Source: Acheta domesticus
Taxonomy: Eukaryota; Arthropoda; Insecta; Orthoptera; Gryllidae
NCBI GenBank assembly: GCA_031308135.1
Contig: JAHLJT010008756.1
Location: forward strand, 106,295,271-106,359,270
Length of the DNA stretch: 64,000 nt
Reading direction: 5' to 3'
Position numbers and translations under genes: made by a program. The first letter of the stretch is position 1. Each line of letters opens with the position of its first letter. Under the pieces are notes generated by a model. It was not told where the DNA came from. It saw only the letters and a list, made by a program, of their open reading frames with translations, and did not search any database. Positions 1 through 64,000 of the stretch are shown here, piece by piece.

Positions 1-196
1 CTACCACCAGGATGCCAGTCAACCACCAACTCTCCCTCGTCCAGCGCCCCCTTCTGCCCGTCAACAACCTTCGTTACCTAGTAACCGCCACCGTCCAAAT
101 TAAGCGCAGCGTTTGTTTTATAATATTTTGTATATTACAGCTCCGTCCGTCCAGATCAAGGCGCGGCGTTTGTTCTGTAATATTTTGTATATTACA
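1..196 (-). repeat. 3' LTR (partial, cut by window start)
   Basis: This stretch matches 2208-2403 almost base for base. It ends at ...TATATTACA on the plus strand, which is the TGTAATATA start of the LTR on the minus strand. The adjacent purine-rich tract supports calling it the 3' LTR. Confidence 0.8.
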
Positions 197-535
197 GCTC
201 CCCACTTCCAGAGCGTTATTTATCTAATTACCTATTAATAAATAACAAGACTAACTCCCACAACAACAAAATACTTTTCGTTCTTCTTACCTTCTTGCAC
301 TGGTACACACACGACACAATTTCACAACACTAGGACTTGTATCTTCAGGCCTTAAGCTAATTACAATCTGGTTTATCGATACTCTTTGCCAACATAAGCC
401 CATTTCAAATGATCATTTAGTATAATAAAATCAGTGGTTCCATTCGACCACATATCCAGATAACGTGGAACTATTAAATACAACAATAATACAATAAAAC
501 ATTGCTATTTACAATTATTTACAATATTTACATGC

Positions 536-1603
536 TCAATCATGAGTATCATGCCGTAAATATGGCTTTATGCTGCGAAAATTATATGTTCCAACATGCT
601 CCCCTTCTTCATTATGCAAAACAACCGCATTTTTATGGAACACTTTCCATTCCACATAATTCGGCGGTTCCGTCACTAAAGATTTTAACCAATTTTGGGC
701 CTTGGATGACATCTGTTCGACCAAGTTCAATTTTAAATGTTCCGACACGTTATTCATAATAAAATAACTTTCTAACTTCTCAATAAATGACCATGGCTGT
801 TCCCGAGTATCCCCATGAAATTGAATATGACTTGGCAATACTAATGCCGTAGCCGACGCAATGGCGTTTCCACTAAAACTAGTTGCGGCAATTTCTTTTC
901 CTAACTCTTCGATGTTTCGTCTTAAATTAGCCGTTTCTGTTCCAATTCTGCTTTCTTCCGCCTCCGTCACGGATTTCACTTCCTGACGTATTCTATCCTG
1001 TATTATAGCATACGTTCGTTCTAGCCTGGCCTCGACCTTCCCAACACGAACATTTTGTTGCTGAGATATCTCAAATACTTCCTCAACATGTGCTTCTACA
1101 ACCGCCATTTTCCCGTGTTGCATCACGACTTGATCTAAATTTTCAACATGTCCTATCAAATGTTTTACTTCCAATTTTACATTCTCTATCATTTCCTGCT
1201 GTTCCCGCTGCCCACGTTGTGTCATATCATCAAGATGTTCTAATTTACAATTCCTAAATTCCAAGGCAGTATCTGCTCGTAGCTGAGCCATTTCGTCCCT
1301 CAGTTGCTCCCTGGTGTTACGCAATTCCCGCGTTAAATTTTCATAATTCGCGTCTTGACTGTCAAATCTGGAATTCATTTCTGCCTTCATTTGCGCGAGC
1401 ATCTGAAGTATAAGGCTATTAGTATCCACATTTTCTACTGGTAGGTTCAGGACAACATCCTTCTGCACTAATTGTACTTCTTCCTCTAAATTTCGTTCGA
1501 CTTCAACTTCCGATACAATATTTATAGTTGCAGCCACCCCGTCCTGCCCTTCGCCGCCATTTTCCCCTTCCGCGACTCGAGCCCTTCTCCCACGAGTTTC
1601 CAT
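536..1603 (-). CDS. Gag-like protein, apparently fused to an integrase C-terminal tail
   Basis: The open frame of 355 residues sits between the two LTRs. Residues about 60-240 are rich in Glu, Gln, Arg and Leu in a coiled-coil-like pattern. Residues about 255-320 (HIQFHGDTREQPWSFIEKLE, then AQNWLKSL) resemble the gag core of gypsy-type elements. The last ~40 residues (GTYNFRSIKPYLRH) look instead like the extreme C-terminus of a gypsy integrase, where a G-x-YN-x-x-x-IKPY pattern is common. The change comes soon after YVEWK. The simplest reading is an in-frame internal deletion that joined gag to the end of pol. No zinc knuckle, protease or polymerase motif is present. The coding potential is intact, but the product could at most act as a gag-like protein. 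Confidence 0.6.
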   Translation of the reverse strand: METRGRRARVAEGENGGEGQDGVAATINIVSEVEVERNLEEEVQLVQKDVVLNLPVENVDTNSLILQMLAQMKAEMNSRFDSQDANYENLTRELRNTREQLRDEMAQLRADTALEFRNCKLEHLDDMTQRGQREQQEMIENVKLEVKHLIGHVENLDQVVMQHGKMAVVEAHVEEVFEISQQQNVRVGKVEARLERTYAIIQDRIRQEVKSVTEAEESRIGTETANLRRNIEELGKEIAATSFSGNAIASATALVLPSHIQFHGDTREQPWSFIEKLESYFIMNNVSEHLKLNLVEQMSSKAQNWLKSLVTEPPNYVEWKVFHKNAVVLHNEEGEHVGTYNFRSIKPYLRHDTHD

Positions 1604-1801
1604 ACTGACACAATTTATTTACAATATCTTAATTCAACACTAATTACACTCACTAAATAATAATATGATATTTGAAATGGTTGGCATTTACTGTTTTCTA
1701 CTTTCAGACTTCCTAATGTTTAATAAAATTTCGTGTTATAATCGTCTCACACGATTTTATACGACGTTTTATTAATTCCTGCCCCACGTTGGGAAAGCCA
1801 C

Positions 1802-2403
1802 TGTGATAATACAACGAATGATTCTATTTTATCTAATTTAATTTACTTGGCTAGCTCAGTTCTCTGGTTCTCATGCTCTCTATACAGAGAAGCCTGGAAG
1901 TCTGAAATTGTTTATGTCCCGAAGGAATTACACACAACGTGGCACAACAATAATTTTGTTTATTAAGAATGGAATTTGAGATTAAAAATATAAAAATTCT
2001 CTTGCTTAATTTCATGCATTAAGTTCACTGTACCAAATTGTCTGGCGTTGTGAAACGATGGCCCCGCAGTTCGTAGCCCCTTGACTTCCGCGCCGAAAAT
2101 CCGTCTGCTTCTTTCTTGCTGCTCACTTCTTGCACACTTGTTCCACAATTTGTCCTCCGTATTCGCGTCGATGTCCAACTTTAATAATTCAGGTTACATA
2201 CGCGCCGCTACCACCAGGATGCCAGTCAACCACCAACTCTCCCTCGTCCAGCGCCCCCTTCTGCCCGTCAACAACCTTCGTTACCTAGTAACCACCACCG
2301 TCCAGATTAAGCGCAGCGTTTGTTTTATAATATTTTGTATATTACAGCTCCGTCCGTCCAGATCAAGGCGCGGCGTTTGTTCTGTAATATTTTGTATATT
2401 ACA
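1802..2403 (-). repeat. 5' LTR of the gypsy-type element
   Basis: The right boundary is fixed by the direct repeat with 1-196. The inner boundary is inferred from the TGTGATAAT (minus-strand ATTATCACA) at 1802, next to the primer-binding-like sequence, giving about 602 bp. A 27 bp phrase, TTTTATAATATTTTGTATAT and similar, occurs twice near the outer end. Confidence 0.7.
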
Positions 2404-2412
2404 ATACACACT

Positions 2413-2735
2413 AGCGTACCCGTGCGAGAACTCTCGCATGTTAAATCCCACCCTTTCCCTATCCATTTGTCTATCCGTTCCATAAAGGAGAGTAACTACT
2501 AATGTACTTACAGAATATCAAACAAAATAACAATGCAATTGATGTTTGAAACAAATTATCAATTAAAGTTTATTTCAACATCATAGAGAGATGTTCTTGG
2601 AACAATTCATACTTCTTTAAAAACAACATTTGAAGAAATTTTTCAATCTTCCTTGAGAGTTAGCTTTTCGCTTTCCTTGATAGTCAAATAATAGAAAAGG
2701 TTTTTACTCTTGAGAAAGCCAAATAAAGTAGTGCG
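2413..2735. repeat. Interspersed repeat A, copy 1 (partial)
   Basis: It starts with the motif CGTACCCGTGCGAGAACTCT, which holds the hairpin GCGAGA-AC-TCTCGC. The same motif recurs at 3389. The following text (AACAATGCAATTGATG, CTTGGAACAATTC, CTTTTTACTCTTGAGAAAGC type phrases) runs in parallel with copy 2. The gypsy-type LTR element abuts it at 2403. From 2736 to 3388 I see only AT-rich non-coding sequence. Confidence 0.6.
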
Positions 2736-3388
2736 AAAATACCGGATCCGGCAAGAACAGACCTACTCATTGCAATATTATTTAACTTTCCTTGATTTGT
2801 TATGAAGACCCGAGAGGGTTTTGGAGAGTCAGGGTGCCAGCTTGCTTGGGTGAGAAAATTGGAAAATTATTTGTTTACTAAAAAGTATTGAATTATTTTC
2901 TGCGTCCTCAAGAAAAACAATTCCGAGCCAAAAAATAATCAAACTAAAGTTTTCACCTTTGTGTACTAAATACCATTTGTTAGCATTAGAAACAATTTAG
3001 TAGGCATTAGTAAGCCCACATCGGTACATGGGAATATTGCTCAAACTATGTTTGCATTTTTAATATCTTAACGAACCGACACCTTGAGTTTAATATCAAA
3101 CGGTGTTTTATTTACAATATGAGTTTACAGTTGGGCGATGGTGTACATACTTCCAGATACCGCCAACATTTAAATCGTGCGTTTGGACTGCGATCGTTGG
3201 CAGTTGTCGGGTGGCTTGCACTATTCTTTCTATAATTTTAAATTTAGTTGTTTTTTAATTGATTCACGTAGTATAGTAGGCTAGCGCGTTTTGATTTTTG
3301 TTTTCCATTTATTTCAAGATATTTTACTTTAGCTACTTTAAAAAGTTTGTTCTTTGTGTTGTGCCATAGCACAAGTTTTCCCCTACAA

Positions 3389-4552
3389 CCTCTGCGTACC
3401 CGTGCGAGAACTCTCGCATGTTAGACCACACACTCATCCCTATCCTTCTATATTCATTCTAAGAGGGAAAGTAGTTAACGAAACGTGTTTATTTGTATCT
3501 ATACTACTTACTACTATCTATAGTACTATACTTTTATTTATATCTATAAAGGTAACTTGCAATGTACTAACACAATTACAAATAAAAATAAAAAACAATG
3601 CAATTAATGTGTAAAAGAAATTTTCAATCAATATTTATTCAAATATCATGGAGAATTTGCTTGGAACAATTCCCAACACATACTTAAAGACATTTGAAGT
3701 AATTATTCAATATTCTTTGTCAATTAGGTTTTACTTTTTCGTGATGGTCACAAAAATATTAGCTTTTTACTTTTGAGAAAGCTACGTGTCTGAACCCGTT
3801 GACTTGAAAATTTCATCGAATGATAACGAAAATATTGGTACGGGTAAAACACAAACACAGTCTTCACTCTTCACTGAACACCCACATCCTTCCACAATTA
3901 AGTACACAGCACTTATAGACCATGAAAAAACGTTAATTGAATAGTTTCACTACACGCATAAGAAACAATCTTCATAGGTATAGGTATCAAGCAACTATAA
4001 TAGTACTTCTAGTTGTTGCTGGAGAGCAAATCTTGAATTAATGATTATGCAAATAAACCTCGTCAGACTGCACAAACTACGGTGTTAACAGAAAGCGTAA
4101 ATAAAGATTGTCGAATCTAAGCCTTCTAAGCGTGTCGCCACAAAAATTGCTACCAGTTGGAAGGATTGAATATTGAGGCGGCCTTGATAATATTGAAGCG
4201 TGGACTCGAAAAGTTAATTGAATGGATAGGAGAATGTCTTATCTTGTAGATTATGGTGTGAAAAACGTTTCTTTGAGGCCTTTGATCTCAAAATTTTACT
4301 TTTTAAGACTCTAAAACGCTTTGGTTTTTAGTTATTTGCCGATATAGGTTGACATGTGATGCGGGTTGCATTTTACATGAATATTTCGATGCGTTTTTTT
4401 TAAAGAAATCATCCATATTTTTAAAGTCAAAATGGAATTCATCAAGTTTCCCTGAAATTCTCTTTCTTTAGAGCCCTAATTTATAAAGATTGTGACGTGT
4501 GAGAGCCGGAACCCAAAGGTATACTACTGAAATAATACAGGAGACGATACAC
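3389..4552. repeat. Interspersed repeat A, copy 2
   Basis: From about 3590 to 4552 it is collinear with 16645-17590, with many identical 20-40 base blocks such as GAGAAAGCTACGTGTCTGAA and TTATGCAAATAAACCTCGTC. Both copies end at GAAATAATA(C/T)AGGAGACGAT. No open frame of note is present, so it is probably a non-autonomous or decayed mobile element. The 5' part shares a hairpin motif with 2413. Confidence 0.7.
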
Positions 4553-4606
4553 ACTTTTTAAAGTAACAGTCAGCTTTTTTTTGAAGAGTCAAAAATAACT
4601 TTTGTT
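4553..4606 (-). pseudogene. 54-bp duplicate of part of the unknown-family gene
   Basis: This segment repeats 5692-5746 almost exactly (CACTTTTTAAAGTAACAGTC and ACTTTTGTTAGGTA), with a few extra T bases. It is part of the pseudogene frame at 5561-5836. It stops where the (TA)n tract begins. Confidence 0.7.
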
Positions 4607-4608
4607 AG

Positions 4609-4612
<4 letters not shown>

Positions 4613-4667
<55 letters not shown>
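4613..4667. repeat. (TA)n microsatellite
   Basis: About 27 uninterrupted TA units are present. The tract separates the 54-bp duplicate from a segment starting GGGTCATTCCACG. Confidence 0.95.
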
Positions 4668-4669
<2 letters not shown>

Positions 4670-5319
4670 GTCATTCCACGAAAAATCGGACGAATTTGAA
4701 AGAAAATTGACCTTGATATCTCATATCTTTCTGATTATTTTTTACAGGTTCATGAAGACAAACAATACAACATGTGTTTTTTAGTTTTGCTCAAATATTT
4801 ATATTTTAGTCATTTTTTTAAAATTTTCCGTAACTTCATACGCACTGACATGTATAATATGTTATATCTCAAAATCATTTTAAAATCTCTGTTTTGAGTT
4901 CCTCTTAAATCAAAGCTTATATCTGTACCTTTCATCAAATTTATCTTATTGTTTATAAAATTTTATTTTTTAATGTTAATTTTATGTGTTTATATTTTTA
5001 TTTATAAAATTATTAATTTTACCACGAATGAAAAATCTAAAAAAAATGAAAAGAATGTTCATACTTTCTACATACTAAGGGACTGCGAAGTTTCAAAATG
5101 GCTTCTGTTAAAATAAATTTTTGAGAATTTTTTAAATATTACCTCGTTCACAGCGCCACGAGAACCTCATGCGCCCGTCGTTGTATGTGCCGCTTTCGAA
5201 TGAAACGCTGGGGGGAACAAGCTTCACAACAGGAAGATAAGTGGAAATGTTCACTGAGCAATGAGTTTTAAAGTTCTTGTTAATATTCCAAAACAAATAA
5301 AATATTAAGTTGTATCAGA
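4668..5319. other. AT-rich region, possible transposon terminus
   Basis: The segment begins GGGTCATTCCACG, the kind of terminus often seen on arthropod and cnidarian repeats (from memory, not checked). TTTCAAAATGGCTTCTGTT at about 5094-5112 is found inverted at about 8848-8866, so the two may be terminal inverted repeats around the unknown-family gene between them. I see no gene here. Confidence 0.3.
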
Positions 5320-6020
5320 TTTACGTTTTTTTAAGTTTCTCTTTATCTAACTTGGACAAGATGTACACTTTCTTTCAAGGAACATGTTTCAATTATTTCT
5401 TTGTCTTCACAAACAGGAACAAAGGATTGTAACGAACGTGTACCACGTAACCATTTTGCTGCATTTCAAGTGAATTCTTTCTTCTTCATGATCTTCATTG
5501 GTGAAGAAGAAAAACACTGTTTTCTATGTTTTTGTGCCCACTCATAGAGCTTCTTGGGAGTCATAATCGGATCATGATGTACATGAATCGTTCAACGTAA
5601 ATGCACTGCTGATGCGTCACTCTGTCAATCATCCTCTCTTCAAACCTTTTCTGCAATATTTTAAGTCGTTCTATTCCAGGACATTTCTCACACTTTTTAA
5701 AGTAACAGTCAGCTCTTGGAGAGTCAAAAATAACTTTTGTTAGGTAGTACCGACAATTCTTCAATGCATTAACATCATCTGTTAGCTTTGTGAGACCTCC
5801 TCCGTCAAACATTAACTTTACTCCTACGTTTTGCACAAACAGATACTGTATGTGTACCGTTAGCTCCTGGTAAAATGCAGTGTTTCTGTGTTAATTCAGC
5901 GAACTTTGAAAAGCTAATCTTTAGATGCGGAGACTTTTCTTTAAAATGTCGGTAGGCTTCTTTCATGTTGCTCAGTATAATTCTCTTTTGTTTGTGAATC
6001 TTTCCCCCATTCTCTCTCAC
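5320..6020 (-). pseudogene. Repeat-associated protein of unknown function, middle and C-terminal parts (broken)
   Basis: I recognise a large family of uncharacterised arthropod and cnidarian proteins found in many copies per genome. Visible landmarks are HKQKRIILSNMKEAYRHFKE and ISFSKFAEL (from 6020 down), then KNCRYYL and CEKCPGIERLKILQ in another frame, then KKLYEWAQKHR and GTRSLQSFVPV in a third. The start at about 6020 follows a minus-strand splice acceptor (TTTATTTCAG), so this is probably an internal exon. Frameshifts occur near 5830 and 5575. Between the CEKCPG block and the YEWAQ block about 200 residues of the family are missing, which indicates an internal deletion. The upstream part of the same gene is at 7736-8265. 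A transposase-like role has been suggested for such families only by their copy number; the function is unknown. Confidence 0.55.
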
Positions 6021-6038
6021 TGAAATAAAATTATTTTT

Positions 6039-7727
6039 ACTTTCCCGTATACGTACGTATACACGAAATTATACACGTAGTATTGGGAAAATTATGTAAT
6101 GCTGCCCGAAAAAATGGCCAATTTTCGGCGGAAAAAAATAATTGCCGGGCCGTGAAAACGAAAAAGTGGATAAAACCAATTGCTAAATTAAGAAAAAAAA
6201 TCCCCTAACACGTGGTGTAGCCAGAAACCCTGTTCTAGATCCTGGATACCGAAAACCCAATTGAAAGGAAAACGTCCGTCTGTCCGTCTGCCTGTCTGCC
6301 CGTCTGCCCTTCTGCCCCACTGCCCGTCTGCCCTTCTGCCCTTCTGCCCTTCTGCCCGTCTGCCCCTCTGCCCGTCTGCTCGTCTGCTCGTCTGCCCGTC
6401 TGTGAACACTGCTAGCGCCTAAACCATACGTACGATTTCTTCCAAAATGGATATTCCCCCGTCGATCTGGTTCTAGTCAAAGCTTTGAGATTTTGAAAAA
6501 GCTTCTTCAAAATTTGGGGGTACTTTATATGAAGCCCCCCGGGGGTTTTCCAAGTTTTCTCAAAAACGGCTCCACATTTTTTCTTTAAATTACTTGTATG
6601 AATAGAGTAAAATACACTTATTAACATGGCATAGGTCCGATTTTCACGCATAACTAAATTTTCGAAAATTGTGAAAGTTTGAATTTTTTTCGGCAACTCT
6701 TTCTCCAACTACAAAATTGAAGATTGAAGAGATTTTTTCCTCAAATAAAATTTGTTCTGCATATTGAGTTCTTTCATAAAGGTCATGCAAATGTTTTCCA
6801 AAACTTTAGTAGTTTTCGTGCAATATTGCGTGCAATATTAAAAAATTACAAAAACAAGATTTTCTCAAAAACCGCTCCAAATTTTTTCTTTAAACTTTTG
6901 GTAGGAATAGTGGTAAATGTACTCTATCAGATGGCATAAAAGCCACATTGCTTTATAGGTTAGTTTTTTAAAAATTACAAAAATGTAAATTTTTTCACGT
7001 TTCTCACTTCGACAATATTTACATTAGCAGCGATTTTTTCACATTATTATATTAATGAGTACATGTGCTTTAAATCATGTCAAGTAAAGTTTCTCGAAAA
7101 CACAACCGTTTTCTGTGAAAAGTAGCTCAAAATTTCGCATTTTCAGAAACGCTCAAACGCCGTTTTCTCATATATGGCTGCAAATTTTTTCTTCAAACTT
7201 TTGTAACGGATAGTGCTAATTACACTCTTTAGTATAGCGTATTTTGAGTTTTTTTTTGTTTTTTCAAAAATTACACAATTGTAATTTTTTTGAAAGATCT
7301 CTCACATCTTTAATATGCACATTACCAGCAATTTGTAAAGATTATTATATTTGTGAGTGTAAGTGCTTCAAATAACTTCAAATAAAGTATTTTGAAAACT
7401 CAAACATTTTCTGTGAAAATGAGCTTCAAATTGCGCATTTTTAGTAGCGCTAAAACGCCATTTTCTCTTAAGCGGCACATAATTTTTAAAAGAAAATTGC
7501 CATTTGTGACTAGGTTTTTGTGTTCTTTAATATTCTAAAATTAATGTTTCCGTTCTACCAATAGGAAACCGAAAAATTAAGAAAATGATAGAAAAATGTA
7601 CTTTTGGCGGTGATAGATGACAGCTGGCAAGAAAGAGTTTGTGGCAATTCCGAATAGCCAGCGAAGACCCAAGGAAATAGAAAACTAATACGGGAAAGTA
7701 TGTGCCATTCTGTAGCACCACTAGTTT
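6039..7727. mobile_element. ACTTTC repeat, most complete copy
   Basis: This is the best full-length member of the dominant repeat in the window. The left end reads ACTTTCCCGTATACGTACGT and the inverted form TACGGGAAAGT lies at 7689-7699. The right end continues to CACTAGTTTT at about 7727. Inside are a GTCTGCCC-type simple repeat (6270-6400) and three or four diverged direct repeats of about 300 bp. Each of these begins with a phrase like TTCTCAAAAACGGCTCCAAA and contains ATTACAAAAA. No open frame of significance exists. It lies between two parts of one unknown-family gene, apparently inside an intron. Confidence 0.7.
6270..6402. repeat. Degenerate 8-bp tandem repeat (GTCTGCCC)n
   Basis: About sixteen units of consensus GTCTGCCC or TTCTGCCC, with GTCTGTCC variants at one end, form the core of the ACTTTC repeat copy. 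Open frames across it are artefacts of low complexity. Confidence 0.9.
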
Positions 7728-7735
7728 TCATTTAT

Positions 7736-8265
7736 TTACTCATGATACGGCAAACCTCATCTGAACAATAAAAAGCCATAACACATTGGAGTACAGAAGC
7801 GTCGATAGCTCTTCTGGATTTCACATGTGGAGTTGACAATATTCCCTTTGTTGCTAGTTGTTTTTCAACAGTTATCATGTGAGTAGATGCATCGAAATGG
7901 GTTTTTAATTTTAGGAATAGACAAATCTTCAAAAATCGTTAAAATTTTAATTTTTATATTTTTATATTTTTATCTTCATCAGTAGTTTCGTATCTTTTTT
8001 CAATTCTTCTATGGTGTATTGTTCATTTTCTTGTTTTTCTTCTATCTCTTCTATATAAAACATTCCTTTCTCTAAGGTTCGTCTTATTTATTCCACTTTT
8101 CGACGAGGATAAGAGATAAGCTTTTTGACTCAGTTTCTTTTTTCTCATAGAGGTTTCACCTAACATCAATATTGTTAAACTTTCTTTCAGATGTGATAAT
8201 TTTACATTCTTGGCTGGCGCAGCTTCTGCTTCACTAGGAAATAGATCACCGTCGTTTCTATGTTC
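7736..8265 (-). pseudogene. Repeat-associated protein of unknown function, N-terminal part (broken)
   Basis: Read on the minus strand, about 8247-8020 gives KNVKLSHLKESLTIL and RKKKLSQKAY. 7932-7736 gives FDASTHMITVEKQLATKGIL, then STPHVKSRRAID, then FYCSDEVCRIM. These match in order the N-terminal region of the same uncharacterised family whose later parts lie at 5320-6020. Frameshifts and stops separate the blocks (TGA near 8015, TAA near 7950). At the 3' end the frame reaches ATGAGTAAAT, a plausible splice donor after RIM. The ACTTTC repeat at 6039-7727 then begins at once, so it probably sits in the intron that joined this exon to the one at 6020. Confidence 0.5.
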
Positions 8266-9230
8266 AATTACGAATTATTGTCTTCTTCTGAATTTCTACT
8301 CTGTTGACTTGTACCAGGTTACCTGGAAAATGTTTCAATGGTACCTTTAGATGTTTTACTTTCATTTATATAAACCATTTTGAAGTTCTCCATCTGCATA
8401 TGTTACAAATTTTCAAGTTCGGCATAATTTGTAAGTATTGTATGCCCAACTTTTGGAGGATACTTCGTATTACATGCCTTAAATTTTTACATTCAGTTCT
8501 ACCATACTTTTCTAGATTGAAAGGATTGAAACATGAATCAAAGCGTATCTTCATTGTACCTGCCATCTTCAAATATTTTTTGTCACTCTCCTAGAAAGAA
8601 AGAAGCGCACGGGCACTCACACACGCGTCACAAAAGAGGATATTATTTGCACTGTGTCACACACACTTGGATGTAAACTGATCCCAGTGTTTGTATTGCT
8701 TGGTCGACTTCCTGCCATTGCCTTGGGTGGAAAACGACCTGCTGACATCGACACAGGGAGCATTGACAAAGCGGTATGGCACCGGCGCAACGCGGCGGTC
8801 GAGAAAATACTCTGCGCTTCCTTGAATATTATTTTTTTACGTGAGTTCTAAAACAGAAGCCATTTTGAAAATTTGTAGAGATGGAGATAAAAATCTAAAG
8901 AATTTATTGCCGTTGAGTTTGAAACAAAAAGTCATGGGGATCATCTTCAAACCTTGTTTTAAAAATTAAAAACAATTTAAAAAACACAATATAAAAATAT
9001 GCAATTATTTATAAACACTTGTTGAAAGATTGCTTCTTTAGCTTTAATTTGAAATCAAGTTTAAGTTTTTACAATACATTTGGAGTTAAAAATTATTAAA
9101 CATCTCGACACTGGAGAAAAATTAATGTATTACAATAACTGTAACTTCAAAAATAATGTATCCTCAGGTAAACAAAAAACGTGTCTTTTACTTTTCATAA
9201 TAGATAGTGTAAAAAAATTAGATAATTTGA
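8266..9230. other. No gene seen; flank of the unknown-family element
   Basis: Mostly AT-rich sequence. About 8848-8866 is the inverted counterpart of 5094-5112. A moderately GC-rich patch (8690-8820) has short open frames without recognisable motifs. Confidence 0.4.
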
Positions 9231-9745
9231 AACACTTGAGGTTTTTTCTGTCCGGTTTTATGATGAATGAATATATAAACTACAATGTTGAAGATAAAGA
9301 TTTTTGCTTCAGAGAAAGTTTGTTGTGCAAAATTACCTGTTTAAAACAAGGTCGTGTACAATTTTTGAAAACTGAGTAGTTGTTGCGCAATTTGTGCTTG
9401 AACTTAACGCAATTTTTTCTTGAAAACCGGTCCAAATGTTTTCTTTAAATTTTCTCCACTTACGTAATAAAGGAAGGTAAAAAATATTATGCTCGTTCCA
9501 TTTTCGGGTATAGCTCGTTTTTTTCAAAAATTGCGAAAAAAATTAAAACTACAAAATTGAAGATAGAGATTTTTGCCTTAGACAAAGTCTGTTGTACAAA
9601 ATTAGCTCTTTAAAAAGATCATGTATATTTTTTTTGTAAAAGTTAGTCGTTTTCGCATAATTGCTGTTTCAAGTTAATGAAACATGTATGTCTACATAAC
9701 ATTACAATGTTGCGAGAAAGTATGTGGTGTTGATGGTGGCACCAC
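9231..9745. repeat. ACTTTC repeat family, partial copy
   Basis: The phrases CAAAATTAGCTCTTTAAAAA, GAAGATAGAGATTTTTGCCT and ATTTTCGGGTATAGC recur, inverted, at 20160-20830. The right end reads GCGAGAAAGTATGTGGTG...GGCACCACTAG, the family's CACTAG terminus with a GTGGTG/CACCAC hairpin. Confidence 0.65.
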
Positions 9746-9759
9746 TAGTTTGAATGTTA

Positions 9760-9964
9760 TGACGCAATGCAGGCGAACATCACCCTGCGCCGCGTTACTC
9801 ACGGAGTTGGTGGTGATAATTTGTCTCCCGAATTGTATCCCGTGCTGCCGAGGCTTACGCTGAAGAAGCAGGCGTTGATACTAGATGAATGCCTTGGCTT
9901 TATCCTAAGGAACGGACCGCGCGTAGTCTTTTCTTCCTCTTCCATGTCCTGTCCTCTCCCCTTG

Positions 9965-10013
<49 letters not shown>

Positions 10014-10110
10014 ACAGACACCACACATGTTGAGAGCGTAGAGTTTGTCCCGGCTTGTGCGGTGGCCCGCTGGGGAGGTACCTGGATGATTTCTTGCATC
10101 CCACCAAGCT
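9760..10110. repeat. SINE-like repeat, copy a
   Basis: The stretch TTCCTCTTCCATGTCCTGTC, a (CA)n tract and then CCCGGCTTGTGCGGTGGCCC align with the copy at 37740-38155 and, inverted, with 58070-58530. The (CA)n tract spans 9967-10010, about 22 units. The tRNA-like head is not clear in this copy. Confidence 0.5.
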
Positions 10111-10673
10111 TCTCAAGCTTTCCCCTTTAATGTGTAATTTAATACTGAGTGAAATGCTTCTCAACGAAAAATAAACGTAAAGGACGGCTGCCTGATCGCA
10201 GCCAACATCATCTATCCCATTCAAGTATTGGCGACAATTACCGAAAATTCGAACTAGCTTCCCAACATATGTTGACACCAAAAAACTACGTCGTTAAATA
10301 CATTATTTATGAACCAACTAATTCTTAACTAAATATGTCAAGATGACCAAAAAACACAATTATTGTTTTCTAATTTTTACTTTCTCGCCTTACGAAGTTC
10401 TTCGTAAGAAGAGAAAGTTATGTAATTGTGCGCCGGAAAACGGCGAATTTTTGCCAGAAAAACTCTCATTTTATTTGGTTGACCTGTTGTTAAGTGAGTG
10501 CATGTAAACTCATATGCATTCATCCGGCCGTGTGAGTAACCAACGCACTTCAAAATTAATGAACGTATTTTTGATGTTAATTTTTGTTTTGTTCACAGAT
10601 TACATGATCTTAAAGTCAATTCACCGTTTCTCTACCCTAAAATAAATTTCCATGATCTTTTCCTCTTTTTTAG
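10111..10673. other. Non-coding stretch with an ACTTTC-family hairpin
   Basis: About 10379-10430 is the palindromic end of the ACTTTC repeat: ACTTTCTC...CTTACGAA / TTCGTAAG...GAGAAAGT followed by TATGTAAT. Only about 100 bp of the element is present. The rest has no feature I recognise, apart from the acceptor-like polypyrimidine tract TCCTCTTTTTTAG just before 10674. Confidence 0.6.
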
Positions 10674-10884
10674 AATGCAATTGTTTTCTCCACCGCGCTA
10701 CGATGACCGCCATCTTCTGGTTTACGAAGGCCCGCACACACAAACCTATCCTCCTGTGAGAGAAGCAAGACCATCCCGCTTCATGAATCCTGAAGGATTT
10801 GTTCCTGCTTTAAAAACCGATGATGCAACAAAAACTTATCAGTGCTCGAAGGGAGGTCCTTACATACCTGATATTTCTAAAACG
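10674..10884 (+). CDS. Unidentified internal or first coding exon
   Basis: An open segment of 70 residues starts with ATG at 10675. It is bounded exactly by a strong acceptor (TTTTCCTCTTTTTTAG at 10673) and a consensus donor (ACG|GTAAGT at 10885). The peptide is rich in Pro, Tyr and Arg (SPPRYDDRHLLVYEGPHTQT, PSRFMNPEGFVPALK, SKGGPYIPD) with no low complexity. Its codon use looks genuine, unlike the flanking DNA. I cannot name the family. Short Pro/Tyr-rich motifs of this kind occur in axonemal microtubule-associated proteins, but that is only an impression. It lies on the opposite strand from CRIM1 and beyond its 3' end, so it belongs to another gene whose other exons I do not see. Confidence 0.5.
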
Positions 10885-11114
10885 GTAAGTTAAAAGTATT
10901 ATGATATTGATCTTAACGAATTTTATGTACATACTATCTTAAGACCCCTGCGTCGCCTTGGCACAATAATGTATTTGACATGAAAAGGAATTAATTATAT
11001 CTCGTGAATTGCCGCCCTGACTCATTTATATTGCCGCATTCCTTCCCTCTCTAGTTCAGTCTCACTCTGAGCCATCTAAAACCAGCAGTGCCCAAAAACA
11101 AACTCAACCAAACC

Positions 11115-11530
11115 GTATGCAAAATTAAAGGCTAATTTTAGGCTCTAGGAAAACTGATTCCAGCTCATATTTTCCATAAATCTGGGATGTACAATGAGAA
11201 ACAGTTAACACACGTTCTTATGGGCTAATAAACACGAAAACTCAAAAATGACAGAAAAAAATATGAAACCCTACGCCAAATTAAAGAATAATTTTAGACT
11301 ATAAGAAAAAAATGGTTCTAGCCCATATTTTCCAGAAATCAAGGTTGCACAAAGACAAAAAACATATGTCAATACGGGCCATAATCACAAACAATCAAAA
11401 ACTTCAGAAAAAACATGAAAGCCTTCTCAAAATTAAAGAATAATTTTAGTCTTAAGGCAAAAATTCTTCTAGTTTATATTTTACAAAAATAATTTTGTAC
11501 AAAAAACGTTAACATATTCTTACCATATAC
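11115..11530. repeat. Tandem repeat, three diverged ~155-bp units
   Basis: Units begin near 11119, 11276 and 11428 with CAAAATTAAAG(G/A)(C/A)TAATTTTAG. Each then has a TTC(C/T)AG(C/T)(C/T)(C/T)ATATTTT block, a run of ACAAAAAAC and a TTA(A/C)(C/T)A block. None is coding. It lies just downstream of the exon at 10674-10884, probably in its intron. Confidence 0.7.
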
Positions 11531-11658
11531 AACTATATAACATGAAAACCAGTTACGTGCTGTTCGTCGCGGAGAGAACACCGTCGCAAAGTGATCAACT
11601 GATGTGAGAAAAGTCTCACGAGTTGTGTTGTGACGAGTGATAACTGTATCCAATAATT

Positions 11659-13060
11659 ATACCCTCATCGTCATAAAAAACTGCATCCCGATTCTGATCT
11701 GCTACCAACTCGGTGGGTATTTTGCACACCATTCGCTAAACCAATGATTTAGTTTTCAGGCCGGCCGCGCACACAAGGGTAGGTGCATGGCGCATGACGC
11801 ACTAGGTGCATGACGCATTGGTAGGTGCGTGACGTCGCGCCCACCGGTCTAGATAAGAGGGGTTCAAACGACCGCTCCAACCATTGCGACATCGGGTAGC
11901 GCCGCCAAAGCTTCACCTGCGCGTACACTTTCCCTAGGGGACGCGTTCGACAGCCAGTTGTCCAGTTAGATGCTTTCGAGAGGGCCCACATCGTGGGTGT
12001 GCGGGAGGATGGTCGGTCCTGTTGTCGTATTGCGCGCTACACCGATCGTACGGACACCACCATCGCCCCATGTTGGCGGCAATAGATTGAGGAAGGCACA
12101 CACATATAAAAAAGTAGGATCTGGACGTCCGCCACGCACCACGAGATATTCAGCGGGCTGTGCAGCCTGCATTGTCACATCCTGTAAGTGCCAGTACTAT
12201 TTGCAGGTGAATGCACAACACAGGGATTGCCGCACGCCGACCGTTACGACGTCTGCCACCCCAGCAACGTCCCTAGACTCGCTCGGTGTCAGAAACGACG
12301 GAACCTGGGGCCATGCAGACTGGCAGTGGGTCATTTTCAGCCACGAGTCCCGCTTCTGCCTTGATGATGATGACCACACATGGGTCAGTGTCCGTGTATG
12401 GAGGCGTAGTGGGGAGCGCTACGACGTGCGGCTTGTGGTATTCCATCACACGTCCCGCTAGCCTGATGATGGTGTGGGGGCGCGATTTCCAATTGTGCCC
12501 CTTCATCGTTAGTGTTCCTTGGAGGCACCGTGACAGCCGCACGGTACATTCAGAAGATCCTGCAACCGATGGCTCTGTCGTTCGTGAACGCCCACGCACA
12601 TGTCATATTTCAACAGGACACGCGCGTCCGCACACCGTAGCCATCTCCCGAGCATGCCTTGCAGCCGTGGATTCTGTGCCATGGCCAGTCGCATCGCCAG
12701 ACCTCCCCTCGATCGAGAATGTTTGGGGTGTTATGGAGTGTGCGATCAGGATCCCACCCCTACCCACCAATCTGCAAGAACTGCGCGCTCAGGTGCAAGC
12801 TGCATGGGATGGACTAGCACAGGACTCCATTCGAGACCTGAACAACTTCACTGCCGCGACGTCTGGACGGTGTGTTTGCCAACATGGCGGCCCCATGCCA
12901 TACTAACATTACCGTCTATGGCCGTGTAGCGCAATAAATGTTGGTCCTACAAATGTGAAAGTGTAATCATTTTGTATACGTGGTACCCTCTACCTGCCTT
13001 CCAACAATAATCGCAATCCGCCTCGTGCTTCTGGGTGCACCTTTTTTTATGACGAGTGTA
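11659..13060 (+). mobile_element. Tc1-like transposon, decayed full-length copy
   Basis: Inverted ends are visible. The left end is TACCCTCATCGTCATAAAAA (from about 11660). The right end, reverse-complemented, reads TACACTCGTCATAAAAAAAG (ending about 13060). The length of about 1.4 kb fits a Tc1-like element. The interior carries broken transposase frames on the plus strand. A second copy lies in reverse at 33095-34071. Confidence 0.8.
12000..12906 (+). pseudogene. Tc1-like transposase (DDE) pseudogene
   Basis: The catalytic core can be followed through several frames. WVIFSHESRFCLDDDDH (about 12329-12377) holds the region of the first aspartate, where the family usually has SDESRF; here it is SHESRF. 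VRVWRRSGERYD follows. In another frame, VPWPVASPDLPSIENVWGVM (about 12678-12740) gives the SPDLxPIEN block with the third acidic residue. The QDNAxxH block is degenerate (ISTGHARPHT, about 12608). LQELRAQVQAAWDGL and the end GGPMPY are typical of the C-terminus. The N-terminal helix-turn-helix part is badly broken. At least two frameshifts and the damaged aspartates make it inactive. Confidence 0.85.
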
Positions 13061-13075
13061 TTACTTTGACCCTCG

Positions 13076-13460
13076 ATGAACAACCAACAATCGAGATCAT
13101 CTGCAGTACAGCTGATTCCTCATGATGTCTCTTGTAAACAAAGCAAAAAGAGTCAACGATTCTACCGACAACCAACCCAACTCAGCAATGATGAAGACAT
13201 AACTGAAATGTCCCCTATGAAAGACCAAGCAATAGTTATTGAATCTCAAGGGGATCTAAGCATCAAAGATTATATTGATAAAATAGTGACGGTAATAAAT
13301 CCATACGACATTAAATTTATATCACGTATATCAACAGAATGTGTGTTTTCTTAGCAGTAAATCTGTAGCTGACCACTTCACTGAAGAAAAAAAAAGAATT
13401 AAAAAGAATTCTTAAAAATCAAGAATTACGAGGTAGCAGTAAGACCACTTATGAAGACTA
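13076..13460 (+). pseudogene. Fragment resembling a LINE ORF1
   Basis: The open frame 13076-13354 encodes 92 residues ending IVTVINPYDIKFISRISTE. After a frameshift near 13345, the downstream text continues as SSKSVADHF (about 13352-13380) and KNQELRGS-like residues. I recall this phrase order from ORF1 proteins of insect non-LTR elements, but cannot verify it here. The fragment is not linked by frame to the LINE polymerase at 13760. Confidence 0.35.
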
Positions 13461-13712
13461 ATTATGTCTAATGTATGTATTTATTATCCCTCATCAAGTG
13501 AGTAGTATTTAAATTAGGGATCCTAGACCAGATTTTCAAAAACCGCCTTTTCCCAATTTTGAAACATTCTCATTTTTTGCAATAAAATTTCATTTTTAGC
13601 CATAAATTCTCTGTATTTTCATAATTTTAGTTCAAAATGTTCGCATTTTTTTTACAAGTTTACGTGTTTTGAGGCGTTGAGGTGTGATATAGATCCTAGA
13701 CCACATTATTTC
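13461..13712. other. AT-rich spacer, nothing recognised
   Basis: It contains two copies of the phrase (GG)GATCCTAGACCA(G/C)AT, at about 13518 and 13692. I see no coding or element termini. Confidence 0.5.

Positions 13713-13759
<47 letters not shown>
13713..13759. repeat. (TAA)n microsatellite at the 5' end of a Dong-like LINE
   Basis: About 15 AAT units are followed directly by the LINE coding sequence. Confidence 0.95.
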
Positions 13760-15614
13760 GCAAGATATATGAACACTGCGAGAACTATCACGTCTTAGAA
13801 GAGGAGCAAAAGGGTTGCATCAAAAGATCGATGGGTTGTAAGCATCAGCTGACAATTGACGCAGTTACCTTGGAACAAGTTCACAAAAGACGACACAATC
13901 TGCATATGTGCTACATAGATTACCAGAAGGCATTTGATTCTGTCCCGCACAGTTGGTTGCAAAAGGTTCTTGATATATACGGTGTATGTCCAAAAATTAA
14001 ACGTACTCTTAGTGCAATGATGACGAAATGGAGAACAAACATATGTATAAGTTCGGAAAACATAGGAGTGGCCCATATTAAAATTGGTATGTTCCAAGGA
14101 GATTCACTGTCACCATTATGGTTTTGTCTAGCAATGAACCCTATGTCTCAATTGCTTAATAACAGCAAAATTGGGTACAAATTAATCAAAAGAAACAACT
14201 TACGCCTGTCTCATTTGTTGTATTCGATGACCTCAAACTCTATGCAGAGACCAGAGACAAACTACACAGTCTAATTGAGATAGTGAAAGGGTTCAGTGAA
14301 GATATAAAGATGTCTTTTGGACTAAACAAATGTGCCATAATAGACATTAAAAAGGGCAAGATCGAAAGCTACAATGAACCAATTAGAGACATTAAGGAAC
14401 TTCCCCCTGACGAGGTTTACAAATATTTAGGCATGGCCCAAAGCTACCGAATAGACCACACTAGCATGAAGAAAGCTCTGACCGATAAGTATAGATCAAG
14501 AGTTACAAAAATCTTGAACACTAAATTAAACGGGAAAAACCAAATCATAGCAATTAACTCATGGGCAATTCCTACACTTTCCTATTCTTTCGGAATTCTT
14601 AAGTGGTCAAGTGCAGACCTTGCTGAATTAAATAGATTGACAAGAAGGCTACTTACTAAATTCCGGTGTCTTCATACCAACTCATCTATTAAAAGACTAT
14701 ATCTACCCCGAAGAGAAGGAGGAAGGGGACTACTAAATATTGAAAATCTCTGCAGAACGCAAGAAAGAAAAATGAAGCAAAAGTTACTCTCGTGTGAAGA
14801 TGAATTAATGAAAATGGCTGTACAAGCAGATGATGGTTATACCCCGCTAAACTTGAGTGCCTCCCGCCCAGGGTCAACGGAAACTGCAGCAGAATCAACA
14901 TCAAAGGAGACGATTCAAAGAGATCTAGAAGAATGGCAACGAAAGGCAATGCATGGCAAATTTCCCAAAGCTATTCATGAATCGCATGTTGAAATACCAT
15001 CGTCGCTGCAATGGCTATCAGACGGCTATTTATACCCAGAAACAGAGGGATTTATAATGGCAATCCAAGATAGAGTATGCCGAACTAGAAACTATGAAAA
15101 ACATTGCATGAACATGCCCGTTGTTGACAAATGCAGGAAATGCGGCACCAGTGGTGAAACAATAGAGCATATAATGGCCGGCTGCACTGCACTTGCCGAC
15201 AGCGCTTACTTGGGCAGACACAACCAACTAGCTAAGATTGTCCATCGACAATTGGCTCTCAAGCATGGAATGTTAAATAGTGGAGCTCCACCGTATTATA
15301 AATACAACCCAGCACCAGTAATGGAAGCAAATAATACCATCATTTATTGGGACAGGCCCATATTTACAGATAAAACTGTGGCATTCAATAGACCTGATAT
15401 AGTTTTGATTGACAGGAATAAGAAAGAAGCTATACTGGTTGATATTGCCGTATCATTGACACACAATCTAAAGAAAACAGAGACCGAGAAAATTACTAAG
15501 TATGAAGATCTTGCTCTGGAAATAAAACAAATGTGGAAACTGCAGAGTGTAAAAACATATCAACTTGTTATTTCGGCTGAAGGTGTAGTCTCAAAAATTT
15601 CAGGAAAAATCTAA
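13760..15614 (+). pseudogene. R4/Dong-type LINE: reverse transcriptase plus restriction-like endonuclease
   Basis: The frame is open from the TAA array and reads EEEQKGC, then CYIDYQKAFDSVPHSWL (RT block with the first catalytic Asp) and MFQGDSLSPLWFCLAMNPMS. At about 14223-14232 one base is missing: the frame shifts inside the YxDD box (TATTC-GATGACCTC), so the catalytic motif is broken. The second frame, 14283-15614, continues with MSFGLNKCAIIDI and YKYLGMAQSY. It then has a zinc-binding CRKCGTSGETIEHIMAGC (about residues 287-304 of that frame) and RPDIVLIDRNKKEAILVDIA, the RPD...D signature of a restriction-like endonuclease. This order (RT, CCHC, RLE) defines the R2/R4 branch. Dong elements of that branch are known to insert in TAA repeats, as seen here. 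The 5' end is truncated. Confidence 0.85.
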
Positions 15615-15834
15615 AACTAATGGGATTACCTCAACGAATCCTAAACTACGGACAGAAAGCAGTGATTCTGCAGACATGTCATATAGTTCGCAAGTTCTTG
15701 AACTAACACAAATGAGGTTCCCATATTGGTCTTGAGGGTCAGAGTGAAATCTCTCTCCTCAGTGACTGAGCTCTTTCCTATTCGTGGCAGGATTGGGCAA
15801 ATTGAACCCAGCACAAGCAGCTGAGAATCACAAG
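15615..15834 (+). other. 3' untranslated tail of the Dong-like element
   Basis: A non-coding stretch runs from the stop codon to the next TAA array. It contains TGAGGGTCAGAGTGAAATCT and ends GAATCACAAG directly before (ATA)n. Confidence 0.6.

Positions 15835-15867
<33 letters not shown>
15835..15867. repeat. (TAA)n microsatellite between two Dong-like copies
   Basis: Eleven ATA units form the 3' junction of the first LINE and the 5' junction of a second, more truncated one. Confidence 0.95.
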
Positions 15868-16640
15868 TAGGATGATATTAAAGTGTTTGCAAGGAATGAA
15901 GCGATTCTCTCCCAAATGCTGTCCGTCATCAATGATTTTTGCAATTACATCTGCATGAAGTTTGGTCTTGACAAGTGTGAGAACATTGAAGTTGATATGC
16001 ACACAGTGATCCAGAATCTTGAGCCAGGTAAAACTTACAAATATCTGGGCATTGAAGAATGTGAGACCATCTCGAACGACACAATGAAAGAAAGAGAGAA
16101 TTCGCAGGGAATATTACAGAAGAGTGAGACTGGTCCTGCAGTCCACTCTGAACTCCAGAAATAAAATATCGCAATAGGTAGTTTGGCGGTGCCTGTAGCC
16201 GAATACAGTTTCGGACAAGTGGACTGGACTGGTCAAGAAATTCGCATCGTGGATCGAAAAAACAGAAAATCTCGTACAATTCATTGTGTTGCCCCCTCGA
16301 GCTGATGTACATAGACAATGTGCCACGTAAGGGAGGAGGAAGATACCTCAGACAAATTGAGGCCTCCTGGCACAATGCAATAGTCGGTATGAGAATGTAT
16401 GTAGTCAGCCATCAAGATGACCCACTAATGAGGCAGGTCATGAAATCTGACCACAGAATGGGAAACAGAGGCATTGAAAGTGTATCAGGAAGCATTGCGA
16501 ACAAGACTATGCAAGAAATGCAGAATGACAGAGACACTGAACGTCTTAACATGAAATGTGACACACAAAAAATGTTAAAAGAAATCGTGGTGAGACAAAC
16601 CATTCCACGGACAATATTGGACAGGACACAGATCAATAAA
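15868..16640 (+). pseudogene. Second R4/Dong-like LINE fragment
   Basis: The coding remnant starts exactly at the catalytic box (GGATGATATTAAAG, DDIKVFARNE). It continues NYICMKFGLDKCENIEVD and KTYKYLGIEECE, which parallel MSFGLNKCAIIDI and YKYLGMAQSY in the first copy. After a deletion and frameshifts, 16284-16640 gives LEASWHNAIVGM-like residues (QIEASWHNAIVGMRMYV) and a basic C-terminal tail. The endonuclease domain is absent. Its sequence differs clearly from the first copy, so it is a separate insertion from a related lineage. Confidence 0.7.
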
Positions 16641-16644
16641 GAAA

Positions 16645-17590
16645 TTTTCAATAAAAAAAATATTCAGTATCATGGAGAGTTTTCTTGGAACAATTCACAA
16701 CACTTCCTTGAAGACATTTGAAGTAATTCAATATTCAGATTCAATTCAATATTCAGACGTAATTCAATATTCAGATTCAAGATTCAATATTCTTTGAAAG
16801 TTTTTAGCTTTTCGTGATAGTCACAAAAATATTGGCTTTTTACTTTTGAGAAAGCTACGTGTCTGAACCCGCTGACTTGAAAAATTCATCGAATCACTGC
16901 TGATAACGAAAATACTGATATAGGTAAACCACAAACACAGTCTTCACTGTACACCCAAATCCCTCCACAATTAGGTACACAGCACTTATAGACCACGGCA
17001 AAACAATCAAATGGTTTCACTAAATGCATAAGAAACAATCTTCATAGATATCAAGCAACTATAATAGTACTTCCGGTTGTTGCTGGAGAGCAAATCTTGA
17101 ATTAATGATTATGCAAATAAACCTCGTCAGAGTGCACAAACCACGGTGTAAGCGTAAATATAAGATGGAGGAATCTAAGCCTTCTAAGCATGTCGTCAAA
17201 AGCAACAAGGGCTGAAATATTTAGGTGACATTGATAGTATTGAAACACCGAAACCAAAATTTAATTAAATGAATATCCAAGAATGTCTCTTCTTTTAGAT
17301 TATGGTGTGAAAAACATTTCTTTGGCCACACAATTTTAGTTTTTAAGTTCCCAGAACGCGTTGATTGGGAGTTATTTGACGATATACATTCGAAAACATT
17401 GGCAGGTGTGGCGGGTTGCATTTGACATGAACATTTAGATGAGTTTCTTTAAAACAAAACCTTCATATTTTTAAAGTCAAAGTGCAATTCGTCACGTCTC
17501 CGTGAAATTCTCGTTTTTTAGAGACCTTATTGGTTGCGTGTGAAAGCAGCAAAGGAAAGATATACTACTGAAATAATATAGGAGACGATG
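16645..17590. repeat. Interspersed repeat A, copy 3
   Basis: It is collinear with 3590-4552 (see GAGAAAGCTACGTGTCTGAA at about 16848). Near 16717-16790 a short tandem repeat (ATTCAATATTCAGA, four imperfect units) is private to this copy. It starts where the Dong-like fragment fades out. Confidence 0.7.
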
Positions 17591-17639
17591 TAGAACAAAA
17601 AGTCGAATGTAAGAAACGAACAAATAAATAATATACAAA

Positions 17640-19165
17640 ATTGCAAATTCGAATTTACGACGCATCCAGATGTCTGAAGCACAGTAAATTTGCAGTGGGC
17701 TATTACGTTTCACACGAAATTATATAAAAACTACTCGTATTTTCAAAAAATTAAGCAAAACCCTATTTGAAGATGTAGTTTTGATAAATTCATTGAGAAA
17801 ACCAGCTGCCATCTATAGCCGCCAAAAGTACATTTTTTGACATTTTTCAATGTTTCCGTTTCCTAATAGTAGAACGTAAATATTAATTTTAGAATATTAA
17901 AGAACACAAAAACCTCCTCCTAAATGACAATTTTCTTTTAAAAATTTGTAGCCGTTTTTAAGAAAATGGCATTTAAGCGCTACTAAAAATGAAAAGTTTT
18001 TTCTAACAAAATTTTTGAGTTTTCAGAAAACATCATTTGAAGTCGTTTGAAGCACTTACACTCACAAATATAACATGTTTACAAATTGCTGGTAATGTGT
18101 ATATTAAAGATGTGAGATATTTAGAAAAATACAATTTTCAAAAATGTAAATATGAAAAAACAAAAAAAAAAATACCCCAAAATAAACTTTACGTCATATT
18201 AAAGAGTGCAATTAGCACTATCCGTTCCAAAAGTTTGAAGAAAAAATTTGGAGCCATTGATGGCGTTTGAGCGTTTCTGCAAATGCGGAATTTTGAGCTA
18301 GTTTTCACAGAAACGTTTGAGTTTTCGAGAAACTTTACTTGACATTATTTAAAGTAAATGTACTCATTAATTTAATAGAAATAAATCGCCGGTAATGTAA
18401 ATATTAACGTCGTGAGACAAGTTACAAATTCACTTGTGTAATTTAAAAAAACAACAACAAAAGAATAGTACAATTTGGCGCTTATGTCATCTCAGAGAAT
18501 AAATTAGGCAGTATCCCTACCAAAAGTTTAAAGAAAAATTTGGATCCGTTTTTGAGAAAATCTTTTTATTCCTAATTTTTTAAAATTGCACATATTGCAC
18601 GCAATATTGCGCGAAAACTACTAAAATTTTCGAAAAAAATGTACATGATCTTAAAGTCCAACTGCAGAACAAATTTTATATGAAGGAAAAATATCTTCAA
18701 TTTTGTAGTTGGAGGCAGATGCCGAAAAATTCAAACTTTTGCAATTTTTGAAAATTCAGAGTAAACCGTGAAAATCGGAACTAAGCCACCTTATGAAATG
18801 TACTTTATTCTATTCTTATAAGAAATTTAAAGCCGTTTTTGAGAAAATTTTGGAAATGTCTGGGGGCTTCATTTCAAGTACCCCAAATTTTAAAGAATTT
18901 TTTCAAAATCTCAAAGCTTCGTCTCGAGCCAGATGGACAGTTTTTTTTTTTCAATTTGAAAAAAATCGTATGCATAGTTTAGGCGCTTGTGGTGTTCACA
19001 GACGGACGGACGGAGAGACGGACGGAAAGACGAAGTTTTGAAAAGAACAGTTTTTTCGATATCAGGTGACGCCAAAACGGGTACTTCCGCTGAAGTCTCG
19101 CAATCAGTTTTCCACAGTATCACATAACTTTCCCTATATTACGTACGGGAAAATAAAAGGTACTT
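17640..19165. mobile_element. ACTTTC repeat, reverse-oriented copy
   Basis: It begins AATTTACGACGCATCCAGAT, as do 52570 and, inverted, the window end at 63950-64000. It carries several ~300 bp units marked by CCAAAAGTTTAAAGAAAAAT, an (ACGGACGG)n core at about 19000-19035, and ends near ACTTTCCCTATATTACGTAC / GGGAAAATA at 19127-19155. Several short open frames here are spurious. Confidence 0.65.
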
Positions 19166-19185
19166 TCACCGTATAACTTCTTCAG

Positions 19186-19360
19186 TATCTCGAAACTAGT
19201 GGTTCTCAACATCACATACTTTCTCGCGTAATTGGGTACAGCTACGTAATATTGAAATACTATATTTTATGCGCTACTAACATCTTAGCTATTATGTGAA
19301 AAATGTCCAATTCAACCAAGAAGCGAACAACTCACTCTTGCCAGCCCAGTGTTGAAACTA
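19186..19360. repeat. Repeat segment shared with 52122-52290
   Basis: CTAGTGGTTCTC...ACATACTTTCTCGCG, then CTAACATCTTAGCTATTAT and TCCAATTCAACCAAGAAGC, occur in the same order at 52122-52290. It begins with the CTAGTGGT terminus of the ACTTTC family. Confidence 0.65.
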
Positions 19361-20154
19361 TGTGCATTCACTTGGCTAATTATGTCAATACAGTAATTAG
19401 AATGTATGAAATTGTCATCAAAATAATTACGAAAATTCTGTCTGCTTCCCGTAAGTTGCCTTTCGTCATAAGAAAAGTTCCGATAGCGTTTCATCGTTTT
19501 TCTTTTATTCAACATGCTGTAATTATTTTTAGGTATCAGATATTAAATTTTATATAATTACCTCACCGGGCATTGTGAGGAGTAATTTATAAAAAACTGC
19601 AGCAAAATTGATCGCAAACGGAAATATTAAAATATTGGCTCTCGGCCTATTATAGGAGTTGAATCACCACCAGTTGGACTAAATAAAACAGCTCTATCGT
19701 ATCACCGTCACCATCTCGACGTTCCACAACCAACGAGATAGAAATTCAAGCTCGTTGTCCACAACAATCAGCTTCTCGATGGGGCTTTGTTGCGAAATTT
19801 CAATAAACCTTTGCGGATTGCTTAAAAACAAATTCATCAATACACTGAGAACACAAATTGAGTTATTAAAGCGAGAAAGTAAAAATAGAAATATTATTGG
19901 CAGTTGCTTGCACTGCACAGTTTACTTGCACTCCGCAGTCATATGATATCTTCAACTGGAAAATATTATAATTTTATGTTCTCGTGGAATAAAGTAAAGT
20001 AAAAGTGCGAGAGAGCAGAAATAAAATTAATATTGGCATTTTCAATAGGATGTTATAATTAAATTAATTATTTTTCACATTCATTCAGTTTTTCCCTGCC
20101 TGTAGTTGATGTAAAACCTGAATGTATTTCATTAATTTTAAACGGAAATTACCC
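19361..20154. other. No gene seen
   Basis: AT-rich DNA with short open frames lacking motifs. Part of it (AACAGCTCTATC at about 19688) may extend the repeat shared with 52340-52390. Confidence 0.4.
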
Positions 20155-21310
20155 CAAAACTACTCTTTTTTTTAAATTGTACATAACCTTTTTTCAAGAG
20201 CCTATTGTGTACAACAGAATTTGAGGTAAAAATCTCGATCTTCAATTCTGTAGTTTTGAAAAGTGTTTTGCAATTTTTGAAAAAGAGGAGCAATACTCGA
20301 AAATGGGACTAGCGCCATATTTTTTACCGTTCCTTATTACATATGTAGAGAAAATTTAAAGAAAAAGTTTGGGCGGATTTGAGAATTTTTTTTGTAAATT
20401 TCAATCGCAAATTACGCAAAAACTGCGGGTTTCTGAAAAAAATGTACATGACCTTCTTTAAAGAGTTAATTTTGTACAACAGACTTTGTCTGAGGCAAAA
20501 ATCTCTATTTTCAATTTTATAGTTTTGATTCTTTTTGCAATTTTCGAAAAAAAAGCTATACCCGAAAATGGAACTAGCATAATATTTTTTACCTTTACTT
20601 ATTACATAAGTAGAGAAAATGTAACGAAAAAAATTGGATCTTTTTTTAAGAAAAAAATGCGTAAATTTCAAGCGCAAATTAGGCAAAAACTACTCATTTT
20701 GCAAAAAATTGTACTCGACTTTTTTTAAAGAGCTAATTTTGCATAACAGACTTTGAGGCAAAAATCTCTAACTTTAACTTTGTAGTTTTTATGTATATAT
20801 TTTTTGCAATTTTCGAAAAATCGGGAATTTCAACGAAAATGAGACCTCTCTTAAACGTCCTTCGCACTATTCAACAACACAATGTAATCAAAAAATTTTG
20901 AGCCATTTTTTTTGAAAATTTTCAAAATGCCCGAGGGGCTTAATGTAAAGTACCCCCAAAATTAAAATAACGGTTTAAAATTCAAAGGGATTCCATCAGC
21001 CAGAACGGTTGAGGAATATCAGTTTTGGAGAAAATCGGGTGAACGGCTTATGCGCTAGTGTTGCGCACAGACGGAGGGACAATCTTTTTGCCGTTAATCG
21101 ATTTTGGGTATGAAGGACGCAGTAAATATGGATTCTGGCTACACCATGTGTTAGGGGATTTTCCCCGTATATTTAGCAACTGGATTTAACAACTTTTTCG
21201 CTACCAGGGCCCGGCAATAAGAGTTTTTGTAACAAACATTCGTCGTTTTCCGGCGCACGATTACAATACTGTCTCTTCTTACGTTAGTAAGTGCGAGAGA
21301 GTAAAAACGT
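20155..21310. mobile_element. ACTTTC repeat, reverse-oriented copy
   Basis: Three or four units with AAAATCTC(T)A..TTCAATTTTGTAGTTTT phrases are followed by AAGTACCCCCAAAATTAAAA and CCACACGGGTG-type text. The end is a palindrome, CTCTTCTTACGTTAGTAAGTG...GAGAGAGT (about 21272-21304). In its reverse complement the stem CTTAC/GTAAG sits inside ACTCTCTC/GAGACAGT. Confidence 0.65.
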
Positions 21311-21618
21311 ATGCCCGCGAAAGTTTTTCCTTAAGAGTCTGTACTAATTTAAACTCCTTTTGTTAAAAAATCAGGCCGGTGAGATCCAATTTTTTTCCTT
21401 ACCATCATGAAGAACAGAGATTTTCCTTTCATTTGAAGTATTTTGGGTGGTACTTCACTGTGGACGATCTAACGAACGTACTACCTTAAAGCGAAATGCA
21501 AAATATGCTGAAGAAAATTTCGGTGTGAAAGTTTTGTGATGCTTCAAATCTGTATTAGTTAGTTGAAATTTGAATTTGTCTGTTTTACTTATTACATAGG
21601 TAAAATGAGAAACAACTA
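21311..21618. other. Non-coding stretch, nothing recognised
   Basis: AT-rich sequence without open frames or repeat termini that I can identify. Confidence 0.5.
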
Positions 21619-21801
21619 ATTACTTACTTTTAAGAACATAAAATTATTTTTCCACAAAGTGCATTGTTTCATTATTTGTACACACAGACATTATATGTGT
21701 ATGATCTATGGATATTTTCATCTCAAGTGATAAAATTTGAAATATATACAATACAATGCATTCCTGAGTATTGATGGCTGAATTTTTAGTACTATCATTC
21801 A
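21619..21801. repeat. 183-bp direct duplicate, copy 1
   Basis: It matches 24771-24953 over 183 bp with three visible substitutions (at the TTAT/TTCT, GATC/GACC and AGTA/AGAA positions) and no gaps. It lies about 3.15 kb further along the CRIM1 3' flank than the other copy. Confidence 0.9.
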
Positions 21802-22399
21802 CTATTTTTCGAATGATATTTTTATTTACACAACGGTCTAGACTATCTCGACGCTACGCAAGTGCAAGACCCGCTAAATGGTCATGTAAAAAGGAAATAT
21901 CATAAATTTCATAAATTGTAAAAATTCGGATTTTTTAATCATCCGCTTGACTTGATGCGAATTGCAGATTGAACGTCGAAAATGCGGTAGCTCTGGCAAC
22001 ACTGGTCCCGCACCTCAGAAACAAAATAGGGAAAAGAAAGTCAAAACGGAGGGCAAACACTTGGTAATATCGACTTTTAGTTCGATCAACTTTCGTAAAC
22101 TCAAAATTAAATAATTTTTCACTTAACTATATAATTTTTACGAACGTAATAAATTTATAATTAAAAACGATAAAATATCATTATAAACCCTAATTTCTTT
22201 CCTTTTATAATAATTTCATTCACGTGGAGTCAATGCTATCACTGTTACTGTTAATAAGTGTGATGATTATTAAATGATGTTGTAAGTAATAACTATTAAT
22301 AATAATTTATGGTTATGATTTAAATCATAAGAGCATTAATGTGAATACTCTACATGACATAATTTTTCAGTTATATTGAAAATACTTAATAAAATGTCA
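21802..22399. other. Non-coding stretch, nothing recognised
   Basis: AT-rich with one slightly GC-richer patch (about 21950-22060). No coding signal is seen. Confidence 0.5.
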
Positions 22400-25300
22400 T
22401 AAAATTACACCTGCTTATGATAGTTGTAATTGGAAGTAAGTGAATATTACTTTATATATAAACCAAAAATAATACACGGGAGCTGCTGGTTGATGCTGGT
22501 AATAAGGAAAATGTACAGAAGAACAATGAAACAGTTTTGCCCTCACATACAGTTTATTACTACGCCTTTTGCATCAAATTTCATATTACAGTTTTGGTTC
22601 TTGAAAAGGCAACTCATTTTCACTGGAGGTTTATTTTTAGTCATTAATTACATAAATACATTAATACTCTATATACAGATAAACACTTCACCATTTCTTC
22701 TTTAAGTTATCACATTTTCCTTCATTTTGTTAACATTCAAGTTACAATTTAAGATGGAAGTCAGAGAGATTTAAGTGCAAGGAAAGTTGGTCTGGGGATT
22801 ATTATAAACATTTTTTATTATGAAATATGTATAATGTTTTGAATGTCTGAGTTGCTAGTGTTCAGTACTGATAAAAATCTGTTGGTGAAGCACAAATAAA
22901 ACTACATTTACATTACTTTGTAGAAAACCTTGCCATATACGGTCAAAACAATTTACAAAATTCTCTAACTTGTCTTAAAAAAATAAATATGAAATTCCAA
23001 AGTCTGAATGCTTTTTAATTTCTTGCAATGCCTTATTGAACAAGTGAATATCTACTTGAATTTGCAAGAAATTTAAAATATTATATTCAATTGAGAGTCA
23101 ATCTTTCACATGTGCATTCTATCTATGAAGTTCAAATTTCTTCACTGAAGTGAACAAAAGGACAATCAGACTTTGGTATTCCAAACAAATATATTTATTT
23201 TTGCTTATTTGTCTGTGCCCATCACTTGACGTAATGCACTCCTTTTCAATATATATATGTATATAATATATAAATATATACAAACTGACAAGTAAATATA
23301 AATTATATAACACATATTCTACCTACAATGAAAAAATAAATATACAATTATGCTAATGAACCACCTATGGTTAATGGAAATATCTTACATCCTTTTAATG
23401 GCATGTTACTCATGTTCACTTTTTTTGCTGAACTTAGAAGAGAGGAATTAGGGAAAGAAAAATTAGGGAGAAAAAGCACTGGAGAAATGTAAAAGATCAA
23501 ATGAGATTTACCTCTGCCTTCATTTCAATTAGACCTTTAATGATGATACTATGATATGTTACTAACTAGTTTATAGGCATTTTCTGATTTTTTCCTATTT
23601 GTTAAAACAGGATTTGTTCATCCAGAAGCATAAAAAGGAATGCACTGGAGGAAGAGGAAAGGAAAGCAAATAAAATTTGCATTTGTTTAATCTGTGATTG
23701 CTGACATATCACAAAGATAGATTCCTTTTCTACAAACTGATGTAGGTACATCAACTGAAAGAAATGTGTATCATCTTTTCTGAGAGAAAAATTGTAAATA
23801 TGTAGTCTTGAAAATGTCTTGTGGTGCTTGAAAATGCCATTTAAAATATGGTTGTCTTTAAATGAGTACATATTGTAAGGATGTCCCAGATGCTGCTGTG
23901 TTGCATCTGAGCATCAGAAGAAACTATACATAACACTGATCATCACATTCTTATCAAATACACATTGTAGAAACATTTTCCTACAGTTGCTCAAAGTGAG
24001 GACAATATATCTTTTATAGACGACATATGAAATTACTGAACATGTAACTGTATCCTTCAGCATATTGCAAAATTCTTTTCAAACTTATTTCTTATTTCAT
24101 AATCGAGTCAAGGATAGTTTTGTTCCATATTATTTGACTGTGTATTGTTAGTTAATCAAAACTGCCATTGTAAGTGTGTCTTTGATGTAGATTATCTGAT
24201 ACCACAAAATTACAACATCCCAGTGAAGTTGTGATGGTATTGTAAAAAATTAATTTTCAGTATAATTAACAAATATAACAAATGACATTAGTATTGTGTA
24301 TTTCAACAAATGCAAGCAATTATTGTTTTTTTTTTCTTTCCCAAATTCTCCTATATAATATTTTTTAAAAGGAAAGCATAGGAAATTAAATGAAATTGCT
24401 TAATTCTCTGTTGGTTCATAAAATATGACCAGCTGTCTGATATGTTCAGTCCCTTGGATATGCTCTTCTTTTTATAATGAAAGGGCAAAAGAACTGGATT
24501 TGGTATTTTTGAAAGAGCAGAGAAATTCATACGTTTATGTTTTATATTACAAAAATAAATACATAAATACAAAAGGAGACATTATAATCTAACACTTCAC
24601 GTGTACTTATCTGCCATAAATACATATTTATCTCATGAATACTGCTGAGGAAACTGATAAGAAATAACAAAACATTAATGGTAGATTGTATCTAATGAAT
24701 AAAAAAACAATGAAGACAATAACTAGTGAAGAAAAAAATTGCAAGTGATTTTGATACTGGTTAAAGAGCCATTACTTACTTTTAAGAACATAAAATTCTT
24801 TTTCCACAAAGTGCATTGTTTCATTATTTGTACACACAGACATTATATGTGTATGACCTATGGATATTTTCATCTCAAGTGATAAAATTTGAAATATATA
24901 CAATACAATGCATTCCTGAGTATTGATGGCTGAATTTTTAGAACTATCATTCATACGTTTGGAGCTATGTTGAAGTACACAATCTGTCAGATTTATGATT
25001 GAAATACTTTTCATTAGGTGTTTTGTTTTGAAAATATCTTGCAAACGCCAGATACAACACAACATAGTATGCAAGGTTAACATCAAGAATTTCTATGTAA
25101 AGTTTGATTGCGGAGTCACAACATTCCACCTTACGACGTACGCTGAAAGGAAACAATGTTTAATACCATATCATTGTTTTATATAAGGTCATTTTCTTTA
25201 AATTTTATGTAATGTTATACTTCCATATATATTTATATATATAAATCAAGTTATCAAGTTATTATATAAAAGGTAATGCTTTTAGACATCGAAATTTTCT

Positions 25301-26550
25301 ATCCCTATACATATCCAAAATCTACACCATATTCTACTCAGTACAGAAGCTGCTGTTAGGCTCTCTCATAATCTAATTTTGTTGTTTTTTTAACCATTGG
25401 AATCCTTCTTTTTCACTTTCTGATATCAAGCACAATAAATTTACATTTTCAGAATCCTTGAATTGACAGCAGCACATGTTTCTTAAAGCAAGGAACACAT
25501 ATACGGATTATATTCCTGCTCACACAAAAAGTATAAACAATCTCTGCAGAGAATAAATCATTATATGAATAGTAGAGAAGTACTATTACTAACTCATGCA
25601 CATGGCTTTACTCACAAATTACTTCAAATAGCCAAAGTGAAGTTATGTCAAATATTAGATCAATAGATAATTTGAAATTCATGATCAAAAATACTACCAA
25701 ATTCCCGAGAGCTTAAATATAAACTCTTTCATATTAGATGCAGAAGAAGGGAAAGTATTAAAGAATTTTTTAATGTTTACAATTTGTAATTCACCTGTGC
25801 CTTGTCAGTTTACTTTGTTTACAATAATGCACTTTCAAGCATTATTAATTATCGGAAGAGTTAGCACAGCACATAAACATTACCCAGGTTCACAAAGAAC
25901 AAAACAGATCTAAATACAACTAAGGGGTACAATACTATTCACAGGCCAAGCTGGAGAAATGATTCTTCTTGTTATTCCTCTTCGCTACTCACTTTCAACC
26001 AATACCTTCCCTACCTCCAATGTGGGTGAATGAATGTTGTTAACCAGTGAGATGTTTTGGGTTTTTAGTCAGTGCATTGTGCTTGAATTGGTGTTTTCCA
26101 AGTTCAGGTCTCTTGTCACTCAATGCAAGCATGTTTAGCATACCATTGTATCAGAGAGGCAGCATCATGACGTGTTCAAATGTTTACTGCATAGCCATGT
26201 GCACAGTGTTAGTTTAAAAATTCAGTCATTGGCTTAGGTTAGTATTATAGAGTTCACACTTTGGTTTTCCTTCACATTAGAGAAGAGTCTTCCTCTGGAA
26301 TCACATCAGCCTTTGGTTTCTCTCAAGAAATAACTTGTCAACCACATGATAATGAAATTGCACACACACACACACATTGAGTGCTGCTTCTTTATAACTG
26401 GAGTTGGTAGCAGTAATTTCACTTTCCAGCAATGCCTCTTCATGGTCCTAATTTGAGGAACTATTACCTCATTAAAGGTCATGCTAGTCTTGTGTATCTA
26501 CTTGTACTAAAATAATGATCACACTTGATTGCATCAGTCATATACAAAGT
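22400..26550 (-). other. Probable CRIM1 3'UTR and downstream flank
   Basis: This 4.1 kb stretch directly follows the CRIM1 stop codon. It lacks the transposon debris seen elsewhere, has no credible coding frame, and has the even AT-rich texture of a long 3'UTR. Several TTTATT sites (minus-strand AATAAA) occur, so the cleavage site cannot be fixed by eye. A short (CA)7 lies at about 26360. CRIM1 genes elsewhere have long 3'UTRs; its extent here is inference. Confidence 0.4.
24771..24953. repeat. 183-bp direct duplicate, copy 2 (inside the probable 3'UTR)
   Basis: Partner of 21619-21801. This copy is presumably the original because it lies nearer the gene. Confidence 0.9.
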
Positions 26551-26900
26551 TTATACCGGAGCTAAGGCAGTTTTTTCTGAGGCTCCAAATGATGGTGATT
26601 TTAATGAGTCAAACTGTTGTGAATCATAAGAGGGGACATACTTGTAATGATATGCTTCACATTTAGACTGTCGGTCAGTACTAGTGTAGCGAGGAGGAGG
26701 AAATGAATTTCGATGTGTGTAGCCATTGTAGGCTGGATTTGGGCAAGATTTAGGAGACACATCCAATTTTGGCTGTCGATTCAGGTAACACTGGTAGCAA
26801 ATGTATGCCAGGAGAATCATGAAAATCACCAAGAAAACTCCAATGATTAGAAGATACTTCCATTCCTCTAGCCATGCAGAAGTTGTGAATTCTGCCTGAT
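26551..26900 (-). CDS. crim1: CRIM1 last coding exon: transmembrane helix and cytoplasmic tail
   Basis: The exon starts after the acceptor TTATTTTCAG (minus strand) and ends with TAA at 26551-26553. It encodes about 116 residues. A short juxtamembrane stretch (AEFTTSAWLEEW) leads into one hydrophobic helix (KYLLIIGVFLVIFMILLAYI), then the cysteine-containing YQCYLNRQPK. The roughly 75-residue tail is rich in Ser, Pro and Tyr (NPAYNGYTHRNSFPPPRYTS). This is the architecture of CRIM1, a type I membrane protein that binds BMP-family ligands through its VWC domains. Phase 1 entry joins it to the exon at 27444-27629. The NPAY and PPPRY sequences could be adaptor-binding sites, but this is speculation. 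Confidence 0.85.
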
Positions 26901-27443
26901 CTGAAAATAAAATCAGCATCACATGAGAATGTTGGCAGGGTGAGCAAAAACAATGCAAAAAATAACAAAACAAAAGAAAAACTTTAGTGGAACTAAAACT
27001 GTTTGATTTGTGAGATAACATGATAATGTATCAAACTTTCATTTTATATGTTCCCTTATCTGAACCTAACTTGAAATTTCTTTCATACTCTGGTGTTTGG
27101 AAAATCTGCTACCATGTATGTATTTGATTTCTCAACAAATTCTAAAATTAATGCAAATTCTAAAATACAAATGTAATATTTATAAGATAACACTAAACAC
27201 ATAGGTTGAATATTGATGCCCTCATATGCCTTCAGCAAATTTCAGGAAATATTCCTTAGAGTATGAGAAAGTGTTTATTTTTATATATTTTGTAGTTAAC
27301 TAAATATGGCCAATTAATAAATTAAAAATGAATTGTATTCATGAGAAGCAAAATACCATCTACTACATAAAAATATTGAAACTATTTGTGGATTGAGGGA
27401 AGTTTAATTTCAAATAATGAAATAATCTATTTCATTTTATTAC

Positions 27444-27629
27444 CTGGACAAATGGGACAGCATTGATCAGGAACATTTACAGGGTTTGGACATAAAACAG
27501 GACATTTCCTTGGTGCACACACATTCTGTCCATCACGACATATGCAGCGAGTACATTGATCATTCAGCCATTCTTCCCCTTCTAAGTAGGTAATGTTGCC
27601 TGATACACAGTGCTTGGAGATTCCGTCAT
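27444..27629 (-). CDS. crim1: CRIM1 exon: last VWC domain
   Basis: This 186-bp exon lies between a CTTTTTTTCTTTTCTTTTTCAG-like acceptor and the donor G|GTAATA. It encodes 62 residues with the full VWC cysteine pattern: GEEWLNDQCTRCICRDGQNV, then CAPRKCPVLCPNP and DQCCPICPG. Both ends are phase 1, so the domain can be skipped or duplicated without a frame change. It corresponds to the membrane-proximal VWC of CRIM1. Codon use is AT-rich, in sharp contrast to the preceding exon at 34666-35107. Confidence 0.9.
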
Positions 27630-28090
27630 CTGAAAAAGAAAAGAAAAAATCCAGAACACTCAGTTTAATTTTTGCAATTGAAAAATTTTAATTCATACAC
27701 TCGGGACAAAATTTTGCAGATCCTGCAGTTACAGAAATATGAAGTGTGTAATTGGTCAGCATATAAGATGATTAAAGTCAGAATATTCAAGGATACAGTA
27801 CCACAAGTTAGATTAGAGATTGCTTTAGCAATGTTATTGAAATTTCCACAGTTTGTTTACTTATTTCCAAAACTTTGTTTATTTGTTGATTCATGCCAGA
27901 GTGTTTCGATGAATTCATAGATTGAAGCTCTAATATCAAGATACTCCCATAGCTTGAAAATATTAGATTTGTACAGAATGCTATTAGTGGATTATTAAAT
28001 ACAATGCCAAAGCAAACCTTCCCATTAATTCTATGATTGTCAATTTTCTCAAATTGTATGTCATCTTATATTTACTGAGATTTTTATTCC
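27630..28090 (-). other. CRIM1 intron start, nothing recognised
   Basis: AT-rich intron sequence. The frame at 27672-27920 on the plus strand has no motif and is probably chance. Confidence 0.5.
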
Positions 28091-28640
28091 TTTAACTTTC
28101 TCGTATAGGTAGTATATACAGTAAATGTGCTAAGTATTATGTAATGCAACCAAAAAATCTATTTCACAGTTTTGACAGAAACACGTTTTGGGGATCCCTG
28201 ACCCAGAAAAAGGGTGTCTTCTCTTCAGTCTACCTATGATCAATGTTAAAGAATAACCCATATACAGGATTTTCAAAATATATCAATTTTAAAAAACTGA
28301 ATACTCGTATTTCCCAATCATTCTGCCTGATGTCCTGGTCCATTGAATTTGAAACAAATATTTTAATTTTGTGGGTTACTTAGGTAATAAAAGTCATAGG
28401 AGATTTTAGAAATATTCTCAAAAATTGCTCCAATTTTTAAAAGAAAGTTTTGTAAGAGTAAAATACAGTGAATTATATAGCTATATATTTTCATAAAAAA
28501 ATTTGGAATTAAAAAAGAAAGTTATTAGAATCTCCCACTCTTTTTTTGATGAAGAGATTTTTTCAAGAGATGAAAAACAAATGATATTGCATAGCATTTA
28601 GAAATAATGAGAGAAAGTATGTGCTGTAACGCCGCTAGTT
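28091..28640. repeat. ACTTTC repeat, short copy in a CRIM1 intron
   Basis: It starts ACTTTCTCGTATAGGTAGTA (28095), then TATGTAATGCAACC, ACACGTTTTGGGGATCCCTG and ACCCAGAAAAAGGG. It ends GAGAGAAAGTATGTGCTGTA...CGCTAG at about 28640. The interior is shortened and lacks the simple-repeat core. Confidence 0.6.
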
Positions 28641-28940
28641 TACAATATTTTGCAATGAAACATACAGATTTTGAGTTTCTGACACACGTGACTAATAACA
28701 CCGGACATGCAATTCCCAATTTTAGTAATGAGACTGGCAGTCCTGAGCGGACCAGGCGAAAATTCGCCGCTTGTACTAGAAAGACCGATGGGGATGGTAA
28801 TTCAGCGCGAGCTATTCCCGGTGGTTCGCCATAATATTAGCAATAAATATTCCTTTGCTGCTTTGACATCAGAATCATTGTTTCGCGTCGAAAGTGTTTT
28901 TGTAATCTTCCAATTTCGTTGCAGTAGTAAGTCACCGTAA

Positions 28941-30835
28941 CTTCAACTTTTTCCTAGACTCGAAGTACTGTTGTAGACTTGGTCAACAGCAAGCGTCCGG
29001 AAGTTCTGTCGGCCGGCTGACGAAGTGGGAGCGCGATCGCGAGGCCACGCGCTATACACAGTAGAGAATTGCATCTTTGCGATTTTACTCGCTCATACTC
29101 ACTCGAGCATCCCGTCCTAGAGTACAGGATACTCGAGTATCGCATACTCGAATCTCTGTTATTCGCCTGGCGGGAAGCCGTTATCGTAATGCTTTGAGAC
29201 ATCGAAGATAAAACGTCCATCTCATGTGTTTCATTTTTGAGCGGTAGAGGTTATGGTGCAAAGTGCACCTAGAGAACATATTACAATAATACATACTACA
29301 GCGAAGGGATGGCGGAGGATATTCTTGCTAAATTTATGAATCTTACTTTTGATTTAAGGTATAAAAAACACGATCAAGGTGTGACATTATGCTTTTCTGA
29401 TCTTCACGGAAGCATTCAAGACACTAAAAACCAGTGGAAGAGTGGATGTGATAATCGTATCGAAATATAAAGCGGTTGCTCGCGCGTGAGGAAATAACAC
29501 GCCGCGCCGCGCTAATCAGCACCTTCTCATACTGCTTCCCTTTGGAGAACTGATAAGAACGATGAACGAATGCAGAGTTGAATCGTACGGGAAGGCATTA
29601 TTCAAATTAATCTTCACATAGGGGTAATATAAAAATTTTCTTTGGATTTTAAGAATTAGCAAATATTTTAGTAACATTTATTAATATTTTAATCATGTTA
29701 TTCCCAAGACCTTCCAAAATTATCAATAAACATGACAATGACGTAGTTTCTAAATATAACTTAATCTTCGAAAATAAAGTATTGTGTAACATTACTTTTT
29801 ATTCTCGAAATCGTATTTCAAAAATGTTAATAATATAATACAAAAATTACGTCTGTTATACAAAATAAAAAATAATACAATACAAAACATAAGTATGTGT
29901 TAAATTATAGTAAATATTTTACCATTCTTCAAAAGTGTATTTGTATTTACAAAAGTTCGGTGTGGCAAGGCGCGACGCGTACTTAGAACGAAGTTTCGCA
30001 GCCGCACCGGAAACAAGATAACCTACAGGTCACTAATCGAAAGATGAGCGTCGCTTCACAAAGCATGGGCCGGAAACTTACGAAAGTATGAGCAAATTTT
30101 CCGCTTATCACTATTATGACAATAACTAATTCAAATTTCGTGTCACGCTCACTGCCTGCGCAGATATTGAAAAGTATAAAATTTCAAAGACTATAGGCAG
30201 CAAACTTAGTAGGAAGTACATACAAGCAAATAACATTTTATAATATTTGATTATTAAGAATTCATGCACATTTTGGCGTCATGGATTAATAAAATTTCAC
30301 ACACTTGCTCAGGCGACAATGAGTTTCTCTTGTCTTTTAAAATAATCACTAATGACTAATAAAACAACGAATAAAATCTGTTTCCAAACTTCACTTCTCA
30401 CATTTTTACTTTAGCTTGTATACACTGCTGTGAAGTTTATTTTCTAACATACTTTTGTCTTCACTCTCCATCACTGTAAGCCAAGTACTACCTCGATGCG
30501 CTTTCGAGTATGACATACCCGACCGGGTATCAGATGCTCGAATGAATTCGCATCTCAGTGACATCTGGCGGCCAAAAGGAGAAGTCTTTGGTGCAGCAAG
30601 CTTTCTCGAGTAAAATGCTCGAATGTAAGGCACTAATACACAGCTGCCGTACCAGAAATTCCATTAATTCACACATTTTGCTTGTTTCGCCGTTTGCATA
30701 AACATAGTAATTTCTTATGTTACGAATGTCTTATTATTTAAATTTAATTATATAAATATGGAACTTCGTCAACATTTTCCTAGTCTCAGAGCACTGATGT
30801 ACACTTGCTCAACAGCAAAATTTGTTACTCACAAT
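28941..30835. other. Possible uncharacterised mobile element in a CRIM1 intron
   Basis: CTTCAACTTTTTCCTAGACT...GGTCAACAGCAAG (28941-29000) is matched loosely by CGTCAACATTTTCCTAGTCT...GCTCAACAGCAAA (30765-30825). ACTCGAGTATC and CATACTCGAAT near 29130-29150 are echoed by TTTCGAGTATGACATACCC near 30500. A 53-residue open frame begins ATGGCGGAGGATATTC (29309-29470). None of this identifies a family. Confidence 0.2.
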
Positions 30836-31199
30836 CAGTGGCGGTTTGTAGGGTAGTGCCAGTGTGCCATGGAACCACCAACAAAATGGAAGGAAAATAA
30901 ATTTTTCTACACAAATTTGTTTTCAAAATATTTTTCTTTATAGTAATTCATTTGAACGCGCCCTTAGTCATTCGATGCTCTGTCAATACTCTCTTCCAAT
31001 GCACAGAGCGCAGTGCTATCTGTCGGCCTCCTCCCAAACCTCTGAGCCACCTTCTGACTGGCACAGTCTCTGCCCATTTAACGCCGATCAAATTACGCTC
31101 TGTTGGTTTGTATGAGTGTCTTATGAATGAGACGGTGCCAGGATCGAACTGCCACAGTAGTGACCGTTTTGTTCAATAGAGTACACTAATGGCACAAGC

Positions 31200-31925
31200 T
31201 TTTAAATTTGAAATTTTTTCGGCGTCTTCCTAGAACTACAAAATTAAAGATAGAGATTTTTTCTTCCAATCAAATTTGTTGTCCAAAGCGAGTTCTTTCA
31301 TTAAGGTCATGTAAATTTTTTTGAAAATTTTGGTAGTTTTTGCGCAATTTTGGTAGTTTGCACGCAATATTTGAAATTTTAAAAAATTACAAAAATCAGA
31401 TTTTCTCAAAAACGGCTCCAAATTTTTTCTGTAAACTTTTGGTAGGGGTAGTGCTAAATAAGCTCTATGAGATGACAATAACGCCATACCGCTCTATTCT
31501 TTAGTTATCTCAAAAATTACAAAAATGAAATTTTTGACTTGTCTCTCATGTTAATATTTACATTAGCGGCGATTTGTTGACATGATTATATTAATGAGTA
31601 CATGTGCTTTAAATAATGTCAAATAATGTTTCTTGAAAATTGAATAGTTTTCTGTGAAAAGTAGCTCAAAATTCCGTATTTTCAGAAACGCTCATTTTCT
31701 CAAAAATGGCTTCAAATTTTTTGTTCAAACTTTTCAAATGGATAGTGCTAATTGCACTCTGATATGGCGTAAAGTTCATTTTGGGGTGTTTTTTGTTTTT
31801 TCAAAAATTACACAAATGTAATTTTTTTGAAAGTTCTCTCTTACCGTTAAAATGCACATTTCCAGCAGCGCTTAAACGCCATTTTCTTGAAAACGGCTCC
31901 AAATTTTTCAACGAAAATTGCCATT
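31200..31925. repeat. ACTTTC repeat, internal part
   Basis: Units starting TTTTCTCAAAAACGGCTCCA and AAAACTTTTGGTAGGGGTAG follow the order seen at 6770-7500. Neither terminus is present. The right side is cut by the element with long inverted repeats at 31931. Confidence 0.7.
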
Positions 31926-31930
31926 TAGGT

Positions 31931-33093
31931 AGTGGCGTGCGGTGATAATTTTAGGAGGGGAAGCACTTTTGAAGTCCAAGGTATAAAACACGTAAAACAG
32001 TTAAAGATGATGAATAACAAAATGTGAATATTAACCCGGGCGTCTTGCATACGAACGTAAATGGTCGCCTGGGAGTAAACAGACCCCAAGGAAAATTTCT
32101 TTAGCTAAATGCCTTCGAGCATTATAAAAAAATATAATTCGGTATTTATGTGACTTACAACTTACCCTTATTTATCGAGTACTTAGTTATTTAAAATTAT
32201 TAACAAATTTAAAAATCCATCAATACATTAAAGTCATATATTTTTTTCTTTCATAAAATGAAAAATAAGTGCGTAAACTTTAATATATGGTGAATGTTAA
32301 TTTGAAAATGTATCTACAGAGTTCAGTAATAATGTTTTTCACGACCTATACAATGGATATGATGTCCGTTCTACTGTTTTCTTGCACTTTTCACATTCTC
32401 TGGATGCTCTGCGGTTTAAATTCTTCGGACAAATTTCAAGTCCTGTTAGTTCTCTTTCTTGCATCTTATGTTTCTTGTTTTTGCTCTGAGTGCAAATATT
32501 GTATTATTTTTGGTATCAACTTGGTATTTTTGGTATTATTTATGGTAACAATCCGGGTAGAATTCATCTCATAATAGCACAATGGGAATACGTTCCAAAC
32601 TTCCGTCTGCAATTCTCATGTGTGGCGATTCCTCGAAATACCAGTAATGTTTTATTCTTATGAAAGTTGATCGTGCCTACTTCGAATGTACCACCGGAAA
32701 CGGAGATTATCGTAAGAGATCCGTGGGCGTTGCACCGCGCGGTCGGCTCTGCCTGTCAACGCGAGTTGTTCTCACTTTCCTCGCTAGATGCCATGACTAC
32801 TGCGGGGAATGAGTTCACCGATTGCATTCTCTTCTCGTAAGAGAGAACTGCAGAACAGTACTCAAAGAATTAGCTTGTTTATAATACTTTCTTTAACTTA
32901 AGGCATTTTGGCAACGAAATTTTCCCTGGGGTCTGTTTTCTCCCACGCGACCAGTGACGTTCGTATGCAAGATGCGGCCTCTCCCTTAATATTCACATTT
33001 TGAGAAAATTCATATCATCTTTACCTGTTTTACGTTTTTATATCTTGGATTTCAAAAGTGCTTCCCCTACTAAAATTATCACCGAACGCCACT
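31931..33093. mobile_element. Non-autonomous DNA transposon with ~200-bp inverted repeats
   Basis: The left arm (31931 to about 32130) and the right arm (about 32872-33093) are inverted repeats. AGTGGCGTGCGGTGATAATT, GGGGAAGCACTTTTGAA, TCTTGCATACGAACGT and AACAGACCCCA(A/G)GGAAAATTTC all recur in reverse order and orientation. Divergence is roughly 15%. The centre (32130-32870) has a 95-residue hydrophobic open frame (32287-32574) that shows no known motif and is probably chance. The CAGTGGCG-type terminus is common among cut-and-paste transposons, so the superfamily is not settled. The flanks differ: ACTTTC repeat on the left, Tc1 copy on the right. Confidence 0.75.
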
Positions 33094-33094
33094 G

Positions 33095-34071
33095 GCGTGA
33101 GCGTTCACGACCGGCAGGGCCACAGGTTGAAGGATCTCCTGAACGTACCGTGCGCTGTCACGGTGCCTCTGAGGAATACTAACGTTGAACGGGCACCATA
33201 AGATTTCGGTCCACACCATCACACCTGGCTGGAGGGACGTGTGATGGGACACCACAAATCGCTCGTCGTGGCGCTTCCTATTGCGCCTCCAGACACGGAC
33301 CCTGTGGTCGTCGCCATCAAGGCAGAAGCGGGACTCGTCGTTGATGATGATCCACTGCAAGTCTGCATGGCCCCAGAACGGTCGTTCCCGACACCAGGCG
33401 AGTCTGTTGCAACGTTGCTGGGGTGCGAGGGGCAGGCGTCATAACGGTTAGCATAGGGCGAGCCCTGCGTTGTGCAACCGCCTGCCAGTGGTACTGCCAC
33501 TTACAGGATGTGGCAGTGTAGGCTGCACAGCCCGCTGAATCACCGCTGAAGCACCTATAGTTGCTGTTGGATCTGGTCGCCCATTGCGGACCATCCAGTC
33601 GGTCCTCCCTCCTCGTGCGTGGCGGACGTACAGATTCTGCATGTCGTGTGTGCGTGCCTTCCTCAATCCATTGCCGCCAACAGCGGGCGATGGTGGTGTC
33701 CGTACGATCGGAGTGGCGCGCAATACAGAGACAGGACCAACCAGCCTCCCGCACACCCATGGTGCGGCCCCTCTCGAAAGCTTCTATCTAGACAACCGGC
33801 TGTAGAACATGTCGCCTAGGCGTAGTGTACGTACAGGTGACGCTCTGGCGACGATACCCGATGTCGCAATGGCCGGCGCGGCCGTTTGAGATCCTCTTTT
33901 CTCAGCTGGTGGGCACGACGTCACTCCCTAACCCCCGATCCCCCAGTGCGCGGCCGACCGTGAAAACGAAATCATTGGCTTAGTGAATCGTGTGCAAAAT
34001 ACCCACCAAGTTTGCAGCGGATCAGTAGGGTCCTTCGGGGTGCAGCTTTTATTTTATGACGATGAGTGTAT
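33095..34071 (-). mobile_element. Tc1-like transposon, 5' two-thirds, reversed
   Basis: The right end, reverse-complemented, is TACACTCATCGTCATAAAAT, the same terminus as at 11660. The minus strand then encodes the N-terminal half of a transposase. The element stops at GTGAACGCTCACGC, in the middle of the gene, exactly where the element with long inverted repeats begins. The 3' third is not found on the far side of that element. Confidence 0.8.
33096..33795 (-). pseudogene. Tc1-like transposase pseudogene, truncated
   Basis: In successive minus-strand frames: ARHSDRTDTTIARCWRQWIE (helix-turn-helix region, about 33680-33740), GGRTDWMVRNGRPD, then WIIINDESRFCLDGDDHRVR (about 33295-33355) with the DESRF block and first catalytic Asp, VWRRNRKRHDERF and VQEILQPVALPVVNAH. 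The QDNA and SPDLxPIEN blocks are missing because the copy ends. Frameshifts are present near 33320 and 33450. Confidence 0.85.
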
Positions 34072-34665
34072 AATTAAATACAAAAATAGTACATTTTTCT
34101 TCGTGAATAATTAGAAATAAGCTTAGCGTTTCGACTCATTATAAGCAGAAGAGAAATCGTCACGAAACTGCTGTGCAGTAATAAAGCGATCTTTAGCAAA
34201 ACGACATACGAACGAAATATCATACATACGAAATGTTCATCTGATGAGAAGACGGTGGTATGCTTTTTTTTTGTGTAACCATTTAAGTTTCCATGAATTA
34301 GTATAAAAAATAATGTACGGAACTAGTTGAAGATTTTGGCGTACTCATTTCGACATGGTATACTTTTTATTCGTTCGCCTCGTAACTCACTTTCTGTACT
34401 AGATACATAAATATTTCAAAATCGAACATTTTATTCGTATGCCTTGTATAACACTTTTGCAATAGGTACATAAATAAATCATAATGGAATATTTTATTCG
34501 TACGCATTGAAAAGCCCTTTCCATATTATTATTTAATAGTTTCGTAAATAATTCAAAATGTAACTTTTTATTCGTAAGCCATCATCTCACGTCGCGTACT
34601 ATTTTGAAAATAACAATAGTTCCTTTGGGGAAGTGGTTATTCGTAAAGGCGCGCAGAGCACCTAC
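34072..34665 (-). other. CRIM1 intron, nothing recognised
   Basis: AT-rich with a thrice-repeated phrase (TTATTCGTA(C/A)GC...AT) spaced 60-65 bp around 34370-34580, perhaps a degenerate tandem repeat. Confidence 0.4.
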
Positions 34666-35107
34666 CTAGCAGGCAGACGGGGCAGCAGCGGTTCTTGGGT
34701 AGCACCGGGCGCGCGCAGGGCGTGGGCGGGCAGCGGTCGGCGAAGCAGTGCGCCTCGCCGTCCACGCATACGCAGCTGCGGCATGCGCGCGCCTCGCGCC
34801 ACGCGGCCCCATGCGCGCGCCGTCCGCACGCGCGACGCGGCGACAGCGCGGGCGCGGGGGCGGGCGCGGGCGCGGGGGCGGGCGCGGGGCGCGGGCGGGC
34901 ACTCGGCGCAGCACGCCCCCGGGCGCGGCGGCGTCGGCGCGGCGCAGGGCGCGGGCGGGCACTGGCGCGCCTCGCACAGCGCGCGCCCGCCCTGGCACAC
35001 GCAGCGCGTGCACGCGTCCGCGCGCCACGTCTCGCCCTCCACGCGCCCGTCCGCGCCCAGGCACACCATCCCCGCGGGCGCGCCCCGCCACGCCGACGGC
35101 GCTTCGT
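34666..35107 (-). CDS. crim1: CRIM1 exon: two VWC domains, very GC-rich, one-base frame break
   Basis: The exon lies between the acceptor TGTGTGTTGCAG (minus) and the donor G|GTAGGT. The first VWC reads GETWRADACTRCVCQGGRAL, CEARQCPPAPC and GACCAEC. A Pro/Arg/Ala-rich linker follows (about 34925-34830). The second VWC (WREARACRSCVCVDGEAHCF, CPPTPCARP, NRCCPVCLL) is in a different frame. Length is 442 bp, one more than a multiple of three, while the neighbouring phase-1 junctions demand 441. One extra base, or two missing, therefore lies in the GGCGCGGGCGCGG linker. The exon looks close to 80% GC inside AT-rich introns. Ligand (BMP) binding is the family role of these domains. Confidence 0.85.
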
Positions 35108-35179
35108 CTGCAACACACACTTGCTGGTTGAGGCAGGGGGCCGGGCGTCGACGAGAACGCTCATTCGCCCTAACACTGT

Positions 35180-35560
35180 GTGTTCTGTTATATGTGATGG
35201 TGATCTCCGCTGTAACGAGAGATCCGATACCGACATACATGTCGACGTGAGAGGTTTCCCTCTCCAGATATTTCCCCGGTGGGATTCCACCCCCAGCCGG
35301 GATAACACCTGATCTCGTAAAACTAGTGACAATGCAGTGCGTTCAAGTGTAAGGGGAGGGGATAGTACAAGGAAGAGGAAGGAACAGATCATGCGCGGCC
35401 CGTTTGTTTGGGAAATATTCTGGCATTCACCTGGCGTTGATAAAAGAAACCACGCAAGACTACCGACCACATCAGTTGGCCGCTAGAATTTTCCTCCAGG
35501 CTACGGTTGAATTGGAATCAGCTATGTACCTAGAGTCTAAAATCTGCCACACAGGACTTA
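35180..35560. repeat. SINE-like repeat, copy b
   Basis: CTGGCATTCACCTGGCGTTG through GGCCGCTAGAATTTTCCTCC and GGTTGAATTGGAATCAGCTA matches the reverse complement of 37780-37950. The tRNA-like B box is missing or beyond recognition at this end. Confidence 0.6.
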
Positions 35561-35889
35561 TCTTGGTAACTATTTTTCTTGTTAACAAGCTACCACAAGG
35601 AAAATCAGTGGTATGCGCATGAAAGAGTAATGTAATTCCGAATGCGGACATTAGAGTATATCAATGATTTCTAACAATTTTCTCTTCATAAACATTTTTC
35701 AAAAATCAATATGAATTGGCCAACCTCTGTGGAATTCATTCATAAAAGTAAAAATAATAATATTTAGTTGTTAAATTTTTTAAATTGCATTATTCTTCAT
35801 AACTAAAAACTGAATCAGAATCGTTAAGTATTTACAGACCCACATTATTAAAAATCAAGAGGTAGATTAACGTGCACAAATATAAATAA
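35561..35889 (-). other. CRIM1 intron, nothing recognised
   Basis: AT-rich; no repeat termini or open frame. Confidence 0.5.
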
Positions 35890-37256
35890 AACTAGTGGTA
35901 CTACAAAGTGACAGACATTTCCGTATTACTTTTCTATTACCTTTGGTCTCGGCTAGCAATTCGGAATTGCCACACTCTTGCCAGCTGCCATCTATCACCG
36001 CACAAAGTAATCTTTTACTTTTTCTTAATTTTTCGGTTTCCTAATAGTAGAACGAAAATATTAATTTTAGAATATTAAAGAACAGTAAAACCTCGTCCTT
36101 TATGGCAATTTTCTTTGAAAAATATGAAGCCGTTTTTAAGAAAATGGCGTTTAAGCGCAACTGTAAATGCAAAATTTGAAGCCGTTTTTCACAGAAAATT
36201 TTTGAGTTTTCGAAACACTTCCTTTGAAGGCATTTAAGGCACATACACTCTCAAATACAATTGTGTTTATAAATTGCTGGTAATGTGCTTATTAAAGATG
36301 TGAGAGATCTTTAAAAAATTACATTTATGTAATTCGAAAAGTTTGAAGAAAAAATTTGAAGTCATTTTTATGATTCTGAAAATGCGGAATTTTGAGCTAT
36401 TTTTCAGAGAAAAACGGTTGAGTTTTCGAGAAACTTTATTTGACATTATTTAAAACATATGTACTCGTAAATATAACGATGTGAACAAATCGCCACTAAT
36501 GTAAATATTACCGACATAAGAGACAAATAAATGAAATATATTTTTATAATTTTTGAAAAAAACGACAACAAAAGAATAGAGCAATATGGCGTGTATGTGA
36601 TCTCATAGAGCACATTTAGCACTATCCCTACCAAAAGTTTAAAGAAAACATTGGAGCCGTTGTTGAGAAAATCTTGTTTTTGTAATTTTTTAAATTGCAC
36701 ATATTGCACGCAATGCTCGAAAACTACTAAAATATTTAAAAAAATGTACATGACCTTAATTAAAGGACTCACTCTTCAATTTTGTAGTTCTAGGAAGACG
36801 CCGAAAAAATTTCAAACTTTTCCAAGTTTCGAAAATTCAGAGTTAACCGTGAAAATGGGACATATCCCAACTTAATAAGTGTATTTTACTCTATCCTTAC
36901 AAGAAATTTAAAGAGAAAATTTGGAGCCGTTTTTGAGAAAATTTTGAAAATGTCCGGGGTCTTCATGTAAAGTACCTCCAAATTTTATAGAATGTTTTTC
37001 AAAATCGCAGGGCGTTGAGTGGAACCAGAGCGACAGAGGAGCATCCAGTTTGGAAGAAATCGTACGTATGGTTTTAAGCGCTAGTATTGTTCACAGACTG
37101 ACGGACAGACGGACGGACGTTTTGAAAATAACCACTTTTTCGGTATCAAGGGACCCCAAAATGTGTATTTCCGTTGGAATCTCGAAATCAATTTACCGCA
37201 ACCCTATTCTACGTATATTACTCCGTATATACGTACGTATACGGGAAAGTAAAAAT
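35890..37256. mobile_element. ACTTTC repeat, reverse-oriented copy in a CRIM1 intron
   Basis: It runs from CTAGTGGTACTACAAAGTGA (35892) to TACGTATACGGGAAAGT (37250), so both characteristic ends are present. Internal units carry CCAAAAGTTTAAAGAAAACA and TCCGGGGTCTTCATGTAAAG. The core simple repeat is GACGGACAGACGGACGGACG (about 37081). It is about 1.36 kb, shorter than the copy at 6039. Confidence 0.7.
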
Positions 37257-37739
37257 GTTATTTATGTTTGTTCCACTTTGAGATTCGGCACATCAATGCA
37301 ACATTAGTGTAGAAATACACGAGTGTTTTTTGCTGTTAAGTGTGGAACTAATGTGAAAATTTGCATTTTAAAAATTAAAAGTATTAAATATTTAAATAAT
37401 ATGTTTACAAAAATTATATTTACAACACATGAAAGTAAATCTTTTTAAGTTGAATTTAAGTGTAATCTACTTTTTCTGAAGGAAACTGTATTTGCGCAAA
37501 ACATGTTTAAACATTAGTGCGCGCAAGATTCTTCGGAAAAAATAATTGGCGCCGAGCACGTACGTTCTGTTTGTCAGCGCTAACCATTCGGTGGCCGATT
37601 CGAAATTACATTGCAAAGACTTTCAAGCATCAAAGGTTTCTCCTGTTAGCTTCTTGAGGGGAAAAAATAGTTGCCATGACATATGAATCAACCTTCGTAC
37701 ATTTTCTCCAATGTTGAAAAACCGACCGAGGTGCACATC
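37257..37739 (-). other. CRIM1 intron, nothing recognised
   Basis: Non-coding. AT-rich to about 37500, then of more even composition. Confidence 0.5.
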
Positions 37740-38155
37740 AACCGATGTCAGGGCATCAGCTAATGTTACCACGGTACCGCTGACTGGTAGATCCTAGAGT
37801 TCGAGTCCCGACTTTCGATACTAGCTTGATAGCTAGGTCCAATTCAGCCGCTGTCGGGAGGAGAGTTCTAACGGCCGGCCGCTCTGATCCGTTATTTTCC
37901 GTGGTTTCTCCGATCAACACCATGCGATTGCCGGAGTAGTACCTTAACAAATGGGTCACGGACCACTGCGATCTTTCTTTCCTCTTCGTTTCCTATCCTC
38001 TCATCTCACTTACACACACTTACACGTACTCAATTAAAATACATGCCACGAGACCACTCGGGGCGGTGTCCCGCTGAAGGGAAAATCCGACGTGTAGGTC
38101 GGCGTCGGTGCTCGCCATCCAGCGGAGGAAGAACACCTCCACTTCTCGTGACAAA
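37740..38155 (+). repeat. SINE-like repeat with tRNA-like head, copy c
   Basis: A tRNA-like B box (GAGTTCGAGTCCCGA, about 37797) follows an A-box-like CAGCTAATGTTACCACGG (about 37757). Hence the head could serve as an internal RNA polymerase III promoter. The body (TCCAATTCAGCCGCTGTCGG to CCTCTTCGTTTCCTATCC, a short CA-rich tract, GGGGCGGTGTCCCGCTG) recurs at 9760, 35180 (inverted) and 58070 (inverted). It is a dispersed element, not a tRNA gene. Confidence 0.6.
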
Positions 38156-38363
38156 ACATGCAATTATAGGAGTAATGACGCTAGTAGTTGACGGCGCGGA
38201 AACACGATATAATCAATAAAATGTATAAAATAATTACTTTTCAAGACATGCATTTTAAAATTCAACCGATTTACAATTCTTGTATATCTTCAAATTGTCT
38301 GAGAGGTGTTTATTTACAATATATCTATAATAACTACACAAGCCATCATTATTTCGTATTTAC

Positions 38364-38523
38364 CTCGACAGTGCGGACAGCAGTCGCCGGTGGCGTTTGA
38401 AGACAGGTGCGGCGCAGGACAGCACGGGGCAAGAGATGAGCGCGCACATCTCCGTGCCCCCGTGGCAATAGCACTGGCGGCAGCCGTCGAACCAGCTCTC
38501 GCCGTCCTCTCGCACTTCTCCGT
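38364..38523 (-). CDS. crim1: CRIM1 exon: VWC domain with a one-base frame break
   Basis: The acceptor is GTGTTCCAG (minus) and the donor G|GTAAAT. The N-terminal part reads GEVREDGESWFDGCRQCYCH, GGTEMCALISCPVLSCAAP, very close to the first post-antistasin VWC of CRIM1. After CCTGTC the expected GDCCPHCRG lies one base out of frame (SSNATGDCCPHCRG). The exon is 160 bp; 159 would keep the phase-1 junctions. One extra T at CTGTCTTCAAAC (about 38391-38402) explains both facts. Either the assembly is wrong here or this allele is damaged. Confidence 0.88.
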
Positions 38524-38906
38524 CTGGAACACGCACCCACCCCGCTGTCACAAGAAGCGCTAAGGATACACCGAGGTCACCTTCTTTGGGAAGACATTTC
38601 CTCGCAGTGGAGATTATGCACCACACCGATAATGCAGAGCAAGCCCTAGACCTACGCCTTCTCGATATTTCGCTTCAAGAAGCTACATAACATATGAGGG
38701 AAACACCTAAGCACCCTTGATTTCAATGCACGTTTATCACAGGGCCATTTAACTGTAAGAGACCTCCGTTCTGGGTAGATAGCTCTTGAGATTTTTATGT
38801 CCTTGGGTAAGTCCCGAGTGCAGAAAGGGGTCTTAAAGTGTCAGAGCGATGAAATGTGGCATATTATTGAAGAAACAATAAAAATACCAACAATAGCAAC
38901 AAAAGC

Positions 38907-38907
<1 letters not shown>
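38524..38907 (-). other. CRIM1 intron, nothing recognised
   Basis: Non-coding sequence between the exon acceptor and a TAA microsatellite. Confidence 0.5.
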
Positions 38908-38953
<46 letters not shown>

Positions 38954-38960
38954 CAACAAC
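38908..38960. repeat. (ATA)n(CAA)n microsatellite
   Basis: About 14 ATA units are followed by four CAA units, directly left of the pogo-like terminus at 38964. Confidence 0.95.
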
Positions 38961-38963
38961 ATA

Positions 38964-40507
38964 CTGTAAAATCTGAGTAAACCCACTCCTGTACAAGCCG
39001 GAAACCTGTCTTAACCAGAAATTTTCTCTAGCCCGTGAAGTTAAATGACATTTTACGCAGTATAAAACGGAACCTCTCCAAAACGGAAACGGAACGTTTT
39101 TTCATGACTTGCAAGGGAAAAAATCTTTATAAAACGGAATTCCTGTGTATTTAATGCTATTCGCAGAGAGATGCGAGATGTTCTAAATTAAATGTATGCA
39201 TCAGCAAGCATGTTTTAAATTCTATATCTCCGTGACACGCGATTTAGTTCTGGCAGCCGGCCATTGAAGGAAAGGAGCTTAAACTGTCAGCACAGAATTC
39301 GACCTTAGGGTCGCTTGTCTCTCAAGGCGTGGCCCATAGGGGAATTCCCTCTCTCCCGACTCTCTGAGCATGGGAAGATGAACGGGTGTTGCTTCTATTC
39401 ACGCGTCGAATTGCCTCGCGTTGAAAATCATAACACCTCGACCAGATACGTATTGTTCAACGCCATGCATGCGAGGGTACCAGGAAGTCATTGTACTGGG
39501 TTATGACTAGAGACCGGAAAAATATGTAGTATTAAATGTCAAAATATGTACATAAATATGTAATGAAAACAGTAAGAATATGTACGAAATATGTAAAATC
39601 GGATATATTATGTAATATTAAAATTCTCTAATTAAAAACCATTTACATAGAAAGAAATTGCATTTAGTAAAACTGCTCACTTTACATCATACAACTTTCT
39701 CGTCAGTAGTAAAAGATTAATCTATTGTAATCCAAGACCGTAGTTTAGCAGCCGGACGAATCGCAATAGAAGCCATCGCACAAACTGGCGAGATCTACGA
39801 CCAGCAAACGTACACTGTAGCATCTTCATCGAAGTGTTCCACGTCGGCTATCGCAAATTTTTTCTCGGAAATTAAGGTTACAGATCACAAAACGCGGTGT
39901 CAATGATATTTTGGACACCTAGATTTCCCCAATAATGTAGGAAAAATGCTGAATTAAAAACGACATCTTTTCATAAAAAAATATGGAATTAAATTGAACA
40001 AAATTGATAAAATAAGAAAATATATTGTGAAAACAGCAAAACATGTAAAATATGTAATATAGTGCTAAATATATAAAAATAAGTAACGAAAAAATTCGAT
40101 ATTGTGTTAGGAGGGCTATGATTCGCTAAGATTACAATTTTGAGAACGGTAAGTAGAAAGACAAAAAATATGTAATTACATAAAAATCCGGTCTCTAGTT
40201 ATGACGCATTGTGCGTTGAAAGTCAGCAATCAGTCCGAATGCAGCCAGTAAGATGTGTATTTTTCAACTTAGAAGCTGTCATTGAAGAGTGTTTAATATT
40301 GGTAATTTATTAATAATCTTTCCATAAATACGTTATGTGTTAATGTATTTTGATAATTATAATAACGCCATGTAATGTACTACGTTCAAGGCAGAAACAT
40401 CAATATAACAACTTTCATAACATGGACAACCTTGCATAAAACGGAAATCTCCTTAAACCGGATTTTTTTTGTGTATCGATCGATTCCGGTTTAGACAGAT
40501 TTTACTG
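38964..40507. mobile_element. Pogo/Tigger-like non-autonomous element
   Basis: The left end is TA|CTGTAAAATCTGAGTAAACC. The right end, reverse-complemented, is TA|CAGTAAAATCTGTCTAAACC. TA direct repeats flank both, as expected for pogo-type insertion. Subterminal CCTCTCCAAAACGGAA and CCTTAAACCGG phrases repeat the theme. No transposase is seen. A hAT element (39508-40197) sits inside, so the host element is only about 0.85 kb. Confidence 0.75.
39508..40197. mobile_element. hAT-type non-autonomous element, nested in the pogo-like element
   Basis: The termini are TAGAGACCGGAAAAATATGTA-like on the left and, reverse-complemented, TAGAGACCGGATTTTTATGT on the right. An exact 8-bp direct repeat, GTTATGAC, flanks it at 39500-39507 and 40198-40205. 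Eight-base duplications and TAGAG ends are hallmarks of hAT transposons. The subterminal regions carry many ATATGTA words on both sides, possible transposase-binding repeats. The 690-bp interior has no intact frame. Confidence 0.85.
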
Positions 40508-41086
40508 TAGTAGGTCTATCATACCATTTTATTACATCCTAACTGGAAAATTACAATTTTCACTATTTTCGTATTACGATTATTGTGTCATTGTAAGTAC
40601 GTAGTTTGCCTTTTTTTAAATCTCCGATTCTTTCATTGTTTTTGTAACACTGATTGCAGCATGCTGTTGCATCGTTAATTACAATAGTTTGACGAGATTA
40701 GACGGGTACGAGGTATCGATTGATACACAATCGGTGTATTGAGTTTCATTGATCAATGTATCGATATATATAGATACCAGCTCAGAACATACATTTTTAA
40801 CGTCACGCGCTGGAGATATAATAAATTTCCCCAAATTCCGAGCGCTGATTCTAAACAAAAGAGCAGAATCCCTTCTTTCATGATGTGCTTTGGGAGACAA
40901 GTTCTTTTCAAACACGACCGGCAAACTGCACCAATTACTGGTCACCTGGCAAGCCGAGACATCGCAGTATTCAAATTCTAGAAATTGCCAAAATTCGTTA
41001 AAGACGCGGTAAATCATTGTTTAAAACTTCATAAATACAACGGTAATTTCCTGCCGTAGTCTGGTCGTACAAGAAGAAAGTATATG

Positions 41087-41991
41087 TGTTCGGGCCCACA
41101 GCAAAGCAGAAATAAATACGTTTATTTCACAAGCAAGGCAGAACAGTTGAATTGCGTAATCGGCAGAGCGCAGCCGTTGACCGCTGAGATCATCAGCGGG
41201 ACCGATGAGACCGCTGAGTATCGCCTTCACATCCGTTGTTCCGCGTATTCTCCCAACGGACGGCAACGGACGGGCGTGGCCGCTCGTACGTGTCCGCCTG
41301 CCCACCTCACCCCCACAGCTCGGTCCGTTGGAGGAGCAACGGACAAAAACTGCCAGATCATTGCAAATCCAGATCAAATGGCAAATGGTAATTGGCCATC
41401 GCCATCCCCACCTCTGCCGCGCGTGTGAGCCCTCTCCTAACGTCTCTGCCCCAACCGAATTCGGCTTAACCGACTTCGTTAGTCCGCATAAAGACACCGT
41501 GCAAGATAGACGCGTGTGTTAGGGCTCCGCGCAGTAGCGTGTAAAGAATCTATAATCGTGCAAATGAGCTGCATACGGCTCGCACATAAATTGTTTAATC
41601 GTGGCAGTGCACGCTTTAATTGTGTCTGTCGCTCTTGCGTGGATTTGTGCCCGCAATTTTGGTTGAACTATGTAATTCGCGGCTGCTTCTGGTCAGCGCA
41701 AGGTAGCTCGGCGGTCCAAGGTGTCACTACAATAACTACGCTTGGACAGGTGTATTAATGCACCAAGAGAAATTTTCATCTTAATTCTGTGCTTCTTGTG
41801 CATTTACTGTGTGAATACTGTACATTTACTTATTAAATATTGTTTGTGCTGGAAATTTGCTCGTATATGCATCCTGCACTCCTGCGCCAATCCCAAGAGC
41901 TATCAAAGGGTTTCGGGACTACTGTACTTCAACAATACAGTTCATTCATACAGTCCACTCATGAACATTAAGTGTATAGTAGCCCCGAACA
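41087..41991 (+). repeat. 5' LTR of the BEL-type element
   Basis: It is almost identical to 47373-48278. I see one local difference (AAATAAATACG against AAATTATTAACG) and one substitution (ACTACAATA against ACTATAATA). Open frames on either strand of the LTR are duplicated in both copies and are not genes. Confidence 0.95.
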
Positions 41992-43028
41992 TGGCGCCTT
42001 CGAGCCGGATTTTGAAACTGTGACCTAATGGTATATGAACTAGCGTGCTTCGAAGCTGCAAGTGCTGACCGTGCTCTGCGAGTGGCGAACCACTGTTCTT
42101 CAATGCCGCCAACTTCAACAAGTGCTTCAAGAAACAAGTCTTCAGTTGTAAAAAATTGTGCACCGATTAATGTGTGCTTCAAGAGCAGTGTTCTTTGTGT
42201 GGTGAAAAGTTCCTATCAGTGCAAAAGAATGCCCCAATCAATGTGTTTTTCAAAGTAAACATTTTTAATGTGTTCAGTAAAATTTTTCTATTGCTGTTCA
42301 ATGTAAATGTTTTGTGCATAAAGTGTAGCCTGCACAGCTAAATAATTTTCTATAAAAATCTTGTGGGCAGGATATAAATTTGTTCACCACTGTAATCAAG
42401 TTTTAAATCGCTGCAACTATTTAATTGCTCAGTGACAGCAATTCTTTTCCTTTTCATATTCCAAGAACAGCATATTGACTTGTTTTGTGTTCTACAAAAT
42501 CTATGAAATGTTTTGTGTGTTTTTTGTTTTTCTTTTCAGGTATTTCATTGTGTGAAGTGTATAAGTGCCACTGTGTTAATCTGTTAGCACACATGAAGTC
42601 TGTGTTTACCCGCTTGCAACTTGTATTATTATTGTGTTAGTAATATTTTTTCATTTTTTAGCAACATAAGGTTAGTCATTAAGGAATTTAATTTAATTAT
42701 TTAAATGCAAGCAGCAAATTTCAAATGCAGTGTGTGCTAATCAATTTAATTTGCCACTGTCATTTGCTGACAATTCAATTAAGTGTTTATTTTATCTGTG
42801 ACCAAGTGTCATTACAAATAAGTGTTGGCCAGCAGCAGTCAGTTGTTCATCATGTTAACGTAAGTAGGAAACAATCAGCTGATTCTGCCTTGCAAGGTGT
42901 GCATGCTCAGTGAATTCTGTGCAGTGTTTATTTTCTACGGAAGTGTCATTCCAAATTTTTATTATGTTTATTTGGGTTCATTTCTGTATTTTTTCTGCTT
43001 TGCGTGGTGACCCTATTAATTATTAACC
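41992..43028 (+). other. BEL-type element, 5' untranslated leader
   Basis: About 1 kb lies between the LTR and the first gag ATG. It begins with the primer-binding site and is AT-rich, with repeated GTGTGCTTCAAG / GTGTTTTTCAAAG phrases (about 42171, 42241). I see no coding. Confidence 0.7.
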
Positions 43029-44220
43029 ATGGCTCATCAACCTTCAGACAGGGCAGTGAAAACCCAACTTGCCAGATTAAATAATGCCATCAAGGATGTC
43101 GAGTCACTTGTCGACAATTTCAATGACCCAGATGAGCAAATGTATCAAGAGCTATTAATCAATCTAACAAATTGGATAAGGTGCATGACAAGGCACAAGA
43201 TCTTGTCGATGAATTAGAACCTGATTCAGAATTGCTTACCACTTCTGAGGAAGTGTTTGATAGATATGATAAGGTTAGTGCAAAGGCAAGGGTTGCCATA
43301 TCGCAACATAAACATTTAAATCTTGAATCACGCCCAGCCTCACCTGTTCCCTCATGTGCATCAGAAGCCTTGAGTGTGAGTTCAATCCCATTCAAATTAC
43401 CTGAAATGAAGTTGCCAACATTCTCTGGTAATATTTTAGAATGGCCTAAATTTAGGGATATTTTCCAAAGCATTGTTATTAATAATCCAAGTCTAACAGG
43501 ACTCTTCAAGATTTTACTATTTGAATGGTGCTTTAGAGGGCGATGCTAGGGCAATTTTACATAATCTCCAATTATCAGATTCTAATTTCCCTGTCGCCTG
43601 GCAGTTATTAAAAAATAGATTTGATTGCCCTAGACTAATTGTTGCTCAACATTTGACTGCTATATTAAACCCCCTAAATTAATTCATGACTGTGCCAAGT
43701 CCCTACAAAATTTAATTGATTTTTTCAACTTGCGTATTAATGCACTATTAGCCCTTAAAGAAGACTCTGATCTTGCTGACTTATTATTAATTGCTCTTGT
43801 GACCAAAGGACTCCCACATAATATTCTCAGGGAGTGGGAGTTATCCTTGGACACTGATAATTATCCTGACTTTCAGTCATTAATGAAATTCTTACAACAC
43901 CAACAAAGAGGCCTCAGTGTCATGCCAACTTCCTCATCTCAATTTGTAAAGAATAATAATAACAATAATAATCATGGTAAATCAAACAAACCTTACCCTG
44001 GCTATAAATGTCCAAAATGTAAATCAGAACATTATTTAGCCGATTGTCCTGAGTTTTTGAATATGTCAAGGAAGGACAGGCTGGCATTCGTGGAAGCCAA
44101 CAATAGGTGTGTCAGGTGCTTTACTTTCAAGTCAGAAAGGCATGTCAATTGCAAAGAACTTGTTCTATTTGTGATAAGGCTCATCATAAACTTGTGCATC
44201 TTGATAAATCCCAAATAAAG
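43029..44220 (+). pseudogene. BEL-type gag, with frameshifts
   Basis: It starts ATG at 43029 after a long leader (MAHQPSDRAVKTQLARLNNA). The frame shifts near 43185, where the DKVHDKAQDLVDELEPDSEL part continues. LPEMKLPTFSGNILEWPKFR (about 43402) is the hallmark region of BEL gag (DUF1759-type). Another shift near 43515 leads to LEGDARAILHNLQL, and another near 43675 to the MRINALLALKEDSDL part. An Asn run (NNNNNNN) is encoded by an AAT-rich tract near 43950. A zinc knuckle CPKCKSEHYLADCPEF (about 44010) follows. At least three frameshifts make it inactive as written. Confidence 0.85.
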
Positions 44221-44289
44221 GCCCCCCAACCAGCTGCTCTCTCAGCTGCCAGCACCATTAGTGCAGGCCATAGGGTACTATTGCCCACT

Positions 44290-44993
44290 GCAAGGGTACT
44301 GGCTTCACCCCCAAAGGTGAGCCCTATCATTTAAATGCTCTCCTTGACAGTGGTAGTGCAATAAATTAAATTACCTGGGAAACTGTCAAAACACTTAAAT
44401 TAGCTACAAAGAAATTTAACATTAATATTATTACTATAGGCCGTAATTCAATGCCAGCTAATTATGTCGTTCAGCTTAAAATTCAGTCTTGCCAAAATAA
44501 TAGCCCTTGGTCTAAGGTAATTGATTTCTTTGTTGTATCAGAGCTTCCAACATCTCTTAAAGAAAGTTTTGACCCCAGTTCATGGAGTCTGCCAACTGAT
44601 GTATTTTTGGCAGATCCGCTCTTTAATGAGTCCAAACCTATTCATGTACTGCTCGGTGCAGACACATTTTTTGATACTCTACTCCCCAATAATAGGAAAA
44701 GAGTCGATGGGAAATTTCCCACTTTACAGGAAACCCGCTTAGGTTGGGTCATTGCAGGCCATACTCCTTTGCGTCCTGCCAATACCAATTGTATATTTTT
44801 GACATCTGACAGTGAACTGTCACAATCTATTAAGAAATCTTGGGAGGTACAAGAGGCTACCCCCATTTGTCCAAAATTCTCTGATGAAGAATTAGCCGAA
44901 GCTCATTTGCTTCTACTTATGATAGGGATCATACCGGAAGGTACATTGTTTCCCTGCCTCTTAATTTGGAGCCGTCCACGTCAGGGGATTTAA
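44290..44993 (+). pseudogene. BEL-type aspartic protease domain and polymerase start
   Basis: LNALLDSGSAIN (about 44333-44368) carries the catalytic DSG. A stop codon follows directly (TAAATTAAA). The frame 44451-44993 continues with IDFFVVSELPTSL, HVLLGADTFFD and RLGWVIAGH, the conserved retropepsin-like (DUF1758-type) tail. At about 44905 another frameshift occurs. In the other frame GRYIVSLPLNLEPS is recognisable as the start of the BEL polymerase region. The reverse transcriptase that should follow is absent. Confidence 0.85.
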
Positions 44994-46084
44994 AGGCACA
45001 AATTTTGGAAAAACCTCAAGTTTCAGAGACCAAAATTGAAAAGGTAGAAGTCACTGCCTCACAATGCCCTCTTATAACTGATTGTGTTGCTTCAACTCCA
45101 CGCAACTCTGAGTCAATTAATTCAATCAATTTAATTGAAGAACCTGCTATATTGTCAACTTGTCATGAAAATAGCCTATCAGCTGATTCATGTGACAATC
45201 TTTTAAATAGTAATGATCCTGCCAATTTAAGTTGCGTGCAACCAGCTCTTCTGTTGGTAAATTATACTGATTCATCTATCTGTCCAAGTTTACATTCTGT
45301 AAACAATGACACCTCTCAATCTAATTTAAATTCATTTAAGCAATTATTGCTATGCTCACCTATGCCTGAGCAATCAAATTCACGTAATGTTTCTTGTGTT
45401 TCAGTTAACACATCAAATTTAAGCTCATTTTCTGATTTAGTTACCCCTTCAAATACCAGGGGGTGCGATTTTACTGAATTTGTCTCCCCTTCTAAAATTA
45501 GGGGGTGCGACCCTGTGTCGCCCATTGAACTAGTCACTCCTTTTAAGATTAGGGGGTGCGATCATGTATCATCCCCCACAGAACATTTAAAAGTCTATGT
45601 ATCAGAATTGGATAGGGCTGAATCGAGATGCACTAGCATCACACAGCAACGCGCCTTGTCTTCTGAATTCAGGTCACTGCCCAGAGGCAATGATTGCCCT
45701 GGGGCAAGCAAGCTCTCCCCTTCTCACCCCTCTCTTCATTCTGATGGATGTTTTAGAGTGGGCGGGAGACCAGCAAAGGCGGAGTTGCCATTCAATGCAA
45801 CCCACCAGCTAAATTTGCCAAAAATAAATTTATTTGTGACTGTAATTGTAATGTACACTCACAAGAGCCTGGCCCACACAACTGGACAGACTTTAATTTC
45901 CCACTTAAGGAAAAAATATTATATTCCCTCTGCTCATAGGGCAGAAAAGAGTATTTTAAAATTCAGTGTTACCTACTTCCGTCACAAGCCAGGATGGTGG
46001 AGGGAGGACAGTCAGGGTCAACTCAAGGTGGCACGTTCATGCGCCAAATCTACGTCACCTTATGCCCCTTATGTGAATGCATAA
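44966..46084 (+). CDS. Serine-rich ORF replacing the BEL reverse transcriptase, with an integrase-like end
   Basis: An uninterrupted frame of 372 residues lies where a BEL element should have reverse transcriptase and RNase H. Residues about 1-220 are rich in Ser, Asn, Leu and Thr with no motif I know. Three copies of a (T/S)PSxxRGCD-like unit occur near 45440-45565. The end (LAHTTGQTLISHLRKKYYIP, about 45865) looks like the zinc-binding start of an integrase (H...H), followed by TYFRHKP. No RT motif (YxDD) is present. It may be a captured or diverged sequence kept open by chance or selection. The first ATG is internal to the polymerase-start frame, so translation may begin upstream. Confidence 0.45.
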   Translation: MEPSTSGDLKAQILEKPQVSETKIEKVEVTASQCPLITDCVASTPRNSESINSINLIEEPAILSTCHENSLSADSCDNLLNSNDPANLSCVQPALLLVNYTDSSICPSLHSVNNDTSQSNLNSFKQLLLCSPMPEQSNSRNVSCVSVNTSNLSSFSDLVTPSNTRGCDFTEFVSPSKIRGCDPVSPIELVTPFKIRGCDHVSSPTEHLKVYVSELDRAESRCTSITQQRALSSEFRSLPRGNDCPGASKLSPSHPSLHSDGCFRVGGRPAKAELPFNATHQLNLPKINLFVTVIVMYTHKSLAHTTGQTLISHLRKKYYIPSAHRAEKSILKFSVTYFRHKPGWWREDSQGQLKVARSCAKSTSPYAPYVNA

Positions 46085-46507
46085 GATGTACATAATCATT
46101 CCAGTCAGTCATATTTAGCGTAGGTTAGGTGTATCATTTAGCTTGTTAGTTGTAAGGTCTGTCATTTTATTGTATTTTGTTATTTGTCATGTCTTGTTAG
46201 TTGTAGTTCTTGTCATTGTTATTATTGTGTTTGTATTTTGTCAATTGTAAGGTTTGTCTATTATTGATTGTGTTTTTGTCCCATGTCTTAGTCTATAAGG
46301 TTTGTTAGTTTAATAACTGTCGTCACTCCTCTTCGCTCACACATCGTAGGAACTGGTCGGCCGCAGTCTGTCGCCGGCTTGTCGCCCTTCGTTGTGCTTT
46401 ACCTGTCACTCTCACTCCTTGAATCGGGCTCGTCATTTCCTGTGCAATTCATCTCTAGCTTGTAGCTCTAGGTATAACAATAGCTCACAGCGAGCAACTT
46501 TGAAGTC

Positions 46508-46690
46508 TTGCTGACCCCCCTAGTCCCATGAAGGGGCAGGTAGCTAAGGCAAGCAATTTAATTTGGATGTTTGCTAACCCCCCTAGTCCCATGAAGGGAC
46601 AGGTAGCTAAGGCAAGCAATTTAACTTGGATATTTGCTGACCCCCCTAGTCCATATGTAATGGCAGGCAGCTAAGGCAACCAAACTTGGA
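46508..46690. repeat. Three 63-bp tandem repeats
   Basis: Units start at 46508, 46571 and 46634 with TTGCT(G/A)ACCCCCCTAGTCC, then AGGTAGCTAAGGCAA(G/C)CAA. The third unit is the most diverged. They lie in the 3' untranslated part of the BEL-type element. Confidence 0.9.
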
Positions 46691-47372
46691 AGACTTGCAA
46701 ATGCAAGCAATTTTGGGAGGCGCCGTGGATACACGTAACGAGCGGCGTAACAGCCCTAATTTTGTGCACTAAATGCACGCAAATTTATTTTCTCCTGAGA
46801 GAATTTACAATTACTTATGTTTACGTCAGGACTAAGGTATTGCATTCCAGTCATTATTAATTAGGATTAATGTCTTGAATCAGCGCTGATGTCTTGTCCG
46901 CTTCGGTTGTGTTACTATTATCTCTCCCACTGTCCACTCTTCATTCTAGGCTCTGACTCCTCATCCTCGGCACTTGTCTTCTTACCTGTGTTCAGTGCAT
47001 GGTTGTCACCCTAGTTTGAACTGTTCTATCCCTCTGTGATCGCGTTTCAGTCTTGGCTCGTCATCCTCGGCATTTGTCCTCTTACCTATGTTCAGGCTTG
47101 GCCAGTCAGTCTGCTGTGCGTGACTATTACCCGACGACATTCTCAGATTTATTATTTTCCCATTTTTCTATTCATTAGTTATTTAAGTAATTTAGCATTA
47201 GTATTTTTTATTATATGTAAAAAAAAGGAAAAATTCTTGCACAACAAGGCTTACTCCATACCACTCATCCCATCCACATATGTACCATATTTTTTATATG
47301 TCTAATTATACAGCCCTATGCTGTGTACCCTCCCATTTTTGGTGAAAACCCCTAAGGTTTTCAGGGGGTGTA
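46691..47372 (+). other. BEL-type element, 3' untranslated part
   Basis: A non-coding stretch with two similar TCATCCTCGGCA(C/T)TTGTC phrases (about 46963 and 47063) and a palindrome GAAAACCCCTAAGGTTTTC at about 47343. The polypurine tract AGGGGGTG lies directly before the LTR. Confidence 0.7.
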
Positions 47373-48278
47373 TGTTCGGGCCCACAGCAAAGCAGAAATT
47401 ATTAACGTTTATTTCACAAGCAAGGCAGAACAGTTGAATTGCGTAATCGGCAGAGCGCAGCCGTTGACCGCTGAGATCATCAGCGGGACCGATGAGACCG
47501 CTGAGTATCGCCTTCACATCCGTTGTTCCGCGTATTCTCCCAACGGACGGCAACGGACGGGCGTGGCCGCTCGTACGTGTCCGCCTGCCCACCTCACCCC
47601 CACAGCTCGGTCCGTTGGAGGAGCAACGGACAAAAACTGCCAGATCATTGCAAATCCAGATCAAATGGCAAATGGTAATTGGCCATCGCCATCCCCACCT
47701 CTGCCGCGCGTGTGAGCCCTCTCCTAACGTCTCTGCCCCAACCGAATTCGGCTTAACCGACTTCGTTAGTCCGCATAAAGACACCGTGCAAGATAGACGC
47801 GTGTGTTAGGGCTCCGCGCAGTAGCGTGTAAAGAATCTATAATCGTGCAAATGAGCTGCATACGGCTCGCACATAAATTGTTTAATCGTGGCAGTGCACG
47901 CTTTAATTGTGTCTGTCGCTCTTGCGTGGATTTGTGCCCGCAATTTTGGTTGAACTATGTAATTCGCGGCTGCTTCTGGTCAGCGCAAGGTAGCTCGGCG
48001 GTCCAAGGTGTCACTATAATAACTACGCTTGGACAGGTGTATTAATGCACCAAGAGAAATTTTCATCTTAATTCTGTGCTTCTTGTGCATTTACTGTGTG
48101 AATACTGTACATTTACTTATTAAATATTGTTTGTGCTGGAAATTTGCTCGTATATGCATCCTGCACTCCTGCGCCAATCCCAAGAGCTATCAAAGGGTTT
48201 CGGGACTACTGTACTTCAACAATACAGTTCATTCATACAGTCCACTCATGAACATTAAGTGTATAGTAGCCCCGAACA
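47373..48278 (+). repeat. 3' LTR of the BEL-type element
   Basis: Partner of 41087-41991; ends CCCGAACA followed by the ATATG duplication. Confidence 0.95.
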
Positions 48279-48283
48279 ATATG

Positions 48284-49611
48284 CGTATGTATTAACGTGC
48301 CGTGGCGATTGGATTTTAACTCGAGAGGGTTGGCAGCATGCAGTAGTCTCTAAGAAATTGTAGCTTTTCCCTCAAAAAAAAAAATAGTGTGTTGAAAACG
48401 TAGCCGCGGTTTGCTAACCAAAATAAGGGCAAAACCGCTTTTCTTCACACCCAAAACAGGTACAGCTTAACAATTTATTCTATGATCACTGCTTCTTTAG
48501 TTTAGATATGCAAACAGTCGCAATTTCTTTCCAATTTCAGTTTTCTGCGAGATAATTAAAAAGCTCTTGTGTTCCATATGCCCAGCAGCTTATTTCGCTC
48601 TCCCACTCTAAGTTACTTTGCTGTCTGTACAAATTGGTGCCGAAACCCGAGAATCAATAAGTGTTACTGATGTGTGGTAGCAAACATCTTGTTCTTACAA
48701 TTACAACGTGTTATGTGTGTTGCAGTGTGAGGTTATAGGGTATTAAGTATTGATACGAGTAAAAGGTATCCCCTCAAATATTTTCACGTTTGCTGGCAAT
48801 AAGCCACAAACCAGTGCCTAGTGTTAACAGAAATAGCATAAGATTATTCACAAGTTACCCTCTCAGATAACTAAAAAATTTCTTTGAACAATGCCTTAAA
48901 AAAACAGACTTTGGTGAGGTGACAGCTCGTAGAATCAGCATTAGCTAGAATCGAAGAGAGCTTATAATCACTCTCAGACCTTAGCGGGTCAAATATTCAA
49001 TGTATTATGCAATTGTATCACTTTGCTTATACATCGAGTTCAATTCATCGAGTTTAATAATTATGCAATTGTGTACAAAACAGTTATTGAAGAGCAACAT
49101 TTCAGATGATAACTTACCCGAGCTTTTGCAGAGTGTGAACGACACAGCACTTCCGTGTGTAGAGGGAAGATCAGGAGACGCTGCAATAGAGCAAAAACAT
49201 TATCTCTGCCATTTAATCTCAGTGCCATTGCAAGTAATACGTATGCATATTAATATAAAACAATAAAATGATTTGGAACATATTAAAACACTTTCTTAGT
49301 ACGAGGTAACAGCACACATAATATTGAAATAACATTAAAGCAAACATTTAATATGACAAAAGAAAATGGGAATAGTATACCTAGAAAATATGTCGAGAGA
49401 ATAAGTCAAGAAAACAAGAGATGTGAATTCACAGAGAAGGTAAGAACGAAGATATATTTAAGTAGAAAGAAGGGAAATGTCACATGTGTGTGACTGAAGA
49501 GGGGGGAGAAAAATAAAGAATAGGGAAGGAAAGGAAAGCTAAAAGTCTACAGTAGATTGAGGAACAAAAGAAGTAAGATGATATTAAATGCGAGTCATTC
49601 GAGACTCCTAC
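48284..49611 (-). other. CRIM1 intron, nothing recognised
   Basis: AT-rich, no transposon termini seen. A purine-rich patch (about 49470-49570) precedes the exon donor. Confidence 0.5.
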
Positions 49612-49968
49612 CTTTGCACTTGCAGATGGGGCAGCCACGATCGTTCGTGCGGAAGCCGTGAGGGCACGAGCGCTCGCAGTCGGGCGGCTGCATGGGGCGG
49701 CACTGGTTGCAGCGGCACACGGGGCACCCCTGGCGACTGAGTCGGAAGCCGTGCGAGCAGTTCTTGTGGCAGCCCACCAGCGGCGGGCAGGCCGGCGACG
49801 GCTGCGCGGGAGGTGGCGACGGCGTCATCGTCATCGTCACCGTCATCGCCGTCGTTGTAGTCGTCGTCGTCGACGACGACGACGGCGAAGGCGGCTGCGC
49901 GCAGCGGCACAGCGGCTGGCCCAGGCGGTCCAGCAGGAAGCCTTTGGGGCACTCCAGCGAGCACTCCT
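49612..49968 (-). CDS. crim1: CRIM1 exon: antistasin-like repeats with a Ser/Thr linker
   Basis: A 357-bp exon between the acceptor TTCCCGCTGCGCAG (minus) and the donor G|GTAGGA, phase 1 at both ends. It opens with CSLECPKGFLLDRLGQPLC, a short antistasin-like unit. A linker of Ser, Thr, Pro and Met encoded by TCG/ACG/ATG-rich DNA follows (about 49885-49800). Then come two full units: VGCHKNCSHGFRLSRQGCPV (CRC) and DCERSCPHGFRTNDRGCPIC (KC). The C...C...C-P/S-H-GF...GCP-x-C-x-C pattern defines antistasin repeats, which in CRIM1 lie between VWC pairs. The linker is unusually simple in sequence (runs of CGTCGTCGT on the plus strand). Confidence 0.9.
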
Positions 49969-51682
49969 CTGCGCAGCGGGAACAGCTCTTTACAAGGGAC
50001 GTCAGACCCAGCAGATTAAAAGTAATTTATTTCTTAATTACTCTTCATGTTTCTACTAATCATTAATTATGGAAGGCAATGAAGGAATTACTTTACCTAC
50101 GATGGAAAACTGTCACTTTATGAGTGAAGAAGTTGGGAAAGAGCTATGTTTTTATTAGATAGAGTTTCTTGATCATTGTGTAGAATCTCTAATTTTTATT
50201 ACATTTGTTTTATATATTATTCAAAAATATACGAAATATTTTACTTATGGAGGGAGACAGAAAGAGACCCACAGAGAACTTACTGATACACAGTATTAGG
50301 GAATGCAAGGCTCAGTAATATTAATAATTGAGAGTAATAACTATCACTCATTCCAAAGTAGATTACGTGCGCGATAAACTATCTTTCACCACCGGTAGGG
50401 GCCAGCACGAGATTGAAGTTGTAAACCAAATTATCACTCTGAGGTGTTGTAACAATTATTCCCGTTTGGTAACTTGTTTAACATTTTCATCTGGATACAA
50501 ATATAATTTGGCTCTTCCATTTTATACATTTGCCATTTTCTGTGAAAATACAAGCGACGATTGTGTCAACATTTTTGTTGAACAACTTTGAAATTCTTGA
50601 GGGGGACAAGCTGACGATAAATTTATTAGAAATGCAACTAGTTATAAAAGAAACGTAAGTACGTAAGTGTAAAAAGAAATGAAAGCGTGAAATCATCAAC
50701 TTGTTTAATTCGTTTCGATTTCATTTGGCAAAAAAGTTCAATTTGGTGCAAAATTTAGAATTAATTTCGTAATTGATCACGCCTCATAGTCGCCTAACAC
50801 CTGTTTGGGCGCTTGGAAAATGGAGGAGGAAATGTACTACACAAATATTTTCAGAGGAACATGGATTTAACAATAGAATAATAAATTTTAACTTCCCGCA
50901 AATACTGCGCGGATTGATAGTTTCTGAAAGTATTAATATTTTTCCATGAGGGTGTACATGCAACATTAGTCAACTCGCCAAATGATTGGGAAGAAGTGAA
51001 GAAACTGAAAAGTATCAAGCGGTGGCAGTGGTGGCCAGATGATGTGTCATGAAGACAGAGAAGAACTAAGTATGATGGGATCAAGAGGAGGGCATTATAG
51101 GGAAGAAACACTGCATGGTATGGGATGGAGATGAGATGAAATGGTGATGAAAGTGAGATTAAAATGAAATAGGTTGAAACGATGGAGATGGAGATGAATT
51201 TTGATTTGTCAGTAGAATGAAGTACATCTTAGAGCTGCTGTGAAGAACATAAGGTGCAGTTTGATGGCGTTCCATCATACACTTTCAGGATTCTTGACAG
51301 TTTTACCCGTTCAGGTTTGCCCTATCTCGCATCAACAGACTCCTAATTTTATTAGTTCATGATTATTAAGTTCGTGCTTCGCAGAACAAATATATTTTTC
51401 TCAGGTTTCACAAAACTTCATCCAATACCGGGTGAAGTACCCAGACGTTCAAGATAATTTATTTCAACCAAGAACCCGTATTCTGATGTGTCATGGTTTA
51501 GTCATGATAATTTTTTATAAGCCGACGGATTTTGTTCGTAACAAATATAATCTCCCTCGTTTCGACCATACGCGCTCATGCTCACAGAAACGGGTTCAAC
51601 GATTTGAGAAAAAGTGCCACGTAACCTGAACTTGTGTGGGAAAGAGCGGTGGTGGGTGGTGAGATGAGGTGAGAGCACTCAC
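49969..51682 (-). other. CRIM1 intron, nothing recognised
   Basis: AT-rich. A G/A-rich patch at about 50990-51200 (AGATGGAGATGAGATGAAAT-like) is low-complexity. Confidence 0.5.
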
Positions 51683-51787
51683 TGGGCTCCTGTTTGCAGC
51701 GACAGGTTCCGCAGCCGTCGTCTCCGGCCTCAAAGCCGAACGGGCACTGGTGGGAGCACGTCATTTCGGGGCAGTGCGCAGGCCACA
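51683..51787 (-). CDS. crim1: CRIM1 exon: first antistasin-like repeat in the window
   Basis: A 105-bp exon between the acceptor GATGCCTCTTTTGCAG (minus) and the donor A|GTGAGT. It encodes 35 residues, WPAHCPEMTCSHQCPFGFEA, GDDGCGTCRCKQEP, with the antistasin cysteine order. Phase 1 junctions join it to 49968, giving ...CRCKQEPKECSLEC. Earlier exons (signal peptide, IGFBP-like domain and first VWC domains in CRIM1 of other animals) are not in the window up to 64000, which implies an intron of more than 12 kb upstream. Confidence 0.85.
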
Positions 51788-52121
51788 CTGCAAAAGAGGC
51801 ATCTTGTCAAAAAAATCCATCGTAGGGCTGGTGCTAACAAAGCACGGATCAAACCAACAGTTTCAGCAATAGTACAGGTATTTTGGTCAAGGGTCTATAA
51901 AACAAGGAAAATCTTTACCACCATAATTATAATGAAGGCTGGTTCATGGGGTCTGGTCAACAGAATGAGATAGAAAAATTTAGTTGTTTGCCAAAATTTC
52001 GGAAAATGGTCTCAAGGTAAGAAGAAATCTTTCCGTTTTGGGGATCCAATGTTATGGATGGAGCCCATGAATCACAGTAATGACTGTTACTTCTGTTCGT
52101 GAGATGTAGTTGGGTATAATC

Positions 52122-54172
52122 TAAACTAGTGGTGTTATAAGAGCACATACTTTCCCCTATTATTGAAAATAGCTACGCAGGATTGAAATATTGCACTTTC
52201 TGCCCTAGTAACATCTTAGCTATTATTTGAAAACGTCCAATTCAACCAAGAAGCAAACAATTCACTGTTTCCATCGCAGTGTTATCAAAAATATGTGAAT
52301 TCCACAACTGCATAAAAATTTAATACAAAAGTTTTGTAAACTTGTATTGGAAAAAGAAGCCTGGTATCATACAGCTCTATCAAGTCACAACAATGACGCA
52401 TAATTCAGTTATTCGCGACAGCGGAACGGAATTCCTTTGTTGCATTCGCTGCATTGTCGATACTCCCTTAAAGAGCTACCAATTTTTATTTCAAATATTT
52501 GAAAATCAATAATTACTTTAAAGATTAATGTGTAAATGTATAACAAAAAGTTGAATGTAAAAACAAACAGAGAAATAATATAAAAAATTGCAAATTCTGA
52601 TTTACTACGCATCCGACTGTCTGAAGCGCAATAAATTTCCAGCGGGCTGTTATCTTTGTCACGAAATTATAGAAAAATTACTCGTATTTTCAAAAAAATT
52701 AAACATGATCTTATTTAAAAATGTATTTTTGATAAATATATTTCATTGAGAAAACCAGCTACCATCTATCGCCGCCCAAAGTACATTTTCTCAATTTTTC
52801 GGATTCCTAATGGCAGAACGGAAATATTAATTTTAGAATATTAAAGAAAACACAAAAACCTCTTACCTAAATGGCAATTTTCTTTTAAAAATTTGTAGCC
52901 ATTTTAAATTTAATTTAAAGCTCTTTTTCACAGAAAATTTGAGTTTTCAAAAAATTTCATTTGAAGTCATTTGAAGCAATTAAATTCATAAATATAATAA
53001 TGTTTACAAATTGCTGGTCATGTGCATATTAAAGATTTGATAGACATTTCAAAAAGATTACATTTGTGTAATTTTTGAAAAAACAAAAAAATACCCCAAA
53101 GTAAACTTTACGTCATATTAAAGATTGCCATTAGCACCATTCGTTCCAAAAGTTTGAAAAACAATTTAGAGCTATTTATGAGAAAATGGCGTTTCTGAAA
53201 ATGCAGAATTGTGAGCTAGTTTTCACAGAATACGGTTGAGTTTTCGAGAAACTTTACTTGATATTATTTAAAGCATATATGCTCATTAATATAATAATGT
53301 CAACAAATCGCTGCAATGTAAATGTAAATATTAATCACATGAGAGGCAAGTAAAAAAAATACATTTTTGCAATTTTTGCAATAACAAAAGAGCAATGTGG
53401 CGTTTATGTCATCTAATAGAGTACATTTGTCACTATCCAAACCAAAAGTTTAAAGAAAACATTTGTAGCCGTTTTAAGAAAATCTTGTTTATGTAATTTT
53501 TTAAAATTGCACATATATTGCACGCAATATTGCGCAAAAACTACTAAAATGTTCAAACAAATGTACATGACCTTAAAGAAAAAACTCACTATGAAGAACA
53601 AATTTTATTTGAAGGAAAAATCTCTATCCGCAATTTTCTAGTTGGAGGAAGACGCCGAATAAAATTCAAACTTTCGCAAGTTTCGAAAATTCAGAGTTAA
53701 CCGTGAAAATCGGATCTATGTCATCTTAATAAGTGTATTTTACTCTATTCTTATAAGAAGTTTAAAAAAACATTCTAGCCGTTTTTGAGAAAATTTTGAA
53801 ATGTCCGGGGGACTTCTTGTAAAGGACCCCCAAAATTAAAATATCGGTTTAAAATTCAAGGAGCCACGAGATCAGCCAGATCGATCGGGGAGTATCAATT
53901 TTGGAGAAACTCGGCTGATCTGTTTAGTCGCTAGCGTTGTTCATTGGCGACGGACAGACGTTTTGCTTTCAATTGGTTTTTCGGTATCAAGGACCCACAA
54001 AGCAGAGATTCTGGCTGCTGAACATGTTAGGAGATATTTTCTTAATTTAGCAACTAGATTTATCCACTTTTTCTTACCAGGGCCCTGTAATGCGAGTTTT
54101 TTTGCCGAAAATCCGCCGTTTTTTCGCGCAGTATTACATAACTTTTCCTATACTATACATTCGTATAAGTAA
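52122..54172. mobile_element. ACTTTC repeat, long reverse-oriented copy
   Basis: It starts CTAGTGGTGTTATAAGAGCA and ACATACTTTCCCCTATTATT. It then has the segment shared with 19186-19360, then GATTTACTACGCATCCGACT, and several ~300 bp units (CCAAAAGTTTAAAGAAAACA at about 53442). A GGACCCCCAAAATTAAAATA block and GACGGACAGACG core lie near 53950. It ends AACTTTTCCTATACTATACA (54151). About 2.05 kb. Confidence 0.65.
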
Positions 54173-54279
54173 TAACCATGCTCACTGGATAAGAAGGAGG
54201 CTGCAGTAAATTCTCCCTATCTTGTGTTTATGGAATAGCAGAGATAAAGTTCAGCACACTATCAAAAGAGAGTGACCAT

Positions 54280-54905
54280 CTAGGATAAATTTAGAAACTG
54301 GATGCAAAAATATTTTACGAGAAAGTTTGGTTAATCGAAGAAACTTCCTCCTTCTACCACTTCATTTAAAGGTCGGACTAATGAAACAATTTGTTAAGGC
54401 CTTGCTGCAAGGAAAGTGTTTTCAATACTTGCGCAGCAAATTTCAGGGACTCTCAGAAGCTAATGTAAAAGGTGTTTTCGTGGGACCAGATATTTGGAAA
54501 CTCTTTAAAGATGAAGTATTTGAAACAAAAATGGAATTGTTCAGAAAGATGCTTGGGCAGCATTCAAAGATGTTATGCAGAAATTTCTTGGACTCTAAAA
54601 GCACACCAATTTTAACCCCGTAGTGAACAATATGTAAATGCAATTCAAAGATATGGTTCAGTGAGTCTGAAGTTTCATTTCCTACTTTCTCATTTGCACT
54701 ACTTTCCCGAAAATGACGGTGTTGTTAGCGAAGAACAGGGTTAAAATTCCATCAAATGGAACGCTGATACCAGGGTTATGAACGCAGATACCAGGACATG
54801 AATATGATTGCGAACTACTGTTGGATGCTACACAGAGAAGTACCCCAAGGGTCATATAAACGGAGAAGTGTAAAACGGAGCTCTGATGAGAAACAAAAAC
54901 GGTGC
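54280..54905 (+). pseudogene. Relic of a second uncharacterised arthropod gene family
   Basis: The frame from about 54320 reads LLLPLHLKVGLMKQFVKALL, GVFVGPDIWKLFKDEVFE. After a frameshift near 54600 it gives SLKFHFLLSHLHYFPENDG and VVSEEQG, then a stop. Further frames give FHQ, YQDMNMIANYCWMLHREVPQ and YKRRSVKRSS. These blocks follow the order of a large uncharacterised protein family that occurs in many copies in arthropods and Hydra (recognised from memory of its LPPLH..LGLMK and HSHL..FPEN signatures). Function is unknown. The block near 54745-54795 seems partly duplicated (AACGC(T/A)GATACCAGG twice, about 54761 and 54781). At least two frameshifts and stops make it dead. Confidence 0.55.
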
Positions 54906-54959
54906 CACAGAGATGTATAAAGCTAGTGAATTGTTGGAGTGAGTTTATGCATATTAAAT

Positions 54960-55200
54960 TTTGCATATGACCCATTGAAATTCATTCGAAAATATGTTTC
55001 TATAACTGAATTTATTTATTCATTTCCCTTATACTCAAATTCACTCTGTGGAAAAACCTTACGTGATAGAAAAGAATGGAGCTTATTTTTGAAATAACCA
55101 TATCCATTCGGTAAACTGCAGATAAAATTTCACAAACAATTCCCAATAACCTACATTTTGCAGGCCTGTGTTATTCTAAAAAAATATACTTCAATGTTTT
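54960..55200. other. Spacer, nothing recognised
   Basis: AT-rich non-coding sequence between the relic gene and the next ACTTTC repeat. Confidence 0.5.
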
Positions 55201-55835
55201 ACTTTCTCGTATAGGTACGTATATGTTACTCCGTATAAACGCAAGAGCTCAAAATTCCGCATTTTCAGAAACACTCAAACGCCATTTTCTTAAAAACGGC
55301 TCCAAATTTTTTCTTCAAACATTTTGAACGGATATAACTAAATGAACTTTTTCAGATGACACAAATCATTTTGAGTATTCTGTGTTTTTCAAGAATTACG
55401 CCAATATATTTTTTGAAATATCTCTTACGACGTTGAATATTTATATTACTAGCAATTTGTATACTTTATTGCTTTCCTGATTAAAAGTGTTTCAAATAAT
55501 ATCTAATGAAGTTTCTTCAAAATTCACATGTTTTCTGAGAAAAAGGGCTTTAAATTTCGCATTTACAGAAACGTTAAACATTTTCTCAAAACGGCTCCAA
55601 ATGATTCGACGAAAATGTCCATATGAGACGAAGTTTTACTTTTCTATAATATTCTAACAGTCCATTCTTACAGTCAAAATCAGTTCCACCATGAAGGGAC
55701 CGAAAAAATTGAGAAAATGTGAAAAAAATGTAGTTCGGCGGAAATAGATGGCAGCTGGGAAGAGAGTGAGGCAAAACGCCTAGACCAAAGAAAGTAGAAA
55801 ATCAACTAGTACTAGAAAGTATGTGCCATTGGGTA
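55201..55835. repeat. ACTTTC repeat, short copy
   Basis: It runs from ACTTTCTCGTATAGGTACGT (55201) to ACTAGAAAGTATGTGCCATT...TAGCACCG (about 55835). Only two internal units and no simple-repeat core remain; an internal deletion is likely. Confidence 0.65.
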
Positions 55836-56510
55836 GCACCGTTATTTCGTATTAAAACAAAGGAAATAACCCAATATTGGTGTAATCTGTTGATTGCCAG
55901 TCCCGACCAGAGAGTATCCCGACACACGAGTATGCGCTCAGCAATTCTCTCGTAAGGTAACCTGCAGACTGCAGGCATCCCGTAGTACACTATGTATGAC
56001 AGCTCCGTGTTTGTTCTTGCATGCTGTACTAAACAGATGTGGAAAGCTTATGTTACCTTTGCAGATCATTATAATTTCTCGCCCCTTCGTATTATGTTTT
56101 TGATTTTCACTACAAATTAGTTGTATGTTTGATGGGATTTTCTTGGCCAAAAGAGAAAAATGACACGTCACATTCCGATCAAAATATTCATGATAAGATT
56201 TTTTTATAAGTAGTAGGTTTCAATGACAGACCACTATTACCAAATATTTGATTCCTTTATTTCTAATTGTGTTATTTGGTACACATATCACATCATATTG
56301 ATCATTACGTTTACGAGAAACGTACGAGTCCCCGAAAAAACGGTCGGCTAAGCATTATGGGACATGTACTACCCCAAGCTTTACTTCCCTACGATGACAT
56401 TATGAAGACATTCTGCCAATTTTGCTTCTGAAAAATTCGACGATTTCAATCGAGATTGAAACAGCCCTTGATATCACTCATTTTGGTATATGAGGCCAGA
56501 AACTAATCAT
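55836..56510. other. No gene seen
   Basis: Mixed-composition non-coding sequence up to the assembly gap. Confidence 0.5.
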
Positions 56511-56610
56511 NNNNNNNNNNNNNNNNNNNNNNNNNNNNNNNNNNNNNNNNNNNNNNNNNNNNNNNNNNNNNNNNNNNNNNNNNNNNNNNNNNNNNNNNNN
56601 NNNNNNNNNN
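56511..56610. other. Assembly gap (100 N)
   Basis: Exactly 100 N bases; the round number suggests a placeholder of unknown true length. Any open frame across it is meaningless. Confidence 1.
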
Positions 56611-58069
56611 AATTTCTCTTATTTGGTTCAATGGTACATGTAAACGAGCATTTATTGTTTCATATATATGTATTTTCCTAAAATAAGCAAAAATCGATGT
56701 CATTCCCTAAAAACAATTTCCCGTGGACAAAATTGCGTTTACATAGTGTTTGAAACACACTCCATCAGAAACAACAACAAATTAACTTAAACAAATTTTG
56801 TTACATGTGTAATTAAAATGACGATATTTTTATTCTAACTCTCAGAAATATAGATGAGCATTTAAAATACAAGGAAACGATCTTTTCTTTGTAATCTTGA
56901 TTACACAAGACATTCCAGTATGATGGCTACGAATTTCTATTTATTCGCAACGCTGTCTCTTCGAAATAATATTCTGAACTCCCTTATCTGAATCTTGAAA
57001 TTTCATCAGTGAATACGATTAGGAATAATTGCAACGGAATTAAATAATTTCATTCTTTGCACTTGTGTAATCGCCATCACTGAGACGGGTATATCATATA
57101 CAGAAAGCTGTCCTCAAAGGGATTCGGCAGCAACTCAAAAGTAGAAAGAGATTTCTCTGAAGCGAATAAAGCTCGTCAGCATTACTGAAAAAATCATAAA
57201 TCTTGATTGATATCACTCTCCTCTTTTCCCTCATTCCTATAGATTTTAAAGCAGCTTCTGACTTCACAGAAACACAAACAGACCGTGTGTTGGTGGGTTG
57301 TCGAAAAAGGCAAAATAAGACAAAATGGTCAAAAACAGCTTCAGAGGTAAATAGAGAAAATAAACTAGACTACTACTTAAACAACTCCAGAAGTCCAATT
57401 AAGTGTATTCCTATTGTTAAAAGTCATAAAATAATGACAATAACAAAAAGGCATTATACCAAACATCCGGTGGTTAGAAGTGAGCACTAGCGTAACAAAT
57501 TGAACAATTGCGCTCTCCGCCATATTGTAGGCAAATGCGGCGCGCGGTCCATATATTACTGTGTATCTTAACACTATTTTCACCAATATTACAGACTCAA
57601 AACTTCCATAATACATTGCAAATGTCCCTGTCAGCTATGATTAATAAATACGAAAATTTGAACTTTAAAAAAATGTAGTTGGAAATAGCTGGCGTTGTTG
57701 GCATGCAATTGGTGCCCTTTCAAATCATGTCGAATAAATGTTTTATTATTATTTTATGTTGGTGTAATTATAATTCCCAATGTTTCTTTAGATAAAGTGG
57801 ACAGAAACAATAGCTTAAAAATAAAACTAACAATAGAAAATCTCTTGGTTATAATTGTGAGAGTAACTTCAGTTTAAATCAGCTACTGACAACAAAATGC
57901 TTTACGAAGTACTGTCAGTTCTGTGCAAACGTACATTTAAAATCGTTACACGAGTAAGTAAATTTTAAAACAATTGGTATTCTTTCCAGTTAATTTTTTT
58001 GATGATTGATCAATGATGATTCCGGTTGCATCAATGCTAAGGTCATTAGTTCCGTGAGTGTAGTGCGTG
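56611..58069. other. No gene seen
   Basis: AT-rich non-coding sequence. The frames at 57203-57490 and nearby show no motif. Confidence 0.5.
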
Positions 58070-58530
58070 TTTTTTGCTCGGGATAGTGGCGGCTATTTCT
58101 CCCGCTAGATGTGAAATCCGGCGCCGATCTACTGCCGGCTACGGCGGAAAAAACCACAAGCCATGAATCTGCTACAGCGGGGCCACCGCCCCAGCCGGAA
58201 AAAGTTCTAAATTCCTGATTGGTCCTCCCGCCTATGTTATAGTGTATGCATGTAAGTGTGTGTGTGTGGTGTGTGTGTGTAAAGTGTGGTGTGTGTGTGT
58301 GTGTGGTGTGGGATGTGTGTGTGTGTGTAAGGGATGAGGATAGGGAAGGAGGAGGAAGAAAAGATTGCGCACTCTCGGTGGCTGGTTCTACTCCGCATTT
58401 GCCTGATATTGATCGAAAATACTACAGAAAACTACCGATCAGATCAGCCAGCCAGCTAAATTCTCCTCCAGACAGCGTCAGTACTCGACCTAGCTAGTGT
58501 CGAAAATCCTGCCTCCGTCGCGAAGACCTC
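58070..58530 (-). repeat. SINE-like repeat, copy d, with (TG)n tract
   Basis: GCCACCGCCCCAGCCGGAA, then a (TG)n tract (58254-58330), then GGATAGGGAAGGAGGAGGAA, TACTACAGAAAACTACCGAT and GCTAAATTCTCCTCCAGACA. This is the reverse-complement order of 9760-10110 and 37740-38155. The (CA)/(TG) tract sits at the same internal position in these copies. Confidence 0.55.
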
Positions 58531-60189
58531 GAAGCTATTACGTCCCGGTCAGAGGCTCTGCAGTGATATCAGTTGATGACTCTGAGCCACCTCTCCCAGT
58601 CACTTTCCAGTTTAGAGATTAATTGTACAATTGAAACATATGATTCCAAAAGCAATTTCAACAGAGATATTTTTATCATTTTTGCATCGTTTTGTTGCCC
58701 TCCTTACCTAATGCAGTTTCTTGTTCTGAAAGAGGGATTCAAATTATTCTGTAAAGTAAAAATGATTTAATTAAAGCTTGCCACACAAACAACTTAATTC
58801 TTAAGAATGCTATGAAATGACCAAAACTTGACAAGGGGCCTCATTTACCAATTTTTAATCATGTGAACAAGTTTTCAAAAATAAAATACTTTTGACTTTG
58901 ACTTTTACTTTTGAGTAAGAAATGTAAATATGTAGTTTTATACGCGGTGTGCAGGTATGCTAGGACCGAATGAAAGTATACGTTTCAATTAGATGAAAAA
59001 TACTCATAAGTTACTAAACGAAACATGTCTTGGTTGTGTCATTTGGGTTTGCTTCTCATAACCCTAATGTTGCTTCATTTTGCCCTTCAGCATTACAGAA
59101 TCATGAAGTTCTCGTTATATATTTTTATTGGTGCATAAATAATAGTCTTTGTAGAGCAAGAAAAAGGACTGAAATATAATAATTTACATGAGAATTACCC
59201 ACAACTCTTGTCATCTACGGACACACAACACACCTACCTGCAACTGCAAAAGAACTATGGCGCAAAGCGAAGCGTTTAATGTACACTACACCAGCGCTAT
59301 ATAGTATCTAGGGAATACTATCCAATATCTTTGATTAATACATGATTCTCAATTAAGCTAATTTTTTCAGTTTATGATCCTAAAGGATTCAAAATTCATC
59401 TCAAAACGATACGTGGGAACGTGTAAATAGAAAAGTTAAATTCTGGTAAAGCATATACTTTTACATGGTACAAAATTCAATGAATTCTGAGTTACGCAGT
59501 TGAGAATTTTCAGAAACCACATGATGTTTTCCTTCCTGTTCCAAATAAACGTGATATTATTGCTTTCAAAAACCTGGATAACCCTATTTGACACAGACTG
59601 GAAACCGTGATTTTGAGCATGTAGTGAAAGAAACATTCAGTATACTACACAATATCTAGTAATCTTTCCTTACCTTCATAGCATTAGATAAATTTTTCCT
59701 ACCGCAATATCCTCGCCAATTCTTTTGAATTGTAATTGCAGCTTGGTGAAGGCGGGTAATGTGACATCTTTCTAAAAATCCTCTTACCCATCTTTGAATG
59801 TTAACGAACTGCTATGAATTCCACATGCTACATTTTTCTGCTTCTCTAAAGTTTAATAAAAAACACAAACGTACATTTTATTTTTCTTTAAGTATTAATA
59901 ACAATTGTTTCAGATTTACAAGTACTCACTTTTTCCCTTTTTTGAATTTCATTAAAAGTAAATCGGCGTCATATAGAATCTATCAACAGAAACCATAGTG
60001 GTTAAAACAGAAGCTTAGAGAACAGCTTTTCATGAAATAGTAAACTACGTTCTACAAATATTCATATTTTCATCGTCTATTGCCTATTTTACATGTCAAC
60101 TTCGATAACTCGGTAGTGATAGAAAGTGAATATTTGTAAGTAAACAAATACTTCGATTTGCAACAAAAGAATGAGATCGTAATTCGTTT
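58531..60189. other. No gene seen
   Basis: AT-rich with no recognisable repeat termini or coding frame. Confidence 0.5.
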
Positions 60190-60372
60190 ATTACTTTCTC
60201 ATATCCGCACGTATACACGGAGTAATAAAACGTAGTATAGAGAAAGTTATGTAATGATGCGGAAAATCAGTTTCGATATTTCAACGGAAATACACGTTTG
60301 GGGTCCCCTGATACTGAAAAAGGTGGGTTTTTTTTCCCCCTCAAAACGTCCCGTCCATCCATCGGTCATGTA

Positions 60373-60405
<33 letters not shown>

Positions 60406-60845
60406 TGTGTGTGTGTGTTGTGTGTGTGAGTGTTGTGTGTGTGTTGTGTGTGTGTGTGTGAACAACACTAGCGCCTAAACTATGAGAACGATTTTTTTTC
60501 CAAACTGAATAAACCGCAATTAATCTGGCCTGAGTCGAAGCTCTGCGATTTGAAAAATATTCATTTATTTTGGGGATACTGTACATGAAGCTCCTCAGAG
60601 AATAGATTGAAATCCACTTATAAAGGTAGCATAGGTCCCATTGAACCGTTAATTCTGAATTTTCGAAGAAATTTTTCGGCTCTACTCTTAGGAAACAGAA
60701 AAAAGTAGAAAACTTCAAAAATATGTACTTTAGGCGGTGATAGATGGTTAGCAAGTGTGTGTGGCAAGTTCGAATAGCTAACCTAGGCCAAAGAAATAGA
60801 AAGCTAATGCGAGAAAGTCTGTGCCACACTGTAGTACCACTAGTT
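60190..60845. mobile_element. ACTTTC repeat, compact copy with a (TG)n core
   Basis: It runs from ACTTTCTCATATCCGCACGT...GTAGTATAGAGAAAGT (60194-60248) to AATGCGAGAAAGTCTGTGCC...CCACTAG (about 60843). At the place where other copies carry GTCTGCCC or GTCCGTCC repeats, this one has a (TG)n tract at 60374-60459, with GTCCATCCATCGG at its edge. Confidence 0.7.
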
Positions 60846-61094
60846 TTATAGGATGGATACCTATGGATATTTTCTTCACTCCAATATTTACTGTTTTATT
60901 TCATATCTAATTGATAAATTGATAACATCAAAATATAGGTAATTATTTGATTGAAACTAATACAAAACTTTATAATAATATTTCAACCATTTCTTGCAAG
61001 AAACCAGACGCTTTGAAGTATAAGAACAATGCCAATTTCTTAAAATGATCTTAGATCAACTTGACTCATATACTCAACAGCAGGGTCAACGCTG

Positions 61095-61215
61095 TTATTT
61101 TACTTCTCGCCTTTCTACGTACTATGAAGAGAAAGCAGTGTAATTCTGTGTCAATTGTTCGACAGGAAAAGTATTGTCGGACCCTGGTAACGAAAAAGTG
61201 GATAAATCTTGTTTC
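61095..61215. repeat. ACTTTC repeat, terminal fragment
   Basis: ACTTCTCGCCTTTCTACGTA...GAGAAAGCAGTGTAATTCTG and GGTAACGAAAAAGTGGATAA match the palindromic end of the family (compare 62826-62960). Confidence 0.6.
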
Positions 61216-61289
61216 TGTAAGTAGTAAATTACTTAATTACTTCCTCTAACACTTAACACGAAGAAATTAATTTGGGGTACTACCCACTC

Positions 61290-62040
61290 GATTTGTCTTA
61301 CCGAATTTAGGAAGGCGATGATCTGGCGACGCCTGAAGAAGACCACGTCACCATTCTGTATGCGGTGCAAGTTGCTGAAATTGAAAGTCGCTTAGATGGG
61401 ACGAAAATGCCATAACTCCAGGAACAGATAAGATCAAAGCCACATACCTTCAGGCGTAAAAACGTAAGTATTGTCGCTACTAACACCCCAATCTACACGG
61501 TGTTTTTGTGCCATTTGAGTGAAAAGTTCTTCGCGAACCAGTCAGAGACATGAAAAAAGCAGTGAGTGGTGTCGGTTATGTGCTGTCGATACATCCAAGC
61601 ACTCAACATGTGGCTATTCGATGGCCTATATACAGGGAAGGGATCCCCAACCCCTTTACTAATTTGGCAATGGGCTCTTGCGTTGTTTCTACCATTATTC
61701 ATCACCCCTCAAAAAGCGTTGAGGTGCCAATTAGTAGAGGAGAGGAACAGGGGGAATCTCTTGTCTCCACTCATTTATCTCATGGAGTGCCTCCATGAAA
61801 ACTGGAAAACGAGTCAGGGTATCCGCTGTTGGAAAGGAAAGTGTCTTGTTAACATTTGCTAATGATCTGAGGCTGTTAGCAAAAAATGCTCTGGGGGTTT
61901 AAACACTTGGTTGATATTGTGTGAAATCTTGGGGTCATCGGCATTGTCCGGAACTTCATTTCTTCAGCATTTGAACGATCCTGGTTCATTGACTCCCATC
62001 TGGAAAGGATGGAGGAAAGAATTACTATGGTGAGTAATGA
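61290..62040 (+). pseudogene. Degenerate LINE reverse transcriptase
   Basis: Several frames give recognisable blocks in order. DDLATPEEDHVTILYAVQVA and ITPGTDKIKATYLQA (about 61318-61460) resemble the region before RT motif 1. VEVPISRG, QGESL and LSPLIYLMECLHENWK (about 61720-61805) correspond to the RQGxPLSP block. LTFANDLRLLAKNAL (about 61850-61895) is the catalytic box with FADD changed to FAND. Stops and frameshifts separate all blocks. The clade cannot be fixed; an R2/R4-like lineage is possible. Confidence 0.55.
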
Positions 62041-62077
62041 TCATACTTTTACATAACTGGATGTTAACCACTTTTTA

Positions 62078-64000
62078 TTTTCCCGTATATGTAGTATAGG
62101 GAAAGTTATGTAATGCTGCGCGAAAAAACGGCGGATATTTGGAAGAAAAAAAATTCATCACCGGGCTCTGATAACAAAAAAAGTGGATAAAACCAGTTTC
62201 TAAATTAAGAAAAAATCCCGTAACACGCGGTGTAGCCAGAATCCCTCTTTTGTGGGTCCTTGATACAAAAAACCAATTGAAAGCAAAACGTCCGTCTGTC
62301 CGTCCGTCCGTCTGTCCGTCCGTCCGTCCGTCTGTCCGTCAGTCTGTGAACACTACTAGCGCCCAAACCATACATACGACTGTTTTCAAATTGAAGAAAC
62401 GCCTGTCGATCTGGCTCAACTCGAAGCTCTGACATTTGGAAAATGATTCCGTAAATTTGGGAGTACCTTTCATGAAGACCCTCGAACATATTCAAAGTTT
62501 TTTTTCAAAAACGACTCCAAATTTTTTCTTTTAATTTCTTGTAAGAACAGAGTAAAATACCTTATAAAGGTGGCATACGTCTTAATTTCAATGTTAGCTC
62601 TGAATTTCGAAAATTGCAGAAGTTTGAAGTTTTTCGGCATCTTCTTACGACTACAAAATTGAAGATAAAAGATTTTTCCTCCAAATAATTTTTATTCTCC
62701 AAAGTAAGTTCTTTCATTAACATTTTATTGAAAATTTTAGTAGTTTTCGCGAAATATTGCGTGCAATAAGTGCAATTTTTAAAAAATTACAAAAACAAGA
62801 TTTTATCAAAACAGCTCCATATTTTTACTTTCCCTACTACTTACTATACGTACGTACTTACGTGTAATATAGGAAAAGTTGTGTAATGCTGCGCGAAAAA
62901 ACGGCGGATTTTCGGCAGGAAAAACTTATTACAGGACCTTGGTAACGAAAAAGTGGATAAATCCAGTCGCTAAATTAAGAAAAAATCGCCTAACACGTGG
63001 TGCAGCCAGAATCCCTATTTTGTGGGTCCGTCCGTCCGCCCGTCTGTCTGAACAACGCTGGCGACTAAACCGTTCAGCCGACTTTCTCCAAAATTGATAC
63101 TCCCCGTTCGCTCTGAATGATCTCGCGGTTCCTTGAATTTGAAACCGATATTTTAATTTTGGAGGGTACTTTACATGAAGCCCCTGAGATATTCAAAATT
63201 TAAAAAAAAAATGGCGCCAACAATTTTGACTAAATTTTGTAGTTGGATAGTCTGAAGGTCGTTTAAGAGAATGACGTACGTCTCAAGTTGGTTGAAAACT
63301 CTGATTTTTCGAAAATTGAAAAAATTCAATTTTTTTTCGGCATCTTCCTACAACTACAATTACGAAGATATTTTTTCTTAATGAAATGTGTTCATAAAAA
63401 CAGGTCTTCAAATACGGTCATGTTCAATTTTTCAAAACATAATAATTTTTTTTCAAAAAATTATGTCAAACAGACAATTTTTTTTATTTTCGTTAAACCA
63501 TTTTTTATTAAAAACCGCACAACGTTTTTTTATTAAATGGCGGACCTGATTATAAAGGAAGCTTAAGAGAATGGTGCAGCTTTCATGTTCGTAGTAATGC
63601 CTAATTTTGCAAAAATTTTAAAAAATTAAAAACAATTTGGCGTCTTTCTACTACTACAATTGTGAAGACACGATTGTTTTTTTTAAAGAAATATGCTCAT
63701 CAAAAACAGATCTTCAAATAAGGTCATGTTGAATTTTTTAAAATATGAGTAGTTTTTCTATAATTTCCTGACAAACATAATAGCCCGCTCGGAATTGACT
63801 GCGCTTCGTTTTCGTCGTTTTCTTACTACAATTTTAAAAATACAAATTTTTCTCAATTAAATGTATTTATCAAAACTACATCTTCAAAAAGGTCATGTTT
63901 AATTTTTTCAAAATACGAGTAGTATTTCCATAATTTTGTAACAAACATAATAGCCAGCTGTAAATTTACTGCGCTTCGGACGGCTGCATGCGTCGTAAAT
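62078..64000. mobile_element. ACTTTC repeat, two copies head to tail (runs off the window)
   Basis: A first palindromic end (TTTTCCCGTATATGTAGTAT...GGGAAAGTTATG) lies at about 62080. A second (ACTTTCCCTACTACTTACTA...AGGAAAAGTTGTG) lies at 62826. The first copy has a GTCCGTCC core at 62290-62345, the second a shorter one at 63027-63055. From 63290 on, three diverged units end with AACAAACATAATAGCC(C/A)GCT. The window ends in CTGCATGCGTCGTAAAT, the inverse of the starts at 17640 and 52570. Confidence 0.7.

Follow-up and report, generated by a model that had tools for sequence, protein, structure and literature searches.

A non-coding repeat family with a 5' hairpin in Acheta domesticus, very probably decayed rolling-circle transposons of the DINE-1/HINE kind

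The repeat family and its neighbours in the window

The window, a 64,000-nucleotide stretch of an Acheta domesticus contig, contains a non-coding repeat family for which self-comparison and the reading of element ends yielded 15 related pieces. Together they cover 13,236 of the 64,000 bases (20.7%, a total that depends on piece limits set by hand, some of them approximate), which agrees with a preliminary description of about a dozen like pieces filling roughly a fifth of the window. Matches among the pieces are mostly 66-90% identical and form a web, and the end motif ACTTTCYC occurs 28 times, compared with 4.0 (sd 1.9) in shuffled sequence.

Copy A (6039-7724, plus strand) is complete, as delimited from the sequence, self-comparison, a tandem-repeat scan and end reading. 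Bounded on its 5' side by a T-run (6034-6038), it comprises, all on the plus strand, a hairpin (6039-6092), a GTCY microsatellite (6276-6402), central repeats (about 6860-7470), an inverted repeat ending at 7699, the two arms of a short stem (7702-7705/7715-7718) and a terminal CTAG (7721-7724). The general order of the element, as read from the ends, starts with the T-run and ACTTTCYC, followed, in the hairpins compared, 12-44 bases on by an inverted second arm and then by TATGTAAT or a near form. Downstream lie a conserved core, a GTCY-type microsatellite that only some copies have, tandem repeats about 265-300 bases apart in the centre and a conserved 3' block, and the terminus reads GRGAAAGT, short stem, CTAG and at least TT. 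The preliminary description had recognized one palindromic end, which is the 5' hairpin, and had missed that the other end is a defined terminus as well.

The 5' and 3' arms are mutual inverted copies. The inverted repeats are subterminal, the 3' one being internal; in copy A it stops 25 bases short of the end of CTAG. A palindrome adjoins the 5' repeat, as in HINE/DINE-1-like elements. T-runs of 2-6 precede the initial A in all 48 hairpins compared, with 5 T in 31 of them; for this count only six bases were examined, and the outer-arm search pattern itself began with TT. By eye, the 3' stem measures 6 bp in copy B and in one copy elsewhere in the genome (locus L073), consists of 4 bp plus a mismatch in most copies, and is weak in I, F and S. 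The tandem-repeat scan detected GTCY arrays at 6276-6402 and 62289-62344 and 265-bp repeats at 20174-20820, and self-comparison revealed the repeats spaced about 300 bp in copy A. GTCY microsatellites and central tandem repeats, typical but not universal features of HINE/DINE-1 elements, are thus present in the family.

The majority of the other pieces are truncated or damaged. On the plus strand, copy B (9273-9748) is 5'-truncated with an intact 3' end and a GTGGTG/CACCAC stem, copy C (10379-10470) retains an E-like 5' hairpin and the core start only, copy F (28095-28637) has both ends and has lost the second palindrome arm, piece G (31204-31930) is a central part only, and copy J (55201-55840) underwent an internal deletion that took the second palindrome arm and the core. 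Further along the same strand follow copy K (60193-60843; both ends, T-A at stem pair 7), piece L1 (61102-61240; degraded E-like 5' end, 3' limit approximate), copy L2 (62079-62826; 5' part, interrupted by copy M) and copy M itself (62827-64000), which is inserted in a T-run of L2 and runs off the window; its 3' end was not reached within 3.3 kb starting just before the window end. The minus strand carries copy D (17588-19155; it starts with its 5' end at 19155 and lacks a visible 3' end), piece S (19196-19390, upper limit approximate; an element 3' end, possibly that of copy E), copy E (20120-21307; stem CTTAC/GTAAG, 265-bp central repeats), copy H (35892-37250; both ends, microsatellite present) and copy I (52126-54175; damaged 5' outer arm, intact 3' end). 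Another dispersed repeat (3614-4548 and 16638-17589, 75% identical over about 1 kb) abuts copy D at 17589.

Both palindrome arms are discernible by eye in 10 of the 15 pieces (A, C, D, E, H, I, K, L1, L2 and M). The exact ACTTTCYC...GRGAAAGT frame that had been described earlier is found in only two of these ten (10379 and 60193), the other eight being altered on one or both sides. In F (28095) and J (55201) the outer arm alone survives, and B (9273) and G (31204) are devoid of a 5' end.

Stop-to-stop frames of 55 aa or more number 350 in the window; the 150 longest gave no match to Rep, helicase or transposase families at E<=0.01, and the family shows in these frames the lack of coding capacity expected of a HINE/DINE-1-like element. 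Families matched by these frames include RVT_1 and DUF1759. The RVT_1 domain (13831-14274) lies within 13693-16718, next to a 443-aa frame whose matches in Sitophilus (weevil) and Cyamophila (psyllid), its closest named relatives, reach 98% coverage and rank below several unnamed ones; this region probably represents the remains of a non-LTR retrotransposon. Long overlapping frames on both strands at 34564-35482 and 49483-50063 may be the source of the window's VWC, Antistasin and Pacifastin matches, as exons of a gene for a cysteine-rich protein. Two directly repeated copies (41087-41991 and 47373-48278), each about 905 bases long, are 99.6% identical, far more alike than the family pieces, and a 196-base stretch is repeated 2.2 kb apart with 99% identity (1-196 and 2208-2403). 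A 63-bp tandem repeat (2.8 copies, 88% matches) occupies 46508-46683. The core of copy K (60248-60368) has a 98% identical copy on the opposite strand about 87 kb leftward (G000:C5655:106268342), which suggests a local inverted duplication.

Folding and paired change of the 5' hairpin

Genome-wide, 48 hairpins were kept of 51 core matches; two partial or false matches at one locus (L085) and window copy H were dropped. The set for folding and arm swapping comprised 57 copies, among them copy H, added by hand, with 41 distinct hairpins; F and J, having no second arm, are absent from it. The commonest sampled form, present in 12 of the 57 copies, gives a single 54-base hairpin of -15.6 kcal/mol (DNA parameters) with a z of -9.8, and z is below -2 in 33 of the 41 distinct hairpins relative to mononucleotide shuffles. 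As for the inner stems proposed earlier, CTTAC/GTAAG exists in copy E; in the main subfamily, CCCGTATACGTACGTATACG is part of the single 54-base hairpin, not a separate inner stem.

The two arms of a copy match each other better than chance assortment would provide: own arms outpair arms swapped between copies (-7.43 vs -6.34, sd 0.21), and none of 5,000 permutations was as good. This gain is small within the A-like group (-7.72 vs -7.25, p 0.005). Covariation was scored in 25 of the 32 A-like forms; seven short, damaged or hard-to-align forms were left out, which biases the alignment to intact stems. Of its cells, 93.0% are paired, and two-sided change affects 3 of 24 stem pairs and 9 of 598 cells. 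The paired change with stem retention noted previously is therefore real and modest.

This change may equally well have arisen in ways other than selection on the fold, namely by template switching, with one arm copied from the other, or by descent from a few masters or subfamilies, an explanation that contests the selection claim and not the family assignment. None of 500 shuffles and none of six slid controls attains the observed covariation score, which speaks for selection, albeit in a score that ignores relatedness; as a count, the pairs with two-sided change are nothing unusual (109 of 500 shuffles have as many), and further pair types lie below the shuffled mean (11 vs 12.2, with 498 of 500 shuffles at least as high), as template switching or descent would have it. 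The few two-sided changes also largely follow subfamilies, and C-A breaks at pair 2 (6 of 48 hairpins) are nearly as frequent as T-A at pair 7 (8 of 48, a figure that includes one misaligned row). The E-like group points both ways: across its nine forms own arms have no pairing advantage over shuffled ones (p 0.32), and four of the nine fold weakly (z above -2), yet it contains three different inner stems. From the literature, template switching is documented to yield multibase compensatory changes (PMC8794818), against which stand a DINE-1 3' stem described as keeping its pairing across species despite changed sequence (PMC2374699) and compensatory 5'-hairpin changes reported in two Culex elements (PMC3627910).

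The 5' arm, the inner repeat and the 3' repeat were compared at stem position 7 in the 26 of 48 hairpins to which a script assigned a 3' end. The three segments agree as C/G/G or T/A/A in 25 of these (22 C/G/G, 3 T/A/A, 1 A/G/G). Inspection by eye identified four unsound rows: L001 repeats window copy A, L017-2267 has the same 3' end as L017-1669, the row of L076 is misaligned, and copy E was given the 3' end of piece S. Leaving out L001, L017-2267 and L076 gives counts of 20, 2 and 1 of 23.

Because most copies are fossils, the changes seen in them largely reflect master copies plus subsequent decay, and the hairpin statistics ignore kinship. Selection on the folded form, as put forward in the preliminary description, is nevertheless plausible and matches what the literature describes for Helentron-type elements: own arms do pair better than shuffled ones, even though much of the signal follows subfamilies and is absent from the E-like group.

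Genome copies, insertion site and a Helentron gene

A DNA search of the whole genome (2.33 Gb) with three subfamily queries returned 3,752, 1,702 and 4,545 first-look candidates, sets that may overlap and are not element counts; 40 per query were scored. The 29 genome copies closest to A (L001-L030 with A itself excluded; chosen for similarity, not a random sample) have a mean pairwise identity of 0.968 over their first 225 bases. A recognizable 3' end is present in 17 of the 29, at 1.54-1.66 kb, and CTAG is followed by at least TT in all 17. By eye, the flanks vary between copies outside the TTTT-ACTTTC and CTAG-TT junctions, the exception being L026 and L029, which have a common flank.

One insertion could be compared with its empty site. 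A complete family copy lies inside a Helentron gene at locus C2131, and the paralogous loci C6477 and C1707 provide two empty references: in element orientation, the empty site T5 has become T5-element-TT, a net gain of TT. This fits insertion into TT or T-rich DNA that leaves the target otherwise unaltered, the pattern given for DINE-1 and HINEs (PMC2374699, PMC4067079), and is compatible with both a carried and a duplicated TT. Since flanks differ between copies and this insertion has two empty paralogues, the ends are conserved element boundaries, as had been supposed.

The interrupted gene at C2131 has, as predicted from domains scanned as separate frames, the make-up of a Helentron, with an RGSPH-type Rep, a PIF1 helicase and a C-terminal endonuclease. 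Its matches are Helitron_like_N (5.9e-22), DUF6570 (2.7e-12), PIF1 (7.4e-14) and, just over the cut-off, Exo_endo_phos_2 (2.2e-06; Pfam PF14214, PF20209, PF05970 and PF14529), and the endonuclease region is the part cut by the inserted HINE. The closest database protein to its Rep frame, from Diabrotica virgifera, is 51% identical over 99%. A genome search with DUF6570 gave 10 matches, and at three of these loci the Rep motif contains GSPHEH (FQMRGSPHEH at L065 and L069, FQMCGSPHEH at L066). The S of such FQMRGSPHEH-type motifs has been called Helentron-diagnostic (PMC4067079). A protein search of the genome produced 42 matches, one with an unbroken frame and the rest shorter or stop-bearing in many rows. 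Given the Rep/PIF1/endonuclease gene and these 42 matches, a Helentron exists, or existed, in the genome. The earlier proposal that the family encodes no protein and is mobilized in trans is thereby well supported, with no Rep, helicase or transposase match in the scanned frames and a Helentron gene in the genome.

Whether this gene is the family's partner was approached through the three loci, which are 92-97% alike over many kilobases. An E-like 5' hairpin stands upstream of the gene at all three, facing the opposite way; as the element behind the palindrome runs away from the gene, the palindrome was rejected as the gene's own 5' end. Comparing C6477 (L076) with C1707 (L077) by eye, homology sets in at the CTAG end of a family member in reverse orientation, and this end probably belongs to the E-like element upstream of the gene; another 3' end, on the opposite strand, stands between the two. 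The border at these two loci hints at a mobile unit that has a family-type 3' end and carries the Helentron gene reversed, as has been reported for a Helentron of Drosophila (PMC4067079) and some Helitron2 elements (PMC3627910). At C2131, homology instead sets in about 80 bases within the reverse-oriented element. Helentron termini, sought on both sides, were not found within 19.3-25.5 kb at the three loci, and the right border was not reached. The search for a longer coding relative advised previously has hence delivered a Helentron gene, and the same two ends were not demonstrated around it at the three loci, which counts against the assignment of the family to DINE-1/HINE elements. A tiny element-like unit occurs at about 1150-1400 of the gene-oriented C1707 sequence (L077), where a 5' hairpin and, on the opposite strand, a 3' end lie within about 200 bases.

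With a probability of roughly 93%, we assign the family to decayed non-autonomous rolling-circle transposons of the DINE-1/HINE kind, companions of Helentrons with Helitron2-type ends. The assignment is supported by the layout, the ends, the one T-run insertion with its gain of TT, the lack of detectable transposition genes, thousands of candidates and the Helentron gene; the short 3' stems and the GTCY run, for which a script was positive in only 3 of 11 window copies tested, were counted against it. Membership among the canonical Helitrons (Helitron1), mobilized by their abundant Rep genes, is improbable. The 3' CTAG with a stem just upstream would suit such elements, and their genes are plentiful: a Helitron_like_N search gave 674 candidates, the 150 scored were all over the cut-off, and all 30 Rep loci cut out of these read RGLPH, the canonical Helitron form. 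Those Rep proteins could in principle act on CTAG ends, a further point against the DINE-1/HINE assignment. However, the family starts with ACTTTC after a T-run and not with TC after A, and its target is T5 with TT and not the junction between A and T; in addition, canonical Helitrons are described as being without a 5' hairpin and paired subterminal repeats (PMC3627910). They were rejected on the 5' TC and on insertion between A and T. Still more remote is a MITE of a cut-and-paste DNA transposon with TT target duplication, rejected despite the short, non-coding, abundant copies, their inverted repeats and the TT gain, as the 3' inverted repeat lies 25 bases inside the end of CTAG, and the very ends otherwise differ. 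An RNA gene was dismissed on the transposon ends and on Rfam, which gave 0 matches at gathering thresholds. Searches with exact A-type end patterns, and these patterns only, gave 0 matches in viral contigs and 0 in prokaryote genome contigs.

Proposed mechanism and known systems

By analogy with its relatives, a Helentron protein acting in trans would nick the junction between T and A at the 5' end, one strand would be peeled off while replication replaces it, and the process would end close to the 3' inverted repeat, stem and CTAG. For the 5' arm there are two possible partners: it could pair either with its neighbour, forming the hairpin, or with the 3' inverted repeat, and Bao and Jurka suggested that the latter pairing destroys the hairpin and thereby sets the end point (PMC3627910). 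We tentatively extend this to a doubtful, two-part proposal: that the 5' arm serves as a switch between the neighbouring and the far 3' repeat, with all three segments changing together, and that the Helentron gene may be carried reversed in a unit ending exactly at a HINE-type 3' terminus, which would make it the partner. If true, the switch reading and the thousands of copies would allow a direct test of the Bao-Jurka end-point model. The passages of the DINE-1, HINE and Helitron2 literature cited here describe no experiments on the 5' hairpin. The abundance and possible three-way pairing make this family a good genome data set on how rolling-circle transposons recognize their ends.

Since passenger status and an end hairpin have already been published for Helentrons, the family is an ordinary though abundant one, its folding 5' hairpin being a published hallmark of the Helentron group; what looked like a candidate novelty thereby falls away, and roughly one fifth of the window is placed in a known class. 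Structural features of DINE-1 were described in 2008 (PMC2374699), Helitron2 elements, with a hairpin at either end, compensatory changes and the suggestion on the end point, in 2013 (PMC3627910), and HINEs and Helentrons in 2014 (PMC4067079); related reports concern Hel-2 in Lepidoptera (PMC4344730), a blowfly family (PMC3630058) and oyster HINEs with satellite-like repeats (PMC7492417).

The family resembles DINE-1/INE-1 of Drosophila, as described in PMC2374699 and PMC4067079, in its subterminal inverted repeats (subTIRs), the second inverted repeat by the 5' subTIR, the GTCY microsatellite, the central repeats, a probable 3' stem, the TT target and its non-coding nature. It differs in a subTIR sequence unlike those tabulated ones that were compared, in a longer and nearly perfect 5' palindrome, and in a 3' stem shorter than the 7-11 nt given for DINE-1. 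With the HINEs of mite and Culex (PMC4067079) it shares palindromic subTIRs, terminal T-runs of variable length, T-rich insertion and a Helentron gene in the same genome; the difference lies in the autonomous partner with the same ends, for which there is here a candidate gene. The 25 bases between the 3' repeat and the end of copy A compare with about 20-30 bp in Helitron2 and about 38-60 bp in mite HINEs (PMC3627910, PMC4067079). Lepidopteran Hel-2 (PMC4344730) likewise has a 5'-IR, subterminal repeats, a 3' hairpin, CTAG and a CTGT microsatellite, but is set apart by a 250-bp consensus, a TC start and A/T flanks. In Helitron2 with its asymmetrical terminal inverted repeats (PMC3627910), the 5' hairpin also uses the 5' repeat, the 3' repeat also lies upstream of a second hairpin, here a putative one, and compensatory changes are reported too; unlike Helitron2, the candidate partner gene in Acheta domesticus has an endonuclease, as in Helentrons.
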